A stretch of 64,000 nucleotides of DNA, taken from the NCBI GenBank assembly GCA_030266015.1, contig JAJDHD010000002.1, positions 1 to 64,000 on the forward strand, given 5' to 3'. Positions within the stretch are counted from its first letter, which is position 1. Each line of letters starts with the position of its first letter. Source of the DNA: Christensenellaceae bacterium OttesenSCG-928-K19. Lineage in GTDB: Bacteria; Bacillota; Clostridia; Christensenellales; Christensenellaceae. A program made the position numbers and the translations under genes. The notes beneath the pieces are model-generated. The model saw only the letters and a program-made list of their open reading frames with translations. It was not told the origin of the DNA and searched no databases. Positions 1 through 64,000 of the stretch are shown here, in pieces.

Positions 1-2
1 TG

Positions 3-74
3 ATAGAATTGAATTTATCAGAAAGAAAAAAAGCAGGGAAGCGTCAAAAGCAGAGGAAAACAAGAGTATTTTAA
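3..74 (+). CDS. possible 3' end of an upstream gene
   Basis: A reading frame is open from the window edge and stops with TAA at 72-74. The 23 visible residues are strongly basic and carry no motif. The distance to the next start codon (30 bases) would suit a preceding gene of the same operon. A second open frame (2-190) also enters from the edge but runs 85 bases into the next gene, so it is less likely. With only the last codons in view no function can be given. Confidence 0.25.
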   Translation: MELNLSERKKAGKRQKQRKTRVF

Positions 75-104
75 ATATTCATTATAAGGGAGAACAAAAA
101 AAGC

Positions 105-1769
105 ATGAATGCCTGGTTTTTAATAAAGAAAGCGCAAAAAAAAATAAAGCTGCCGCAGAAGCTGTCTCAATGCACAAAGTTGGATTCTGAAAACTTTCAG
201 GTATATGTATATTTTAATGAAAAATACCAAAAAGACCATGTCGAGTATTGCGATGAACGTTATATCATAGTACATAATGGCATTTTGTTGAATAAGGAGG
301 AGTTATTCTTAAAATATAACGAGGAAGACCTTTGCTCTTTAATAAGGCGGTTGAACAGGGAGGGCGTGCAGGATTTCTATAACGAATTCCGGGGGCTGTT
401 TAATGGTTTGATTATTGATAAGTCAATAGGAAATGCTCTTATGTACCAATGCCATATTGGCGGGAATCCGCTGTTTTATTATTCCAAAGATTGTCTTGCC
501 TTGGTTTCCCCCGATTACAAAATGATTGTTGATGTTTTGCGTGAAAATAATATTGCCTATTCATTTGATGAGGTAGCTGCGGACGCTATCTTTACGTTCC
601 AATATATTTTGGACAACAGGACACTGATAAATGAGATAAAGAGGTTGCCGGCAGGCGGATATATTACTTGTAACAAGGATGGGTTCAATAGGGGGACCTA
701 TTTCACTTTTGATAATACGAACGTACGGGATATTTCGGAGGAAGAAGCGGTTGAGATTATGGACAGCAGCTTCACTACTGCCGTGGATCGGTGCCTGAAG
801 AAGAATGCCGAATATGGGATTAAGGAGCATTTGCTTGACCTAAGCGGCGGGTATGATTCAAGGATATTGAATTGTACCGCAAAAAAGCTGGGCTATGATA
901 ATATTGTAAATGTTTGTTACGGGCAAAGTGGAAGTCGCGACCAAGCTGCCGCTACCCAAATGGCCCGATTGTTGGGCAACGAATTTATTTTTAAATCATT
1001 GGATGATGCTTCCTTTATTTATGATGTTGACGAAATAGTCGATATGAATTTTGGGCTTGCCGACTATGCGGCGAGCACAGGGGCAAACAGGCTTCTTAAA
1101 TATCTGGATACAGACCGTTTTGGATTTGAACATACTGGCCTTATTGGTGATACCATTACCGGTACACTAAACCCGGGGCCAAAGCATATGAGTATTCAGG
1201 AAGGATTGCAAGCCAGGGGCAAAGAATTGCCCGAGAGTGTGGACATTAGCCGATACTCCAATTATGACCTGTTTTTTCTTTATACGGATGGATTTAATGG
1301 AATGCTTAGCTCTACGTTTGTCAGAAGGCAGTATCTTGAGGTGACATCGCCATTTCTAGATGTGGATTTTGTTGCTGTTTGTCTTTCGCTTCCGTTGGAA
1401 TACAGGTATAACCATGTGATTTATCACAAGTGGATCAAGAGCAAATATCCAGAGGCGTATGAGGTTATTTCTACACGTGCATCAAGCTTTTTGAGTAAGA
1501 TAAAACATGTTTGTCATAGGGTGGGGCAAAAACTGGTGAGCAATCCCACAAAAAAACCAAGCTATTACAATATGAACCCATTTATGTATTGGTATGCGAC
1601 GAACGGAAAAATCCGTAGCTTTGTCAGCGAGTACTACCAAACCCATAAACACGTGCTGGAAAACTATCCGGAGACGCTTCAAAAAGTGGAGCACGTTGCT
1701 CAGAATGGAACTATTTTTGATAAAGTAAGGATGTTAACGGTGCTGGGTATGCTGTCTAAATTTTTTTAA
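105..1769 (+). CDS. asparagine-synthase-like ATP-dependent amidotransferase
   Basis: A 554-residue protein of the asparagine synthetase class. The C-terminal half (about residues 205-520) has the PP-loop ATP-pyrophosphatase signature LSGGYDSR near residue 248, which adenylates a carboxylate. The N-terminal half looks like the class II glutamine amidotransferase fold (HNGILLNKEEL, then a GN-containing region) but the protein does not begin with Met-Cys and no early Cys can act as the N-terminal nucleophile. It therefore probably uses free ammonia or another amine and not glutamine. Homologues of this shape occur in surface-polysaccharide clusters and as peptide (lasso, beta-lactam) cyclases; the lost upstream context would decide. 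AAGGGAG lies 12 bases before the ATG, a slightly long spacing. Confidence 0.8.
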   Translation: MNAWFLIKKAQKKIKLPQKLSQCTKLDSENFQVYVYFNEKYQKDHVEYCDERYIIVHNGILLNKEELFLKYNEEDLCSLIRRLNREGVQDFYNEFRGLFNGLIIDKSIGNALMYQCHIGGNPLFYYSKDCLALVSPDYKMIVDVLRENNIAYSFDEVAADAIFTFQYILDNRTLINEIKRLPAGGYITCNKDGFNRGTYFTFDNTNVRDISEEEAVEIMDSSFTTAVDRCLKKNAEYGIKEHLLDLSGGYDSRILNCTAKKLGYDNIVNVCYGQSGSRDQAAATQMARLLGNEFIFKSLDDASFIYDVDEIVDMNFGLADYAASTGANRLLKYLDTDRFGFEHTGLIGDTITGTLNPGPKHMSIQEGLQARGKELPESVDISRYSNYDLFFLYTDGFNGMLSSTFVRRQYLEVTSPFLDVDFVAVCLSLPLEYRYNHVIYHKWIKSKYPEAYEVISTRASSFLSKIKHVCHRVGQKLVSNPTKKPSYYNMNPFMYWYATNGKIRSFVSEYYQTHKHVLENYPETLQKVEHVAQNGTIFDKVRMLTVLGMLSKFF

Positions 1770-1863
1770 TAGCAGCCCTGCGTATGCGTTGCGTACCCGC
1801 GCTGCGCTAACGGGGAATTGCGCAATAAGTCTTACGTACATTCCATGAATATCTTGTGAAAAT

Positions 1864-1892
1864 AGCCCGTTGATTCTATTGCGGGCTTGTTG
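1864..1892. terminator. weak hairpin between convergent genes
   Basis: AGCCCG (1864-1869) pairs with CGGGCT (1882-1887) across a 12-base loop, followed by a T-rich but interrupted tract. It lies between the asparagine-synthase-like gene and the convergent corA-like gene and may end the first transcript. Confidence 0.4.
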
Positions 1893-1913
1893 ATTTTATG
1901 CAGTAAAATTGGG

Positions 1914-2822
1914 CTAAAACCATTTCTTTTTTTTGAAATATGCAATGCTGATGATGACAATTGCTGCACAAATGACAATGACGACGGGGTAGGAAAACTC
2001 CGCGTCATATTCCGGCATGCGTAGATTCATGCCATACCAGCCCACCACCAATGTAAGAGGAAGAAAGATTGTCGCAATTACAGTAAAAAAACGCATTGTT
2101 TTGTTTAAGGTGATGTCTACCTGTGCCTGATATGCCTCTCTTACCTGCGTTACATAATCTCGCAGATTGAGCACGTCATGGTAAAGGCGGTCTACCCGGT
2201 TTGCCTGGAAGTGCAGGGAATTTAATGTGTTTTCACTCAAAAAATGATTTCGGTTTTCTTCCATATCTTCAAAAAGATCGACCAGCGACTCATAATAACG
2301 TTTTAGTTTCAATAATTCCTTGCGCAAAACGCCAATGCTGGCATAAAAATCATTATCACTTTCTGTAGTAACAGCATCCTCCATGGCGATCACTTTTTCC
2401 TCAATTGCTTCAAGCCCCAGTTCATCCGTTTCCGTCAGCTTAACAAAAAAGTGATAGAGCACGTTGTCTAAATTAGTAAGCTTATCCAAGTTGTTTTCTA
2501 TCTCTTGTATAAAGCTTTCTGAAACTTTTGTTTTATTCAGTATAAATATAAGCTTGCTCGCAGCAAAATAGATTTCAGCTATCCCAGAAGCTGTCGACAG
2601 GTCCTTTGCGGCGGGAACCTTGATGTAAATGTAATCAAAATCCTCATGACTTTCAAAATAATTCCCATCAGCAGCTTTGTCATTGGGCGTGGCGCGCGAA
2701 GGAAAGAGCTTTGGAAGCAGCAGCGCTTCCTCTCGCTTTTCGGCAAAGCAAAGAATGTTTTTTTCGCTATTCTCCAGCAAACTGTGGTCATCTATTCTCT
2801 TCCCGTTCAAAAAAGCAAGCAT
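1914..2822 (-). CDS. corA: CorA-family divalent cation transporter
   Basis: A 302-residue member of the CorA Mg2+/Co2+ channel family. The first ~240 residues form the soluble funnel, predicted largely helical after a short beta-rich start. Two transmembrane helices follow at about residues 243-263 and 275-295, and the selectivity motif of the pore entrance is visible as YGMN at the end of the first. The tail KKKKWF is basic, as expected for the cytosolic side of this family. It starts 33 bases downstream of the DUF1622 gene on the same strand and is probably co-transcribed with it. No Mg2+ riboswitch was recognised upstream. Cobalt or nickel transport is an alternative. Confidence 0.9.
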   Translation of the reverse strand: MLAFLNGKRIDDHSLLENSEKNILCFAEKREEALLLPKLFPSRATPNDKAADGNYFESHEDFDYIYIKVPAAKDLSTASGIAEIYFAASKLIFILNKTKVSESFIQEIENNLDKLTNLDNVLYHFFVKLTETDELGLEAIEEKVIAMEDAVTTESDNDFYASIGVLRKELLKLKRYYESLVDLFEDMEENRNHFLSENTLNSLHFQANRVDRLYHDVLNLRDYVTQVREAYQAQVDITLNKTMRFFTVIATIFLPLTLVVGWYGMNLRMPEYDAEFSYPVVIVICAAIVIISIAYFKKKKWF

Positions 2823-2855
2823 TGTGTCTCTCCGTCCATAAACCAGTAACCGTGA

Positions 2856-3218
2856 TTATTGATTGTTGTTAAGTTTTCTCATTTCATGTGTATTGCGAAT
2901 TTCTTTATTCAGGAAATAGGAAATAACAGTGCGTATGGCAACAATCGCAGCCAGGCGAATAATATCATCCAGCGTAGGTTTTAAAATAGAATCGACAATG
3001 TCTGCTGCAATGAGTATCTCCAAGCTTAGCAAAACATAACCGCCAAGGCTGTTTTTCACTTCGGTGAGCTGTTGCAGCTTTGCCAGGCTGTCTTTTGTAC
3101 GAAAGCGAGAAAGGAAGAAATCTTTAGCGCTCACAACAACTCCCCAAACCAAAACAATAATAGAAAACAGGCTGAGACAAATGACAACAACATCTAAAAC
3201 GGGCGCAAATTGTTCCAT
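2856..3218 (-). CDS. DUF1622-like membrane protein
   Basis: A 120-residue integral membrane protein. A helix near residues 10-30 is followed by a basic stretch (FLSRFRTKDS), a second hydrophobic segment (about 57-72, SLGGYVLLSLEILIAADIVD) and a third (about 83-103). The length and the LEILIAADIVDSIL block fit the DUF1622 family, whose function is unknown. GGGGGA lies 9 bases before the start. It heads a probable two-gene unit with the corA-like gene. Confidence 0.8.
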   Translation of the reverse strand: MEQFAPVLDVVVICLSLFSIIVLVWGVVVSAKDFFLSRFRTKDSLAKLQQLTEVKNSLGGYVLLSLEILIAADIVDSILKPTLDDIIRLAAIVAIRTVISYFLNKEIRNTHEMRKLNNNQ

Positions 3219-3424
3219 GTTGGATCCCCCTTTTCTAATACTATCTTTAATATCACCTTATTTTCGGTGCTTTAAACCTTCTGGGAGCATCCGTGCCTGT
3301 ATTTTCTTTGAACTTGCAGGTGTTCAAATATGTACATGTAAAAGCAATGCCTTTAGCATGCGGGATGGTGTGAGGGGTTGTGTTGCACATTATTTAAATA
3401 GTGGGTGAGGCTTTTTTCGGGGAA

Positions 3425-4024
3425 TTACAGTATGGAAACTGCACCAGCAGGGCACACCTCTCGGCATAGGCCGCAGTGCAGACAGTTATGCTGGTGTATT
3501 TTGTAAGGCGTTCCTTCTTCTATGCAATCCTGCGGGCAGCTTTGCGCACAGGTGCCGCACGAGATGCAGTCCTTTGTAATCAAAAATCCTTTTTCCTTTG
3601 CGCAGGCGCCGCCAAAGGCAAAGCTCTTGCGATAGATGGGGGTATCGCCCAAATCAAACAGCTCGCCATAGCCGGATTGCACACAAAATGCGTCTAATAT
3701 ACGCCTCTTGTCACCCGGATACACATCGTTAATCCCTTTAAAATGGTCAAAAATAATATCGACATATTCGCGAGGCGCGGGCTTAATGGTGGCATTGATT
3801 CGAATCATGCGCCAATCCTTTGTCATACCCACAATGCCAATATTGCTGTTGGCAATAAGCTGGTGATAAAATTCCTTGCCACGCGCTGTCACAAAATATA
3901 GATTTCCTTTATAATAAAGCGTGTCGATGATGCGAACCTGCGGCGAGCCGGCCTCGTCCACAGTGGCAATAGAAAGTGAACGGATTTCACCTAACAACTC
4001 CATGCAATCCTGAGCCGTATACAT
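3425..4024 (-). CDS. flavin-binding PNPOx-like protein fused to a 2x[4Fe-4S] ferredoxin domain
   Basis: A 199-residue fusion. Residues ~1-125 have the split-barrel FMN-binding fold of pyridoxamine-phosphate-oxidase-like proteins (SLSIATVDEAGSPQVR; YFVTARGKEFYHQL). Residues ~140-199 hold two ferredoxin motifs, CISCGTCAQSCP and CLHCGLCREVCP, each CxxCxxCxxxCP, so two [4Fe-4S] clusters are likely. Such fusions are soluble redox proteins of anaerobes with uncertain partners. The start was set at 4024 because GAGGAGGG lies 8 bases before it; an in-frame start nine codons upstream has no ribosome site. It is divergent from the diguanylate cyclase gene. Confidence 0.85.
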   Translation of the reverse strand: MYTAQDCMELLGEIRSLSIATVDEAGSPQVRIIDTLYYKGNLYFVTARGKEFYHQLIANSNIGIVGMTKDWRMIRINATIKPAPREYVDIIFDHFKGINDVYPGDKRRILDAFCVQSGYGELFDLGDTPIYRKSFAFGGACAKEKGFLITKDCISCGTCAQSCPQDCIEEGTPYKIHQHNCLHCGLCREVCPAGAVSIL

Positions 4025-4266
4025 ATAAAAAGCCCTCCTCTTGTACAGCAATTACTGTTATTCTATGCATAAATAACTGCAAACGCAATAGGGAAAAGGT
4101 AAAACAAATCAAAAACTGGGTTAAGTTTTTCCGGAATATGCCGATATAGTTATCACAGCCCTAAAAAGCGCGGGGTTACTATGGTGCGCTTATATGCAGA
4201 ATAGCAGGCAAGGATGCCGAGGCAAATTGCATATCCAACAAAGAATGGATATTGTGAGGAAACGTA

Positions 4267-5439
4267 ATGGATTACGAAAAATTTAATTATCAAATCAATC
4301 GTTTTTGTGAATTCAAAAGTGCGGAAACAGAAAACAGGTTTTTAAGCAGAGAAGGGCGAAGCGGCGTCAAAATGATTAGGGTTATGATTTTGATGGTTGG
4401 CATATTTTTCTTTGCTTTTTTAATGGCCGATCATTTTTATTATAAGAATACGCAGGATGTGTTTTTGTATTCACTGCTCATTCGCATGGTGGTGCTATTT
4501 ACCTGTGTAGTGATGTTCTTTGCGATGGATAGGATAAAAAACTACAGGACGGTGATGGGCCTGCTGTCATTCACGGAGTTGTTGATATTTTTTGCGTATA
4601 TGCTGATTTGCTTTGTGCAGCAGTCACAAATTTTTCTGCAACAGGCAATGGGTGTTATATTGCTAATCCTTGTGGCTTTTCTGATTCCTAATCGCTGGAA
4701 AAACAGCCTGATGAACGGTTGCCTTATGCTGGTGGTGTTTTTGCTGCTGGCTCCACTTTATGCAGATAAACCCAATGCTGCGGGAATGGTGGAGGTCAGC
4801 TCGTATGTGGGACTGTTCTTGGTTGGTATGGCAGTGCTGATTTACTTAAAAGAGCGCTCAAAGCGTGTGCAATATGCAAATGAGAAAAAGCTGGAAATTA
4901 TGACATTTACGGACAGTCTTACAAAAATTTATAACAGGTTGAAATTTGAGACAGTGCTAGAGACGCAACTTGAAACAGTACAGGAGACAAAAAATCCGTT
5001 TAGCGTGCTGCTGTTTGACCTGGATAACTTTAAACGGGTCAACGACGAATATGGACATGCGGTGGGCGATAGGGTATTGCAGGAAGCCGCAAGGGTGATA
5101 AAGAGCAACATTCGCGAGGGTGATGTGTTTGCGCGCTGGGGCGGCGAGGAATTTGTGGTGTTGTTTGAAAACACGATGCTGGAAAAAGGCGTGGAGCTGG
5201 CGGAACGCTTGCGTAGGGCGGTGGAATCACATTACTTTGAGCGTGCAGGACGTGTTACAATCAGTAGTGGCATTACGCAATATGCCGATGGCGATACTGA
5301 TTCAGCCATTATTAAACGTGCGGACGACCTGATGTATTTGGCAAAAGCAGAAGGAAAAAATATTGTGATGAGCAAATCGCCAGAGAAAAAAGAAGCGCCC
5401 GACCCCGGATTGGAGCCGGTGGGCTTGCAGCCTTGGTAG
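4267..5439 (+). CDS. membrane diguanylate cyclase (GGDEF)
   Basis: A 390-residue protein that makes c-di-GMP from two GTP. After a short cytosolic N-terminus, six hydrophobic segments lie between about residues 36 and 194. A GGDEF domain follows (about 207-370) with an intact active site GGEEF at 292-296 and the product-inhibition site RxxD (R283, D286) exactly five residues before it. It should therefore be active and feedback-controlled. The membrane part is not a recognised sensor domain. The gene stands alone, divergent from the FMN/ferredoxin gene and convergent with the AraC gene. TGAGGA lies 6 bases before the start. Confidence 0.9.
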   Translation: MDYEKFNYQINRFCEFKSAETENRFLSREGRSGVKMIRVMILMVGIFFFAFLMADHFYYKNTQDVFLYSLLIRMVVLFTCVVMFFAMDRIKNYRTVMGLLSFTELLIFFAYMLICFVQQSQIFLQQAMGVILLILVAFLIPNRWKNSLMNGCLMLVVFLLLAPLYADKPNAAGMVEVSSYVGLFLVGMAVLIYLKERSKRVQYANEKKLEIMTFTDSLTKIYNRLKFETVLETQLETVQETKNPFSVLLFDLDNFKRVNDEYGHAVGDRVLQEAARVIKSNIREGDVFARWGGEEFVVLFENTMLEKGVELAERLRRAVESHYFERAGRVTISSGITQYADGDTDSAIIKRADDLMYLAKAEGKNIVMSKSPEKKEAPDPGLEPVGLQPW

Positions 5440-5485
5440 GCTGGCGATAAATCAGGCTATTAATAAAGAATGCTTATGTACAAGG

Positions 5486-5515
5486 CCGCCGGAAAATCTT
5501 TTCCCGGTGGTTTTT
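5486..5515 (+). terminator. terminator after the diguanylate cyclase gene
   Basis: CCGCCGG (5486-5492) pairs with CCGGTGG (5504-5510), extended by AAAA/TTTT, and is followed by TTTTT. It overlaps the last bases of the convergent AraC gene. Confidence 0.65.
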
Positions 5516-6404
5516 ATGTGGTTGTGGCTAATACCTTTTTTCGGTATTCCCTGGGGGTGGAGCCGGTGGCCTCACGGAACAGCTTTCCAAAATAACTGGG
5601 CGCGTTGTAGCCGACGGAAAAGCTGATGTCGATGACTGGCATATCTGTGCGCGCCAGAAGCTCGGCGGCAACACGGATACGGTATTTGGTGATATAGCTG
5701 AAGGTGGACATCCCCAGATGTTCCTGAAAAGCACGGCTGCATTCCCTTGGGCTGATATTAGCGCTTGCGGCCACGTCCTCCAGGGAGATATCATCTGCGA
5801 AATGATCGTGGATGTAGGTGAGCATCTTTTTGATGCGTGTATCGTTTTGCCTTATGCCAGGATGCCCTATTTTATCCTGTAGCAGGGAAAAAAGAAGCAG
5901 CCACAGATCAGCCAGTAGGTTGCGCACCTGCCATTCATAGCCAAATTTTTGCTCTGTATAAGTCATAAAAGCATTATTCAGCAGATTCATTATCTTGGTA
6001 TGTCCGGTTAAAGGGACACACTTGACTCCCTTGGAGCGGGTAAGCGGGAGGATATATTTTTGCTCAAAAACGCTGAGCGGCGCGCCAGAGAGTATTTGCG
6101 TATCAAAAATAATGTTTGCCATAACGCAGGGGGTGCTGCCCACCGGATGCAACGAATGCAGGCTGTTGCTGTTTACAAAGATGCCATCACCAGTGGAAAG
6201 CAGGCTTGTGCCACCGTCATACCTGGCCTCCATGCGGCCCTCAAGTGGAAAAGAAAACTCCACCTCATCATGCCAGTGCCAGGGAATATCGTTGGAGGCA
6301 ATTTTGGCAAATTCGTTGCAGTACATTTCGATAGGGAATTGTGGTGTACCCCTGTGAATAATCTCGCGGCCGTCCTCATTTACTTTAAAATTGTAAATCT
6401 GCAT
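5514..6404 (-). CDS. AraC-family transcriptional regulator
   Basis: A 296-residue regulator. The N-terminal half is a cupin-like sensing domain with the IPWHWHDEVEF signature near residue 42, typical of sugar-responsive AraC proteins. The C-terminal ~100 residues hold two helix-turn-helix motifs (ISLEDVAASANISPRECSRAFQ and the IDISFSVGYNAPSYFGKLFR region) that bind DNA. AAGGAG is well placed before the start. It is divergent from a small unknown gene at 6521, the most likely target along with itself. No sugar genes adjoin it, so its ligand cannot be guessed. Confidence 0.9.
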   Translation of the reverse strand: MQIYNFKVNEDGREIIHRGTPQFPIEMYCNEFAKIASNDIPWHWHDEVEFSFPLEGRMEARYDGGTSLLSTGDGIFVNSNSLHSLHPVGSTPCVMANIIFDTQILSGAPLSVFEQKYILPLTRSKGVKCVPLTGHTKIMNLLNNAFMTYTEQKFGYEWQVRNLLADLWLLLFSLLQDKIGHPGIRQNDTRIKKMLTYIHDHFADDISLEDVAASANISPRECSRAFQEHLGMSTFSYITKYRIRVAAELLARTDMPVIDISFSVGYNAPSYFGKLFREATGSTPREYRKKVLATTT

Positions 6405-6454
6405 TACAATTCTCCTTTTCGGCTGAATAATTATAGTATATCGCCATATTGCAA

Positions 6455-6483
6455 TGGTTTCAATGATTGAATGGCTATATAAT
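6455..6483 (+). promoter_or_regulatory. putative promoter of the 80-residue gene
   Basis: A perfect TATAAT (6478-6483) lies 17 bases after a poor -35 (TGGTTT, 6455-6460), consistent with dependence on an activator such as the divergent AraC protein. Transcription would start near 6490, which excludes an in-frame start at 6467 for the downstream gene. Confidence 0.5.
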
Positions 6484-6520
6484 CATGGTGCAAAGAGAAA
6501 AACGAAAGGAGAATAACACC

Positions 6521-6763
6521 ATGACATTATTTAATATTTCAAACAGGAAAAGATTTTATACATATCTTGACGCATGTGAGGGCGGCTTGACGGTCGGCTT
6601 GCCGGGAGGGCAGGATTTTGACTGGAAAAGTGAGCGGGAGCAGGCAATCAGCAGGATTGGCGAATATATGGATGAAAAACCGCTTAATATCCGGGTTACC
6701 CTGCAAAACAAGATGGATTCTGTGATGCTGGTAAAGTATATGGCGGAATCAGTTGCATGTTAG
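6521..6763 (+). CDS. small protein of unknown function
   Basis: An 80-residue soluble protein, not recognised. It has a mixed helix/strand pattern (RKRFYTYLDACEGGLTVGLP early, then EREQAISRIGEYMDE, and a C-terminal LVKYMAESVAC) and no signal peptide or membrane segment. The start at 6521 follows AAAGGAG by 8 bases and lies downstream of the predicted promoter. A terminator follows at 6910. Its position opposite the AraC gene suggests control by that regulator. Confidence 0.7.
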   Translation: MTLFNISNRKRFYTYLDACEGGLTVGLPGGQDFDWKSEREQAISRIGEYMDEKPLNIRVTLQNKMDSVMLVKYMAESVAC

Positions 6764-6909
6764 TCCATGATATTGCGTAAAAAATAACACTTAGGCGCGG
6801 AAGCAAATGCAAAATCGCGAGCATTGTTGATACGTAACAGCATACCCGATGAGTGTACCAGCTCTAAATTATATTTTGTTGGAAAGAATTTGACTCGTTC
6901 TTTCGACTT

Positions 6910-6941
6910 GGCCTGCAGCTTCGATTGCCGGCCTTTTTTTT
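6910..6941 (+). terminator. terminator after the 80-residue gene
   Basis: GGCC (6910-6913) pairs with GGCC (6930-6933), and after one mismatch three or four further pairs form; an uninterrupted T-tract follows. The stem is imperfect but the U-tract is long. Confidence 0.6.
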
Positions 6942-7019
6942 CGAAATTGTAATAGGTTGGTCACGCTTTGTTCATATTTTTGATGCATACTGGTGGAAAC
7001 CACAAAAAAGGAGATTTGA

Positions 7020-7502
7020 ATGAAAAATAGAAAAATATATCTTGTACTAGGCGTGATTCTGTGTCTTTTCTTAGTACCCGCGGCGGCGCAGGCGGCGGAT
7101 GATCTTTCGCAACCATCTGGACTTACGGCGGCGGAGTATGAGGAAATCATGCCGGAGGCACTCAAAGGATATGGCGGCCAGATTTATGACGCGGAGCAAA
7201 AGTATGACATAAACGGGATTTTTCTGCTTGCCGTAATACGGTTAGAGAGCGGAAACGGTGAAAGCGGGCTAACAAAGAGCAAGAACAATGTGGCGGGCAA
7301 TAAAGGCAATAGCGGGTATATGAGCTTTGAGACATTGAGCGACGGGATTGAATATGCAGCGCAAAACCTTGGAGAAAACTATATTGCCGAAGATGGAAAG
7401 TATTACCGGGGCGGTGCAATTGGCGATATAGAACGTATTTATTGCCCGGGTGGCGGCTGGGCAAGCCAAGTGAAGAGCCTGATGGCAGAGTATGACATAT
7501 AG
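7020..7502 (+). CDS. secreted glucosaminidase/lysozyme-like protein
   Basis: A 160-residue exported protein. A signal peptide (basic start, hydrophobic core to about residue 24, AQA before the cleavage point) leads a single domain resembling the glucosaminidase/lysozyme-like fold that cuts peptidoglycan. IFLLAVIRLESGNGES (about 69-84) holds the probable catalytic Glu, and NNVAGNKGNSGYMSF and YCPGGGWASQV are the usual groove motifs. It is short for the family and has no wall-binding repeats. GGAG lies 7 bases before the start. It has its own terminator and appears to be a single-gene unit. Local wall remodelling near the pilus genes is possible but is inference. Confidence 0.75.
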   Translation: MKNRKIYLVLGVILCLFLVPAAAQAADDLSQPSGLTAAEYEEIMPEALKGYGGQIYDAEQKYDINGIFLLAVIRLESGNGESGLTKSKNNVAGNKGNSGYMSFETLSDGIEYAAQNLGENYIAEDGKYYRGGAIGDIERIYCPGGGWASQVKSLMAEYDI

Positions 7503-7527
7503 CTAAAAAGGATAATTGACACAAGCA

Positions 7528-7551
7528 GGGAACAACGGTGTTCCCTTTTTT
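7528..7551 (+). terminator. terminator after the lysozyme-like gene
   Basis: GGGAACA (7528-7534) pairs with TGTTCCC (7539-7545) over a four-base loop and is followed by six T residues. Confidence 0.85.
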
Positions 7552-7602
7552 GATTGCGTTGGGCGCGGGTGCCATTTTAACAGACGTGAGCAAGAGCTGG
7601 CG

Positions 7603-7632
7603 TTGACAGCAGGCCTGTGCGTGATAGATAAT
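7603..7632 (+). promoter_or_regulatory. putative promoter of the dehydrogenase gene
   Basis: TTGACA (7603-7608) is followed after 18 bases by GATAAT (7627-7632). The start codon of the next gene is 50 bases downstream. Confidence 0.6.
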
Positions 7633-7682
7633 GTATTTATATATAGTGCTATTATTATAGAACGGAGAAAAAGGAGACAGGA

Positions 7683-8447
7683 ATGAAACAGGAGTTGTTC
7701 AGCTTAAAAGGGAAAGTGGCAATGGTGACGGGGGCAAAGCAGGGAATTGGCAAGGTAGTTGCTTCTTATCTTGCGGATGCGGGCGCGGATATTGTGCTTG
7801 CCGATATACAGGATGCGTCGGATGTAGCACAGGAAATTGCGGCGGAATATGGCGTACGCGCGGCCGCGTTTACCTGTGATGTGACAAACCAAACGGATGT
7901 GAAGCAAATGGTGGGGCAAGCCGCTGCAAAGATGGGCACGCTGGATATCCTGTTCAATAACGCCGGAATATCCATGCAAAAGCCAGTGTTAGAGCTGGAG
8001 CAAGGCGAGTGGGAAAAGGTCATTAATGTAAATCTGAATGGTGTGTTTTATGTTGCGTGCGCGTTTGCGGGTTATCTGGTGGAGCAGAAGAAAAAAGGAT
8101 CAATCATCAATATGGCGTCTATGTCCGCGTCTATTGTCAATATCCCACAGCCACAGACCTCTTATAACACGTCGAAAGCCGCGGTGAAGCACCTGACAAA
8201 ATCGCTCGCAGTGGAGTGGGCTGGGGAGGGCATTCGTGTGAACAGCATCAGCCCGGGGTATATCTTTACGGAAATGACACAGAGTGTGCGGCAGGACTGG
8301 CAGGATTGCTGGGTGGATATGATTCCGTTTGGCAGGATGGGGAAGCCGGAAGAGCTTGCGGGCGCGGTTATTTATCTTGCCTCGGATGCATCGACCTACA
8401 CATCGGGCAGCGATCTTGTGATTGACGGGTGCTACACGGTGGTGTGA
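7683..8447 (+). CDS. short-chain dehydrogenase/reductase
   Basis: A 254-residue classical SDR. TGAKQGIG (about residues 17-24) is the nucleotide-binding glycine motif, LADIQD suggests NAD(H) preference through the acidic residue, NNAG (about 91-94) stabilises the fold, and the catalytic Ser (MASMSAS) and YNTSK Tyr/Lys are intact. The C-terminus PEELAGAVIYLASDASTYTSGSDLVIDGCY is typical of polyol/sugar dehydrogenases (sorbose, mannitol or gluconate type). The substrate cannot be stated. GGAG lies 8 bases before the ATG. It has its own promoter and ends in a bidirectional terminator shared with the pilin gene. Confidence 0.88.
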   Translation: MKQELFSLKGKVAMVTGAKQGIGKVVASYLADAGADIVLADIQDASDVAQEIAAEYGVRAAAFTCDVTNQTDVKQMVGQAAAKMGTLDILFNNAGISMQKPVLELEQGEWEKVINVNLNGVFYVACAFAGYLVEQKKKGSIINMASMSASIVNIPQPQTSYNTSKAAVKHLTKSLAVEWAGEGIRVNSISPGYIFTEMTQSVRQDWQDCWVDMIPFGRMGKPEELAGAVIYLASDASTYTSGSDLVIDGCYTVV

Positions 8448-8510
8448 GCGAGAAAGCAAGCTGCTATCTTGTGGAAGCTGGCTAGATGTACAGTAAATTG
8501 GTAACAAAAA

Positions 8511-8544
8511 AACAGCCGTTGGGTATCAGGAACGGCTGTTTTGG
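8511..8544. terminator. bidirectional terminator between dehydrogenase and pilin genes
   Basis: A perfect 10-bp stem (AACAGCCGTT at 8511-8520 with its complement at 8531-8540) has a 10-base loop, with T residues on the plus side and a run of A before it, so it can work on both strands. It serves the convergent dehydrogenase and pilin genes. Confidence 0.85.
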
Positions 8545-8562
8545 GTTACGGTAACCATCCGG

Positions 8563-9024
8563 TTATGACAGGGAGGGATATTTGCCGTCCAGCCCTTTAC
8601 CATCTGTCCATGTGGTGGATTCGACTGATTTTGCTGTTGTATCCACGGAGATATTCACGTCGCCGGTAAACGTCCGGCCTAATAAATACACGATTTGCTC
8701 TGCAAAGGTGGCAGGGGTTTCGCCATTGGAAAAGTCTTTTTCATAGGTGCCTGCTACATCGGTAATTTTCACAGAGGCTTGATTGAGGTCCCACCCCTTG
8801 GCGAGGGCAAAAGCGGCGGCAGAGGTTGCGGCGGAATAAACAGTCCGTGCGTTGGCATTGGCTACAGCCTGCCGAGCCTCTTCCTGGTAGCCCAGCATAC
8901 TGGGAACCAAAATAGCCGCTAGGATAGCCAGTATGGCAATCACGATAATGAGTTCAATTAGTGTAAAGCCCTTTTTACCGTTCTTTTTGTTACGGTTGCG
9001 CAAATTATAGAAAAAATGATACAT
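8563..9024 (-). CDS. pilA: major type IV pilin precursor
   Basis: A 153-residue prepilin. The start at 9024 follows GGGGAGA; in-frame starts further upstream lack a ribosome site. The 19-residue basic leader ends in KKG and is cut before FTLIELIIVIAILAILAA, with Glu at mature position 5, the canonical substrate for PilD. The hydrophobic N-terminal helix packs the fibre core. The mature chain is 134 residues, with an Ala-rich alpha spine (ANANARTVYSAATSAAAFA) and a short beta C-terminus without a disulphide pair. It lies behind pilT but has its own near-consensus promoter, which fits an abundant product and marks it as the major subunit. Confidence 0.9.
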   Translation of the reverse strand: MYHFFYNLRNRNKKNGKKGFTLIELIIVIAILAILAAILVPSMLGYQEEARQAVANANARTVYSAATSAAAFALAKGWDLNQASVKITDVAGTYEKDFSNGETPATFAEQIVYLLGRTFTGDVNISVDTTAKSVESTTWTDGKGLDGKYPSLS

Positions 9025-9172
9025 ACCCAATCTCCCCTGGTTATTGGAATAAGAACGTTTCTTACTTATTATACTTAAACATAATATCGCGGGATAAACT
9101 GGGAACATTAGCTGCGCTCGGAATATCCGCAGTGTGATTTTTCCATTTTTGCCCATTTTCCCTGTTTTTCAC

Positions 9173-9201
9173 AGTATAATAAAACATTTTCAGCCTGTCA
9201 A
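9173..9201 (-). promoter_or_regulatory. strong sigma-A promoter of the pilin gene
   Basis: Read on the minus strand, TTGACA (9201-9196) is followed after exactly 17 bases by TATACT (9178-9173), one base from full consensus. Transcription should begin near 9166, giving a leader of about 140 bases before the pilin start. That leader has a GC-rich segment (about 9105-9130) that may fold, but no known riboswitch was recognised. Confidence 0.85.
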
Positions 9202-9328
9202 GCCGAAGGCATACAAGCGCGCAGACTGTTAAAAATCAAAACTGGTGGTGAAAAAGCTTATCCCTGCTATGCGTCTGTTATCCCTCATAAGCGTGCTGTT
9301 TTATGGGGGGCGGCATTGGCGGTGTTAC

Positions 9329-10381
9329 TCAGATGGTGGCATACCGCCGCAGCTCCTCGCGGCTGACAGCCCTACCAAGCGCTTCATCCATAGAAATGAT
9401 GCTGTCTTTTACCAGCCGCGCGAGATACATGTCAAGGCTGATCATGCCTGCCTTGCCGCTTGTTTGCAGCACAGATCCAATCTGGAAAGTTTTGCCCTCG
9501 CGGATCATATTGGCGATGGCGTCGTTTACCATCATGATTTCAAAGGCGGGTACCCTGCCAGTTGCGTCTGCGCGTGGCAGCAATGTTTGCGTGATAACAG
9601 CCTGCAAAACAGTGGCAAGCTGTGTGCGCACCTGTTGCTGCTGATGGGGAGGGAATACGTCAATAATCCTGTCAATTGTCTTTGCCGCGCCGGTTGTGTG
9701 TAGTGTGGAGAGCACCAGATGTCCTGTTTCCGCCGCGGTGATGGCCGCGCTGATGGTTTCCAGGTCGCGCATTTCGCCCACGAGGATTACATCAGGGTCT
9801 TCGCGCAATGCAGAGCGCAGCGCGCTCGCAAAGCTGTCCACATCCTTGCCCACCTCGCGTTGGTTCACAAGACTGCATTTGCTTTGGTGAACATATTCAA
9901 TGGGATCCTCCAGCGTCAATATATGGGCGTTGCGCTTTTCGTTTATCTCGTCAATCATGGCGGCAAGTGTTGTGGACTTGCCGCTGCCCGTGGGGCCGGT
10001 TACAAGCACCAATCCACGAGGTAGGGTTGCGATCTCGCGTAAGCTATTGGGCAGCGCTAATTGGTCTATGGTGGGAACGCCTGATTGCAGCAGGCGGATG
10101 GCAATGCCTACAGTGCCGCTCTGACGGAAAATATTCACCCTGTGCCGCGCGCCGTCCGGCGTTTCATATCCAAAGTCAATATCCTGCTTTGTAAAATCCG
10201 TATGAATGTTGCTTTTATCCAGCATATCCTGCGCAATCTGACGTACCTGCGCGTCCGTATAGGGCTCTTGCTGCAAACGATCAAGGAAACCATTCCGGCG
10301 TACAACAGGCGGTTGTCCGCACGCGATATGTAGGTCAGAGCAGCCGCTCAACCTCACCTGCTCCAGCAATCCGTTTATCAT
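9329..10381 (-). CDS. pilT: PilT pilus-retraction ATPase
   Basis: A 350-residue hexameric ATPase of the secretion ATPase family that depolymerises pili from the cytosolic face. Walker A is GPTGSGKST (about 130-138), the Asp box/Walker B region is RSALREDPDVILVGEMRD, and the His box follows. The C-terminal AIANMIREGKTFQI resembles the AIRNLIRE motif that is specific to PilT and needed for retraction. It starts three bases after pilB ends, with GGAGG placed inside the pilB end, so the two are co-translated. Its presence predicts twitching or DNA uptake. Confidence 0.95.
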   Translation of the reverse strand: MINGLLEQVRLSGCSDLHIACGQPPVVRRNGFLDRLQQEPYTDAQVRQIAQDMLDKSNIHTDFTKQDIDFGYETPDGARHRVNIFRQSGTVGIAIRLLQSGVPTIDQLALPNSLREIATLPRGLVLVTGPTGSGKSTTLAAMIDEINEKRNAHILTLEDPIEYVHQSKCSLVNQREVGKDVDSFASALRSALREDPDVILVGEMRDLETISAAITAAETGHLVLSTLHTTGAAKTIDRIIDVFPPHQQQQVRTQLATVLQAVITQTLLPRADATGRVPAFEIMMVNDAIANMIREGKTFQIGSVLQTSGKAGMISLDMYLARLVKDSIISMDEALGRAVSREELRRYATI

Positions 10382-10384
10382 GCG

Positions 10385-12091
10385 TTAGTCCTCCAGGTTT
10401 CCGGCGATTTTGTAAAGCTCGTAAATATCGATCTTGCCCTGCTCCAAAAGCTGCAAAGCGTTATACATTAGGAAACGCTGTCCCTTTTTTTCGAGATGGG
10501 CAAGGATGTCCTGCGTTTTGGCGCGGTTTACCACCATTTCACGTATTTCATTGTCTGTGCGTACAATCTCGTGTATGGCGGTGCGCCCAAAATGGCCAGT
10601 CATATTGCAAAAATCACACCCGGCGCCATAATATAGCCGAGGGGTGCTTGCAATACCCAACGAATGCAGGTAAGCCTTATCCGCTTGTGTGGGGATATAT
10701 TCTTCTTTACATTTGGGACAGATGTATTTTACCAGTCGCTGTGCCACAATACCCACAACGGACGAGGCTACAATATATGGTTCTATACCCATATCCACCA
10801 GCCGCATGTAAGCTGCTGCCGCATTGTTTGTGTGCAGGCTGGAGAGCACCAAGTGCCCTGTGATGGCGGCGCGCGAGGCAATTTCTGCCGTTTCGCCGTC
10901 GCGGATCTCGCCAATCATGATGATATCCGGATCCTGGCGCATCAGTGAACGCAGTCCGGACGCAAATGTTAGCCCGGCTTTTGGATTGATTTGCGTTTGG
11001 CTCACCCCTGCTACAATCTTTTCCACCGGGTCTTCAATCGTTGCCACGTTTACAAGCGGCGTGGCAATCTCGGCGAGTATGGAATATAGCGTGGTTGTTT
11101 TGCCGCTGCCTGTAGGGCCGGTAACAAGCACAATACCATTGGGGATACCGATCAGCTTATAAAAAAGCTCCATGTTATAATCTGTCATGCCAAGCTCATC
11201 CACTTTCATAACACCCGTTTTGTTGTCGGTCAGCAGGCGCATAACAATTTTTTCACCAAACACGGTGGGCATGGAGGATACGCGCATACTGATCTCGATA
11301 TCCTCAAAGGCGACGTCAAAGCGCCCGTCTAAGGGAAGCCGACGCTCGGCAATGTCCATTCCTGCCATAATTTTGATGCGGGTGACGAGCGAGGCATGGG
11401 CTGCGGGGCTAAGCTCGGTGATGTCTATGAGGTCGCCATCCACGCGAAAACGCACACGTACATTCTGCTCATACGGCTCCAGGTGGATGTCGCTGGCACG
11501 CTTGAAAAACGCCTGCTCTATGATGGTATTTACAAAGCGCACAATGGGCGCGCTGCCCACGCGGCCTTCCATTTCGGTGAGGTCTTCTTCCGCAAGCTGC
11601 TCCAGCGCCGCAGATATTTCACGCTCGCGCGTTACATCTTCGGCAATTTCATCTACCTGGCGTTTGGAATAAAACTTGGCTATGGCGGCCGCAATTTCCG
11701 CGCGGGGGGCCAGAGCCGTTTCCACACGGCGGCCGTTTATCAGACTCAGCTGGTTGATCATGCCATAATCGAGAGGGTCGGCGGTGGCGACCTCCAGCAT
11801 GTTGCCCTGCAAGCGGATGGGGATGGTATTATATTGGCGTGCATATGCTTCGGGCACCTCCTTTAATACCTCCGAGGGGATGCTGATGTTGGCGAGGCCC
11901 GCCAGCGGCACGTTAAGGCGCTTTTTTAAGGCCTCCATTAGCTGTTCTTCCGAAATAACACCTAAGTCGATCAAAATATCGCCCAGGCGTTTGCCGCCCG
12001 ATTCCTTTTGCACGGCAAGCGCGCTTTTGAGCTGGGTTTCGTTTATGATTCCACTTTCCACAAGCAGTTCGCCAATTCTTATGTTCTTCAT
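10385..12091 (-). CDS. pilB: PilB pilus-extension ATPase
   Basis: A 568-residue ATPase that powers pilin polymerisation. The N-terminal T2SSE-N domain (about 1-145, IGELLVESGIINETQLKSAL) is followed by the RecA-like motor with Walker A GPTGSGKTTT, Asp box and Walker B (LRSLMRQDPDIIMIGEIRD), and a zinc-binding tetracysteine (CPKC and CDFC) near residue 455-490 that is typical of PilB/GspE. The start at 12091 follows GGGAGAG by 8 bases; an in-frame ATG at 12136 is rejected because it lies in the promoter region. First gene of pilB-pilT. Confidence 0.95.
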   Translation of the reverse strand: MKNIRIGELLVESGIINETQLKSALAVQKESGGKRLGDILIDLGVISEEQLMEALKKRLNVPLAGLANISIPSEVLKEVPEAYARQYNTIPIRLQGNMLEVATADPLDYGMINQLSLINGRRVETALAPRAEIAAAIAKFYSKRQVDEIAEDVTREREISAALEQLAEEDLTEMEGRVGSAPIVRFVNTIIEQAFFKRASDIHLEPYEQNVRVRFRVDGDLIDITELSPAAHASLVTRIKIMAGMDIAERRLPLDGRFDVAFEDIEISMRVSSMPTVFGEKIVMRLLTDNKTGVMKVDELGMTDYNMELFYKLIGIPNGIVLVTGPTGSGKTTTLYSILAEIATPLVNVATIEDPVEKIVAGVSQTQINPKAGLTFASGLRSLMRQDPDIIMIGEIRDGETAEIASRAAITGHLVLSSLHTNNAAAAYMRLVDMGIEPYIVASSVVGIVAQRLVKYICPKCKEEYIPTQADKAYLHSLGIASTPRLYYGAGCDFCNMTGHFGRTAIHEIVRTDNEIREMVVNRAKTQDILAHLEKKGQRFLMYNALQLLEQGKIDIYELYKIAGNLED

Positions 12092-12185
12092 ATGTGAAGC
12101 TCTCCCAAAACTTTTCTCGTTTGCAGATCCATTCAATTATGATACCATAGTATACGGTATAGAAACAAAACAATGAAGGTATACT

Positions 12186-12953
12186 ATGCAAATTGTTGAA
12201 ATCCTGATGGCAGCGTTTTCGCTGGCGCTGGGCATGGTGCTCGCCAGCTTTTTAAACGTGTGCATTTATCGTATTCCCAAGGGGAAGCCGGTGGCTGCAG
12301 GGCGGTCTGTGTGCCCCAAATGCGGCCATGAGATCCGCGCCTGGGACAACATCCCCATTGTGAGCTATTTCCTGTTAAAACGCAAATGCAGGGACTGTGG
12401 CGCAACCATTTCCGTACGCTACCCTGTTGTGGAGGCAATCGGCGGGGTGTGCTTTTTGCTCACATGGCTGCGGTTTGGCATGGCGTGGGAAACGCCTGTT
12501 ATCTGGACGTTTGCTTGCGTGCTAATCCTCATTGCCTTCATAGACCTCGATACACAGGAGATCCCCGACAGGTTTCACCTGATAATATTGGGACTGGGCA
12601 TTGCCTCCTTTTTCCTGACGGACGGCCCCGGTATCTGGCAGAGGCTGATCGGCGCGGCGGTGATTAGCGTTCCCCTGCTGGTTATTTCACTCGCTACCGG
12701 CGGGTTTGGTATGGGGGATGTAAAGCTGATGGCAGTGAGCGGTTTTTTACTTGGCTGGCAGGCCACGCTGTTTGCCGGGTTTGCGGGCTGTGTCCTTGCC
12801 GCGGTTGTTGCAGGGGTTTTGATTGCCCAAAAGAAGAAAACACGGAAGGACAAGATTGCGTTTGGCCCATACCTTGCAATTGCGTTGTTTGCGGCGGCGC
12901 TCTATGCGCAGCCAATCATTGGGGCATACCTCTCGTTATTCCATATCTATTGA
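12186..12953 (+). CDS. pilD: prepilin peptidase / N-methyltransferase
   Basis: A 255-residue polytopic membrane protease that cuts prepilin leaders and methylates the new N-terminus. The cytosolic zinc site has C43/C46 and C68/C71 (CPKC, CRDC). The catalytic aspartates are visible in FIDLDTQEIPD (D120/D122) and GMGDVK (D178). About seven further hydrophobic segments complete the fold. GAAGG precedes the start by 7 bases. It is divergent from pilB, and its last 18 bases overlap the end of the convergent pilO gene. It is the only prepilin peptidase here and would process all five pilin-like proteins. Confidence 0.95.
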   Translation: MQIVEILMAAFSLALGMVLASFLNVCIYRIPKGKPVAAGRSVCPKCGHEIRAWDNIPIVSYFLLKRKCRDCGATISVRYPVVEAIGGVCFLLTWLRFGMAWETPVIWTFACVLILIAFIDLDTQEIPDRFHLIILGLGIASFFLTDGPGIWQRLIGAAVISVPLLVISLATGGFGMGDVKLMAVSGFLLGWQATLFAGFAGCVLAAVVAGVLIAQKKKTRKDKIAFGPYLAIALFAAALYAQPIIGAYLSLFHIY

Positions 12954-13532
12954 GCCTGCATGTCCGGCGTATTCCGGATCGTTGGGGTGCAGGATGGCAT
13001 AAATGTCCAGCCCTATTGTGCCATTGCCTGCCTCGTTTGTACTCGAATGGTCTATATTCAGTTCAGTAAGCACAATAAAAAGATTGCCGGAAAGGCTGTC
13101 CACCACGTCCATGATTTGGTCAAAGCCGCCTGTCACGCTTGCGCTGACAGAGCATTTCTGAATAATCACTGCAACATCTTCTAAACCCGCAATTGTGATC
13201 CGGTCGCTGCTGCCAACAGGTTCATAGTCGCTTATCTGCAGGCTGTCCAGCAAAACATCTGCCGAATTGTACGCGTCCTCTAGCATATAATGGATATCGT
13301 AGGCTTTTATTTTTGACGGGACGGCAGGTTCTCCCTGATTTTCCGGCGCTGCTATCATTTCCTCATAGCCCGGTTCAAGGCTGGCGTAGCTTTCTTCAAA
13401 TACGGCAAGCTCTGCCTGCTTGGCGGTGTTTTCCGCTGCTAGCGGCCGGATGATAAAGAAACTGGGGAGTAGGATAGCCGCTACAATAATCAGGATGGCG
13501 AGCAACGTTTTTTCTCTTGGTTGCAGCTTCAT
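12936..13532 (-). CDS. pilO: PilO-like pilus assembly protein
   Basis: A 198-residue bitopic protein. A basic N-terminus (KLQPREKTLL) precedes one membrane helix (about 11-30), then a coiled coil (AAENTAKQAELAVFEESYASLE) and a ferredoxin-like periplasm-equivalent domain. This is the architecture of PilO, which with PilN links the cytosolic PilM ring to the membrane. Its start overlaps the pilN stop by four bases (ATGA). Sequence similarity in this family is weak, so the call rests on architecture and on the pilC-M-N-O order. Confidence 0.75.
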   Translation of the reverse strand: MKLQPREKTLLAILIIVAAILLPSFFIIRPLAAENTAKQAELAVFEESYASLEPGYEEMIAAPENQGEPAVPSKIKAYDIHYMLEDAYNSADVLLDSLQISDYEPVGSSDRITIAGLEDVAVIIQKCSVSASVTGGFDQIMDVVDSLSGNLFIVLTELNIDHSSTNEAGNGTIGLDIYAILHPNDPEYAGHAGSIDME

Positions 13533-14104
13533 CCGGCATCACCTCCCATCATGGAGAGCGTGCAGGAAACAGTGAAACTATAATTTTCATGGGATGTGCC
13601 CGAAAAACCGGAATAGTCCACAGAGGCGAAAATGCCAAGCCCATCCAGCGCGGCGGCGTAATCGGCAGGGGCTGTGTTGCTGGTGCTGGAGCAATCCAGC
13701 GTCACAACGTTATTGCTTACGGAAAGAGCGGTAATGGATACGCTGGAAGGCTGTGCCGATTCCATTTGAGAAAGGATGCTGCTGTCAAATTTTGTTAAGC
13801 GTTCCAGTGCTTCGCGTGTTTCCGAAAGAGTGCTGCTGTAAATGGCATATTGCCTTGCTTCTGTTTGAGCAGATTCTGTATTTGCCGGATTTGCCAGGGC
13901 AGCGGTGTGCACGGCAATACGCGCATCCAGCGACCTGCCCTGGAAAAAGAAATACAAGCAGGCGCTTACCATGGCCACCACGATAAGAATAATGGCAAGC
14001 GGCAGCGCAAAGGATCTGCGTGTGCCATCTGCGTGCGCACGGGGTGGATTCAGGTTTTGAAACATGTTGATAGTTGTTTTCACAGTGTTGTTCTCACTTT
14101 TCAA
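13529..14104 (-). CDS. pilN: PilN-like pilus assembly protein
   Basis: A 191-residue bitopic protein. A cytosolic N-terminus contains NLNPPRA, resembling the INLLP motif with which PilN binds PilM. A transmembrane helix lies at about residues 31-50, then a coiled coil (AQTEARQYAIYSSTLSETREALERL) and a small alpha/beta domain. It overlaps pilM by 11 bases and pilO by 4, indicating translational coupling. Call based on architecture and position. Confidence 0.75.
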   Translation of the reverse strand: MKSENNTVKTTINMFQNLNPPRAHADGTRRSFALPLAIILIVVAMVSACLYFFFQGRSLDARIAVHTAALANPANTESAQTEARQYAIYSSTLSETREALERLTKFDSSILSQMESAQPSSVSITALSVSNNVVTLDCSSTSNTAPADYAAALDGLGIFASVDYSGFSGTSHENYSFTVSCTLSMMGGDAG

Positions 14105-15002
14105 TCAGCGCGCCGGCGGCATGAACATATTTCTCGAAAGAAAAGCCATTCGGGGCGGAAATGTAGTCAGGTGTACGCAGCAAAGCTACGGGTGTGCCAA
14201 GCGCAGTGGAAATTTCCTGTGCCGCTTTTTCGGTGGCGTAATCACCAAAGATATAAATATAGTCCACAGGGTGGCTGGGTTCCTTGATGGACTGGTATTG
14301 TACCATTTTTGAGAGCTGCTCTGAGGCGGCACTTATGGCAGCAGATTTGTTGTATATACCGCTGAGCGTCTTGCTAAACGCTTCAGCCTCCGGCATAACG
14401 GGGGAAGACCGCGTCAATGCCCTTTGTATGTCTGTGAGCAATGTGATATTGACGCGCGCACTGCCCATTCCGGCGAGGATTATGTTACGGTAACCAAAGC
14501 CGTCTCCTGTGTGTTGCAGGTTGTAGAGGCAATTTTCTGCCACCTGAAATCCGCATGGTTTTTTACCCGCGATGGTGATTGCCTCGTAAGCAAACTCCAC
14601 TAGCCGCCGCGGTGTCAGGTACACCTGCACGGTGCAAAACCGGCTACCGTCCTTAGGGTAAATATTAAGGATGGCATAATCCATGATATGATCCTGCGTG
14701 TTTTGCGTAATGCCACTACGCACAATATTCATCATGGAGGAGGGCTTTTTTTCATAGGGGAATTCATATTGGCTGGAGATGACCGAACTTTCGGAAAACT
14801 GGATTGTAACGTTGTTATCGCGAATTTCCGGGGAAAGCAGCGCTTTTAAATCATTCGCAAATCCCTGCCTGTCTGAAGAACCGTCCGATTTAACATAGCC
14901 AGAGAGGGGCTTTTGCGCCATTCCCTGTATGTCGATTTTGCCACTGGAGCATTTGCCCCAGAGCGCATATATGGTTGTGTTGGTAACATCTATACTGATC
15001 AT
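14094..15002 (-). CDS. pilM: PilM-like actin-fold pilus protein
   Basis: A 302-residue cytosolic protein of the actin-like ATPase class that forms the inner ring under the pilus machine. It begins MISIDVTNTTIYAL, the phosphate-1 strand typical of PilM, and has a later nucleotide loop (IYIFGDYATEKAAQEIS). The usual FGxxS motif is weakly conserved, so nucleotide binding may be altered. It lies 18 bases after pilC with AGGAAAAAGAGG before the start. Confidence 0.78.
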   Translation of the reverse strand: MISIDVTNTTIYALWGKCSSGKIDIQGMAQKPLSGYVKSDGSSDRQGFANDLKALLSPEIRDNNVTIQFSESSVISSQYEFPYEKKPSSMMNIVRSGITQNTQDHIMDYAILNIYPKDGSRFCTVQVYLTPRRLVEFAYEAITIAGKKPCGFQVAENCLYNLQHTGDGFGYRNIILAGMGSARVNITLLTDIQRALTRSSPVMPEAEAFSKTLSGIYNKSAAISAASEQLSKMVQYQSIKEPSHPVDYIYIFGDYATEKAAQEISTALGTPVALLRTPDYISAPNGFSFEKYVHAAGALIEK

Positions 15003-15020
15003 AAAGACCTCTTTTTCCTG

Positions 15021-16217
15021 CTAAAGCAAGGTGTTGTACATGGAATAAATGGGCAGCATGACTGCCGCAAGCACAATTGTGATAATGACAGCCAATACAG
15101 CCAGCATCACGGGCTCTAATATTGTGATCATCCTGTTAACCGCGCTTTGCGATTCCTGGTCATAATAATCGGAAATACTGGTAAGCACAGTATCAAGGCT
15201 GCCGGCTTCTTCGCCCACACGGATCATAGAGGGGAGCAGATTGTCAAACACATTGATTCGCTCAATGGAGGAGGAAAGCGATTCGCCCATACTTACCTCC
15301 TGCATCAGTCCGGCAAACAATTTATCGATATACAGGTTTCCAAGGATGTTGGCGGATAACCGAAGCGAGGACAGCATGGGGATGCCACTTGCGTAAAGCA
15401 TGGACATGGAACGGGCAAACCGCGAGGAGTAAACAGTGCGGTTCATTTTGCCCACGGCCGGGAATCTCAGCTTTGCCATGTCCAGGAAATACTTGAGCGG
15501 CGGAATAAAGCGTTGATTTAACAGGAGAATGGCAAGGGCAACAACCGCCAGCACAACGGCAGGCCAGTATACCGTGAGAAAATTGCTGACATCCAGCACA
15601 AATTGTGTAATAGGAGGCACTTCTGCGCCTTCGAACATACTCAACATGCGTGGCAGCACAAATGTGAAAAGTAACAGGACAACAGCAATGGATACCACCA
15701 GTAAAATTACAGGATAAGTTGATGCCGATTTGATTTTTTGCTGTATTTTATTTTCGTTCTCATAATGGGTCGCAAGAGAAAGCAAAATCTTGTCAAGGTT
15801 GCCGCTTGCCTCACCCGATTCCACCATATTTGTGAGGAAAGGGGGGAAAGCGCCACCTTCCTGCCGCATTGCCTCGGAGAGTGGCTGGCCGCGCTGTATG
15901 CTCTCGTATACAGAAAGGAACAGCTCTTTTTGCGGGAGTGTATCGGCGGTCTTTACCAGCACGTCATAAGCGCCAGTCATGCTGAGGCCAGAGTGCATCA
16001 TCGTTCCCAGCTTGCGGCAAAACAGAATCAATTCCTTGGTTGTCATTTTATGATGCCGCCTGCGCAAGGCTTGCCGCTGCTGCACTTCGCTGTATTCCAG
16101 CGCGTATAGCTGCCGCCCGCGGAGAGCGGCGTAAAATTCGGAAACGCTTGGCGCGGTTAGTTCGCCTTTTACGGTTTTGCCCTGTGCGTCGCGCGCGGTA
16201 TACCTGAAATTGCTCAA
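15021..16217 (-). CDS. pilC: PilC inner-membrane platform protein
   Basis: A 398-residue GspF/PilC-family platform. It begins with a short FRYTARDAQGKTVKGEL domain, followed by two homologous T2SSF repeats (about 65-190 and 265-390) with three hydrophobic helices. The chosen TTG at 16217 has GAGGA 7 bases before it and lies about 65 bases after the predicted start of transcription. An in-frame ATG at 16316 would overlap the -35 box, so it is excluded. First gene of pilC-M-N-O. The platform recruits PilB and PilT. Confidence 0.93.
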   Translation of the reverse strand: MSNFRYTARDAQGKTVKGELTAPSVSEFYAALRGRQLYALEYSEVQQRQALRRRHHKMTTKELILFCRKLGTMMHSGLSMTGAYDVLVKTADTLPQKELFLSVYESIQRGQPLSEAMRQEGGAFPPFLTNMVESGEASGNLDKILLSLATHYENENKIQQKIKSASTYPVILLVVSIAVVLLLFTFVLPRMLSMFEGAEVPPITQFVLDVSNFLTVYWPAVVLAVVALAILLLNQRFIPPLKYFLDMAKLRFPAVGKMNRTVYSSRFARSMSMLYASGIPMLSSLRLSANILGNLYIDKLFAGLMQEVSMGESLSSSIERINVFDNLLPSMIRVGEEAGSLDTVLTSISDYYDQESQSAVNRMITILEPVMLAVLAVIITIVLAAVMLPIYSMYNTLL

Positions 16218-16287
16218 AGTCCCGTTCCTCGCTTTAGTCCAACCAGATTTGGCGGTATACAAAATAGTGTGCCTATAGCTATGTCTA

Positions 16288-16316
16288 ATAATAGATGTAT
16301 TGGCAAGAAAATGCAA
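16288..16316 (-). promoter_or_regulatory. promoter of the pilC-M-N-O operon
   Basis: On the minus strand TTGCAT (16316-16311) is followed after 17 bases by TATTAT (16293-16288). Transcription would start near 16281, upstream of the TTG start of pilC. Confidence 0.7.
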
Positions 16317-16385
16317 GATTTTTATAAGAAATCCTTACATGAAACAACCATATGTTGTGATAACCGTTCAAAACAAGGCAATATA

Positions 16386-16414
16386 TTGACAACCACAGGC
16401 CGGAATGCTACTAT
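16386..16414 (+). promoter_or_regulatory. promoter of the minor pilin operon
   Basis: TTGACA (16386-16391), a 17-base spacer and TACTAT (16409-16414). It is back-to-back with the pilC promoter 70 bases away. The leader is about 115 bases. The interval 16218-16534 holds these two promoters and no gene. Confidence 0.8.
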
Positions 16415-16534
16415 TACGAGGATGGGAAAGCTGTTCAAATGAGTTGATTTCAGGATAGCTGTCTCTCCAAAAGCCATTTGGTTTTGGATGGATATTAATG
16501 TTTTTTTGCATATTACTGACAGGAGGAATGCCGC

Positions 16535-17179
16535 GTGCCAAAAGGGAAAACCGGCAAGCGCCGGGGAATAACCTTGATTGAAACGATCATTGTAATTGCG
16601 ATTCTGGCTGTTATTGCGGCGGTTGCCATTCCTTCAGCGTATGGATACACCCGGCTTTCCAGGCTGGATCAAATGAATACTTATGCACGTACGGTGTTTC
16701 TTTGCGCACAGAATTATTTTACTGGGCTACAGGGCAATTACGGCAATATTTCATTTCTGGATGCGGAGCATGGCTATTATAATGGAGAAGTTCCGTTGCG
16801 CACAACAACGATGGCACACAGCCGGGAAAAATTTGAAAAAGAGCTTGCGGAAAACGAAACGAACATACGCTATTTGCTATACAGCAAAGGCGATGGTGAA
16901 AAGAATCCCTTGTATAAATTGTTGTTCTCTTACAGTGTAGACGCCGATTTGTTTGAATATTCAATCCTATTGGAAGTGAATGCCACCACGGGCGTGGTTC
17001 GCGCTGCTTTTGTCAGTGAAGAAAGCAGCCTTGGCTATGGAGAGGTGGATGGGCGGGATGTTTGTGAGCGTGGCTCATCGGAGGCGCTGGACGCAAAGAT
17101 GCAGGGATTTTATGGTGTGGATTATACCGGAGTACATATGCAGGGGACGATTGCCTGGGAAGGCGGTGACGCATCATGA
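16535..17179 (+). CDS. minor pilin (FimT/PilE-like prepilin)
   Basis: A 214-residue prepilin starting with GTG eight bases after AGGAGG. An 11-residue basic leader ends in RRG and is followed by ITLIETIIVIAILAVIAAVA, with Glu at mature position 5 as PilD requires. The rest is a globular domain of unknown type, larger than the major pilin. First gene of four overlapping minor-pilin genes; such sets form the complex that primes fibre assembly at the tip. Confidence 0.88.
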   Translation: MPKGKTGKRRGITLIETIIVIAILAVIAAVAIPSAYGYTRLSRLDQMNTYARTVFLCAQNYFTGLQGNYGNISFLDAEHGYYNGEVPLRTTTMAHSREKFEKELAENETNIRYLLYSKGDGEKNPLYKLLFSYSVDADLFEYSILLEVNATTGVVRAAFVSEESSLGYGEVDGRDVCERGSSEALDAKMQGFYGVDYTGVHMQGTIAWEGGDAS

Positions 17180-17784
17180 GTCTTTTGGGGAAAGTAAGGA
17201 ACCGCATACGGGATAAAAGCGGCGCGTCCATTCTCATAGCATTGGTATTGATGATTGTATTGCTTACTGTAGGCGTGTCTGTGCTCACGGCGGCAAACGT
17301 GTCTGTGCAAAGCACGGCCAATGTCTTGCAAAAAAAGCAGCTTTATTACGCGGCACGTTCGGTGGCGGATTCGGTGACGCGTGGCCTGACAGAGGACACT
17401 CGTGTGGCGGCGGTGTGGAGCGACTATATAGGGCAAAACTGGGATGAGATAAGAAAAAACAATGATGAAGGCGGTTATCCATATTTTGTGTGCGGGCTTT
17501 TGTCTGGCGATTTGCCAGAGGAGCTTCGTGCACAAGGCAGCAGTAGCCTGAATATGGAGCCGCTTCATGTGTATTTTACCGGCGATGATGTTGTGGATGA
17601 TGCGGGCGGTATCAAAGACGGCACGGTGATGATGGTCGACTTTGTCATATATTATGGCGATAACGCGGATGAGCAGATGCAATATCACCTGAACGCAAGC
17701 TACCGGTATAACCAGGATGAAGCGAAGGCCGGCAAAACAGGTTGGAACCTGGAGGGGTATGGGCAAAACGCATATGACGGATAA
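17176..17784 (+). CDS. PilX/GspK-like minor pilin
   Basis: A 202-residue protein with a basic N-terminus and DKSGASILIALVLMIVLLTV, resembling the PilX N-terminal domain. If cut after the Gly, mature residue 5 is Ile and not Glu. That is the known feature of GspK/PilX-type subunits, which cap the tip and need not neutralise a preceding subunit. The remainder is soluble and hydrophilic. Its ATG overlaps the preceding gene by four bases (ATGA) and the next gene starts inside its end. Confidence 0.78.
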   Translation: MSLLGKVRNRIRDKSGASILIALVLMIVLLTVGVSVLTAANVSVQSTANVLQKKQLYYAARSVADSVTRGLTEDTRVAAVWSDYIGQNWDEIRKNNDEGGYPYFVCGLLSGDLPEELRAQGSSSLNMEPLHVYFTGDDVVDDAGGIKDGTVMMVDFVIYYGDNADEQMQYHLNASYRYNQDEAKAGKTGWNLEGYGQNAYDG

Positions 17785-18115
17785 AAGCGGAAAAAGAAAC
17801 TGCAAGAGTGGTGAAATGCTGATTGAAACGATCATCAGCATAGCGGTTTTTGCGTTAGTGATTGTAACGGTTAGCTCGCTAATCGCTGCTGCCTATCGTA
17901 TGCTGGGGCAGGCGCAGAGCGAGGATACGCGGATAGCGGAGGCATGCGGGCGGATTGAGCTGCTATCTGATGAGGAGCTTGCGGAGGGCGATTTGGCCGG
18001 GCTGGAGTATTCGTTTAAACTGACGGAAACATCGCCGGAGGGGGCGTCTGCAACACAAAATGTGACAGTGCACAGGGAGGATGAAATTGTATTCTTTGCT
18101 CCAGAAAATCCTTGA
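17759..18115 (+). CDS. PilV/GspI-like minor pilin
   Basis: A 118-residue prepilin with KSG before EMLIETIISIAVFALVIVTV; cutting after the Gly leaves Glu at position 5. The small size and MLIETIISIAVFAL fit the PilV/GspI class of minor pilins. Two starts are possible: ATG 17759, three bases after GGAGG, or ATG 17774, which overlaps the previous stop in an ATG...TAA arrangement and would give 113 residues. Both lead to the same mature protein. Coupled to its neighbours on both sides. Confidence 0.8.
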   Translation: MGKTHMTDKSGKRNCKSGEMLIETIISIAVFALVIVTVSSLIAAAYRMLGQAQSEDTRIAEACGRIELLSDEELAEGDLAGLEYSFKLTETSPEGASATQNVTVHREDEIVFFAPENP

Positions 18116-18683
18116 CAGGTTTTGCCGGAAGCTGCCGGGAACAAAAAAAGCATTCACGCTTATAGAGCTTGTGATTGCCCTTGCGATATTTGGTGTTTTT
18201 TCGGCGGGGGTTGTAGGCGTGTTGGTTCCTGCCGTCAATGTGTATACAAACGCAATCCAAGGCTCGGATGCCCGGCTGATTGCATCTAACATAATGGGCA
18301 CAATTGAAAATGAATTGATTTATGCACAGCAAGACGATGCGTTCCCGTTAGCAGTGAAAGACGAGGGCGAAGTTTTGCAGTTTAAGGGAGGCTCTCCCGC
18401 AAGGGCTGTTTCTTTCACCTCTATTAATCCAGAGACAAAAGAGCAGGATTACCTTTATTATTCCATAAGTCCGTATGGGGGAACCGGCACGGATGTGACA
18501 GGATACGAACTGTATTATGATGTGCCTTATTACAAAAATTTTCAGGTGCGACTTTCTTTTTCGATGGATAACCACAATGTTGTTGAGGCTTTGGTGGATG
18601 TACTGGACAGGAACGGAGATGTGGCCTATACGCTGACAAGCAGGCTGCGGCCGCTTGCGTATTATTCGAGCAGGGAAAGCTAA
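18081..18683 (+). CDS. PilW/GspJ-like minor pilin with Ala at the cleavage site
   Basis: A 200-residue prepilin beginning inside the preceding gene, with GGGAGG before its ATG. The 24-residue leader ends in TKKA and is followed by FTLIELVIALAIFGVFSAG. Position -1 is Ala where Gly is nearly universal; Glu at +5 is kept. Cleavage by PilD may be slow or altered. The globular domain has strand-rich segments (DYLYYSISPYGGTGTD) as in PilW/GspJ. Last gene of the operon; no clear terminator follows. Confidence 0.82.
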   Translation: MKLYSLLQKILDRFCRKLPGTKKAFTLIELVIALAIFGVFSAGVVGVLVPAVNVYTNAIQGSDARLIASNIMGTIENELIYAQQDDAFPLAVKDEGEVLQFKGGSPARAVSFTSINPETKEQDYLYYSISPYGGTGTDVTGYELYYDVPYYKNFQVRLSFSMDNHNVVEALVDVLDRNGDVAYTLTSRLRPLAYYSSRES

Positions 18684-19135
18684 CGGTAAACGGAGCGCGG
18701 GCAGGTGCTGCCATGTTGTCATCTGATGATAGAAAGATCCGTTTTATATCTGTGGATTTAAAAAATAGAATAAGCTATACGGAAACGAAAGAGCCTTCCC
18801 TTTTTGCAAATCGGCGGAGACAATCAGAGGTATTAAGAAACATAATCTAATCTGGCGAAAACCGTAAAATAACGAAAATAAGAACTGCGAATGAACATCT
18901 TATTGACATCGTTGTGGACATGTGCGGGTATTCTTTGAAAAATGCGAATTATTTCCGGGAATTTCAGGCTTTTCTCTTGCCAATGTAATGCAAAGTCTGG
19001 TATCATTATGAAAACCAATCTGCAAAGAATCCTGATATGATAGAAAGCTTTGGCGCTGTGAAACTAATGATGTTTAAGGTTGCCAAATTTTTAAAAGTTG
19101 CGGCTGGTGTTTAGTAAGTGCCGTTAGGGGGATCT
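18684..19135. other. intergenic region without a gene
   Basis: About 450 bases, A+T-richer than the pilin genes, with no convincing coding frame. The only signal seen is a possible plus-strand promoter near its end (18977-19006). No terminator for the minor pilin operon was found. Confidence 0.5.
18977..19006 (+). promoter_or_regulatory. possible promoter of the helix-turn-helix gene
   Basis: TTGCCA (18977-18982), an 18-base spacer and TATCAT (19001-19006). Start of transcription would be near 19012, about 120 bases before the gene. Confidence 0.45.
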
Positions 19136-19405
19136 ATGGCTGCAAAAGCAACCCGGTTTGCTTATTTGATGGACCGCATGGGTATTAAGTCAAGTGTGTT
19201 GTCAGAGCAGACAGGAATTGATAAAACATTAATAAGCAGGTGGAAGACCGGCCAACGGAAATTGACGGCAACCAGCAGGTATGTGCAAAAGATTGCCGCT
19301 TATTTTTTGTCACAGGAAGGTGCGTGCCAAAAACTGGAGAGAACGCTGCTTGCCTATGGGCTGGAAGAGGCGACAGGCTCGTTGGAGGAAAACCTTATCT
19401 TTTGA
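19136..19405 (+). CDS. XRE-like helix-turn-helix protein, probably the N-terminal half of a split gene
   Basis: An 89-residue protein with a Cro/CI-type DNA-binding domain: RFAYLMDRMGIKSSVLSEQTG then IDKTLISRWKTGQRKLT (about residues 6-42). GGGGG lies 4-5 bases before the ATG; an upstream GTG at 19118 is in frame but lacks a site. The frame ends at TGA (19403-19405), and the same frame stays open without another stop until 20596. The next protein lacks an ATG for about 50 codons. The two were probably one regulator of about 485 residues. Confidence 0.7.
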   Translation: MAAKATRFAYLMDRMGIKSSVLSEQTGIDKTLISRWKTGQRKLTATSRYVQKIAAYFLSQEGACQKLERTLLAYGLEEATGSLEENLIF

Positions 19406-19420
19406 CTGAGCGAGCAAGAT

Positions 19421-20596
19421 TTGCCGAGCAGATCCATCCGGCGGGCAAAGCAACCCGTTGCTGCCGATGAATATATAGCAAATTTCAATGTGTTTTTGGG
19501 CAATGAGGGGTTGTGCAATGCATTGCTCACATTGTTGGATTATATTTCCAGTTGCCCGGGCGAGAAAGAAGTTATCGCGGTGATGGGGCGCGCATACCAG
19601 CGTATATTGGAGTCGCCGGAGTTCTTAGAAGCGTTTAAGAACAAGCTTCATATGGCATATCGGAATGGCGTTCGCATAGTAGTAATTGGGGATGACGGTT
19701 TTGAATCCGGTGGAATTGACTGCGGCTATTGGCTATGGGCTAATTTAAACGGGTATGCACGCAGCGTTACCTGTGCATCCAGGCAGAAGCTTGAGGGAAT
19801 GGATGCCTGTATGGTGGTGAAGGATTGTGTAGCCCTGCGAGTAATCAATGATCCGGGTGCGAAGGATGGGCTCTATACGGCAATGTTTACCGACGAAGCC
19901 ACTGTGCGGCAGGTTTTTGATGCTTGCGGCCGCTATGCGAAGATGGTGGAGCCTTGTTATTCTTGCGGGTTTATGGATACGCCTTCCGGCTTATTGCTTG
20001 ATTTTCACAAAGAAGAATTGCTGCGGTCGCCGGTGTATCTTTATACACGGACACCCTCGTTTGGGACGATTGCGCAGGACAAAGCGCACCTGTGTACACA
20101 AACGACACAAAGTGAGGCGCGTAAGCGTACAGAACAGCTTCCGGTTTTGTTTTATACACCGGTGCAATATGATGACTATGCGGCGATAAGGCACATTTAT
20201 TGTATCGAGGATATTGAGGGCTTGTTGTTGCCTGGGCGGCATGAAAATAAAGCGTTTTCCATGGCGTTTGGCAAAAAAACGAATTATTCTGGAAAGCGCC
20301 TGAAAAGCCAGTTAATGGATATATACCGATGGCTAGGTATAAAAAATAATTATGAAGTTGCTTTTGTGCCGGCGCGTGTGGCAGAGCAGATTCCCGTGGA
20401 GCTCCTGAGTGTGGAAGGCAGTTTTACGGTTGCATGGCTGCAGGATGGCTCCGGCTCTACCTGCATCAAAGGTGGCAGCCAGGGTGCAGTGCATGAATAT
20501 GCGCGGAACTTGTGGGAAGGAATTCCACAGGTTTATAAAAACAAACATAACAATATGAAGCTGTTGCGTACGTGGATTGACACGATCAATGTTTAG
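19421..20596 (+). CDS. unrecognised C-terminal domain, in frame with the preceding HTH gene
   Basis: A 391-residue frame counted from a TTG at 19421, fifteen bases after the preceding TGA and in the same frame. No ribosome site is visible before the TTG. The sequence is soluble, alpha/beta, with FLGNEGLCNALLTLLDYISSC at the start and RNGVRIVVIGDDGFESGG near residue 80. I do not recognise the family. A ligand-sensing or partner-binding part of an HTH regulator is an inference from the arrangement. It precedes an OmpR-type response regulator by 24 bases. Confidence 0.55.
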   Translation: MPSRSIRRAKQPVAADEYIANFNVFLGNEGLCNALLTLLDYISSCPGEKEVIAVMGRAYQRILESPEFLEAFKNKLHMAYRNGVRIVVIGDDGFESGGIDCGYWLWANLNGYARSVTCASRQKLEGMDACMVVKDCVALRVINDPGAKDGLYTAMFTDEATVRQVFDACGRYAKMVEPCYSCGFMDTPSGLLLDFHKEELLRSPVYLYTRTPSFGTIAQDKAHLCTQTTQSEARKRTEQLPVLFYTPVQYDDYAAIRHIYCIEDIEGLLLPGRHENKAFSMAFGKKTNYSGKRLKSQLMDIYRWLGIKNNYEVAFVPARVAEQIPVELLSVEGSFTVAWLQDGSGSTCIKGGSQGAVHEYARNLWEGIPQVYKNKHNNMKLLRTWIDTINV

Positions 20597-20620
20597 AGGG
20601 TAAAGGTATAAGAAGAGAGT

Positions 20621-21301
20621 ATGAAAAGAAGAACCACATTGCTGTTGGTGGAAGATTCCGTAGATTTGCTGCTGATCAACCGCCACTATCTTGAAAAGCT
20701 GGGATACCGGGTGTTGTGCACAGAAACGCTGGCAGATGCAAAAAAAGCGTTGATAAAATCAAACCCGGATTTAATTGTACTTGATATTATGCTGCCAGAT
20801 GGATCTGGGCTTGATTTTTTATCGGTCATCCGGGAGCGGACACAGGCTCCGGTTATTTTCCTGACCTGCCTAACAGATAAAAAAGATATTGTGGAAGGCT
20901 TAAAGCGTGGCGGAGACGATTATATTACTAAGCCCTATGAGCTTGAGGTGCTGGGTGCGCGAATTGAGGCGCGGCTTAGACGGGCACAAAAAGAAGACCG
21001 GGAGTGGAGTTTTGGAACGTTGACGCTGGATGTGTTTGCGCGGCGAGCTTTTATAAATGGCGAGGACGCCATGCTGCAGCCAAAGGAATTCACATTGCTG
21101 CAGTTTTTGGCGAAAAACGAAGGTGTTACATTTACCAATGAGGAATTGTTTGATGTGGTGTGGGGCGATTCAAAGCGAAGCGATAGCAGCACCATCAAGT
21201 CACGCCTTTATAACATAAAAAAGAAGCTGGACATGAAAGAGGGGGATGGATGGAAAATAGAGCGTGTGGCAAAAAACCGCTACCGTTTTATCCGTAGCTG
21301 A
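20621..21301 (+). CDS. OmpR/PhoB-family response regulator
   Basis: A 226-residue two-component regulator. The receiver domain (about 5-120) has the acidic pocket E11/D12, the phosphorylation site D55 (LIVLDIMLPDGSG), Thr in LTCLTD and Lys in ITKPYE. A winged-helix DNA-binding domain follows (about 130-225, with KEFTLLQFLAKNEG and the DSSTIKSRLYNIKKKL recognition region). It is tail-to-tail with a histidine kinase gene, the stops overlapping by 22 bases, so the two are almost certainly partners despite opposite orientation. It may share a transcript with the HTH gene upstream. Confidence 0.93.
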   Translation: MKRRTTLLLVEDSVDLLLINRHYLEKLGYRVLCTETLADAKKALIKSNPDLIVLDIMLPDGSGLDFLSVIRERTQAPVIFLTCLTDKKDIVEGLKRGGDDYITKPYELEVLGARIEARLRRAQKEDREWSFGTLTLDVFARRAFINGEDAMLQPKEFTLLQFLAKNEGVTFTNEELFDVVWGDSKRSDSSTIKSRLYNIKKKLDMKEGDGWKIERVAKNRYRFIRS

Positions 21302-23226
21302 AATGTAATGGAGGTGCCCTTGCCTTCCTCACTTGAGAGGGAAATTGTGCCATTGTGGGCTTCTATAATACGTTTGGAGATATAAAGCCCCAGCCCTGTG
21401 CTTTTTTTGTCGGGGCGTTTTTTCTTTGATGTACTGAAACGGTCAAATATATTTTCCAGTTGAGCGGCGGGGATACCGCTGCCGTTGTCCTGCACGGTGA
21501 CGGAAATAAAGTTCCCTGACTTGCGGGCGGCAATGGTGATGGTTCCATTCTTTGTATGGCGAACCGCATTTGTAATCAGGTTCACCAGCACCTGTGTAAT
21601 GCGGTCGGCGTCCATTTCCACAAGGGGCAATCCAGGTTCAATCTCTGTAACAAGCGAATTATGGTGTTCATTTAAAATAGGAAAATAGGTATCGATGGTT
21701 TTGCCGATAACACTACTGATGTCTGCAGCCTGCATATTCCAGGCCATGCGGTCTTCCTCAATGCGGGTAACGTCTAAAAGCTGCTCTACCATAAGCGCAA
21801 GGCGTTGCGCTTCCGAAGAGATCAGCCTCAGGTTTCCGATGTAGTCTTTGTTTTTTTCGTCGCCTTCCAGGTGCTGGCGTGTGATCTGTGCATAGCCGGA
21901 CATAATGGCCAGCGGCATTTTCAGCTCATGAGAAACATTAGATAAAAATTGCACGCGCAGCTCATCAATGTGATGAAGGGCTTTATTTTCGGCGCTTAAG
22001 GCACGGTCTTTTTCTTTGATCTGCGAAAGCTCTTGGTGGATGCGGATAAATTGTAGGAATAGCGCTATCATCTGCGAAAACAGCATGACGAGGACGGCTG
22101 TGCTGAAGATGGCGATGCTTGTCATGTCACGGAAATAAAAGACTTCGTTGACGTAAGCAGCGGCAAAAATAATCAATCCGATGAGGGCGAGCCATTGATC
22201 CAGGGAGAGCTGGCGTATGTTTCGGAAAATACGGATAGCCATGTAGATGGCGCCAAACAGGAACAAAAGCTGGGGAATAAGCAACAGGGAAGAATAAATA
22301 CGGGATGGAGTGAACAAAATAAGGCATATATATCCTATGGCTATAGCCAAAAACGCAATATGGACAGGCTTGTGCATGTGGCCGGGAAAAAAGGCGCGCA
22401 GGTATTCCATAAAGAATATAAAAATCAAGATGATGGAAAGGTATTCCAGGCCATAGGTGAAATGCCAAGAGGTGAATGGGGAGAGCGTATGGAAAAGCTT
22501 GATACCAACCAAGGCCTCGCGAAAGAACAAGGCAAGGCAGGCCAGCGAAAAAAACAGGTTTGCGCGTTGCTTTGGATGAAACAGGAACAATCCAAAATGT
22601 AGCAAAAAAGCGGCGCACAATATGCCAAGGCGGAAAGACTTGTCAAAGGTGCGGGCAGTATCAAATTGGGTCATTGGTCCAGGAGTGCCAACAAGCAAAA
22701 ACACACCGCTGCCTGCCCGGCCCCAATAGTTGGCGTAGTGTAGCACAATCTCTATGGTACCGTTATGTGAAGATACAGTGTATACGAATTGTTTTGTCTG
22801 GGGTGTGGATTCTTCTTCGGTGGGGCCAACAAAACCAACATCGACGATGTGCTCTCCCTCTATAAAGATGCGGGACGCATAATCTGGCGTGGAAAATTGC
22901 AATGTATAGGGCTGTGTGTCCGGTAGGGTCAAGATAAGTCGGTGTGTTCCATAAGCATAATCTGGCGATATGCTCTCGCCCTGCCGGTTCCCAATCTCGG
23001 ATGGCAGGAGCAGTTCTTCTGGAAAATGCTCCCAGCTGCCGACGCTGGCGAGTTTATAGTCAAATGAAAACCCGGAAAGATCCACATGGCCATTTTGTTC
23101 TGTCTCCACCTGTTCATATGGAACAGGATTTATGTTTCCGATGATCTGGAAAAATATAAATAATATAATGAGGAATGCGGCAAAAGCAAGTATATTTTTT
23201 CTTCTTTCCGACATAGGCCAACCCAT
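21280..23226 (-). CDS. 7TMR-DISM sensor histidine kinase
   Basis: A 648-residue kinase. A membrane helix (about 11-30) is followed by an extracellular beta-rich domain (about 45-185) and seven hydrophobic segments (about 198-392), the 7TMR-DISM arrangement; the outer domain often binds carbohydrate. A short coiled coil leads to HisKA with phospho-acceptor H433 (NVSHELKMPLA), and HATPase-c with N box (NLITNAVRH), G1 (DNGSGIP) and G2 (GLGLYISK). Starts at 23226 or 23214 are both possible, neither with a strong ribosome site. Partner of the convergent response regulator. Confidence 0.92.
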   Translation of the reverse strand: MGWPMSERRKNILAFAAFLIILFIFFQIIGNINPVPYEQVETEQNGHVDLSGFSFDYKLASVGSWEHFPEELLLPSEIGNRQGESISPDYAYGTHRLILTLPDTQPYTLQFSTPDYASRIFIEGEHIVDVGFVGPTEEESTPQTKQFVYTVSSHNGTIEIVLHYANYWGRAGSGVFLLVGTPGPMTQFDTARTFDKSFRLGILCAAFLLHFGLFLFHPKQRANLFFSLACLALFFREALVGIKLFHTLSPFTSWHFTYGLEYLSIILIFIFFMEYLRAFFPGHMHKPVHIAFLAIAIGYICLILFTPSRIYSSLLLIPQLLFLFGAIYMAIRIFRNIRQLSLDQWLALIGLIIFAAAYVNEVFYFRDMTSIAIFSTAVLVMLFSQMIALFLQFIRIHQELSQIKEKDRALSAENKALHHIDELRVQFLSNVSHELKMPLAIMSGYAQITRQHLEGDEKNKDYIGNLRLISSEAQRLALMVEQLLDVTRIEEDRMAWNMQAADISSVIGKTIDTYFPILNEHHNSLVTEIEPGLPLVEMDADRITQVLVNLITNAVRHTKNGTITIAARKSGNFISVTVQDNGSGIPAAQLENIFDRFSTSKKKRPDKKSTGLGLYISKRIIEAHNGTISLSSEEGKGTSITFQLRIKR

Positions 23227-23286
23227 TCAATTTACTTTGGACTTATGGGTTTATTATAGCATTATGGCTTTTATGGTGCAATGCTG

Positions 23287-23832
23287 CTATATCTGATATA
23301 CATATTGATACAAGATGTCGACGGTTTGCCGCAACGTTTTTCTATCGGCGCGCTGCGGGTAGGACATAATACGGAGCGGTATGGAAGGGGAGCCGGGCCG
23401 TAGAGGCGGCTGCACGTGATCATAGTCATTTAAAACAAACCCGTTACGCTCATAAAAGGCAATCCGTCTTTTTGCCATGTTGGAGCTGGGAGGGGCGACT
23501 TCCAGGAAAATATCTTTTTCGGCCTGTTGCGTTATCTTGTGCAAAAGTTTGCCGCCAATGCCACCGCCGCGAAAATCAGGATCGACCGCAAAATGCTCTA
23601 TAAAATAAAAACCAGGGAAATCCCAGTAAGAAAGCAGGGCAAGAACAGCATCTTCGGTATTTTTTAACAACATCAGTTGGTATTCCTCTTGCAGGAACAA
23701 GGACTGCTGGCCTTCCTTTGTCCGGAACTCTTTGAGAGGAAAAGACCGCTCCAGCAGGCTGAAAAAGGAAGAAAAATCACTTGTGATGGGCAGGCGGTTA
23801 TGATTATATTTCATCAGAATGTTTTTGGTCAT
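23287..23832 (-). CDS. GNAT-family N-acetyltransferase
   Basis: A 181-residue acetyl-CoA-dependent acetyltransferase. The core is YFIEHFAVDPDFRGGGIGGKLLHKI (about 87-111), where RGGGIGG is the pyrophosphate-binding loop, followed by the AFYERNGFV motif of strand 5/helix 4. The substrate is not evident. The start at 23832 follows AGAGG by 8 bases; a longer frame upstream lacks a site. Confidence 0.83.
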   Translation of the reverse strand: MTKNILMKYNHNRLPITSDFSSFFSLLERSFPLKEFRTKEGQQSLFLQEEYQLMLLKNTEDAVLALLSYWDFPGFYFIEHFAVDPDFRGGGIGGKLLHKITQQAEKDIFLEVAPPSSNMAKRRIAFYERNGFVLNDYDHVQPPLRPGSPSIPLRIMSYPQRADRKTLRQTVDILYQYVYQI

Positions 23833-23962
23833 TCGCAATACCTCTTTGGGAATATAATATATAGATTTGATATTATACCGGAATATGATGCAAACTGCAA
23901 AAACCAGACTGATGGTAATGGTATTGAGCTTTAAAATTGCGATGTGAGGACATGGGCACATA

Positions 23963-23995
23963 ACACAAGAGGCGCATTTTTTGCGCCTCTTGTGT
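23963..23995. terminator. strong hairpin without a U-tract
   Basis: A perfect 14-bp stem (23963-23976 with 23982-23995) and a 5-base T loop. It follows the DUF4349 gene on the minus strand and precedes the acetyltransferase. No T run follows on either strand, so it may end transcription poorly or may act as a stabilising or processing hairpin. Confidence 0.5.
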
Positions 23996-24006
23996 GGTGG
24001 TTGATA

Positions 24007-25092
24007 TCATCTGTTTTGCGGGGGCATACCATTTTGCGGTGGAATAGGCGGCTGTGGGCCTGCCATGGGATTTTGCGGGAAGTAAGGCGGTTTTTGTTTC
24101 TTTTCCTTGGGGCCGTGCTTTGCGATCCACCTGCGGCGCAGGAAGCGGGCAAGCTTGACGATTGCGATTACAATGACAGCGATTATTGCAAGGAGTATGA
24201 GGACGGGTGCTGCCGCTGCAAATCCAATCGCAAAGTTTTGCACGAACCGCCCCACACCGGACAAGGAGAGGTTATAGGCGTTTGCGGCGCGCTCGCCAAG
24301 CGGATCACCGTCAGATGTGACTGTTTCGGCAGAGATAATCTCATCGAGTGTTACATAAGCGCTTGCGAATTCCACAAGGCCGTCCATGCTGCGCTGCGAG
24401 CCTTTGTATTGGTCAAGCTCATAAAGCACGTCGGAAAGTTCGCCTTCCAGGGAGACGATATCGTCCATTTTAGTCGCTTCTTCCAGATAGCCAAGCAAGC
24501 GGTCGCGGCGCATTTCCAATATGTCGATGCGTGCTTCTGTGTCAAAATAATTATCTGAAATATCTTCGGTACCGATTTGCTTGTCGCGCACGGTGCCCAC
24601 TCCGGAGAGTGTGTCCAGGAATGAATTGTAGCTTGCAATGGGTATGCGCAAGGTCATGCTAGCATAGCGTGCCGCACCATATTCGTTGGAATCGGCATAG
24701 GTGTTCTCGCTTTCCACATAGCCGCCGACGTTGGCCAGCGCTTTTTTTATTGTGGTATAGTCCTCGTCAAATTGCTTTGTCTCCAGCGCGAAGCTGGCAG
24801 AATAAACAAGCTTGCGGCCTGTCTCTGGCATGGTGACATTTGGCAGGTCTCCGAGATCGCCGACAGATTGGGCAGTGGCTTCTTCTACCATGGGTTCTTC
24901 CGCATATGAATCCTCGTTATAAGAATTATCCGAGCCATAGTTGTATTCGCCTGCATCGGGTGCAGTATCCATGGCGGCTACGGGTGCCTCTGCGGCTACG
25001 TCGTAAACGGTTGCTTTTTCGGAAGAAGAGCAGCCTGCCACAAGCAATAAGCACAATGCACATAATGTAACGATCAATAATTTCTTTTTCAT
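24007..25092 (-). CDS. DUF4349 lipoprotein
   Basis: A 361-residue membrane-bound lipoprotein. A lipobox LVAGC near residue 20 follows a basic start. The region 100-270 is the DUF4349 domain, with MTLRIPIASYNSFLDTLSGVGTV, a coiled coil (EARIDILEMRRDRLLGYLEEATKMDDIVSLEGELSDVLYELD in outline) and a terminal membrane helix (about 297-320) followed by a basic, Pro-rich tail (PPYFPQNPMAGPQPPIPP). The function of the family is unknown. GGAAGG lies 8 bases before the ATG at 25092. Confidence 0.85.
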   Translation of the reverse strand: MKKKLLIVTLCALCLLLVAGCSSSEKATVYDVAAEAPVAAMDTAPDAGEYNYGSDNSYNEDSYAEEPMVEEATAQSVGDLGDLPNVTMPETGRKLVYSASFALETKQFDEDYTTIKKALANVGGYVESENTYADSNEYGAARYASMTLRIPIASYNSFLDTLSGVGTVRDKQIGTEDISDNYFDTEARIDILEMRRDRLLGYLEEATKMDDIVSLEGELSDVLYELDQYKGSQRSMDGLVEFASAYVTLDEIISAETVTSDGDPLGERAANAYNLSLSGVGRFVQNFAIGFAAAAPVLILLAIIAVIVIAIVKLARFLRRRWIAKHGPKEKKQKPPYFPQNPMAGPQPPIPPQNGMPPQNR

Positions 25093-25279
25093 AGAAAACA
25101 CCTTCCTTGTTGGTTATGTGTAACTGTGAAGCGGTTACATAAATAGAAACTGAAGCAGGGTGGATAATATTACTGAAAATCATAAAAAAATTTTGAAATT
25201 AGAAAATTTATGAATAGCAAGCCATGTGGCGTGGTATATATAATATAAAGAATGCGGATGCACAAGGAGGAAGGATGCC

Positions 25280-25486
25280 ATGAAATACAAGGTGATTATT
25301 AGAGAACCAGTGTCGGGAATGGAAAACTACATAGACGACCTGACAAAGGCCAAAGCGATTGAGGAAGCGGCAAAGCAGGCTGCAGATGCAGAGAAAAGGA
25401 TTTACGTGGAATGGACAGACAGTAAGGAGCAATCTGGGTACCTGAATAGGGACGGTGGTATGGATTGCCCGGGTGAACCATGGTGA
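25280..25486 (+). CDS. small acidic protein of unknown function
   Basis: A 68-residue soluble protein preceded by AAGGAGG and followed by a strong terminator, so it is a real single-gene unit. A first strand (MKYKVIIREPV) leads to a helix (LTKAKAIEEAAKQAADAEKRIYVEWTD). I do not recognise a family. Confidence 0.75.
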   Translation: MKYKVIIREPVSGMENYIDDLTKAKAIEEAAKQAADAEKRIYVEWTDSKEQSGYLNRDGGMDCPGEPW

Positions 25487-25507
25487 ATGGTATATAGCAA
25501 TATGAAA

Positions 25508-25538
25508 AAGCGCTGTGGAATTGAGCAGCGCTTTTTTT
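25508..25538 (+). terminator. terminator after the 68-residue gene
   Basis: AAGCGCTG (25508-25515) pairs with CAGCGCTT (25526-25533), with a T-tract continuing to 25538. Preceding A residues extend the stem. Confidence 0.85.
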
Positions 25539-25635
25539 GACGCATGACGGGTAAGGCTGAAGAATCCTTTGGTATAGGTCGCATAGCAAAAAACATAAAC
25601 AACAGAACTAGCGCCTGCCTGTTATGACGGAAAAA

Positions 25636-26160
25636 TCATTTGCCCTTGCCCGGGCCGTCAAATCGGTCGATTTCCACGCCGTTTAGGTGCAGGCGTTTTA
25701 AAAAGTATTCACGGTAAACGATATTGCGGGGCAACCGATATAGCTTGAGCGTAGTTTGCATAAAAAAAGCGTTTTTTGTTACAACAGCCTTTTTGATATC
25801 GGTGTAATAAATTTGCCGTTTTGCTCCTAATGCGCTCACATAGATGATGTAATCGGGCAGCACTTTTATTTTCCATACTACAGCGTGCAGCAAAAAGGGA
25901 ATGCCTGCAGCGGCTAAAATACAGATGAGGGTGATGGAAAATGTGGTGATGCTTTGCCGGATGACAAGATCCAGAATCAGCACGCACACAAACATAAAAA
26001 ACAGAATGCACAGCCATAAAAACACCCGTGGGTAACGCACGGCAAAATCATCTTCTATGCTGATAATTCGCACACGGTCAGCGCGGCGTACCTCCATCAC
26101 AAATCCGGCGGAGGCTGCGGCAAGAAGTGCGCAAAGCAGTATTTTTACAAGAGTGGGCAT
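25636..26160 (-). CDS. membrane protein with a PH-like tail domain, function unknown
   Basis: A 174-residue protein. Three hydrophobic segments lie at about residues 3-20, 46-66 and 72-95. The C-terminal part (VLPDYIIYVSALGAKRQIYYTDIKKAVV) looks like the small PH-like beta domain found in many Bacillota membrane proteins. The start at 26160 follows AAGG by 8 bases. No operon partner. Confidence 0.7.
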   Translation of the reverse strand: MPTLVKILLCALLAAASAGFVMEVRRADRVRIISIEDDFAVRYPRVFLWLCILFFMFVCVLILDLVIRQSITTFSITLICILAAAGIPFLLHAVVWKIKVLPDYIIYVSALGAKRQIYYTDIKKAVVTKNAFFMQTTLKLYRLPRNIVYREYFLKRLHLNGVEIDRFDGPGKGK

Positions 26161-26286
26161 GGCATCAACCTTCTTTCGGATACTATTATACACTATTTTG
26201 CGCGGGCATATCAAAGCGTGGAAAAGTGTTTGTGTTTATGTTAAAATTGGTATTTATAATTTATATTTTGACGGAGGAAGCCAAAT

Positions 26287-26748
26287 ATGAAGAAGTTTTT
26301 CCAGGAATTCAAAGAATTTATATCACGCGGCAGTGTGATGGATCTGGCGGTGGGCGTCATCATTGGCAGCGCGTTTACAGCCATTGTTACCGCACTGGTG
26401 GAAAATATCATTAACCCCCTGATAGAGCTGCTTACGGGAGGGGGCGTGGATGCATCTGGGCTCAATATAACCATAAACGGAATAGCGTTTAACTTTGGGG
26501 ATTTTATCGGCGCGGTCATAAACTTTATACTTGTGGCGCTGATTATTTTCCTGATGATAAAGACCATTAATAATATGCGCAAAAAAGAAAAGCCGCCGGA
26601 AACGGAACGTGACTGCCCGTATTGTAAGATGAAAATCAGCAAAGAAGCGACCAAATGCCCATACTGCACGGCAGATGTTGAGCCAGAGACAACCCCTGCG
26701 CCGGAGAGTGGCAGAAAAGCGCCGGCGACGCGAAGGAGACTGGGGTAA
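26287..26748 (+). CDS. mscL: large-conductance mechanosensitive channel with zinc-ribbon tail
   Basis: A 153-residue MscL channel that releases solutes on sudden osmotic downshift. The first helix and M1 are intact (FKEFISRGSVMDLAVGVIIGSAFTAIVTALV), with M2 at about 78-98. The usual C-terminal helical bundle is replaced by a zinc ribbon, CPYC then CPYC (about residues 112-130), and a Pro/Thr-rich tail. GGAGG precedes the start. Single-gene unit with a bidirectional terminator. Confidence 0.95.
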   Translation: MKKFFQEFKEFISRGSVMDLAVGVIIGSAFTAIVTALVENIINPLIELLTGGGVDASGLNITINGIAFNFGDFIGAVINFILVALIIFLMIKTINNMRKKEKPPETERDCPYCKMKISKEATKCPYCTADVEPETTPAPESGRKAPATRRRLG

Positions 26749-26816
26749 TGGTGTTGAGCTGTTAACCTCGGTGTGTTACTTTGCTTAACATGAATGAGTG
26801 GATGATTCTTCGCAAT

Positions 26817-26846
26817 AAAAAGCCACGAATATTTTCGTGGCTTTTT
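26817..26846. terminator. bidirectional terminator between mscL and the dehydrogenase gene
   Basis: A perfect 13-bp stem (26817-26829 with 26834-26846) and a TATT loop, with A residues on one side and T residues on the other, serving both convergent genes. Confidence 0.9.
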
Positions 26847-26860
26847 ATGTTTTGGTTATG

Positions 26861-27616
26861 TTATTCTCCAAATTTTGTATGCTGTAGGTTGTATGCGATG
26901 CGGGTGAGCAACCCTTGTGGCAAAATAGCTTCCACAGCGCGTGCCAGTTTCATCAGCGCGCCGGGCACAATCACGCCCTTTCGTTTATACATCATGCGAA
27001 CTGCGTAATCCACGGCTTCTCCCACGTCCATACCGCTGAAGCTTTTGGTGACATCGGCAGATTTGCCAAATTCGGTTTTTATGGGCCCGGGGCAAAAAGC
27101 ACCCACGTAGACCTCGCTTTGCGCACGGCGCAGCTCTTCACGCACGGCTTGCGTGAGCCGCAACACATATGCCTTGGATGCGTAATAGCTGGAAAATAGC
27201 GGCCCGGGTAAAAAAGCAGCGGAGGAGGAAACGTTGAGAAGGTAACCGTGCCCCTGCTCCAGGAATTTTTGCAGGCAAAGCTTCATTAATATATGCATAG
27301 CGGTGATGTTTACATGCAACATATCCACCTCGCGGGCAAGGTCTGTTTTATCAAATGCGCCAAACACGCCAAAGCCGGCGTTGTTAATGAAAATATCGAT
27401 CGGGGAATCCTTTACTTGTTCCCATAGGGCGTAACATTCGTCCTCGTGGGTAAGGTCTGCAGTGATGATCTCCACGTCCACCTTAAGCAAGCTTTGCAGC
27501 TCTTCCAGCCGGTCTTTGCGCCGTGCGGTAATAATCAGGTCATAGCCATCTTCTGCCAGCCTTGCTGCCATGGCGCGCCCAATGCCGGAGCTTGCGCCCG
27601 TGATCAATGCTTTCAT
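26861..27616 (-). CDS. short-chain dehydrogenase (YqjQ/DltE-like)
   Basis: A 251-residue SDR with TGASSGIG at residues 7-14, TARRKDRLEEL (NADP preference through Arg), NNAGFGVFG (about 88-96), a catalytic Ser pair (NVSSSAAFLPGP) and YYASKAYVL. The C-terminus lacks the usual DGG end, as in the DltE-like branch that acts on unknown short acyl or keto compounds. It has its own promoter at 27697-27724. Confidence 0.88.
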   Translation of the reverse strand: MKALITGASSGIGRAMAARLAEDGYDLIITARRKDRLEELQSLLKVDVEIITADLTHEDECYALWEQVKDSPIDIFINNAGFGVFGAFDKTDLAREVDMLHVNITAMHILMKLCLQKFLEQGHGYLLNVSSSAAFLPGPLFSSYYASKAYVLRLTQAVREELRRAQSEVYVGAFCPGPIKTEFGKSADVTKSFSGMDVGEAVDYAVRMMYKRKGVIVPGALMKLARAVEAILPQGLLTRIAYNLQHTKFGE

Positions 27617-27696
27617 GGTGTGTTGCCTCCCGGGTTAGTTTGAATCTCATTTCCATGCAATCAATCTGCGGAAGATGAGAGTTGTATGTTATAATT

Positions 27697-27724
27697 ATTA
27701 TACCAGCTTTTGGAAAAATGTGAA
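27697..27724 (-). promoter_or_regulatory. promoter of the dehydrogenase gene
   Basis: On the minus strand TTCACA (27724-27719), a 16-base spacer and TATAAT (27702-27697), with TGG before the -10 giving an extended -10 element. Confidence 0.65.
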
Positions 27725-27954
27725 ATCATGGATAACACACGCGCGGTAAAACAATAGCCTATAATTGTGCTGGGAGACAGATTCCGCGGCGTGTGGCAAA
27801 GAAAAAGTGCCAAAGGCGGGATGAGTTGTGAAAAATAACGGGCGGATGAAATATAGAGTACTACAATATTCAATTACAAAAGAATATTTGATGTGATTGG
27901 GATATCATCTGGGAGAGTATAGTGTAGCGTGGGGATAGTATAGATGGGAGCATC
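27725..27954. other. upstream region of the GGDEF-EAL gene
   Basis: Together with 27617-27724 this makes a 338-base divergent intergenic region. Beyond the minus-strand promoter no clear plus-strand promoter, riboswitch or small gene was seen. GGGAG lies 4 bases before the ATG at 27955. Confidence 0.5.
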
Positions 27955-30498
27955 ATGGGAAAAGAAAACGGTCGGCGTGACAAGCTTCGGAGTATATCAA
28001 AAAAAGAATACCTGCCCGTTTTGAGCCGATTTTGTGATACGGTCACAGAGCTGTGCCTTGAGGATGGCAGCTATAAGCTGGTGGTGCTGCAAGGCGAGCG
28101 TGATACCTCCGGCGCGCGGGAAGGCGATTACACAACATTAATAGAAACTATAGTGAAGGATTATGTCGATGAGAGCGACCATGCCGTGTTTCGGGATGCG
28201 CTCAGCCTGGACGCAGTTCGCAAGGCAGCACAGCAGGGCAGCGATGTTGTAACCGTGCAATACCGTGTTCGCAGTAATTCGGGGTTCAAATGGGTGGAAA
28301 ACCGGGTCTTTTTGCATTGCGACGGATGGGCGGTTATTGTTTCCCATGATATTGATTACCAGAAGGAATACGCAGGACACAACCAGCGGGATGTCGCACA
28401 ATATGGTGTCGCGTTGCGCAATATTTATGACGAACTATTTGAGATGAATGTCACAAAAAACGAGTTTCGCCTGCTTCACTTCCGCGAGGGGAAATATGTA
28501 AAACCGCCACAAAGCGGCCCACTGGATGCGTTGCTTGAACGCATTGTAGAGGAGATTATATATGTGGAGGACAAGGCGGAATTTGCCGCGTTTATAGACC
28601 CGCAAAAGCAACGGGAATATTTTGCGGAAGGTAGCGAAGCGCGTTTTCTGGAATTTCGTGAGTTGTGGGTAGACCTTGGATACCATTGGGTATCCGCCAC
28701 ATTGTTCCCCTTAGCCAGAGATGGGGAAGAGGGCGACGAGGTTTATCTCTGCTTTATCATGGATATTGATGAAAAAAAGCGGGCCGAAGAAGCAACGGAG
28801 CAAAACAAACAGCTTCAAAAGCAAAAAATGGACGACCAGCGATACCGTATCATTGTGAACCAGACAAATACGTTTGTGTTTGAATGGTACAGGGAAGGGG
28901 ACGCGCGCTATGTCTCCAAGCGGCTGAAAAATCGCTTTCCGGCGGAATATCAGGCGCGGGATGTGCTGGATGTGCTGGAAAAAGAGCTGGTTCATGAGGA
29001 CGATCGGCGGTCGTTTGGCGATTTTGTGGAGGAGCTGAAGCAGACACGGGAAAATAGTGAGGTAACTGTGCGGCTGCTTGATCATAGTGAGGAATATAAA
29101 TGGTGCAGAATTGCCATGACCTATGTCAACGACGAGCAGAAGGAACCGCTTAGGATCATTGGCACCATCAATGATGTGGATGAGGCGGTGCAATCTAAGC
29201 TAGCTCTGTTGCACCGTGCGGAATATGATACGCTTACAGGCATATTAAATATGGATGCGTTCTATGAGCGTGCGCAAGAGCTGGTTCAGGCAAACCCAAA
29301 GAAGAATTATGCAGTGATTCGGTTGGATGTGAACCGCTTTAAGCTGGTGAACGACCTCTATGGGCTGGATGTGGGCGATAATCTTTTAAAGCATATTGCA
29401 AGGGTGTTGGAGAGATGCCTGGCGGTGCGCGAGGCGGTATACGGCAGACTGGGCGGCGATGTGTTTGTGATTTGCGTGCCGTATGGACGGCCGGAGGAGC
29501 TTGTGGTGCTGGTGCGCCGCATTTGGCAGGGCGTGGAGGAATATGACCTGCGGGGGAATAAGGCGTCGCCTTCCTTTGGGATTTGCTATGTAGAGGATCG
29601 CAATATACCCATGAGTATACAATGTGACTGGGCAAACCTTGCGTTAAAGACGGTAAAAGGTAATATGATTAAGCGCTGGGCGTTTTATGGCGGCAAGCTG
29701 CGCGAGCAGCAGCTCGATGAGCGTATGATAGAAAGCAACATGGAAAACGCGCTTAGGAGCAGGCAGTTTGTGTTGTATTTGCAGCCCAAGCATGATATCC
29801 GCACGGGCGGGATTGTGGGGGCGGAAGCGTTGATTCGCTGGAACCACCCTACTGAAGGATTGATGGCGCCTGTACGGTTTGTGCCACTATTTGAACGCAA
29901 CGGGTTTATCATCAAGATGGATGAGTTTGTGTGGGAGCAGGCCTGTGTGCTGCTGCGCAAATGGATCGACAAAAACAAAACGCCTGTGCCTATCTCCATG
30001 AATGTGTCGCGTATACACGCGCTGAATCCGGGGTTTGAAAAAAGACTGCTGGGCATGATCGCGCGGTATAGAATACCGAATGAATTAATAGAACTGGAGC
30101 TGACGGAAAGCACATTTGTGGAAAACCAGCAGGAGCTGTTCCAGACCATGAAGACATTGCAAAACGCAGGGCTCAACGTGTCGATGGATGATTTTGGATC
30201 GGGGTATTCCTCACTTAATATGTTGAAAAGCGTGCCAGTGAATACCATCAAGCTGGACAGGGAATTTTTGAATGAGACAACGGCAACTAGCAAGGGTAAG
30301 ATTATCATGGAGCACACAATATCCATGGTGAATGACCTTGGCCTGAAGGTGGTAGCGGAGGGAGTGGAGACGCAAGGGCAGGCGGATTTTGTCGACAGGG
30401 CAGGCTGTCATATTGCTCAGGGATACCATTACTCCAAGCCGATGCCTATCTGGGATTTTGAAGCGATGCTTTTTAAACAGGGAGACGGCGCGGAATAA
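27955..30498 (+). CDS. c-di-GMP phosphodiesterase with degenerate GGDEF and intact EAL domains
   Basis: An 847-residue cytosolic protein. Three PAS-like regions lie at about residues 30-135, 150-275 and 295-415. The GGDEF domain (about 420-575) has GGDVF at 500-504 with no RxxD site, so it is probably a regulatory GTP-binding module. The EAL domain (about 595-835) keeps the catalytic set: E624 (AEALIRWNHP), N683, E715, D745/D746 (DDFGSGYSSL) and K766. It should hydrolyse c-di-GMP. No membrane helix is seen, unlike the two cyclases in the window. It ends at a strong terminator. Confidence 0.92.
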   Translation: MGKENGRRDKLRSISKKEYLPVLSRFCDTVTELCLEDGSYKLVVLQGERDTSGAREGDYTTLIETIVKDYVDESDHAVFRDALSLDAVRKAAQQGSDVVTVQYRVRSNSGFKWVENRVFLHCDGWAVIVSHDIDYQKEYAGHNQRDVAQYGVALRNIYDELFEMNVTKNEFRLLHFREGKYVKPPQSGPLDALLERIVEEIIYVEDKAEFAAFIDPQKQREYFAEGSEARFLEFRELWVDLGYHWVSATLFPLARDGEEGDEVYLCFIMDIDEKKRAEEATEQNKQLQKQKMDDQRYRIIVNQTNTFVFEWYREGDARYVSKRLKNRFPAEYQARDVLDVLEKELVHEDDRRSFGDFVEELKQTRENSEVTVRLLDHSEEYKWCRIAMTYVNDEQKEPLRIIGTINDVDEAVQSKLALLHRAEYDTLTGILNMDAFYERAQELVQANPKKNYAVIRLDVNRFKLVNDLYGLDVGDNLLKHIARVLERCLAVREAVYGRLGGDVFVICVPYGRPEELVVLVRRIWQGVEEYDLRGNKASPSFGICYVEDRNIPMSIQCDWANLALKTVKGNMIKRWAFYGGKLREQQLDERMIESNMENALRSRQFVLYLQPKHDIRTGGIVGAEALIRWNHPTEGLMAPVRFVPLFERNGFIIKMDEFVWEQACVLLRKWIDKNKTPVPISMNVSRIHALNPGFEKRLLGMIARYRIPNELIELELTESTFVENQQELFQTMKTLQNAGLNVSMDDFGSGYSSLNMLKSVPVNTIKLDREFLNETTATSKGKIIMEHTISMVNDLGLKVVAEGVETQGQADFVDRAGCHIAQGYHYSKPMPIWDFEAMLFKQGDGAE

Positions 30499-30512
30499 TA
30501 AGTTAACAAAAT

Positions 30513-30540
30513 AAAAAAGGGCTGAGAGCAGCCCTTTTTT
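30513..30540 (+). terminator. terminator after the GGDEF-EAL gene
   Basis: A perfect 12-bp stem (30513-30524 with 30529-30540), AGAG loop, and a T-rich end. The A run on the left may also serve the minus-strand acetyltransferase transcript. Confidence 0.9.
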
Positions 30541-30568
30541 TGTTAAAAATCTGGCGGTTGTGCCGCAG

Positions 30569-31081
30569 TTACCTGACTAGTGCATAGATACATGAGTCGG
30601 AGAAAACACCGTTTTTCCATACGCTTTTTTTCAGGGTGCCTTCCAGCGCAAAACCAGCTTTTTCCAGCACGCGACGGGAGCCGATATTGCCCGTAAATGG
30701 TTCTGCGAAAATACGCACGGCATCTGAAGAATGAAATACCATTTGGCATACTTTTTGTATGGCGGCGGACATGATGCCCCGCCCCCAAAACGGCTCGCCC
30801 AGCCAGTAGCCAATCTCCACGCTCTTTTCATAAACATCATCCTGGAAAAACGCGCCAATGCTACCCACAGCCCTGCTGTCCACGCAAATGGCGCGCAGAA
30901 GCTGCTTATGCGGATTCCCGCTTAGGCAGCTTCTTATATATTGCCGCGCGTCTTCCTCTGTGTAGGGATAAGGAAAACCATTGCGAAGGTTATCCGCAAT
31001 GGCTTTGTTGTTGGCGTAATTTGCAATGGAGGGCGCGTCTTCGTAAGCCCATTCCCGCAATGTAAACTCTGTGTTTCCCAT
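30569..31081 (-). CDS. RimJ/RimL-type GNAT acetyltransferase, coupled to the giant surface protein gene
   Basis: A 170-residue acetyltransferase of the RimJ/RimL branch: LREWAYEDAPSIANYANN at the start, GYWLGEPFWGRGIMSAAI (about 90-108, acetyl-CoA loop) and GSRRVLEKAGFALEGTLKKS near the end. This branch acetylates protein N-termini or small amines. Its ATG overlaps the stop codon of the giant surface protein gene by one base (TAATG), so it depends on that gene for translation and both share a transcript. Confidence 0.87.
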   Translation of the reverse strand: MGNTEFTLREWAYEDAPSIANYANNKAIADNLRNGFPYPYTEEDARQYIRSCLSGNPHKQLLRAICVDSRAVGSIGAFFQDDVYEKSVEIGYWLGEPFWGRGIMSAAIQKVCQMVFHSSDAVRIFAEPFTGNIGSRRVLEKAGFALEGTLKKSVWKNGVFSDSCIYALVR

Positions 31082-34000
31082 TAAATAGTTTCCTTTTCCT
31101 TGTGTCGCCTGCGCCGCACAATCAGCAGCAATATGTTTGCCGCTGCAACAGCAAGGATGATATAAACCATCAGATCGAGCTTTTCATCGCCGGTGATGCC
31201 GCCGCGTCCGTTTGTGCCTTTACCAGTGTTGCTGCCGATTCCTGTATCTGTTCCGTTGCCGTTGTTGCCGTTTCCACTGCCATCGTCCTTGTCAAATTCC
31301 ACAAGGATGGTGTGGTCTGCTTCCACCAGCGCGAATGTGTAATAGCTGCCGTTTGTCTGAACTTCCTGATTGTCCACCACCACACGGCTCACCTTGTAGC
31401 CGTTGTCCGGGTAAAAATAGAACGTCTGGCTGTTGCCTGCGGGCACGGTGACACTGCCATCTGGCGAGATGGAGCCGTTTGTACCTGCTGTGGCGCGTAT
31501 GGTGTGCATGGTAACAGGTTCCGGAATATCTACCGTGAAGTCAACCGGGATGACCATATCCGTAAAGTACATGAACATGGTGTAGTCGCCGTTGCCCAGC
31601 GCGCGCAGGTATGATTCATACAGATTAATTACCGTGCTGCCCTCATAGATATCCGCGTCTATGCCGTCGCGGATTTCCTTTCCAAGTATTTCCGCTTTGA
31701 TGAACTTGCTGAAGTTCACATTTATGCCTGCTTCCACGCCTTCCGGTTGCCCAGTGTAGTACTCGTTGATTACATAAAGAATCAGGCTTTGCAGGTCGTC
31801 CTCGGAAAGCCAGTGCGCCAGCACCGATACATCCTGTGCAGGCATTGTTACAACATCACCCGCCGCATAGAATGTGCCGCTCGGCAGGTATTCCCAACCG
31901 ATGAATATATAGCCGTCCTTTGTGGGCGCGTCGGCCAATGCCACCCGCTGTTCGTAGGTGAATTCTACTGGGGCAGGGACGGGCGTGCCACCATCCGCGT
32001 CATAGGTTAATGTATAGATTTCATCATCTTCAAAAGATGTAAGCTCTACTTCAAAGCCATTGTTTGGCGCGGGCATGGCAAAGCTGTCATCCGCTTTGGG
32101 GTCAAAGCCGGCAATGTTGCCGTCGGCGTCGCCACCCTTGTCAATAGCCCACACGGCAATTTTTCCAATCGCCGGGTCGGTGATGTTCGAAGTAAGCGAA
32201 ACATCCACGCCGCTTTTCACGATATCCACCTTCCAGTAGGGGAGTGGGTATCCGGCCTCCAGCGTATAGCTGCCGTTGTTTACCTTGAGCGTGGAATAAG
32301 TACCGTCAAGTTCGCTACCTGTGGTGTCATTGATGCGGCCCTGGCCAATGGAGATGAAGTAATTGCTGCTGCCATCGTCTATTGTCCTGCCATTTGCAAG
32401 CAGGTTCACAGTTGCGCCGCCATCCACATCCAGCACTCCCTGCGTAGCATCGTCTGGGTCTGCAGAGCCGATGTCCTGCGCGCTGCCGCTGCCTGTGGCG
32501 TTTACTGTTGCGCCGTCTATGGTTACGGTGCCGCTGCCGCCCGCATTTGCAGGGGGTGTGGCTGTGCCGCCGCCGATGCCTGTGCCACCACCGTTGCCAG
32601 TCGCGGTAACGGTGGTTTGGCTGCCGGAGATTACGATATCACCGCCGCTGCCGCCGCTTGTGCTGCCACCCGCGCCGCCAATACCCGCGCCGCCATTGTC
32701 ACCGCCTGTCGCAGTCACGGTGCCGCCGGTGATTGTTACATCACCGCCATTGCCGGCTGTTGCCGCGCCACCGCCACCGATGCCCGCGCCGCCGCCGTTG
32801 CCGTTTGCCGTCACAGTTCCGCCATTTATTGTCACGGTGGTGCTGCTGCCAGCACTGCCACCGCCAATACCCGCACTATTGGGACTGCCGTTTGCTTCTA
32901 CCGTGCCGTTTTTTATTGTAATGCTGTTGCTGCCCGCGCCCGCGCCGCCGCCGATGCCTGCGCCGCCGTTTGCACCATTTGCTGTTATCTTGCCAGTGGA
33001 GTCAATCGTGACGCTGTCACTGCTGCCCGTGCTGCCGCCGCCAATGCCCGCACCGCCGTTTGTGCCGTTTGCCGTCACATTGCCGCTGCCACCGATGCTG
33101 ATGGACTCGCCATTGCCGCCATTGCCACCGCCGATGCCTGCGCCGCCGCCGTTGCCTGTGGCATTCACTGTGCCGCTGTCACTGATAGAAACAGTGCCGC
33201 TGTTGCCGCCACTGCCGCCGCCAATACCTGCAGCGCCTGTTGTGCCCTGCGCGGTGATGGTGCCGCTCGTAATATTGATGGTGCCGGCGTTTGCGGAGGA
33301 TCTGCCGCCGCCAATGCCCGCGCTGTTTGTGCCGCCTGTCGCGGAGATTGTGCCACCCGCGATGGTGATTTCATTACCTGTGGGAACCTCAATACCCGCG
33401 CGGTTTGCGCCGCTTTGTAGTGTGGCGCTGCCCTCCACTGTAAGGGCGACATTAGAACCGCTCGTAAGCGCGAACGCCGGGTTATTAGAAACGATGGAGC
33501 CGCCTACGTTTACATCCTTCAGCTTCACCAATACAGGGTCTGAGGAATCGCCGGCGTTGTTTACTGTCACGCCATAGGGGACGGCGGTATTCTTATCAAG
33601 CTGCGTGATTAAAATGACCTCGTCTTTGTCGTATAGCCTGGTGACTGTGCCGCCTGTTGTTGTCTGCGTTACCAGGAACTGCGAGCCGCTTTCGGTAATC
33701 ACGATATTGCCATAATCCAGCTTGAAGTCATAGTCCTGCCATGTTACGCGGTTCTCCTTGACGCCCGGCGTGCCAGTTACCACTTCCGCCCAACCGTTTG
33801 TTACTGCGCCCACGTTCACCTTGGCATAAAGCCCGGCTGGCAGCCAGATCCATGCGCTGTCTTTAAAGGAAGAACCGTGTTCACCGCCCGCTGTAACTGT
33901 TTTTACGGGATAGTTGGTTGTGTTGCCGTTAATCGCAATAACAAACCCGGGAGTAAGGGCGCTGGCTGTTCCCGCGTCTTTTTTCGCGGGTACGACCACC

Positions 34001-37000
34001 TTATAAACGGGGGTTGTGCCATTGCTGGTGGCATTGTCTACAGTCTCCGCATAAACGCTACCGCCTGTAATCTTGGTGGTGCCGGGAGTACCGTTTGTGC
34101 TGCCCATGCCATAGCCGATGTCGCGCGCCGCCAAATTGGAGCCGCCACTTGCAGTCACATAGCCGCCTGTGGAGATGGTTACAGCGCCGCCCGTGCCACC
34201 TGTGCCGGTATTGGAACCACCGCCGCCAATGCCCGCGCTCTTTTGCCCGTTTGTCTTGGTGCGCACTGTTGCGCCCGGGATGGTGATGCTGCCACCTGCA
34301 CCGCCCGCGCCACTGCTTGTGTTATATCCGCCGCCAATACCCGCGCCATTTGCGCTGGTAGAGTCTACGGTGTTGCTTGTGATTGTGATACTGCCACCCG
34401 CGCCTGCCGCGGTTGTGCTGTCCGATCCGCCGCCGCCAATGCCTGCGCCTGTAGCTGCTGTTGCGGTAACCGTGCTGCTATCAACAGTGATGGTGCCGCC
34501 TGCCGCATATGCGCCGCCGCCAATGCCTGCGCCGTATCCGCCTGCTGTGCCATACACCGTGCCGCCGTTGATATCCACTGTGTGCGAATTACGCCTGCCA
34601 CCGCCGATGCCTGCGCCGTGGCCGCCTGTTGCTGATGCGATACCGTGCACCTCGCCGTTATTTATGATGATGCTGCCGGTTGTCTGTCCGGTGGAGGCAT
34701 TGCTGCCGCCACTGCCGATGCCTGCGCCTATGCCGTTGCCATAGCCTTTTACTACTCCGCCATTTACTGTGATTGCCGCCGTGCCCAGGCTACCTGCCGT
34801 GGCAGACCCGCTGCTGCCGCTGCCAAGGCCCGCACCGTTTGTGCCGCCTGTTCCCGTAACTGTACCGGTGGCAATGGAAATTCCGCTTGCGGAAACCGCA
34901 CCGCCCGCGGCTGTATTGCTGCCGCCGCCACCGATGCCCGCGCCATAGCCATTGCCTGTTGCGGTAACGACTGTATTTGTGCCATTGATTACAATTGTGC
35001 CGCTTGCGCCGCCAATGGCTGCGTTGTTGCCGCCGCCGCCAATGCCTGCGGCGTTAACGCCACCCTGCGTTGTGATATTGCCCGCGGTAACAGATATGGT
35101 GCCGCCTGTGCCGCCTGTGCCGCCGCCAATGCCTGCGCCGTAATTGCCGCCTTGCGCGTTAATTTTGCCGCCGTTTATTGTGACAGTACCAGCGTTGCCA
35201 TTGCTGCCGCCGATACCTGCGCCGTTTGTGCCGCCTGCTACGGAAAGGATGTCGGTTGTGCCGTTTGTGGCGTTTAAGGTAAGCGTGCAGCCGCCGGGGA
35301 CGCTGATGCCCGCGTAGCCGCTTCCAGAAAGTAGCTTTGTTTCCACATAAGCCGGCGTGGTATATGCCGGATCTACACTTTCATTGCGCAGGCTGTCTAT
35401 GGTTAATTGCACGTTTGCGCCGTTTGAAAGCGTGATAGCGCCTGTCGTGCCTGTGCGTGAGATGTACATACCGCCCTTTAGTGTGATATTCCGTTGAGTC
35501 AGGTTGGTGCCATCCACGCTGATGCCGTAGTTCCAGCTGTTTCCTGCGGTAGTGGGGTCGTTTTCCTGCATAATAACAAGCTTTGCACCTGTTTTCAGCT
35601 TGCGTGTTGTAGCAGGGTTTGTGCCGTCGTTTTGTACCACCTGCATCATGTTTGTGCCCGACCCGCCGGGGTTGCTGATGGCGATATTGCCATAATCGAT
35701 ATAAAGAGCAATGCTGGGGGACTCCCAATACACTTCGTTTTGGCCGGAGAGGGGAGTACCCGTGACGACATCCGCCCAACCGGAATAGGCGGGGGTGATG
35801 CCGCTTACGTTCACACCATTGCCAGAAATTCCTTCGATAAAGCCTTCGGGTAGCCAGATATGCGCTGCGTCCGGGAAGGTGAGGCCGGTTGCGTTGTGCT
35901 GGTTATTTGTATTTACCGTTATTGCGGAATAAGTGGTTGCCCCGCTGTTGTATTGCGTGGTTACGGTTCTGCCTGTGGCAAGGTTTACGGCAGTGCCATC
36001 CTTGTATTTGGGCACAACAACACTGAACACAGCCGTACCTGCCGTGTTTTGCGCGTTTTTCACGTTATTGTTTACCGCCCACACGCTGCCGCCTGTGATA
36101 GTAGCCGTACCCGATGTGCCGCCGTTTGCTGCGCCAATATCGGCACAGCCTGTGCCGCCATTTGCCGTCACATAACCGTTGCTGATGGCCACGTTGCCAC
36201 TGCTGCCGCCCGTGCCATTTGCCGACTGGCCGCCACCGATACCAGCACCGCCGCCAATCGCAACAATGATTGTGCTGCTTTGTGCAATCGTAACCGTGCC
36301 GCCCGCACCGCCTGTGCCGCTGCCCGCCGCCGCGCCACCGCCGATTCCCGCGCCGCCGCCTGTCGCCTTTACAGTGCTGGCTGCGGTGGAGCCAATAACT
36401 ACAGCGCTGTAACCGCTGCCGCCGTTTTGGTTGCCGCTTGTTGCGCTGCCACCGCCAATGCCTGCGCCACCACCCGTTGCTGTTATCTGTGCGTTATTAA
36501 TGGTGATGGAAGCACCGGCGTTGCCGCCCGCGCTGCCACCGCCGCCACCGATGCCCGCGCCACCTGTGCTGCCGCCGGTTGCGTTCACGCTGCCGCCGCT
36601 GATGGTTACGGTACTATAGCCAGCACTACCCGTACCACCGCCAATACCTGCGCCGGATGAAGCAGTGCTTGCCGCCGCTGTTACCGTGCCGGCTTTTATT
36701 ACGATGGAGGAAGCCGTACTTGCACCTGCCGCGCCATTACCACCGCCGCCAATGCCCGCGCCGCCTGTGCCGCCACCGTTTGCCGTTACAGTGCCGGTGT
36801 TTATAGTAACAATATCATAGCCAACCTTGCCACGCGCACCGCCAATGCCCGCGCCGCCGTCATACCTGCCGCCACCTGTTGCCGTCACTCTTGTAGACGT
36901 GCCGGAAACGGTGAACGCGCTGCCCGTGCCACAATCGCCGCCAATGCCGGGAGCTGCGCCATAGCCGGTAGCCGTCACATTTGCGTTGCCGGAGATATCC

Positions 37001-40000
37001 ACCTGTGATCCGCCACTGCCGAAGTATGGGTCGGCCGCGCCATTGTTGTTGCCGCCGCTGCCGATGCCTGCACCGCCGATCTGGCCATTGCCTGTGCCGT
37101 TATTGCTGCCGCCTGTGGCATGGATTGTTCCGCCGGTGATAGAAAGGGTGGAGAGGCCGCCCGGCACTGTGCTGCCAGTACTGCCGCCACCGCCAATACC
37201 CGCGCCAAAGCCGCCGCCCGTGGCGCGTACGGTGCCGCTGGTGGAAAGAATAACCGGAACACTGCCTTGTGCGCTGCTGCCACCAATACCCGCGCCGCCG
37301 CCGTGGCCGCTGTCCATATTGCTGCCGCCCTGCGCTGTTACACCGCCGCCGGAGATTGTGATTTTATGCGCGGTATCATCGGAATCATACACGCCGCCGA
37401 TACCGGGAGAACCGCCCATTCCATACGCGTTCACCGTGCCGCCCGAAATTGTGATTAATCCCGGCTTACCCGATTGCGATGCGTTTGCCGCGTTGTAACC
37501 GCCGCCAATGCCCGCGCCATGTAGTGGGGCAGGGGTGCTTGTCCTGCCGCCATATGCGTTCACAGTGCCGCTTGTGCTGATGGAGATGGTGGTGGCGCTG
37601 CCCGCGGGGGTGCTGCTGTTATTGCTGCCGCCGCCGCCCAGCCCTGCGCTATAGCCGCCGCCATATGCTGTCACGTTTGCGTTGCCGCTGATGGAAATGG
37701 GTACACTGCTTTGGCCTGTGTTGCCGCCAATGCCCGCGCCACCAGCAACAGAAGTGGTAACAGCATTGCCGCCAGTCGCCTCTACCTTGCCGCCCGAAAT
37801 TGTGATTTTGTGCGCGGTGTCGTCATTGTTATAATATCCGCCGATGCCCGCGGATGCGTTAATTCCCATTGCTGTCACTTCGCCGCCCGAAATGGTAATA
37901 AGTCCGGGTGCGCCCGATTGTGCCGGGTATTGTAAGTTATAGCCACCGCCAATGCCCGTGCCGCCGTTGCTCAACGCACTGCCGCCCGTGGCCGTCACTT
38001 CGCCGCCGGAGATGGTAATTTGCGTGCCGCCTCCGGCAGGGATGTTATTTGCCGTGCCGCCGCCGCCAATGCCCGCGCCGCCGCCCGAGCCTGTGGCAAT
38101 CACCGTGCCGCCTTTTATTTCAATGGCAGTCGCATCCTGCCCGTTGCTGCCGCCGATGCCCGCGCCGCCGGTTTGGCCGGTTGCCGCGTAAGCCGTCACC
38201 TCTACGGCGTCGCTTGAGTTTGCGCCGATGGTGATTTTGCCGGCGGTGTCGCTGCTACCGCCGATGCTGGCGCTAAAGCCGCCGCCGGTTGCCTCCACGG
38301 TCGCACCGTCTTTAATCGTGATTAAGCCGGGCTTGCCGATAGTGAGGCTGGAGTTGCTTTGCTGCCCGCCGCCAATGCCGGTGGCATATCTCGCGGTCGC
38401 GGCCACTTTTGTGTTTGCGCCGCTGATGGTAAGGGAGGTGCTGTCGCCGCCCGTGCCGGAGACGATCTGCCCGCCGCCGATTCCCGCGCCGCATGTGCCC
38501 GCGGTTGCCGTTACCGTGCCGCCTGTTATGCTGATGGCACCGCCATTTTGGCCTTGCCCGCCGCCAATACCCGCGCCGCCCACGCCACCTGTTGCGGTTA
38601 GCGTTGGAGTGGCGTTTGCTGCTGTAATCGTAACGGCACTGTTGTTTGTGCCATCGTAAGATACATCCACACCCGCAAAGCTGTCGCCCGCCTTCAGGCT
38701 GTTGGCGCCTTGCAGCTCCAGAATTGCGCTTGCAGCGTCCGTGTCGGTTTGTATAATAAATGCCGGATCGTTTGTTGTACGTGCAATGTCAATATTGCGG
38801 ATCATTGTTTTCACGGCATAGGTTGCGCCTGTATTCCTCACGAAAATACCGTGGTCGATGCTGTCTGTGCCGCCATCACGCCGGTTGGTATCGATAATGC
38901 GGATGGGGTCCATGGTGCCCGAAAAACTGACATTGCGTGCCACTTCTTCAGGAGAGCCAAATCGTACCTTCAGTTTGCCGGAGTTCAGGTCGTCCGGCTC
39001 TATGATAATGTCACCTTCCGCAATATCGTAATAATACTGGGGTGGGACACTTTCCCAATATACATAGTTGATGCCGGTGTCGTATACGCGTGCCCGGCCC
39101 TCGTCCTTTGCACCCACAGTTACCTGCCGTGTGGCGCTGCCGTCCAGCCGCATCTCGGGAAGCCACAGCACCGCGCCCCAAGCTATCCCGTCACTGCCCT
39201 GGAAGCTGCTGCCATGCTCCTGACCGGCAGTGCTTACGGTGCGCGCGTTGTATCCGCCCAGGCTTATGCCGGTGTAAACGGCCTGTACATCCATATCAAG
39301 CAGAGAATCGCCACCAGGCCCCGCAAACCCGTCTACTGTGGCGGGCACAACAACCGGATAGACGTTTTTGCCATTGCCATCTGTTGCCTGCATGTTTTTG
39401 TCGTTTTTGGGCCATACACTGCCGCCCGTGATGGTGAGTGAGCCACCGTTGCCGCCGCCTGTGCCGATGTCCTGGTTGCCGCTTGCCGTCACAAAGCCGC
39501 TGGAAATAGCAATTACACCAGCACCGCCACTGCTGCCGCCGCCAATACCCGCGCTGCTTGTGCCGCCTGTCGCTGTGACAATACCGCCACTGATGGTGAT
39601 TGTGCCGCCTGCTGCGCCACGTCCGCCACCAATGCCCGCGCCGCTTGGGCTGCCCGTGGCAATGACCGTGCCGTTTGTAATGACGATGTTGCCGCCAGAG
39701 CCGCCAGAGCCGCCACCGATGCCCGCACCTGTGCTGCTGCCGCCTGTCGCCGTTACAGTGCCACCGTTTATTGTGATGGCATTACCACCGGTGCCGCTCT
39801 CGCCGCCGCCAATGCCTGCGCCGCTTGAGCCGCCAGAGGCGGTTACCGTGCCGTTATTTATTGTGATTTTACCAGCGCTTCCAGTACTATTGCCGCCAAT
39901 GCCCGCGCCGCGTCCACTGGCAGACGCAGTCAACACACCGCTACCACCGTTTATAGAGAGCTCACAATCGCTTGGCACATTGAGGGCTGCATTGACACCC

Positions 40001-43000
40001 GAGGAAACGAGTGAGGCAGTGCTGCCGATGGAAAGCAGTACGTTTGCGCCATCCACAAGGCCAAGCGGGTTTCCGCTTGTAGGATTAAATGCGGTTTGAT
40101 CCAGCATAAGCTGGACAGGGGCGGTCATATCTGTACCGTTTACTGTAACCGTTATGGAACGTGATGTTACAGGAGCCTGCTCAATCAGCCGGATCAAATA
40201 ATGGTTGGCGACATCTTCTTTCACAACCCCGCCAATCAAAATCTCCAGCGTTTTTGCCGTGCCTTGCTTTTGACGGATGAGTATATTTTTCCCGTTAACG
40301 CTGTCGTCGATATGAATGGGGAGTTCAGGGGGCCAATAGAGCATGTTTTCCGGGGGATCTTCGTCAAAATCCGGATTCCCGCCGGGATCGGGAACACCCC
40401 GCACCACATCCGCGCGCGCGGTAGCGTTTACGCCTGTTATTGTAATATTCGAATAATATGTCGCATCAGGGTCGTCGGTCGCTTCCAGCCAGAGATATGC
40501 CACGGCGCTCTCGTCCAAAGAGGTTCCATCCAGGGGAGAGGCAGCGGTATAGGCAATGTAGGTGTAGGACTCTTGGCGCACAGCAACCTGTTTGCCGCCC
40601 GAAACATCGCCGCCAAGGTTGCCTTTTTTACGCACGGTCACGCGCATTGCCGGGTCGCCGTTTGCTCCTATAGGATTGGAGATCATGCTGTCGGCTTCAT
40701 TCGGGCCGCTGCGTGTGGGCCACACATTGCCGCCTGTAATGGTGGTGACAGCTCCGGCATTTGTGCCGCCGATATCCATGCTGCTGCCGCCGCCCGTAGC
40801 GACGATAAAGCCGCTTTGTATAGAGATGCCGTTTACAGACCCGCCTGCACCAGCGCCAATGCCCGCGCCGGTTGTGCTGGTGGCGGTTACTTTTGTGTTG
40901 TCAGCCACATTGATGTTGATGGTTTTATCGCCCGCGCCCAGACTGTTTGCGCCTCCGCCAATGCCCGCACCACTGTTTCCTGTTGCGGTGATCTCCGCAG
41001 AGCCAAGAATATTGATTGCGCCCCAAGAGCCGTTTGCACCACTGCCAATTGCCGCACCGTCCGCGCTGTTTGTTACAGAAAGGGAGCCGGATGGAAGGTC
41101 AATGGTAATACCTTGTACCATGCCACTCTGTCCGCTGCCAATTGCCGCGCCGCTGCCGTTACTTATTGCTATTAAGCTACCACCTGTTATGGAGATATCC
41201 CCGCAGGTCTGGCCGCTGCCGCCGCCAATGCCAGCGCCGTTGCCGTTGCCAGTGGCTGTTACAGTACCGCCAAGGATTGTCACATTGCCAGAGGTGGTGG
41301 GGTTGCCGCCGCCATCTGTGCCAACAAGGCCGCCGCCGATACCCGCGCCGCCGCCGTTTCCAGTCGCAGTTATTTTGCCGGATACGATAGTGATGTCACC
41401 ACTTGTAAGTCCGCTGCTGCCGCCAATACCCGCGCTATCCGCCCCGCCGGTAGCAGACAACTCACCGCCGCGGCTGTTTAGGTTGCTTATGGTGAGCGCG
41501 CCGTTCTCCGGTACACGGATGGCCGCGCCTGCTGTGGAAGCAAGCGTAATGTCCTTAAAAAGCATCAGGTTGATATTGGACTTGCTGCCCTCGTCCAATG
41601 CTGTGGCAAAGTTAAACGATGGACCAGCACTGGTTACATTTAATCCCTCCACATGCAGGTTGACAGGGATGTCTGTTTTGGAAGTTACCAGCAAGTTGTT
41701 GCTGGTTGCTGTATTACGGTAATTTGACTGGGTGATTACAATGGTTTTACTGCGGTCTATTCCCAGCAAAGAGGGGAATGCGCCGGGGTCAAGTCCGGGC
41801 TGTTCTGCCTTCAGTGTGCCGTCATCATTCTCTATTATTGTGATATTACCCGCAGCCAAGTCAAATTCATATTCATACCAAAACACTTCATTAACAGGTG
41901 GGATTTCCGTTGTGTCATGGCCGGTATCCTTCACAAAAGCCCGCCCGGTGCTGGTCGTGTTGGCAGGCAGGGTAATGCCACTGCCGGTTAATGAAATGCC
42001 AGTGTAATCGTCATCATACTTGGGTAACCAGATATAAGCGGCCATGTCTGCGCCGTTGTGTTCATTTCCAAGTTCGGTAACGGTATTTGCCGTATAATTA
42101 TTTGGAAGAGGATCGCCATTTGCATATACAGTCAGCGCTGCGTCGGTCAGCGTCTGCGTTATCCCATAGATAGATGTTTCTTTTGGGACATATACACAAT
42201 AGGCCTCTGTGTCATAAGTGCCGTCAGTGGGGTCGGTATATACGGGGTCGGTTTTGCCTTGCACCGGGTAAACGCTACCGCTTTTGATTTTAAGATTTAC
42301 AGCAGCAGCACCATTGCCGCTACCGATGTCGTTGTGATCTGCGCTGCCAGAGTTGGCCGTTACATAACCACCGTTGATTGTGATGGTGCCACCTGGGGCA
42401 TTATTACCGCCGCCGATGCCTGCCCCGCCACTACCGTCGGCTGTGGCCTGTACAACACTGTTCTCAATAGTGATGGAACTTAGGTTGTTGCCGTTGCCGC
42501 CACCAATGCCTGCGGCGCTGACGCTGCCAAATGCTGTAACATTGCTGTTTTGGATGGTAATAGACCCGCCGGAATTTGTATTGGTAGAATTACCAATACC
42601 CGCGCCACCTTGCTGGCCCCTTGAAATGACAGTAGTATTTTCAATAGTGAGTGTTCCGCAGGTTTGGCTCGTATTATATACGCTGTTGGAGCCAATGCCA
42701 GGTGCCATGAAACCGGTTGCGGTTAATGTTGCAGAACCTGTGGAGGTAATAAGTAAAGAACGCTTAGAACCGGAAGAACTGACGAAACTGGAAACGTCGA
42801 TTGCCGGCCATCCACCGCCAGAGCTTGAGGTACCGCTTAGTGTGCAATTTGTGCCATCTGTGAGTTGTATTGTAGCGTCAATATTATCGTTCCCAGACTT
42901 GTAGACATAAATGGAAGGCCGGTTGCCGCTTGTCAGTGTGCCAACCTGGGACATGGACACAGTGCCGGTGATAACAAGTGTGGATTCGTGTTCAAGGTAA

Positions 43001-43866
43001 AAGGCTCTGTAGCCATATGATCCGTTATATTGTCCGTCGGTCGCATTATTGCCCGTAATGGTGACGGTTTTACCAGCAAGTACGGTAATGATTCCGGTGC
43101 TTGCGTTATAGCTGTAGTTTAATGAAGCCGCACCTGTGGTCAACTGTGCGTCCGTTGCGGTGGAAAGGTTGACAAAGTCGCCATCAGTTATGCCATCAAG
43201 GATGGACATGGGCGCAATGCCCATAACCACGGCAACTTCCACTTGGGGGAGTGTGAGGCCGCTTGCCAGCGTGTAGCCTGTGGCTAATTTGGGGGTAAAC
43301 AAAAAGCTGCTGCCAATCGCATCTTTATTGTATTCTGCATCGCATACCCAGGATTCGACAGGGATGCTGATTGTTTCGCCTTTATCATTTGTGCCGGTGA
43401 GGAAAGAGGGGAAGGGGATATCCGCCTGCTCCGTGCCGCTTGGAATCTCCAGCCGGGCGCTTGTTTCGTCCAACATATCCAGAAATGAAATGGTAACAGG
43501 GGCCATTACGTCTGCCGTGTCGGTTGAGGGCGTGGAAGGCTGGGGCGTTCCTGTGGAGGAAGAGCCCTCGTTGCCTTCGGGCTTGTTGTTATCGTCGATT
43601 AAAGAGGGCGGCTCGCTGTCAGGGTCGGTTGTAGTGGACGGAGCAGCGTTTTCCTGCGCATTTCCACCTGTTTGTCCTGTGCTGTCATTGCTGCCAGATG
43701 ACGTGCCGTCTGTATTTTCTATGTTGCCGGTTTCGCCGACAGTTGCAGGGAAGATATTCCCCTGCGCCATTGTTTGTAAGGGTATCATTACAGAAAAAAT
43801 GATAACTAAAATGATTCCAACAAACCTGCTAGTAACCTTATATTTCTTTTTGCCGATCCTTCTCAT
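31081..43866 (-). CDS. giant secreted repeat protein / adhesin-like (4,261 residues)
   Basis: One uninterrupted frame. A signal peptide (about 1-35) and a Ser/Thr/Asn/Gly-rich linker (to ~120) precede six related super-blocks. Each has a beta-strand opening (NITII.., DKNTAVPYGVTV type), a run of short repeats centred on GAGIGGG with strand and T-A-T-G motifs (TINGGTVTATG), a closing SVWP/SVYP...VVVP piece, a xxIWLP segment and a closing (N)xVYWE motif. Approximate block limits: 43170, 41866, 40325, 39050, 35725, 33735 and 32200. The repeats predict stacked beta-helix. The C-terminus has an InlB-like repeat (YTLTYDADGG..., about 32010-31800), a small GSISPDGSVTVPAGNSQTF domain, a TGD motif, a membrane helix and RRRRHKEKETI. 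Strand-rich GC content is higher than in flanking genes. Surface adhesion or matrix role is an inference. Confidence 0.85.
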   Translation of the reverse strand: MRRIGKKKYKVTSRFVGIILVIIFSVMIPLQTMAQGNIFPATVGETGNIENTDGTSSGSNDSTGQTGGNAQENAAPSTTTDPDSEPPSLIDDNNKPEGNEGSSSTGTPQPSTPSTDTADVMAPVTISFLDMLDETSARLEIPSGTEQADIPFPSFLTGTNDKGETISIPVESWVCDAEYNKDAIGSSFLFTPKLATGYTLASGLTLPQVEVAVVMGIAPMSILDGITDGDFVNLSTATDAQLTTGAASLNYSYNASTGIITVLAGKTVTITGNNATDGQYNGSYGYRAFYLEHESTLVITGTVSMSQVGTLTSGNRPSIYVYKSGNDNIDATIQLTDGTNCTLSGTSSSGGGWPAIDVSSFVSSSGSKRSLLITSTGSATLTATGFMAPGIGSNSVYNTSQTCGTLTIENTTVISRGQQGGAGIGNSTNTNSGGSITIQNSNVTAFGSVSAAGIGGGNGNNLSSITIENSVVQATADGSGGAGIGGGNNAPGGTITINGGYVTANSGSADHNDIGSGNGAAAVNLKIKSGSVYPVQGKTDPVYTDPTDGTYDTEAYCVYVPKETSIYGITQTLTDAALTVYANGDPLPNNYTANTVTELGNEHNGADMAAYIWLPKYDDDYTGISLTGSGITLPANTTSTGRAFVKDTGHDTTEIPPVNEVFWYEYEFDLAAGNITIIENDDGTLKAEQPGLDPGAFPSLLGIDRSKTIVITQSNYRNTATSNNLLVTSKTDIPVNLHVEGLNVTSAGPSFNFATALDEGSKSNINLMLFKDITLASTAGAAIRVPENGALTISNLNSRGGELSATGGADSAGIGGSSGLTSGDITIVSGKITATGNGGGAGIGGGLVGTDGGGNPTTSGNVTILGGTVTATGNGNGAGIGGGSGQTCGDISITGGSLIAISNGSGAAIGSGQSGMVQGITIDLPSGSLSVTNSADGAAIGSGANGSWGAINILGSAEITATGNSGAGIGGGANSLGAGDKTININVADNTKVTATSTTGAGIGAGAGGSVNGISIQSGFIVATGGGSSMDIGGTNAGAVTTITGGNVWPTRSGPNEADSMISNPIGANGDPAMRVTVRKKGNLGGDVSGGKQVAVRQESYTYIAYTAASPLDGTSLDESAVAYLWLEATDDPDATYYSNITITGVNATARADVVRGVPDPGGNPDFDEDPPENMLYWPPELPIHIDDSVNGKNILIRQKQGTAKTLEILIGGVVKEDVANHYLIRLIEQAPVTSRSITVTVNGTDMTAPVQLMLDQTAFNPTSGNPLGLVDGANVLLSIGSTASLVSSGVNAALNVPSDCELSINGGSGVLTASASGRGAGIGGNSTGSAGKITINNGTVTASGGSSGAGIGGGESGTGGNAITINGGTVTATGGSSTGAGIGGGSGGSGGNIVITNGTVIATGSPSGAGIGGGRGAAGGTITISGGIVTATGGTSSAGIGGGSSGGAGVIAISSGFVTASGNQDIGTGGGNGGSLTITGGSVWPKNDKNMQATDGNGKNVYPVVVPATVDGFAGPGGDSLLDMDVQAVYTGISLGGYNARTVSTAGQEHGSSFQGSDGIAWGAVLWLPEMRLDGSATRQVTVGAKDEGRARVYDTGINYVYWESVPPQYYYDIAEGDIIIEPDDLNSGKLKVRFGSPEEVARNVSFSGTMDPIRIIDTNRRDGGTDSIDHGIFVRNTGATYAVKTMIRNIDIARTTNDPAFIIQTDTDAASAILELQGANSLKAGDSFAGVDVSYDGTNNSAVTITAANATPTLTATGGVGGAGIGGGQGQNGGAISITGGTVTATAGTCGAGIGGGQIVSGTGGDSTSLTISGANTKVAATARYATGIGGGQQSNSSLTIGKPGLITIKDGATVEATGGGFSASIGGSSDTAGKITIGANSSDAVEVTAYAATGQTGGAGIGGSNGQDATAIEIKGGTVIATGSGGGAGIGGGGTANNIPAGGGTQITISGGEVTATGGSALSNGGTGIGGGYNLQYPAQSGAPGLITISGGEVTAMGINASAGIGGYYNNDDTAHKITISGGKVEATGGNAVTTSVAGGAGIGGNTGQSSVPISISGNANVTAYGGGYSAGLGGGGSNNSSTPAGSATTISISTSGTVNAYGGRTSTPAPLHGAGIGGGYNAANASQSGKPGLITISGGTVNAYGMGGSPGIGGVYDSDDTAHKITISGGGVTAQGGSNMDSGHGGGAGIGGSSAQGSVPVILSTSGTVRATGGGFGAGIGGGGSTGSTVPGGLSTLSITGGTIHATGGSNNGTGNGQIGGAGIGSGGNNNGAADPYFGSGGSQVDISGNANVTATGYGAAPGIGGDCGTGSAFTVSGTSTRVTATGGGRYDGGAGIGGARGKVGYDIVTINTGTVTANGGGTGGAGIGGGGNGAAGASTASSIVIKAGTVTAAASTASSGAGIGGGTGSAGYSTVTISGGSVNATGGSTGGAGIGGGGGSAGGNAGASITINNAQITATGGGAGIGGGSATSGNQNGGSGYSAVVIGSTAASTVKATGGGAGIGGGAAAGSGTGGAGGTVTIAQSSTIIVAIGGGAGIGGGQSANGTGGSSGNVAISNGYVTANGGTGCADIGAANGGTSGTATITGGSVWAVNNNVKNAQNTAGTAVFSVVVPKYKDGTAVNLATGRTVTTQYNSGATTYSAITVNTNNQHNATGLTFPDAAHIWLPEGFIEGISGNGVNVSGITPAYSGWADVVTGTPLSGQNEVYWESPSIALYIDYGNIAISNPGGSGTNMMQVVQNDGTNPATTRKLKTGAKLVIMQENDPTTAGNSWNYGISVDGTNLTQRNITLKGGMYISRTGTTGAITLSNGANVQLTIDSLRNESVDPAYTTPAYVETKLLSGSGYAGISVPGGCTLTLNATNGTTDILSVAGGTNGAGIGGSNGNAGTVTINGGKINAQGGNYGAGIGGGTGGTGGTISVTAGNITTQGGVNAAGIGGGGNNAAIGGASGTIVINGTNTVVTATGNGYGAGIGGGGSNTAAGGAVSASGISIATGTVTGTGGTNGAGLGSGSSGSATAGSLGTAAITVNGGVVKGYGNGIGAGIGSGGSNASTGQTTGSIIINNGEVHGIASATGGHGAGIGGGRRNSHTVDINGGTVYGTAGGYGAGIGGGAYAAGGTITVDSSTVTATAATGAGIGGGGSDSTTAAGAGGSITITSNTVDSTSANGAGIGGGYNTSSGAGGAGGSITIPGATVRTKTNGQKSAGIGGGGSNTGTGGTGGAVTISTGGYVTASGGSNLAARDIGYGMGSTNGTPGTTKITGGSVYAETVDNATSNGTTPVYKVVVPAKKDAGTASALTPGFVIAINGNTTNYPVKTVTAGGEHGSSFKDSAWIWLPAGLYAKVNVGAVTNGWAEVVTGTPGVKENRVTWQDYDFKLDYGNIVITESGSQFLVTQTTTGGTVTRLYDKDEVILITQLDKNTAVPYGVTVNNAGDSSDPVLVKLKDVNVGGSIVSNNPAFALTSGSNVALTVEGSATLQSGANRAGIEVPTGNEITIAGGTISATGGTNSAGIGGGRSSANAGTINITSGTITAQGTTGAAGIGGGSGGNSGTVSISDSGTVNATGNGGGAGIGGGNGGNGESISIGGSGNVTANGTNGGAGIGGGSTGSSDSVTIDSTGKITANGANGGAGIGGGAGAGSNSITIKNGTVEANGSPNSAGIGGGSAGSSTTVTINGGTVTANGNGGGAGIGGGGAATAGNGGDVTITGGTVTATGGDNGGAGIGGAGGSTSGGSGGDIVISGSQTTVTATGNGGGTGIGGGTATPPANAGGSGTVTIDGATVNATGSGSAQDIGSADPDDATQGVLDVDGGATVNLLANGRTIDDGSSNYFISIGQGRINDTTGSELDGTYSTLKVNNGSYTLEAGYPLPYWKVDIVKSGVDVSLTSNITDPAIGKIAVWAIDKGGDADGNIAGFDPKADDSFAMPAPNNGFEVELTSFEDDEIYTLTYDADGGTPVPAPVEFTYEQRVALADAPTKDGYIFIGWEYLPSGTFYAAGDVVTMPAQDVSVLAHWLSEDDLQSLILYVINEYYTGQPEGVEAGINVNFSKFIKAEILGKEIRDGIDADIYEGSTVINLYESYLRALGNGDYTMFMYFTDMVIPVDFTVDIPEPVTMHTIRATAGTNGSISPDGSVTVPAGNSQTFYFYPDNGYKVSRVVVDNQEVQTNGSYYTFALVEADHTILVEFDKDDGSGNGNNGNGTDTGIGSNTGKGTNGRGGITGDEKLDLMVYIILAVAAANILLLIVRRRRHKEKETI
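37358..38420 (-). repeat. three tandem ~0.43-0.44 kb units inside the giant gene
   Basis: Marker segments encoding (S)DTAxKITI recur at about 37358, 37802 and 38231 (spacings 444 and 429 bases), and each is followed at matching distances by PGLITI, GxxNxxGG and GGGY-type segments. The copies have diverged, but their order of motifs is the same. This lies in the fourth and longest super-block and shows growth by in-frame duplication. Confidence 0.75.
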
Positions 43867-44254
43867 GCTTGGCCCCCAGTTTGATTTTATAATACAATTA
43901 CCCTGTAGATAAATTTATTGATTGCGAAATACACTAAATTATATGAATTTTACATTGAAAAAATCCATAATCGGATATTATTCCACAATACCTAAATACT
44001 ACAAAATTATACCACAAGAAAAGCGCTTTGTTAAGCAAAAAAATGCGGATTTTAGTAATAGGGCAGGTCAAGATAATAAATAATCTTATGCTTTTAATAT
44101 TTGGGTTGTATCTAAAAGCGCAAAGGCTTAGGGTGCATGTTAGTGCTTCTTTGATAAAAGCAGAGGTGTATGGGGTTGTGAATGTTTGGGCCAGAAAATG
44201 CCGTTTCAAAAAACAGGTTAACTACGATTTTAGTAAAAAAGAGAAAAAGAAAGC
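43867..44254. other. upstream region of the giant gene
   Basis: A 388-base A+T-rich interval between the giant gene and the second diguanylate cyclase gene, both on the minus strand. It holds one strong minus-strand promoter (44006-44034) and a leader of about 130 bases. No terminator for the cyclase gene and no convincing small gene was found. Confidence 0.6.
44006..44034 (-). promoter_or_regulatory. strong promoter of the giant surface protein gene
   Basis: On the minus strand TTAACA (44034-44029), 17 bases, then TATAAT (44011-44006), preceded by TGG, an extended -10. GGGGG lies a few bases before the ATG at 43866. Confidence 0.8.
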
Positions 44255-45772
44255 CTAGCCCTTATGGTACTGGATTTGGTTGCGCCCGCCCCTTTTGGCT
44301 TCGTAAAGCATCTGGTCGGAGCATTCCAGCCATCGCTCAATTTGGTCTTCCCGCTGGGCGGTAAGTGAGCAGCCGCCAATACTGACAGTTATGGGGATGT
44401 CTCCTGCACTGGTGGAGAAGGGCTGCACATTCACAGCGTTTAAAATGCGCTCGGCGGTTTCCATGCCGCCCTGCTTGTTTGTGCCTTCCACCAAGATGAC
44501 AAACTCCTCGCCACCATATCGGCAAAAAACATCTGTTTTTCGCAACACTTGGCTGCAAATACGGCACAAGGTTATCAAGACTTCATCTCCAATAATATGG
44601 CCGTAGGTATCATTAACCCTTTTGAAATGATCAATATCCAGCATAAGCAAGGTAAGGGGCTGGTTGTGCCGTGCGGAATGCAAAACACTATTTTTGGAGT
44701 ATTCGTCAAAATAGCGTCTATTCTTGATGCCGGTTAGCGCGTCTTTAGCCGCAAGTGAACTGAGTTTGTTCATTTGCTCACGGAATTCCGTTACCTCACG
44801 GATTAGGAATCCATCACCACAGTCACGGCTTATTGTGTCGCTTATTTGGAAAGAGGAAATGCGGTAATATTTGAATGCATCATCCGATTCCAGCTCGAAT
44901 TCCGCTTCTTCCAACCCAGCAAGCCCGTTTTGCCCAACAAGCTTTTCCAGCGAGAGCAAGGTGGGGGCCTGCGTATTACAAAATCTTTGGAAAAACTCCC
45001 GACCGGCCCGGTTTGCGTCCACGCAACTACCCCATCGATCAAACAATACATAAATTTCCCCGGTATGGGAGATCGCCTTGTTGCGCGCCGAGTGCAGGTA
45101 TTGATAAAAGATATTGGTGATGAATAATACGGGGATAAACATCAATAGGTATGCAGGGTGGATGCCTGCAAGATAGGGTGTAGCCATTTCCAACAGGCTG
45201 AAAAGCGACGGGAAAATGGAGATGGCAACGATGATCCAGATCAGTCGACGGTTGCGTTTTGCTGCGTTGCGGATTGTTAAAAAGGCATTAAGGATGACCA
45301 CGCCAACAAGGATATAAGAATAAATTGCCAGAGGGGCACTGAGCTTTCCGTAAACGAAAAAGAAGCCGAAGCTGTCGGCGCTTTTTTCCACAGATTCCAC
45401 AATCAGGTGATGGAAAGGGTTTGTGATGGCAAGCACCAAGACTAGCACAGGGACAATGAACAGCAAACGAAAATAAGTCCTTCGCTTTTCTGAAATTTTG
45501 CCAATCAAAAATACCATGGTGAGGGCAAAAGCTGTGTTGGAAAGTGTCATTGTGGCAACAAGGAGGGCGGTAAAACGTAACAGGGTATCGCTGTCTTGCA
45601 CAAAATAGCAGGTTACCAGCAACAGAACAGACACAAAAGTAATCGCGATAAAGATAAGGCAATAATTCAGCCCGGGTACCTTTTGCGATGTATATTTGAA
45701 ATAGCTACAAAACAACATGACCAATATAGCAAGGCCAACAGTAGCCAGCATGATGGTGAGTGTGTTATACAT
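44255..45772 (-). CDS. diguanylate cyclase with 7-helix membrane sensor and PAS-like domain
   Basis: A 505-residue c-di-GMP synthase. The N-terminus is a 7-helix membrane module of the type found on some histidine kinases (about residues 5-225). A PAS-like domain follows (about 235-330), then GGDEF with intact GGEEF at 420-424 and an RxxD inhibition site (R411, D414). The start at 45772 follows AAGGGGG by four bases. It lies upstream of the giant surface protein gene on the same strand but has its own promoter, and the two are separated by a 388-base gap. Confidence 0.92.
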   Translation of the reverse strand: MYNTLTIMLATVGLAILVMLFCSYFKYTSQKVPGLNYCLIFIAITFVSVLLLVTCYFVQDSDTLLRFTALLVATMTLSNTAFALTMVFLIGKISEKRRTYFRLLFIVPVLVLVLAITNPFHHLIVESVEKSADSFGFFFVYGKLSAPLAIYSYILVGVVILNAFLTIRNAAKRNRRLIWIIVAISIFPSLFSLLEMATPYLAGIHPAYLLMFIPVLFITNIFYQYLHSARNKAISHTGEIYVLFDRWGSCVDANRAGREFFQRFCNTQAPTLLSLEKLVGQNGLAGLEEAEFELESDDAFKYYRISSFQISDTISRDCGDGFLIREVTEFREQMNKLSSLAAKDALTGIKNRRYFDEYSKNSVLHSARHNQPLTLLMLDIDHFKRVNDTYGHIIGDEVLITLCRICSQVLRKTDVFCRYGGEEFVILVEGTNKQGGMETAERILNAVNVQPFSTSAGDIPITVSIGGCSLTAQREDQIERWLECSDQMLYEAKRGGRNQIQYHKG

Positions 45773-46253
45773 GGATCCCCCTTATTATTGTATATAGTAT
45801 ACTAAGTCCATCAGGTTCTGTAAACAGTAAAAAAAGAATTTGAGGTGCAAAGGCACTTGGTTGACAGTTTTTCGGATTTCTAAGTGCGGTGCTATGATAC
45901 TGATGTTTGAAATTGGTTGCTAGCCCAGCTCTTTGAATTAGAAAAAGGCTGTCGTCGATAGCTCATCGCAAAATGTGAATATGGGAGGGATGGCGGATGA
46001 CGACCGCAATGTTAGTTTTGTGCACAAGAGCGAAGGTACGGTGGAAGGCCGTAAGAAAGGAAAATTGGTGAAGCATTAAAATGAACGCTGTGGCAGAGAG
46101 ATTGCCTGCGCAGATTCCAAAGCAGAAGCGCTTGGATGTTGATGTGGATATAGCGGTGGTGTCCTCTAGTTGTGCGATCCAGTAGGGGATAGCTACAGCA
46201 CTAATGGGATGGCGTGCAATCGGGAAAGAATTCTACGTGTTTTGCGGAAGCTG
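45773..46253. other. 480-base region with possible remnant or very small reading frames
   Basis: Apart from the minus-strand promoter at its left end, the plus strand holds two short frames: 45981-46079 (32 residues ending GRKKGKLVKH, an in-frame ATG also at 45990) and 46081-46185 (34 residues, MNAVAERLPAQ...). Neither has a convincing ribosome site. They may be chance frames or remains of a decayed gene. The 3' end of the lipoprotein gene bounds the region. Confidence 0.35.
45796..45824 (-). promoter_or_regulatory. promoter of the second diguanylate cyclase gene
   Basis: On the minus strand TTTACA (45824-45819), 17 bases, TATACT (45801-45796). It starts transcription close to the ribosome site. 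Confidence 0.8.
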
Positions 46254-47366
46254 CTAATACACCCATTCGTAGTCAAAGAATACTTCGCAGTCCCCGTTTT
46301 CCAACATATATGCAGGCACGTGGAACTCATAGGTATTGCTGCCCGCGCGGGCAAACACATCCTCCGCAAGCATGTTCTCCTCCATGTTGTCGCTGCCCAG
46401 TGCATACATGGAATAGTAGATGCGTACAGAAACGGCGGTAGACTGGTTAAGGAAGGTGACAGAACAGTCAAACCCACCGTTACCGTCCGGTTGTGCATCG
46501 CTGGCTGTAATCACAAGCGTGTCCTCGTCATAAGGGTCATCGCTGGGTATGAAATGGAGATAATCGGAAATAATGACAGTATTTGATTGCGGGGCAGGCG
46601 TGCTTTTTTCTTCCGGTTCCGGAGTGGGTGTTGTTTCTGCCGATGCTTCCCAGCTGTAGTCATAAGGGAATCCAAAGGAAAAATCAATACTTGTTCGATC
46701 TATGCCCGGAACAAGATAGACGCGTACATATTCGCCATACGCGTCAAGAAGCCATTCAGCATAAAGATAATCATCTCCATCGGCGGTTGCGGCCTCAATA
46801 AGGGCGACAATCTCATGCAGGGATGAGAGGGTGAACGAGGTATAGTAATCGTCGCCATAAACCGCGGTAACAGAAGCGATGGCCTGTTGATAAATATCCG
46901 CCAGCTCTGCCGCGGTCAGTTCGCCATAGGTATAATGGCGGTAATCGACAAGATAGGCGTTTTGCGGGGAATCATAATAAACATAGCATTCCGCATCCTT
47001 CATGCCGTCTATTACCATATTGAGCGGGCCGGAATAAACCAGCGACCCATCGCCAAACGCATATTCGTTTTCCACGGTTTCATATTCATCGTAAGAAAGC
47101 TCCAACATTGATTCGCATAGGTCAGGATACTCGCATAGGTCTGGCTGTATTTCCCGTGCATCATACGGGTCGAACTGCGATTCGGGAATAAGCTCATAAT
47201 CGGCGGATTGCGCCCGCTCTCCATTTAGCGAATCCAAATCCACCTCGCCCAGCTTTTCTGTGAGGTTTTTAATTGCCTGGCCGTCCAATAGTTTTTCGAT
47301 GTGATAGGTACAGGCCGAACAAAACAAGAGCGATGCGGCAAGTGCGATAAGAACTAATTTCTTCAT
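46254..47366 (-). CDS. lipoprotein of unknown function
   Basis: A 370-residue exported protein with lipobox LFCSAC (Cys at about residue 19). The chain is acidic and Tyr-rich (ELSYDEYETVENEYAFGDGS), with a Thr/Pro/Glu linker near residue 245-262 and a beta-rich C-terminal domain (VTFLNQSTAVSVRIYYSMYALG; ENGDCEVFFDYEWVY), consistent with two extracellular domains. The family is not recognised. AAGGA lies about 11 bases before the start. It appears to be a single gene, with no clear terminator. Confidence 0.72.
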   Translation of the reverse strand: MKKLVLIALAASLLFCSACTYHIEKLLDGQAIKNLTEKLGEVDLDSLNGERAQSADYELIPESQFDPYDAREIQPDLCEYPDLCESMLELSYDEYETVENEYAFGDGSLVYSGPLNMVIDGMKDAECYVYYDSPQNAYLVDYRHYTYGELTAAELADIYQQAIASVTAVYGDDYYTSFTLSSLHEIVALIEAATADGDDYLYAEWLLDAYGEYVRVYLVPGIDRTSIDFSFGFPYDYSWEASAETTPTPEPEEKSTPAPQSNTVIISDYLHFIPSDDPYDEDTLVITASDAQPDGNGGFDCSVTFLNQSTAVSVRIYYSMYALGSDNMEENMLAEDVFARAGSNTYEFHVPAYMLENGDCEVFFDYEWVY

Positions 47367-47453
47367 AAAGAGGTGATTCCTTCCCCGTGGATATTAATGC
47401 ACAGAGTATATCATTTTGCATGGGGCTTTTCAATAGAGGACGGGACACAAAAA

Positions 47454-47479
47454 AACGGGAAGCGTTTGCCTCCCGTTTC
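47454..47479 (-). terminator. terminator of the aquaporin gene
   Basis: AAACGGGA (47454-47461) pairs with TCCCGTTT (47472-47479), and on the minus strand the stem is followed by a T run. Confidence 0.85.
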
Positions 47480-47498
47480 TATGTTTTGTTACCTGTGG

Positions 47499-48194
47499 TT
47501 ATGCCGCTGCTTCTGCCTTTGGCTTAAACGCTTTAAACATAAGAGCCGCGATTACCGCGCCCACAAGGGGAGCAACAATGAATACCCACACCTGCGAAAG
47601 CGCTTCGCCGCCCAAAAACAATGCGGGGGCAAGGCTTCTTGCCGGGTTTACGGATGTGCCAGTGAGCGGGATGCCCATGATGTGTACGAATGCCAGTGTC
47701 AGGCCGATTACAATACCCGCCACGCTGCCAAACTTCTGGCTGGATGTAACCCCCAGCACGGTAAGCACAAATACGAACGTTAGCACAACCTCTACCACAA
47801 ACGCGCCGCCCATGGAAAGGCCCACGGCGGAGTTTGCCTCAAAGCCGTTTTGCCCAAGGTGTTGCAGGTCGGGCACACTGGAGCCGCCCGCCGATTGCGC
47901 GATAAAGAAATAAAGGATGGCAATGCCGATAATCGCGCCAATAAACTGGAAAATGAGATAGCACACAAAATCCTTGCCAGATATCCCTTTGTTCAGGAAC
48001 ACGCCAAGGGACACGGCTGGGTTGATGTGGCATCCGGACACGCCGCCAATTACATAGGCCATGGCAACGATAGACAGGCCAAACGCCAGCGCGATACCGA
48101 GCGTGCCCAGTGCACCGCCTGCAACCGCAGCCGAGCCGCAGCCAAACAGCGTTAACACCATGGTGCCGATAAGCTCCGCAAAGTATTTTTTCAT
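47499..48194 (-). CDS. aqpZ: aquaporin (AqpZ-type water channel)
   Basis: A 231-residue MIP-family channel with six membrane helices and the two NPA half-helices: HINPAVSLG (about residue 60) and VNPARSLAP (about 183). His in LAFVHIMGIPLTG before the second NPA is the narrow-filter residue of water-selective aquaporins, which argues against a glycerol facilitator. The start at 48194 follows GGAGG by 9 bases; a frame extending 21 codons further upstream lacks a site. Single gene. It shares an osmotic theme with mscL, 21 kb away. Confidence 0.93.
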   Translation of the reverse strand: MKKYFAELIGTMVLTLFGCGSAAVAGGALGTLGIALAFGLSIVAMAYVIGGVSGCHINPAVSLGVFLNKGISGKDFVCYLIFQFIGAIIGIAILYFFIAQSAGGSSVPDLQHLGQNGFEANSAVGLSMGGAFVVEVVLTFVFVLTVLGVTSSQKFGSVAGIVIGLTLAFVHIMGIPLTGTSVNPARSLAPALFLGGEALSQVWVFIVAPLVGAVIAALMFKAFKPKAEAAA

Positions 48195-48604
48195 AGAAAT
48201 ACACCTCCAAAAATATAAGTTCAAATCAATCTTACCAGCCTCTTTCAAATAATTCAATAGCTAGCCTGAGCTTTTATAAGCGCATTGCCTACACAGGATA
48301 AAGCAGGCAGTTTAAACAAACCTAAAATTATTTTGAAACGCAAGCAAATTCGTGCGAAAACGGATTATTTTTGTTGATTGTCGCAATCAACAGCGGCTGG
48401 AATTCTTTTGCGATAAAAATCTTCTACATACGTATATATAATCTATCTATATGTTGTAAAAACATGACAAGGCATTTTTTTGTGAAAATGCTTCTGGCGG
48501 GTGCAGATAAGGTAGGACTGGATGTGCGTGCCTGTACTTTTTATACGGTAAGGCAAGTAGGGGAGCAAAAAAACCGACCATGTTTGGTCGGTTTTGCTGT
48601 TTGT
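48195..48604. other. 410-base gap with an inverted repeat and a terminator
   Basis: Upstream of the aquaporin gene. It holds an inverted repeat with 8-base arms (GTTGATTG at 48373-48380 and CAATCAAC at 48384-48391) lacking a T-tract, and at its right end the terminator of the methyltransferase gene. No coding frame is convincing. Confidence 0.5.
48570..48595 (-). terminator. terminator of the methyltransferase gene
   Basis: An 11-bp stem (48570-48580 with 48585-48595) with a four-base loop, followed on the minus strand by a T run. Confidence 0.9.
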
Positions 48605-49426
48605 TCATTTTTGCGCGACAACGGCAAGAGAGGGGCCGCTTTTGTGGCCGGGCTCCTCAAAACCAAACGTCAATTTGCGAAAGCCAAAATGCTTGAGGCA
48701 ACCGATCAGTTCCTCCTTTGGCAGCCAATAACTATATCTATTTGGCCCGCCGCAAAAACCAGCCCATCCCAGGCTGATCAAGTAGCTGCGCCGGAAAACT
48801 TTTGCTGTATAACCGTCCGCGCTGCATTCATATTCTTTTGTAGAAAAATGCAGCTTGTTGCGAAACGAGCTTGCCTGCTTAGAATAGATCATCTCGTGAT
48901 CGTAATAATGTGTCCAGATAAAAAGGTTGTCCGCACAGGCTGCCATGTCGGCAATGAGCTGCACCGGGTTCACCATATGGTATAAAATTCCTGAGCACAG
49001 CAGGATATCGAACTTTTTATCACGCTTTGCAAGGTATTTGTTGAAATCGCCGCAATAAAAATGCACATTGGGCATACCCATAATTTCTTTGGCTACAAGC
49101 GCTCGCAGGTAGGCGCGTGTGTTTGCATCGATTGCGGTAACGGACGCTGCGCCCATTTGGCTCATCATATAAGAATGCCCGCCTTCGAGAAAGCCAAGCT
49201 CCAGCACAGTTTTGCCCTCTGGACTACCCATTGTGTCAACCGCCCAGTTAATCCGCGAGTCTTCAAAAAGTGGGATAGGTCCGGCGGTAACACCCGCGCT
49301 TGCGGGGAACGACGAAGACCATTGCCCCTTGAAGAGGTCTGCTGCTACCTGCTGGGAGGGGTAGTCGTCCACATATTGCGCCAGCTTTTTATTTTTGATT
49401 CTGTCCAATACACCCAATCGCGCCAC
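48605..49426 (-). CDS. class I SAM-dependent methyltransferase
   Basis: A 273-residue methyltransferase. Motif I is VLELGFLEGGHSYMM (about 75-89) with the acidic loop residue, and the post-motif strand is VTAIDAN. Motif IV region is FDILLCSGILYHM, with a typical Rossmann-like layout. The C-terminal domain (NRYSYWLPKEELIGCLKHFGFR) is common in small-molecule or sugar methyltransferases. The start is GTG at 49426 with only a weak ribosome site; a slightly later start is possible. Substrate unknown. Confidence 0.85.
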   Translation of the reverse strand: MARLGVLDRIKNKKLAQYVDDYPSQQVAADLFKGQWSSSFPASAGVTAGPIPLFEDSRINWAVDTMGSPEGKTVLELGFLEGGHSYMMSQMGAASVTAIDANTRAYLRALVAKEIMGMPNVHFYCGDFNKYLAKRDKKFDILLCSGILYHMVNPVQLIADMAACADNLFIWTHYYDHEMIYSKQASSFRNKLHFSTKEYECSADGYTAKVFRRSYLISLGWAGFCGGPNRYSYWLPKEELIGCLKHFGFRKLTFGFEEPGHKSGPSLAVVAQK

Positions 49427-49576
49427 CTCATTACAGTTTTTCGATCATTCCATCACATTCTACCATAGGGGAAGGCTGGAAGTAAACTCTATTGAAATTT
49501 CAGAAAAGATTAAGAAACCCGGTGGAAAACGTTAAGACCCACAGTCTATACTAGTGAGTTGTAAAAGGAGGTGGCC

Positions 49577-50089
49577 ATGGAACACAAAAACCATATAATA
49601 ATAAAAAACTTGCTGTTGGTTGGGTTTATCCTTTATATTGCCTTGCTCTTGTGGGTGGTCGTGTTTAAATATGTCGCGCCGTGGGAGCTTTTTAGCGAGG
49701 GGCGGTATTTTTCACGTACAGTAAATTTCATTCCGTTTGGTGGGGTGCTCACCCAAACAGACATTGTAGGCAACCTGCTGTTGTTTATTCCGATGGGAAT
49801 TTACCTGCGTGCATTCTTAAGTGGGAAAAAAGCATATATGTCCATCGTATACGCCTTTTTTGTGAGCGTAATATTTGAAGCGGTGCAGTATGGTTTTGGC
49901 ATTGGGGCAGCGGATGTGACGGATTTGATTATGAATACGGCGGGTGCGGCGCTGGGAGTGGGTGTGTGCCTGGTTTTGGAGCGGCTGTTTAAAGGACCGC
50001 AAAAGGTGCGCGCGCTGGTGGCGATTATCGGTATGGCGGTGATGGCAATTGGCATGGTGATTTCGGTTCTTTTGGTTATAATGAATTGA
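49577..50089 (+). CDS. VanZ-family membrane protein
   Basis: A 170-residue protein with four membrane helices (about 10-30, 58-78, 86-106, 140-165) and the family pattern VNFIPFG... then GNLLLFIPMGIYL and DLIMNTAGAALGV. VanZ-type proteins raise tolerance to teicoplanin and lipoglycopeptides by an unknown route, but most chromosomal members have no resistance role. The ATG at 49577 follows AAGGAGG; a GTG at 49571 is too close to it. Single gene with a strong terminator. Confidence 0.88.
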   Translation: MEHKNHIIIKNLLLVGFILYIALLLWVVVFKYVAPWELFSEGRYFSRTVNFIPFGGVLTQTDIVGNLLLFIPMGIYLRAFLSGKKAYMSIVYAFFVSVIFEAVQYGFGIGAADVTDLIMNTAGAALGVGVCLVLERLFKGPQKVRALVAIIGMAVMAIGMVISVLLVIMN

Positions 50090-50160
50090 GTGTGGGGTGC
50101 GGTTGTGTTTTATCGTTCACCATCCCGCATAGATTTCCATTGTTAAGTGTCGTCATAAGG

Positions 50161-50188
50161 AAAGAAGCGCCCTTGCGGGCGCTTCTTT
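50161..50188. terminator. bidirectional terminator after vanZ
   Basis: A perfect 12-bp stem (50161-50172 with 50177-50188) with loop TTGC. It separates the convergent vanZ-like and flavoenzyme genes. The 200 bases between it and the flavoenzyme gene end hold only a 44-residue minus-strand frame (50153-50287) that runs through this hairpin and is not convincing. Confidence 0.8.
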
Positions 50189-50389
50189 GGGATGCTGCTT
50201 TTTTTGTTTCTCGCCCGCTGTGTCATAGGACTTACTATAATTGAGGGCGGCAACCACACTGTCTTCCATCCGGCTCTGGAAATCCATGACAGGATCCAGT
50301 TTTCCTGTGAAATATCATTGCAGTTTGGTTTTCGTCTGTTCTGCTATTGCATTAATTCTGCCTGTTTTGGCGTGGAGATAGCTCTTTTC

Positions 50390-52315
50390 TCAATCGTCAA
50401 GTTGCATTGCTGCGTGCCATGCCTCGTGGAAACATTCATATACCTTGCGCGCGCTCACGCAGTCGCCGATGCGGAATACTTGCGGTGCACAGCACATCAA
50501 TGCGTCCGCCTCTTCGCGCTGAGGGGCAAGCCCGGTGGCGCACACCACGGGGTCGCCCTTTATGGCAAACTCCCGGCCTTCCGCTGTTTTGCCGCTTACC
50601 ATGTTATCCTTCACAGAGGATACCGTGCTATTCAAGAGCACATTTACGCCATATTCCTCCAGCTTGATTTCCAGCCCCTGCTTGGAAATGGGATCATCGT
50701 TGGGCACGAGTGTAGGCAGCATTTCTATTATGGTTACCTTCTTGCCCTGCTGTGCCAGGTGAAGTGCCGTCTCGCACCCGATTAGCCCGCCGCCGATGAC
50801 TACAACATGCACACCTACGTCTTGTGTTCCCATCAACATATCATAAGGCGAGGCGGCTTCTTCTATGCCGTCTATAGGTGGGGTGGCATATTTGGAGCCT
50901 ACTGCCACAAACACGGCATCTGGTTTATAGGTTTTCAGCAATTCGGGTGTGGCGTGTGTGTTCATCTCCACGTGCACGTTGCTATTTTTGATTTGCAGGC
51001 GCAACCATTCCAGCACGCCATGCGCTTCTTTTTTAAACGCGGGCATTGTGCCTTCAATAAAGTGTCCACCCAGCTCGCTACTTTGCTCCAGCAACGTTAC
51101 GTTATGCCCCATTAGTGAACAGATGCGTGCCGCCTCCATGCCTGCCATGCCGCCGCCCGCCACAACCACGGTCTTGGGTTCGCGTGTTTTGGAAAGCTTA
51201 TATTCCAGCTCGCGCCCGCAACGCGGGTTAATTTCGCAGCGGATGGGGGAGCCGTCAAAGAACAGCGAAATACAGCCTGTGTTGCCGCGGAAGCAGGGGC
51301 GGATCTGATCGGGCGTATCGCTTATTATTTTGTTGGGTAGGTCGGGGTCGGCAATCAGTGGGCGGCCAAATCCGATCAAGTCCGCACCACCCTTTTGTAG
51401 AAGTTCTTCGCCAAGCTGCGCGTCCAGCGCGCCCACGGCAATGACGGGGATATCCACCGCTTTTTTCATTTCTTCCGCAAGGAAAGCGAATTTGCCTTGT
51501 TCAATGTAAAGCGGGGGAATTTGCCATTCCGCCATAGACTCATAGATGCCTGCTGACACATGGATATAATCGATAGTGTCCTGTATTGTTTTGACAAACG
51601 CGCTGGTGTCCGCGATGGTGAGGCCGCCATCTACAAATTCCGAGCCGCTGATACGGTAACCCACGATGAAGTCATCGCCCACCGCTTCTCGGATTTTTGT
51701 GGCGACCTCGCGCGGGAACCTGCCGCGTTTTTCTGCGTCCCCGCCGTATTCGTCTGTACGCTTGTTTGTGTAAGGTGATAGGAACGAGCAAATGAGGTAT
51801 CCGTGCGCACCATGGATTTCTATACCATCAAATCCTGCCGTCTTTGCACGCACCGCCGCTGCGGCAAAGGCATCTTCTATCTCCAGCAGTTCTGCTGTGG
51901 TCAGCTCGTGGGGCATGCGCTGCGTTACCTTGCAGGGGATAGGGGAGGGGGCGACGCACGCAAGCCCGGTTGCGCCAGGGTTTGCCTGCCTGCCGCCGTG
52001 GCTTAATTGCACCACCGCTACGCAGTTGTGTTTTTTGATGGCTTCGGCAAGTGTGAATTTGCCTGCGATCATATGGTCGGACTGTAGGCCGGACGAAACA
52101 AGGGATGAACGGCTTGCGTTCGCATCTACAAAGGTGTTTTCCACCACAATCATAGCTACGCCGCCTTTGGCGCGCTCGGCGTAATACGCCGCCATTTCCG
52201 CCGTAGACGATCCGTCTGGGCGGGAAAGACGTGTTTCCATCGGCGCCATCACCATGCGGTTCTTCAGCAGCTTATTGCCTACCTGTAAAGGCTGTGCTAG
52301 TTTCCATGTACCCAT
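50390..52315 (-). CDS. NADH:flavin oxidoreductase (Old Yellow Enzyme / enoate-reductase family) with incomplete Fe-S motif
   Basis: A 641-residue reductase of the 2,4-dienoyl-CoA / enoate / BaiCD type. Residues ~1-330 form the FMN TIM barrel (HGAHGYL near 168-174 is the substrate-activating patch). Residues 380-640 hold FAD/NAD(P) domains with VVVAGGGMAGMEAA and VVVIGGGLIGCE. The [4Fe-4S] motif between them is normally CxxCxxxCx11-12C; here it reads C341, Gly344, C348, C360, so the second Cys is missing. The cluster may be altered, use C366, or be absent. GGAGG precedes the ATG. Likely substrate an alpha,beta-unsaturated acid, ester or CoA. Confidence 0.9.
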   Translation of the reverse strand: MGTWKLAQPLQVGNKLLKNRMVMAPMETRLSRPDGSSTAEMAAYYAERAKGGVAMIVVENTFVDANASRSSLVSSGLQSDHMIAGKFTLAEAIKKHNCVAVVQLSHGGRQANPGATGLACVAPSPIPCKVTQRMPHELTTAELLEIEDAFAAAAVRAKTAGFDGIEIHGAHGYLICSFLSPYTNKRTDEYGGDAEKRGRFPREVATKIREAVGDDFIVGYRISGSEFVDGGLTIADTSAFVKTIQDTIDYIHVSAGIYESMAEWQIPPLYIEQGKFAFLAEEMKKAVDIPVIAVGALDAQLGEELLQKGGADLIGFGRPLIADPDLPNKIISDTPDQIRPCFRGNTGCISLFFDGSPIRCEINPRCGRELEYKLSKTREPKTVVVAGGGMAGMEAARICSLMGHNVTLLEQSSELGGHFIEGTMPAFKKEAHGVLEWLRLQIKNSNVHVEMNTHATPELLKTYKPDAVFVAVGSKYATPPIDGIEEAASPYDMLMGTQDVGVHVVVIGGGLIGCETALHLAQQGKKVTIIEMLPTLVPNDDPISKQGLEIKLEEYGVNVLLNSTVSSVKDNMVSGKTAEGREFAIKGDPVVCATGLAPQREEADALMCCAPQVFRIGDCVSARKVYECFHEAWHAAMQLDD

Positions 52316-52565
52316 TTTGCTACCTCCGTATATTTTATATATTGATGCATTAAATTCTTCGTATGTGAATATTTGAACAAGTGATCGGCGGTTTTGCCTG
52401 CATTCCCGGTGCTAGTGCTTGCGGGCGTGATATATACCGTTATGGAATTCTGGCGGGGAAAAGCGTCCGGTTTCTTATGCATATGCCGTTGATGGCGCTG
52501 TGCGAAAAACGCAAAAACCATTTTTTACATCGTATCATAAAATGCTGGGGATATCAAACAAAAAA

Positions 52566-52583
52566 GCCCGTTGTTTCCCGGGC
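52566..52583 (-). terminator. terminator of the CarD-like gene
   Basis: GCCCG (52566-52570) and CGGGC (52579-52583) with a purine-rich loop; on the minus strand the stem is followed by TTTTTT. Confidence 0.75.
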
Positions 52584-52638
52584 GTGCAGCCTCGTAAAAC
52601 AACAGGGCGTTCTTACATATTTCTTTTGTGGATATGGA

Positions 52639-53142
52639 TCACGTTGCGGTGGATTGCTGTACTTTTTTGGTAATGTAATCGCTGACCTCGTCCATGGGGA
52701 TATCCAATACCACAGACAGCTCGCCATACAGGAATTGCTCGGCGGTGTTCATGTATTTCTCATCCATTTGCAGCGGTTTTTTTCCTTCTTTTTTGCGTTC
52801 GGAAATCTTCAGGTAAAGGCATTTGATGATCTTCAAAAGCTCACGGCAGTCAAAAGACTGAATTGCCTCTTTGTAAACAGCCTCGCGGCTCGAGTCGTCC
52901 TCTACCCACACTTCCTCCATGTTCGGAATCTGTTCCAGTAATTCGTTTGCTTCCTCGCGGGAAAGCACTTTACGCATTTTGACCTCGGTATCTACAGGGA
53001 CAAAGATATCACACATGGAATGTAAGGGTTTCAGGAAATAGTATTTCCGCTTTCCGTCTTTCAGGAAATCCGGGTAGTCGACTTTTTGCACCTGGCACAC
53101 GCCTGCCGTCGCATACATCACGTAATCATTCACTTTAAACAT
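52639..53142 (-). CDS. CarD/CdnL-family transcription regulator
   Basis: A 167-residue protein. The N-terminal Tudor-like domain (FKVNDYVMYATAGVCQVQKV..., about 1-60) binds the RNA polymerase beta subunit; the C-terminal helical domain (about 70-165) contacts promoter DNA in the -10 region. Homologues stabilise open complexes at rRNA and housekeeping promoters. AAGGAGGAAA precedes the start. Single gene. Confidence 0.9.
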   Translation of the reverse strand: MFKVNDYVMYATAGVCQVQKVDYPDFLKDGKRKYYFLKPLHSMCDIFVPVDTEVKMRKVLSREEANELLEQIPNMEEVWVEDDSSREAVYKEAIQSFDCRELLKIIKCLYLKISERKKEGKKPLQMDEKYMNTAEQFLYGELSVVLDIPMDEVSDYITKKVQQSTAT

Positions 53143-53772
53143 AATCAGTTTCCTCCTTACTTCCTTAGTTTAAAAGTTACTTCAAGAAAAAAACGCAGGA
53201 AACAACAATCGGACTTATGTTGTTTCACAGCGCGTTGTTATATTTGTATTATAGCAGAAAAAAGACGTTTTGTCTAAGGAGATTTGGCTTGGGCAGGGAA
53301 AAGTGCGTGGTTACAGGCTTTTTTGCGTGAGAATAAATAAAAAGCGGTGCAGAAACAGTCGGGATAAGGGATGAAACAATGTTTTTTGTAATGATAAAGC
53401 GTTTCTTCATAAACTTGGCGGCCAAGCTGAATTGTGCATGCTTGTTGTTGGGTTTTTCCGGCAATGCGAATAGGGGTGGCGGGTGTTTTGCTTGGTGTGT
53501 TATCTATATTGAAGGCGGGAGGTTTATATGCCCCAAAAAAGAAGAATGGAATGGGGAGAATTGGAGGAAGGAAGAAGGTTTGCTTTCTACTCGTTGTTGT
53601 GTTTGTGTGCGAATCGCAGATACGGCGCTTTTTGTTGCAAACTCAATAATATGATACAGTATCAAAAAACCATGTGATGTATGTTTTTGTCGCGTTATAT
53701 CAAACTGTTGTTTTGCTATCTGCAATATGTGTTAAAATAGAGTGGCAAAAGATGATTGTTGGCGGTGTGTGA
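53143..53772. other. 630-base region without a convincing gene
   Basis: A 91-residue plus-strand frame (53379-53654) exists but has no ribosome site, a Cys/Trp-rich unlikely composition and no homologue I recognise. The end of the region (about 53730-53745) carries TAAAAT-type promoter remnants before the glycosidase gene. No repeat or RNA was recognised. Confidence 0.5.
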
Positions 53773-56277
53773 ATGGACGTTGAAAAAATTGTAGCAAAAT
53801 TGACAGTAGAAGAAAAGGCAAGATTGTGCTCTGGAAAAAGCTTTTGGCGGTTAAAAAGACTGGACGAGTTTGGCGTGCCATCCATTATGATGACGGACGG
53901 GCCGCACGGCGTGCGAAAGCAGCAGGGCGAAGAGGACAACCTGGGCATTCATGAGAGCGTGCCCGCTACCTGTTTTCCTTGTGCTTGCGCCACGGCGTGC
54001 AGCTTTGATCCCGGCTTGCTTGAGGAAATCGGAATCGCTTTGGGCGAGGAATGCAGGCAGGAAGAAATCTCTGTGCTGCTGGGGCCGGGTGCGAATATTA
54101 AGCGTTCCCCGCTTTGTGGCAGAAACTTTGAATATTTTAGTGAAGATCCTTTTTTGAGCGGAAGGCTTGCCGCTGCCATGATCAAAGGCATACAGAGCCA
54201 GGGTGTGGGTGCTTCGCTCAAGCATTTTGCGGCAAACAATCAGGAAAAGTGGCGTATGACCAGCAATTCGGTGGTGGATATGCGCGCGTTGCGCGAGATT
54301 TACCTTGCCGGGTTTGAATACGCGGTGAAGGAGTCACAGCCGTGGACGGTTATGTGCTCTTATAACTTGTTAAATGGTGTGTATGCGAGCGAGGATGCAT
54401 GGTTGCTGTGCAATGTGCTGCGCCATGAATGGGGATTTCTGGGGCTTGTTGTTTCTGACTGGGGAGCCACAGACAACCGCGTGGAAGGTGTGCGCGCGGG
54501 CATGGATTTGGAAATGCCGTATTCGGGCGGTTTCAATGACCGCAAAGTATGGGAAGCGGCGGAAACGGGTGCGCTTAATATGGCGGATCTTGACCACAAT
54601 GCCACGCGCGTGCTGGAGCTTATTGACAAAGCGGCGGCGCAGCCGAAAGGGAATTACCGCTATGATGTGGACGCACACCATCATCTTGCTCGCCGGGCGG
54701 CGGCACAGTCGTGCGTGTTGCTCAAAAACGAGGGAGGAATACTGCCGCTGAAAGAGGGCAAGAGTGTGGCGGTGATTGGCGCGTTTGCAAAGCTGCCGAG
54801 ATACCAGGGCGCGGGCAGCAGCAAGATCAATCCGACGAGGCTGGACAACGCGCACCTTGCTTTTCTGGATGAATATGTCGATGTTGCGTACGCGCAGGGA
54901 TATCAGTTGTATACGGAAGAGGGTATGGAGAAGCAAGAGGAAGAGCGGATTGCCAATGAGCTGGTGGAGGAAGCATGCGTGGTGGCGCGGCAAAAAGATG
55001 TTGCGGTTATCTTTGCCGGGCTGCCGGACGCATACGAAAGCGAAGGATATGACAGGGCCAGCATGGATATGCCAGTCAGCCATGTCAGGCTGATAGAGGA
55101 AGTGGCAAAGGCGAACCCAAACACGGTTGTTGTGTTGCAATTGGGCGCGCCTGTGCTGTTGCCGTGGAGGGATAGTGTGAAGGGGATTGTCGCGGCGTAC
55201 CTGTCCGGGCAGGCAGGGGGCAGTGCGTGCGTGGATGTGCTGTTGGGCAAGGTGTGCCCGGGTGGAAAGCTGGCGGAAAGCTGGCCGGACGCCGTGGAGG
55301 ACGTGCCCTGTCATGGCTATTATCCCGGTACAAGCAAAAAAGCGGAATATAGGGAAAGTATCTTTGTGGGCTACCGTTATTACGATAAGGCAAAGGTGCC
55401 GGTGGCCTATCCATTTGGGCATGGGCTTTCCTATACATCGTTTACCTATTCCGGACTCGCGGCAAGCACGGGGTATTTGGAGCGAGGGCAAAGTATGCAG
55501 GTGTCTGTATCTGTGGCGAATACGGGTGGGGTGGCCGGTGCGGAGGTTGTGCAGCTTTATGTGGGTAAAGAAGACTCCGTATTGATGCGCCCGGTGAAGG
55601 AGCTGAAGGGCTTCCAGAAAGTGTGGTTGCAGCCGGGTGAGTCACAGATTGTTGTATTCACACTAGACGTACGCTGCTTTTCTTATTACAATGCGGTAGC
55701 AGACGGCTGGGCTGTGGAAGAGGGGGCATATCAAATCATGGTGGGCTCTTCCAGTGCGGATATCAGGCTGGAGCGCAAAATAAAAGTGGAGGGCGATGGG
55801 CGGGAGACTTTGCTCGGCAGCTTGCGGCAGGACGCACCGGAGTATTTTGAAGAGTTGGCAGGAAAACGTTTTTCCGTAAGCAGAAAATCCTTCGAAGCGC
55901 TGTATGGCAGACGAGTGCCGGAGGATGTTGACCCCACCCAAAGGCCGTTCACGCCCAATAGTACAATTAACGATGTTAAGGATACGTTTGTTGGTAAGAT
56001 TATTTACAATGTTATTCGGCAGCATTCCCATAAAATCATAGAAAAAAACAGTGATCACATCCAGAATATGATGGAGAGCATGATGTTTGACGTGCCTATC
56101 CGTACACTCAGCTTATACAGCCAGGGTGCGCTGTCGCCCATGCAGGTGGAAGGCATTGTAAAGATGCTCAACGGTAGCTTCTTTAGGGGGCTGTGGGCGG
56201 TTGTTACTGGAATAAGCAAGGAAACAGTTTATTTTGTGCGCAAGCATTTGGCGCCTCCCAGGATTGGGGCAGATTGA
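53773..56277 (+). CDS. GH3 beta-glucosidase-type glycoside hydrolase
   Basis: An 834-residue intracellular enzyme with no signal peptide. The (beta/alpha)8 domain (about 1-300) has MTDGPHGVR, GPGANIKRSPLCGRNFEYFSEDP, KHFAANNQE and the nucleophile Asp229 in VVSDWGA. The second alpha/beta domain (about 310-520, KHFxx then GLPDAYESEGYDR) supplies the acid/base, and a fibronectin III-like domain follows (to ~690). About 140 further residues form a predicted helical tail not needed for catalysis in shorter homologues. It releases terminal beta-linked sugars from short glycosides. It precedes lacI and the ABC operon and is a natural partner for them. Confidence 0.93.
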   Translation: MDVEKIVAKLTVEEKARLCSGKSFWRLKRLDEFGVPSIMMTDGPHGVRKQQGEEDNLGIHESVPATCFPCACATACSFDPGLLEEIGIALGEECRQEEISVLLGPGANIKRSPLCGRNFEYFSEDPFLSGRLAAAMIKGIQSQGVGASLKHFAANNQEKWRMTSNSVVDMRALREIYLAGFEYAVKESQPWTVMCSYNLLNGVYASEDAWLLCNVLRHEWGFLGLVVSDWGATDNRVEGVRAGMDLEMPYSGGFNDRKVWEAAETGALNMADLDHNATRVLELIDKAAAQPKGNYRYDVDAHHHLARRAAAQSCVLLKNEGGILPLKEGKSVAVIGAFAKLPRYQGAGSSKINPTRLDNAHLAFLDEYVDVAYAQGYQLYTEEGMEKQEEERIANELVEEACVVARQKDVAVIFAGLPDAYESEGYDRASMDMPVSHVRLIEEVAKANPNTVVVLQLGAPVLLPWRDSVKGIVAAYLSGQAGGSACVDVLLGKVCPGGKLAESWPDAVEDVPCHGYYPGTSKKAEYRESIFVGYRYYDKAKVPVAYPFGHGLSYTSFTYSGLAASTGYLERGQSMQVSVSVANTGGVAGAEVVQLYVGKEDSVLMRPVKELKGFQKVWLQPGESQIVVFTLDVRCFSYYNAVADGWAVEEGAYQIMVGSSSADIRLERKIKVEGDGRETLLGSLRQDAPEYFEELAGKRFSVSRKSFEALYGRRVPEDVDPTQRPFTPNSTINDVKDTFVGKIIYNVIRQHSHKIIEKNSDHIQNMMESMMFDVPIRTLSLYSQGALSPMQVEGIVKMLNGSFFRGLWAVVTGISKETVYFVRKHLAPPRIGAD

Positions 56278-56307
56278 TTTGTAAGGCGGGGTATAAGGCC
56301 TGCACCC

Positions 56308-56336
56308 TTGCAATAAAATTGATTTTATGTTACATT
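56308..56336 (+). promoter_or_regulatory. promoter of the lacI-family gene
   Basis: TTGCAA (56308-56313), 17 bases, TACATT (56331-56336). The next gene starts 42 bases after the -10. Confidence 0.65.
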
Positions 56337-56339
56337 CGG

Positions 56340-56351
56340 TATATCGTTAAA
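56340..56351 (+). promoter_or_regulatory. probable autoregulatory operator
   Basis: A 12-base element matching the TTTAACGTTAAA palindrome of the downstream operon at 10 of 12 positions, placed immediately after the -10 of the lacI promoter, at the predicted start of transcription. Binding here would repress lacI. Confidence 0.5.
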
Positions 56352-56377
56352 CTAAATTTTGGCGGAAGGGATGCGTA

Positions 56378-57394
56378 ATGGATAAAACCACTGGAAAAAC
56401 AGATAAGCCGGCAACGTTGAAGGATGTCGCGAAGGAAGCAGGCGTATCGATGATGGCTGTTTCCAAAGTACTGAACAAAAAAGGCGGTATTTCCAAGGAA
56501 ACGTCAGAGCGGATATTAAAGGCTGCCAAAAAATTGAAATATAACGCTAACAGCATTGCGCGTAGTTTGCGGGTTTCTAAAACATATACGCTGGGCGTGG
56601 TCGCGTCGGACAGCGCTGATGTTGTGCTTACCCGCGTGCTGCGCGGCATACAGGACACCGCGGCGGAAGCGGAATACAGTGTGTTTATTTCCAATTCAAA
56701 CCAGGATGAAAAGCTAGAGCGTAAGGCGGTAGAAACGCTTCTGCGAAAGCGGATTGATGGAATGATCCTTGTTGCTCCACTTTTGACTGGTGCGTCCAAT
56801 ATGCAGTATATTAAGGAATTTGGAATGCCGTTGGTGGTGTTGATGAGAAAAGCCGGCATGGTGGGTGTGGATTCTGTGGTGAATGACAATATCCGTGGCG
56901 GGTTTGAAATTGTGGACTACCTGCTGAATAAAGGGAATGAAAAAATTGCGTTTGTCGGGCTGAAATCGCAGAGTGGTATGGAGAGGGAACAGGGATACCG
57001 GGATGCGCTTGCGAGGCATGGAATGTGCCTGGATGATGACAAAATATTGCGGTGTGGCCCGCAAATCGAAGAAGGATACCAAAATATGAAGACGCTGATG
57101 AGTCGTGGAATGGGCTTTGACGCGGTGTGCTGCGGCTGTGATATGATTGCGGTCGGGGTAATGAAAGCACTCAAAGAACGTGGTGTCAGGATTCCGGAGG
57201 ATGTGCGTGTGACGGGCTATGATGATATTGAGTTGGCAGACTATTTGAGCGTGCCGCTTACCACAATGAGCCAGCCTAAATACGAAATAGGCAAGGAAGG
57301 TGTGCGCATGCTTCTGGAGCGGATTGACGAGCCGGACGGTATGCCTAAGCAAATCATTTTGCAAAGTCGGTTGGTGATACGGGAATCAGCATAA
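56378..57394 (+). CDS. LacI/GalR-family transcriptional regulator
   Basis: A 338-residue repressor. The N-terminal helix-turn-helix is ATLKDVAKEAGVSMMAVSKVLN (about residues 12-33) with the hinge helix NANSIARSLRVSKT. The core (about 62-335) is a periplasmic-binding-protein fold typical of sugar ligands. It stands between the glycosidase gene and the ABC operon, and palindromes of the LacI type occur at both promoters, so it likely controls the operon and itself in response to an imported sugar or its metabolite. GGAAGGG lies before the ATG. Confidence 0.93.
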   Translation: MDKTTGKTDKPATLKDVAKEAGVSMMAVSKVLNKKGGISKETSERILKAAKKLKYNANSIARSLRVSKTYTLGVVASDSADVVLTRVLRGIQDTAAEAEYSVFISNSNQDEKLERKAVETLLRKRIDGMILVAPLLTGASNMQYIKEFGMPLVVLMRKAGMVGVDSVVNDNIRGGFEIVDYLLNKGNEKIAFVGLKSQSGMEREQGYRDALARHGMCLDDDKILRCGPQIEEGYQNMKTLMSRGMGFDAVCCGCDMIAVGVMKALKERGVRIPEDVRVTGYDDIELADYLSVPLTTMSQPKYEIGKEGVRMLLERIDEPDGMPKQIILQSRLVIRESA

Positions 57395-57581
57395 TGCTAA
57401 CTAAGCACCAATTAGTTGTGCGCAGCACGTGTGCGGAGACCAGAGGCTTCTCTATGGAAATACTGGTTTCTTTGAGAGGGCGAGTGGCGTTTTGAGTGAG
57501 AATAGCATAAAAAAAGGCGGTTTCACGCTTGGTCAGTCAGAATTCTTTTGAAAAACTTTGGTAGAAAAATATAAAAAAATG

Positions 57582-57610
57582 TTGACAAACAGAATTGCCG
57601 GGTGTATTAT
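57582..57610 (+). promoter_or_regulatory. strong promoter of the ABC transporter operon
   Basis: TTGACA (57582-57587), a 17-base spacer and TATTAT (57605-57610), near consensus. Transcription would start near 57617, leaving a leader of about 225 bases that contains four operator copies. Confidence 0.85.
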
Positions 57611-57627
57611 CTAGTTAGTTGTTTTAA

Positions 57628-57639
57628 TGTAACGTTATG
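57628..57639 (+). promoter_or_regulatory. LacI-type operator A
   Basis: TGTAACGTTATG, centred on AACGTT, about 11 bases after the predicted start of transcription and directly followed by operator B. Confidence 0.75.
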
Positions 57640-57651
57640 TTTAACGTTAAA
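57640..57651 (+). promoter_or_regulatory. LacI-type operator B
   Basis: TTTAACGTTAAA, a perfect 12-base palindrome whose centre is 12 bases from that of operator A. Confidence 0.8.
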
Positions 57652-57710
57652 CCCAACAGATGTGATAAAAAAATAAATAGTAAGTGTTGAAAAATTCTCT
57701 TTTGTCCTAG

Positions 57711-57722
57711 TGTAACGTTAAA
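57711..57722 (+). promoter_or_regulatory. LacI-type operator C
   Basis: TGTAACGTTAAA, 71 bases (centre to centre) after operator B. Its position inside the leader suggests looping or roadblock repression. Confidence 0.7.
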
Positions 57723-57773
57723 TCAAAAAATGCTTTTAAAAAGATACGGCATAGTATTGTGTATTCGTTGAAG

Positions 57774-57785
57774 TTTAACGTTACA
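57774..57785 (+). promoter_or_regulatory. LacI-type operator D
   Basis: TTTAACGTTACA, 63 bases (centre to centre) after operator C and about 56 bases before the first start codon. Confidence 0.7.
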
Positions 57786-57840
57786 CACGCGCTGCTGAGA
57801 CACACCAATAACCTAAATTATTCGAAGGGGGAGAACCCAG

Positions 57841-59331
57841 ATGCCAGAAATCGTTCTGAAGTTGGAAAAAATCTGCAAAAGCTATTTGGGAAATATGGTA
57901 TTGAAAGATATCAACCTTGAGCTGCAAAAGGGGAAGATCCGTGCATTGCTTGGGCAAAATGGCGCGGGCAAGTCCACAATGATGAAGATTGTGTCCGGTT
58001 CTGAGACCGCCGACAGTGGCAAAATTATTTTGAATGGAAAAGAGCTGAAAAAGCTGACGCCCATGGAAGCGAACAAGGAGGGGATTGGTATCGTGCATCA
58101 GGAATTTGCACAATGCCTGGACCTCACTGTGGCGCAGAATATTTTTTTGGGAAAAGAGCCGCTGACTGGTGCCAAAATGGTGGATCGTAAGAAAATCAAC
58201 GAAATGGCGAAGGAACTGCTGCTTGAGCTGAAAATAGACCTGGATCCGGAGGCGACCCTTCGCAATCTCACTGTGGCGCAGCAGCAAATGGTGGAGATTG
58301 CAAAAGGTGTGCAGTCAAATCCTTCTATATTGATATTGGATGAACCAACGGCGGCCCTGACACTGCAAGAGGTGCAAAACCTGTTTGAGTTTTTGCGGCA
58401 TTTGAAGGCGCGTGGTGTATCCATCATCTATATTACGCACCGATTGCAAGAGATTGAGCAAATTGTGGACGAGGTAACGGTGCTGCGTGATGGCAGCCTG
58501 ATTGGCACCAAAAACATTGAGGATACCTCAATGGAAGAAATTATAAGCATGATGGTAGGTAAATCCAGCAGTGAGCAGTTTCCCAAGCGTGAGCAACGCG
58601 ATTTTGGGGAAGAGGTGCTGCATGTAGAGAATGTGGGGTTAGATGATCGCCTTACCAATGTGGATATTAGTATAAAGCAAGGGGAAATCGTGGGCCTTGC
58701 GGGGCTTGCGGGCTGTGGGCAAAAAGAACTTGCCGAGGTGCTTTACGGTATCAGGAAGCCCACCAGCGGCACGATCACCTTTGCTGGTAAAAAACTGGAG
58801 GCAAATGTCCGGCGTGCGGTGGAAAATGGCATGGGCTATATATCGGAAAGTCGCAAGAAAGACGGACTGTTCCTGATGCACAGTATCAAAAACAACTCTT
58901 CGATTGCTGATTTAAAACAGTTTGAGAGGGGTGGGCTGATTTCACAGCGTAGGGAGCGAAGGTCTGTTAAAGAAGTGGTGGACAGCATTCGACTGAAATA
59001 CACGTCGCTTGACATGGAAGCGCAATACCTTTCCGGCGGCAACCAGCAAAAGGTTGTAATTGCCAAATGGCTGTGTAAGCAATCGCAGCTGCTAATCATC
59101 AACGAGCCAACACGGGGCATCGATGTCGGCGCAAAATTTGATATCTACAGTCTGATACACGACCTTGCACGGCAGGGGGTGGCAATTCTGGTGATTAGTT
59201 CGGATTTCAATGAGCTGCTGGGGATTTGCGATAGGCTGTATGTGATACGAGACGGCAGGATTACGGCAGAAATGAACAACGATGAAATTACGGAAGAAAT
59301 GCTGATGTTGACGGCTACGCGGGAAGCCTGA
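57841..59331 (+). CDS. sugar ABC transporter ATPase (RbsA/MglA class)
   Basis: A 496-residue double ATPase. Domain 1 has Walker A GQNGAGKST (about 39-47), a degenerate signature LTVAQQQMVEIAKG, Walker B ILILDEPTAALT. Domain 2 has a degenerate Walker A GLAGCGQKE (the usual form in this class), signature LSGGNQQKVVIAKWL and INEPTRGIDVGAK. Tandem NBDs with one permease are typical of ribose/galactose/autoinducer-type importers. GGGGGAGA precedes the ATG. First gene after the operator-rich leader. Confidence 0.95.
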   Translation: MPEIVLKLEKICKSYLGNMVLKDINLELQKGKIRALLGQNGAGKSTMMKIVSGSETADSGKIILNGKELKKLTPMEANKEGIGIVHQEFAQCLDLTVAQNIFLGKEPLTGAKMVDRKKINEMAKELLLELKIDLDPEATLRNLTVAQQQMVEIAKGVQSNPSILILDEPTAALTLQEVQNLFEFLRHLKARGVSIIYITHRLQEIEQIVDEVTVLRDGSLIGTKNIEDTSMEEIISMMVGKSSSEQFPKREQRDFGEEVLHVENVGLDDRLTNVDISIKQGEIVGLAGLAGCGQKELAEVLYGIRKPTSGTITFAGKKLEANVRRAVENGMGYISESRKKDGLFLMHSIKNNSSIADLKQFERGGLISQRRERRSVKEVVDSIRLKYTSLDMEAQYLSGGNQQKVVIAKWLCKQSQLLIINEPTRGIDVGAKFDIYSLIHDLARQGVAILVISSDFNELLGICDRLYVIRDGRITAEMNNDEITEEMLMLTATREA

Positions 59332-59353
59332 ACGGAATTGGAGGGTAAAGAAG

Positions 59354-60343
59354 ATGGGAAATAATCAAACGACTCTGGCACAAAATTTTAAAAAAGCGAT
59401 GGGCGGCAAATCCATTTACATTATTGCCATCATATTCTGTGTGGTGCTGGCCTTTGCGACGCCGCTTTTTGCCACACAGCAAAATATCATTAATATTATG
59501 CTTCAAATGACAATCGTAGGTATAGCCGCGTTGGGGCAAACATATGTTATCATTACGGGCGGCATCGATTTGTCGGTGGGTGCCATGATCACATTTGCGG
59601 GCTGTGTTTCGATAGACCTGCTGTTGCGTTATGGCATGTGGGTTGCGATAGTGGGAACATTGGCGTTGGGCATCCTCTTTGGCTTTATCAATGGGTTTAT
59701 TGTGGCAAAGGCGAGGATAGAGCCGTTTATTACCACAATGGCAATGTCCATGATTATAAAGAGTATCATGCTTGTTTATACAGATGGGTATCCAAGATAT
59801 GTAAGGGAGGGAGTTACAGAGGCGAACCCGAATTTTGGCGATGACTTCCTCCAGATCGGTGGCGGCAAGGTGTTTGGCGGTTTGCCTGTTCCCTTCCTGA
59901 TTTTGGTGATTGCGGCAGTGGTTTTGGGCATATTGCTTTCTAAAACACGTTTTGGGCGGTATGTCTATGCGGTGGGCGGAAACAAAGAAACGGCACGCCT
60001 TTCCGGTATTAATGTGCCATGGACGCAAATACGTGTGTATATCATTTGCGGGCTTACGGCTGCGCTTGCGGGTGTGGTGTACGCAGCAAGGATTGGCACA
60101 GCGCAAACGACAATGGGCGATGGATATGAACTGAAGGCGGTTGCGTCGGTCGCAATCGGCGGCACACCCCTTGCGGGCGGCCGTGGGAGTATAGATAAAA
60201 CAATTGTAGGCGCGCTTATTTATACCGTTATTGCAAACGGCCTCAACCTGCTCGGGGTGTCCTCGTATTACCAGGATCTTGCAACGGGAATCATCATACT
60301 GGTGGCGGTGATTATAAACGAGCGCAGCCTGCGCAAACAATGA
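59354..60343 (+). CDS. sugar ABC transporter permease (RbsC class)
   Basis: A 329-residue integral membrane permease with about eight to ten helices, the GGIDLSVGAMITFAG motif of the BPD_transp_2 family near residue 75, and the AVGGNKETARLSGINV loop that contacts the ATPase. It starts 22 bases after the ATPase gene with GGAGGG before the ATG, so the two are co-transcribed. Confidence 0.94.
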   Translation: MGNNQTTLAQNFKKAMGGKSIYIIAIIFCVVLAFATPLFATQQNIINIMLQMTIVGIAALGQTYVIITGGIDLSVGAMITFAGCVSIDLLLRYGMWVAIVGTLALGILFGFINGFIVAKARIEPFITTMAMSMIIKSIMLVYTDGYPRYVREGVTEANPNFGDDFLQIGGGKVFGGLPVPFLILVIAAVVLGILLSKTRFGRYVYAVGGNKETARLSGINVPWTQIRVYIICGLTAALAGVVYAARIGTAQTTMGDGYELKAVASVAIGGTPLAGGRGSIDKTIVGALIYTVIANGLNLLGVSSYYQDLATGIIILVAVIINERSLRKQ

Positions 60344-60403
60344 TAAGAATATAATTTGCTTGGAAAAAGCAAAAACATAGAAAGGAATTTTGGGAGGTAG
60401 AAC

Positions 60404-61498
60404 ATGAAAAAAACGATTATTTTGGTACTGGCTGTAGTGATGTGTGTGGGTCTTGCCCTTGCGGGCTGCGCCCCGGCCAACGAGCCTGCCGCAGAAGAGC
60501 CTGCTGCAGAAGAGCCTGCGGCGGAAGAACCTGCTGCAGAAGAGCCTGCGGCAGAGGAGCCTGCAGCTGAAGAGAGCGCGGCTGATGAACCTGCGGCAGG
60601 TGGCGGTGGCTACAAGCTGGGCGTTGTTAATGTAAACGCGGTATATCCGTATTACCAGGCAACACTCAGCGGCATGGAAGAGCAGGCGGCCAAGGAAAAT
60701 GTAGAGCTTATCATTCTCGATTCACAGGGTGACGTGGGCACGCAGATGTCCAATGTGGAAAATCTGATACTGCAAGAAGTAGACTTGATTCTGTTGATCA
60801 ATGTTGGAGAAACAGATGGTGGACAGTGCGTGGAAACAGCAAATGCGGCAGGTATTCCCATATTCGCGCTCAGCCGTGAGTGCAAAGGCTCACAGGAGCC
60901 CACAGCCTCCATTGTGACAGACTACACGGTTGCGGATGGTTTTGCATATGATATGGCAGAGCAGCTTGGCGGCGAAGGTAAAATTTGCGAGGTGCAGGGC
61001 GTGCTTGGCGTGTCAAATGTAACGTTGCGCCATGAGGCGTTGGAAAAAGTGCTGGCGGAAAATCCTGGTCTGGAGCTTCTTGATTCACAGCCGGGCGATT
61101 TTGACCCTGCTACGGCACAGGCGGTTGCGGCAGATATGATTTCCAAATATCCGGATATGGATGCGTTTTATGTGCATGATGACGACTCTTCTATGGGTGT
61201 AATCCAGGCGGTAAAAGACGCGGATAAACAGGACAGCATCAAGATATTCTCCACTGGCGGTGACCCGTCGGCAATGGCAGCAATCCAGGCAGGCGACCTT
61301 ACATCCACATGGGCAATCTTGACTGGCTGGGAAGGCGCGCAGAGCGTACACTCCGCTGTGGCATACCTGGATGGCAAAGATATTACGAAATTTATCGTAA
61401 CACCGTCCCTGCGTGTAGACGCAAGCAATGTTGAAGATTATCCGGGAGACTATTGCTGGTATACAACTGAGTGGGAACAGTTCCCGCTGATCGATTAA
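60404..61498 (+). CDS. sugar-binding lipoprotein (RbsB class) with Glu/Pro/Ala repeat linker
   Basis: A 364-residue solute-binding lipoprotein. The lipobox is LALAGC (Cys at residue 22). Residues 27-66 form a linker of pentapeptide repeats of the type EPAAE. The binding domain begins at about residue 70 (KLGVVNVNAVYPYYQ) and is the Peripla_BP_4 type (IILDSQGDVGTQMSNVENLI; AFYVHDDDSSMGVIQAVKDA), for pyranose or furanose sugars. GGGAGG precedes the ATG. The long linker would hold the domain away from the membrane in the thick wall. Confidence 0.93.
   Translation: MKKTIILVLAVVMCVGLALAGCAPANEPAAEEPAAEEPAAEEPAAEEPAAEEPAAEESAADEPAAGGGGYKLGVVNVNAVYPYYQATLSGMEEQAAKENVELIILDSQGDVGTQMSNVENLILQEVDLILLINVGETDGGQCVETANAAGIPIFALSRECKGSQEPTASIVTDYTVADGFAYDMAEQLGGEGKICEVQGVLGVSNVTLRHEALEKVLAENPGLELLDSQPGDFDPATAQAVAADMISKYPDMDAFYVHDDDSSMGVIQAVKDADKQDSIKIFSTGGDPSAMAAIQAGDLTSTWAILTGWEGAQSVHSAVAYLDGKDITKFIVTPSLRVDASNVEDYPGDYCWYTTEWEQFPLID
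60482..60601 (+). repeat. 15-base tandem repeat coding EPAAE
   Basis: Six near-identical 15-base units (residues 27-56) followed by two degenerate ones (ESAAD, EPAAG). Third-base changes show that the units have begun to diverge. Repeats of this length can change in number by slippage without loss of frame. Confidence 0.8.
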
Positions 61499-61525
61499 TC
61501 AAACAAAGCGATAAGAGAGCTGATT

Positions 61526-61557
61526 GGGGCAGGCGCTAGATTATGCGTGCCTGCCCC
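61526..61557 (+). promoter_or_regulatory. intercistronic hairpin after the binding-protein gene
   Basis: An 11-bp stem with one G-U pair (61526-61536 with 61547-61557) and a 10-base loop, without a T-tract. Such hairpins downstream of binding-protein genes usually protect the upstream mRNA end and raise its product over the permease and downstream genes. Confidence 0.6.
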
Positions 61558-61612
61558 TCAAAAAAATCAAAACAAACATTGCGCGGCTTGTTGCGCGAAA
61601 GTGAGGTTCACC

Positions 61613-62362
61613 ATGATTATTGATATCCATACGCATGTTGGAGAATGCAGGGTCTATGATGAAGTGATCACAGAAGAAAATGTGTTGGGGCAAATGAATA
61701 AATACAATATCGATATATCGCTTGTCCAGCCGCTGTTTGGCACCATAGATATGGAAACGTTCCGTGCGAGCCATGACAGGATATATAAGATGATGAAGGA
61801 CAACCCGGGCAGGATTTATGGTATTGCCGCGGTCAACCCTCATATCAAGGTGGAGGATTACAAGGGCGAGGTCAGGCGGTGTGTGGAAGAACTTGGGTTT
61901 GTGGGCGTAAAGCTGCATACCAACGCGCATGCGTGTTCGCCTGATTCAAAGGATGGCGCCATGGTCTGTGAGACGGCGGCAGAACTGGATATTCCCATCA
62001 TTATACATACGGGGGCGGGTATTCCCACGTCGCTGCCCATCAATATTGTCCCCGCGGCACAGCGCTTTCCGGAGGTCAAGTTTATCGCATCGCACAGCGG
62101 CATGATCATTGGCTCGGGCGAAACGCTGCTTGCCATGAAATTATGTGACAATATTTACACGGATATTTCCTGGTCGGTGCCGCACCATATCGTTGGTTTT
62201 GTAGAAGAGGTTGGCTCGGGTCGCGTCATGTTCGCGTCGGACGAATATCTGAATGTTGGGCCGGAGCTGACAAATTTGAATGATATGCCTATCTCGGAAG
62301 AGGATAGGGAAAACATCTCATGGCGCACAGCGGCAAAGGTATTTAGCAAGCTACCGCTATAA
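61613..62362 (+). CDS. amidohydrolase-2 (ACMSD-type) metal-dependent hydrolase/decarboxylase
   Basis: A 249-residue TIM-barrel enzyme of the amidohydrolase superfamily, PF04909-like. The metal-binding set is visible: HTH at residues 6-8 (DIHTHVG), H in IIHTGAG, H in ASHSGM and D in FASDEY. Members hydrolyse lactones or amides or decarboxylate aromatic acids. The start at 61613 follows GTGAGG by 7 bases; an upstream in-frame ATG lacks a site. It is translated from the same operon as the transporter and lies 19 bases before the next gene, so it acts on the imported compound or a product of it. Confidence 0.88.
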   Translation: MIIDIHTHVGECRVYDEVITEENVLGQMNKYNIDISLVQPLFGTIDMETFRASHDRIYKMMKDNPGRIYGIAAVNPHIKVEDYKGEVRRCVEELGFVGVKLHTNAHACSPDSKDGAMVCETAAELDIPIIIHTGAGIPTSLPINIVPAAQRFPEVKFIASHSGMIIGSGETLLAMKLCDNIYTDISWSVPHHIVGFVEEVGSGRVMFASDEYLNVGPELTNLNDMPISEEDRENISWRTAAKVFSKLPL

Positions 62363-62381
62363 AGGCCAAAGGAGCTTTGTA

Positions 62382-63572
62382 ATGACACACAAGGAACGCG
62401 TTTTATGCGCGCTTAAGGGAACAGAAACAGACAGGCTTGCCTGGGTTCCGCGCATCGACCTGTGGTATCAGGGGAATGTGTACACCAATACGCTTCCCGG
62501 GAGGCTGCAAGGCCTTGGTATGGAAGAAATATTGGATGGCATGGATGCGGGGCATAACCTGATGATTCCAGACTACACAGTCCATAAAACAGCCGAGGGC
62601 AATGCGGATCGCGGATTGGGGATGTTTAATTGCAAGGGCATCCCATATCGCGTGGAATTTGAAAACACGCAAAGAATCGTGACGCGCGAAGACGAGGATA
62701 TGGTGACGGAATATAAAACACCATGCGGAAGTGTGCGTACAAAAACGCGGTTTAGCACGGATATGCGCAGGGCGGGTGCCACGGTGGATGTGGTAATGGA
62801 GCACGCCTTTAAAGGGGAAGAGGATTATGCAGTGCTGGAATATTTATTCCGAAACGCAAAGGTGATTCCGGATTACGAAAGCTTCCGGGAGGTATACGAG
62901 GGTACTGGGGACAGGGGTGTGGTGGCGTTGTTTGCAAACCCGGCGGCAAGCCCGGTGCACATGATGCTGCGGGACTTGATGCCCGCTACGGATTTTTACA
63001 TGGAATTGATGGAAAACAGGGAACGGGTGGACGCGCTGGAACAAAGTATGCAGCCCTTCTTTGACAGTATTGTAGATGTTGTGGCGGAGTGCCCGTATGG
63101 CGAGGTCGTTTTTTGCGGGGCAAATTTTGATGAGTCGCTTACGTATCCGCCGTTTTTCGAGGAGCATATATTGCCTTATATGCAAAAATACGGCGAGCGC
63201 ATCCGGGCAGGGGGAAAATACCTGTCTATGCACTGCGACGGCGAAAACGAAGGTCTGCTGCCGTTGCTCGCGCAAAGCGGGGCGGATATGATAGAGGCTG
63301 TGTGCCCCAAGCCCATGACAAAATGTAGTATAAGCGACATTCGCGCAGGCGTGGGGCCGGACATTACCATATTCGGCGGCGTCGCGTCCAATGCACTGCT
63401 GCAAAGCAGCATGGGCGAGGCGGAGTTCGACGCCTATATGGCAGATTTGCTGCAAGAGGTGGCGGGTGACAAACGATTTATTTTGGGGATAGCGGACACA
63501 ACACCCAAGGACGCAGATTTTTCACGGATAGAAAAGATTTCGCAACTGGTTGGCAAAAAAGGAAAGGCATAG
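62382..63572 (+). CDS. URO-D superfamily protein (not heme-pathway)
   Basis: A 396-residue protein of the uroporphyrinogen decarboxylase / MtaA-CmuA methyltransferase fold. It is longer than HemE and lacks the PGRxQMR start of heme enzymes. Near the end HCDG (284-287) sits where MtaA-type enzymes have the zinc-binding HxC pair; one Cys (308) follows, but the late Cys of those enzymes is absent and ADTTP is seen. It may therefore use a different metal set or none. The start at 62382 follows AAAGGAG by 8 bases. Such proteins occur in sugar-transporter operons with unknown roles, possibly methyl transfer or decarboxylation. Confidence 0.82.
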   Translation: MTHKERVLCALKGTETDRLAWVPRIDLWYQGNVYTNTLPGRLQGLGMEEILDGMDAGHNLMIPDYTVHKTAEGNADRGLGMFNCKGIPYRVEFENTQRIVTREDEDMVTEYKTPCGSVRTKTRFSTDMRRAGATVDVVMEHAFKGEEDYAVLEYLFRNAKVIPDYESFREVYEGTGDRGVVALFANPAASPVHMMLRDLMPATDFYMELMENRERVDALEQSMQPFFDSIVDVVAECPYGEVVFCGANFDESLTYPPFFEEHILPYMQKYGERIRAGGKYLSMHCDGENEGLLPLLAQSGADMIEAVCPKPMTKCSISDIRAGVGPDITIFGGVASNALLQSSMGEAEFDAYMADLLQEVAGDKRFILGIADTTPKDADFSRIEKISQLVGKKGKA

Positions 63573-63576
63573 GGAT

Positions 63577-64000
63577 ATGTTGGACAGGATACGGAACGCG
63601 AACCTTGACGAGCTGATTGGGCTGACGCTGGAAGCGTATGGAAGCAGCCGTAATAAGGAGCTGCAAAACAACAGGGAACAGTTTAAATTCAAAACGGGCA
63701 TTGGACGCACGGTGTATGCTAATGTGTTTGGGTTTAAAACGATGGATTACTACAAAGACCCGCGGTTGTGCCTAGAGGCGCAGCTTCGGTGGAAGCTTTG
63801 CCAGTTCTATGTGATTAAGGATGACGCGCCTATGGACCTTTTGGTGGGTATTGACTATGCTACGGCGTTTGAACCCAGCCTGTTTGGTATGGAATACCAT
63901 ATGGAAGAAGGGATGGAGCCGACCTATGCCGGGCCGGTCATCCACGATGAAGAGGATTTGAAGAAAGCGAAAAAGCCTGATTTTTATAAATCTGGACTTA
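63577..64000 (+). CDS. second URO-D-like protein, cut by the window edge
   Basis: Starts at ATG 63577, four bases after the preceding stop, and stays open to the edge (141 residues seen). The visible part (DPRLCLEAQLRWKLCQFYVIKDDAP, then FEPSLFGMEYHMEEGMEPTYAGP) resembles the N-terminal region of URO-D-superfamily proteins that pair with the preceding gene. The C-terminal metal-site region is not seen, so the family call is moderate. Confidence 0.6.
   Translation, partial: MLDRIRNANLDELIGLTLEAYGSSRNKELQNNREQFKFKTGIGRTVYANVFGFKTMDYYKDPRLCLEAQLRWKLCQFYVIKDDAPMDLLVGIDYATAFEPSLFGMEYHMEEGMEPTYAGPVIHDEEDLKKAKKPDFYKSGL

Follow-up and report, generated by a model that had tools for sequence, protein, structure and literature searches.

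A predicted 4,261-residue surface protein with six Beta_helix_3 arrays and a recurrent linker

The gene and its neighbourhood

The window, by which we mean the whole 64-kb stretch of DNA analyzed here, contains one uninterrupted frame of 4,261 codons that fills positions 31081-43866. A preliminary description of this DNA had claimed a single open frame of 12.8 kb with these coordinates, and both the frame and its limits proved correct; the strand was absent from that description, and the frame runs on the minus strand, from 43866 to 31081. A plus-strand reading of the same interval was ruled out by its many stops. The gene and its neighbors, the latter assigned by reading the sequence, are as follows.

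31081..43866, minus strand: whole giant gene, 4,261 aa plus TAA, with its ATG at 43866 and GGGGG ahead of it as a possible ribosome-binding site
30569-31081: GNAT-type acetyltransferase gene, downstream, overlapping the giant gene's stop by one base (TAATG)
27955-30498: GGDEF-EAL protein gene, downstream and convergent
44255-45772: GGDEF membrane protein gene, upstream

Among 100 order-1 random sequences matched in composition, no stop-free run exceeded 371 codons, compared with 4,261 here, and the motif G[AT]GIGG occurs 37 times as against a shuffled mean of 0.1, which excludes a chance frame. Since the window contains no N and exact DNA repeats in the giant gene all stay below 28 nt (two reach 24 nt), collapse or duplication during assembly is unlikely. 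The core of the gene has a G+C content of 59-61% versus about 42-52% in most of the flanks, as expected from its Gly and Ala codons; the protein is 20.8% Gly, 11.9% Thr and 9.3% Ser.

The TAATG overlap means that translation of the giant gene and the GNAT-type gene may be coupled. A sortase operon was ruled out because the overlapping downstream gene is that for the acetyltransferase, and the same reading of the flanking genes found no dedicated export or sortase gene among them. Two putative cyclic-di-GMP signaling genes flank the giant gene, an arrangement that would fit control of a surface fiber and may be due to chance. The host is an uncultured Clostridia-type bacterium whose genome is 72% complete. 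A search with one section of the protein (block 5, below) found no match in a congeneric genome that is 91% complete (G299), so the presence of the gene is patchy; the host's is the only genome in which we found the gene.

Block architecture and terminal regions

The protein can be divided into an N-terminal region, six repeated blocks and a C-terminal region, all encoded on the minus strand.

43762..43866, minus strand: predicted signal peptide, residues 1-35, MRRIGKKKYKVTSRFVGIILVIIFSVMIPLQTMAQ, from hydropathy, with a putative cleavage site
43177..43761, minus strand: Ser/Thr/Gly-rich stretch and small beta domain, residues 36-230
41800..43176, minus strand: block 1, residues 231-689, with opening, short GAGIGGG array and linker
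41872..42279, minus strand: linker 1 core, residues 530-665, GSVYP...CVYVP...IWLP...VFW
40330..41799, minus strand: block 2, residues 690-1179
40333..40734, minus strand: linker 2 core, residues 1045-1178, GGNVWP...LWLE...LYW
39010..40329, minus strand: block 3, residues 1180-1619, which with the start of block 4 makes up model 1
39052..39426, minus strand: linker 3 core, residues 1481-1605, GGSVWP...VVVP...LWLP...VYWE, with weak beta-sandwich matches
35665..39009, minus strand: block 4, residues 1620-2734, with an 836-aa array
36853..38181, minus strand: three tandem super-repeats of ~148 aa in block 4, residues 1896-2043, 2044-2191 and 2192-2338
35722..36093, minus strand: linker 4 core, residues 2592-2715
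33685..35664, minus strand: block 5, residues 2735-3394
33739..34065, minus strand: linker 5 core, residues 3268-3376
32380..33684, minus strand: block 6, residues 3395-3829, opening and array with no full linker, used for model 2
31813..32016, minus strand: Flg_new / Listeria-Bacteroides (InlB) B-repeat, PF09479, residues 3951-4018
31507..31806, minus strand: unassigned domain that recurs in further surface proteins encoded by this genome, residues 4021-4120
31285..31506, minus strand: divergent InlB B-repeat, PF18998, residues 4121-4194
31084..31284, minus strand: Gly/Asn-rich wall-spanning tail, GGITGD sorting-like motif, TM helix and RRRRHKEK

All pairs of blocks match one another in BLASTP, with E values from 1e-17 to 1e-105 and 28-43% identity. 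At the start of every block stands a beta-rich opening, GNIxI...LxSGxxxAGIxVPxGxxLTI, which forms the N-terminal part of each predicted solenoid and is the piece most widespread in other genomes; GAGIGGG coils follow, most commonly spaced 29-31 residues apart, and the array ends in an '(x)DIG' motif. The preliminary description had six super-blocks sharing one order of motifs. There are indeed six GAGIGGG arrays, but the stretch described as SVWP...VVVP, IWLP and VYWE occurs in blocks 1-5 only; block 6 keeps its end motif, as 'QDIG', and then passes directly into the C-terminal region. Within the five full linkers the stretch is real while its exact letters vary: SVWP occurs once, the others reading NVWP, SVYP, SVWA and SVYA, with VVVP in three blocks, IWLP or LWLP in four and YWE in two; the consensus is GG[SN]V[WY]x ... 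V.VP ... xWLP ... V[YFT]W. Block 4, at 1,115 aa, was said to be more than twice as long as the others, which is true with respect to blocks 1, 2, 3 and 6 (2.3-2.5 times) but not block 5 (660 aa; 1.7 times). Its array of 836 residues compares with 121-394 in the other blocks, and part of the excess comes from the three tandem super-repeats, whose copies are 56% and 49% identical in amino acid sequence and 68% in DNA, a level of divergence implying that the duplication is old.

At the N terminus, a basic and hydrophobic segment (hydrophobic stretch at residues 10-36 by hydropathy) has an end similar to that in a paralog elsewhere in the genome (contig C45), IPLQSMAQ. The region that follows it, residues 36-230, had nothing above cut-off in Pfam or NCBIfam. 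At the other end, a single TM helix is followed by RRRRHKEK, and the tail is homologous, with 38-40% identity, to those of proteins on two other contigs (C127 and C66) that end in SPKTGD, a TM helix and RRRK. Export of the giant protein is predicted from its signal segment, from the TM helix with RRRRHKEK, and from this homology to the SPKTGD surface proteins.

How the C terminus is held is less clear. The genome has eight sortase matches, and GGITGD keeps the T, G and D of the paralogs' SPKTGD but has lost the proline; its tail, with helix and RRRR present, scores 12.6 bits against LPXTG_anchor (TIGR01167), below the 15.9 cut-off. Given the missing proline and the low score, covalent anchoring in the wall is not assured. 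Similar proline-free ends occur elsewhere in the genome (GSVRTGD, GGVRTGD and GGVSTGD, on contigs C54, C59 and C96, loci L107, L111 and L108) as well as in relatives (GGVKTGD, KAAKTGD and TNSKTGD), and therefore the proline-free GGITGD end (31084-31260) may belong to a tolerated class of sorting signal. It is equally possible that the giant protein stays in place as a plain membrane protein. A literature search for 'VRTGD' or 'GAGIGGG' found nothing. As a separate observation, two large surface proteins of this genome ending in ARTGRDGLP or AKTGRDGLP (C82, locus L138; C59, locus L137) are each encoded next to a sortase, an arrangement that suggests pairs of one substrate with its dedicated sortase.

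Repeat family, predicted fold and relatives

The repeat family, which the preliminary description could not name, is by profile match PF18889, Beta_helix_3: Pfam finds it in 37 stretches (E 6e-29), scoring 99.8 bits versus a curated cut-off of 27 bits. The survey by Monzon et al. (PMC8286594) lists it among the stalk domains of fibrillar adhesins, and among the few of these for which no pairing with a known adhesive domain was seen. At E <= 0.001 it is present in 13 of 299 genomes of the phylum, the host included; in the other genomes the frame that carries it usually has 700-1,700 residues.

The earlier suggestion of a beta-solenoid was supported by structure prediction. Model 2 (AlphaFold2; residues 3387-3830, the opening and array of block 6) is a solenoid predicted with confidence along the greater part of the chain (pLDDT 83.0, pTM 0.87), whereas in model 1 (residues 1180-1790) the array is confident (pLDDT about 85-95) and the opening and second junction are poor. 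With neither model did Foldseek return anything at E <= 0.001; the probable cause is the poor scoring of low-complexity solenoids and, in model 1, of the low-confidence ends. When the Foldseek candidates were aligned to model 2 with VIA-align, 63 chains reached Z >= 8, and parallel beta-helix proteins dominated the structural matches. The best was the Lactobacillus reuteri SRRP 5ny0 (Z 19.9, rmsd 3.9 over 296 residues, 15% identity), and the SRRP binding region (5ny0, 5nxk) also matched model 1, with Z 10.8; other neighbors of model 2 were UpaB (Z 18.4), AlgE6/AlgE4 (18.1), EtpA (14.7-16.3) and pertactin (15.3), together with TibA, PL6 lyases, tailspikes and pectate lyase. These leading matches are beta-helix proteins. 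The models thus support a parallel beta-helix of the SRRP/pertactin type for the GAGIGGG blocks. For the linker, residues 320-426 of model 1 gave weak matches to pilin and CnaB-type sandwiches (Z about 2-4), which suggests an Ig/CnaB-like sandwich.

The linker matches no family in Pfam or NCBIfam. Linkers within the gene are 59-68% identical in DNA, and a linker profile run across the class found the opening half widely and the xWLP half rarely. Using a single-array query, we found relatives in contigs of other genomes (a contig scan with query A3 gave 54 pattern matches, of which 0 were confirmed). The order of GAGIGGG array and then GGSV...YG..D....G..YLWLP is shared by further Bacillota and by a Coriobacteriia MAG (L083), and a Kiritimatiellae MAG from goat duodenum (L077) has it repeatedly. 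In the latter, one frame runs on past both ends of the fetched stretch (1-12845), exceeds 4,281 residues and contains no fewer than seven GAGIGGG arrays, along with eight xWLP sites; a related rumen MAG, RUG10640 (L078), also has repeated arrays followed by the xWLP linker. Both of these share the two elements with the giant protein but differ from it in that its own linkers form a separate clade. A Lachnospiraceae protein of 3,185 aa (L074, 331-9885) is alike in having repeated arrays, five in number, but differs in its three Flg_new domains, its YDG and MBG domains and its VQTGD end, and there is a multi-array protein in Acidimicrobiales (L081).

In the linker tree, the five linkers of the giant protein group together (97/94) and those of the Kiritimatiellae protein, which is of similar size, fall outside this group; independent multiplication of the blocks is therefore probable. 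The most parsimonious reading, limited by long branches, is of an array-linker unit that either has an old origin or has passed from lineage to lineage, with separate multiplication in each. A more ambitious proposal, which we put forward tentatively and think somewhat unlikely, is that the solenoid-linker pair would be a transferable glycan-binding unit of at least three phyla, independently multiplied into multi-headed adhesin rods that bind by the surface of the stalk itself, with the linker as a new domain family.

Proposed role and comparison with known systems

We think it probable that the giant protein is a Sec-exported, C-terminally held rod of six solenoids with linker spacers, most likely a fibrillar adhesin. 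The signal peptide would direct export via Sec, and the C terminus would be held in the membrane or cell wall so that the rod projects from the cell. The rod would consist of six parallel beta-helices, each with a core of GAGIGGG coils of about 29-31 residues. Behind five of the helices would come a small beta linker domain that may serve as a spacer or hinge. The rise of a beta-helix is 0.48 nm per coil; from this standard geometry we infer that ~2,800 solenoid residues, at 28-30 per coil, would make about 95-100 coils and 45-50 nm, and that five linkers and three tail domains would bring the rod to 60-80 nm. Besides its predicted export, the protein shares with fibrillar adhesins its length, its repeated stalk domains and its TM-tail anchor, and the adhesin rod is also supported by the InlB-type repeats near the anchor, the homology to SPKTGD tails and the recurrence of the array-linker order in other phyla. 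As neither Pfam nor NCBIfam recognized an adhesive domain, the protein can be said only to work like a fibrillar adhesin and is not a member of the surveyed set by the survey's own rule.

Adhesion itself we infer from these features. The SRRP solenoid attaches to epithelial cells and to mucin, and also binds polygalacturonic acid and rhamnogalacturonan I (PMC6973325); by analogy with that shared fold, at 15% identity, the solenoid faces of the giant protein would bind glycans such as plant pectins, mucin or the polysaccharide of another bacterium. What speaks against an SRRP-like binding role is that the likeness is one of fold only, and that the fold is common to many enzymes.

The strongest alternative, to which we give roughly one chance in four, is a pure stalk or steric coat, in which inert solenoid spacers hold the N-terminal ~200 residues away from the cell or cover up neighboring proteins of the surface. 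This would be in keeping with the classification of PF18889 as a stalk domain without known adhesive partner (PMC8286594), with arrays dominated by G, T, A and S that have no evident common set of binding residues, and with the position of the N-terminal beta domain farthest from the anchor. That domain (about 110 aa), however, matches no known adhesive domain, and the nearest solved folds include adhesins that bind through the solenoid itself, as SRRP does (PMC6973325).

The remaining alternatives are much weaker. A Periscope-type protein, whose repeats expand and contract to vary its length between strains, seems improbable: the giant protein is a surface protein with repeated domains, and block 4 contains a tandem triplication, but with no exact DNA repeat reaching 28 nt (only the two of 24 nt) rapid change in block number is unlikely, the linkers are only 59-68% identical in DNA and the block 4 repeats 49-56% in amino acids, and TRF shows no long tandem arrays of high identity. 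Still less probable is a polysaccharide-active enzyme with each solenoid a lyase- or epimerase-like catalytic module, a reading encouraged by AlgE4/AlgE6, PL6 lyases, tailspikes and pectate lyase among the fold neighbors and by a GH3-type beta-glucosidase-like gene 10 kb away (sequence reading); no catalytic family model matched in Pfam, PF14262 (Cthe_2159) is absent even at E 10, and six diverged, low-complexity coil arrays are unlike the conservation of an active site. A phage tail fiber or mobile-element protein, suggested by the fold of beta-helix tailspikes and by the absence of a match in the 91%-complete congeneric genome, is scarcely credible for a gene with a signal peptide and C-terminal TM helix among ordinary chromosomal genes; searches of 50,697 phage records and 72,556 plasmid records came back empty, and an IMG/VR scan with block 5 as query gave no confirmed relative.

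These results supply a name and a predicted fold for a type of gene that pipelines annotate as 'hypothetical' or 'InlB B-repeat-containing', and they show GAGIGGG arrays accompanied, from Bacillota to Kiritimatiellae, by a recurrent linker outside Pfam and NCBIfam. Should the solenoids prove to be glycan-binding, proteins of this type would act as multivalent rods gripping mucus or plant fiber in the gut; single blocks, at about 450 residues, should be easy to express and test.

Several named systems are close to this protein. The binding region of L. reuteri SRRP (5ny0, 5nxk) has the same parallel beta-solenoid fold, but SRRP combines one solenoid with a serine-rich repeat region, whereas the giant protein has six solenoids and its repeats are GAGIGGG coils rather than the serine-rich repeats of that class. 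For the SecA2/SecY2 accessory export that marks SRRP, a search with acc_sec_Y2 gave no match in the 72%-complete genome, where housekeeping SecY also lacked the weak match seen in controls. Giant1-4 of Apilactobacillus kunkeei are likewise extracellular proteins of thousands of residues with an SRRP-like solenoid (PMC12863079); there, a single N-terminal solenoid sits on rods of alpha-helical or beta domains with SH3b-like C termini, while in the giant protein the solenoids themselves would form the rod and the C terminus is TM/sorting-like. The Beta_helix_3 stalk proteins (PMC8286594) are alike in repeat family, surface-protein context and Bacillota hosts, although the relatives that we found mostly have one array, compared with six arrays and five linkers in 4,261 aa here. 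What is new is modest: a recurrent unannotated linker, the apparent independent multiplication in two phyla, and a proline-free sorting-like signal. The giant protein is a very large example of the known bacterial stalk proteins rather than a new type of system.
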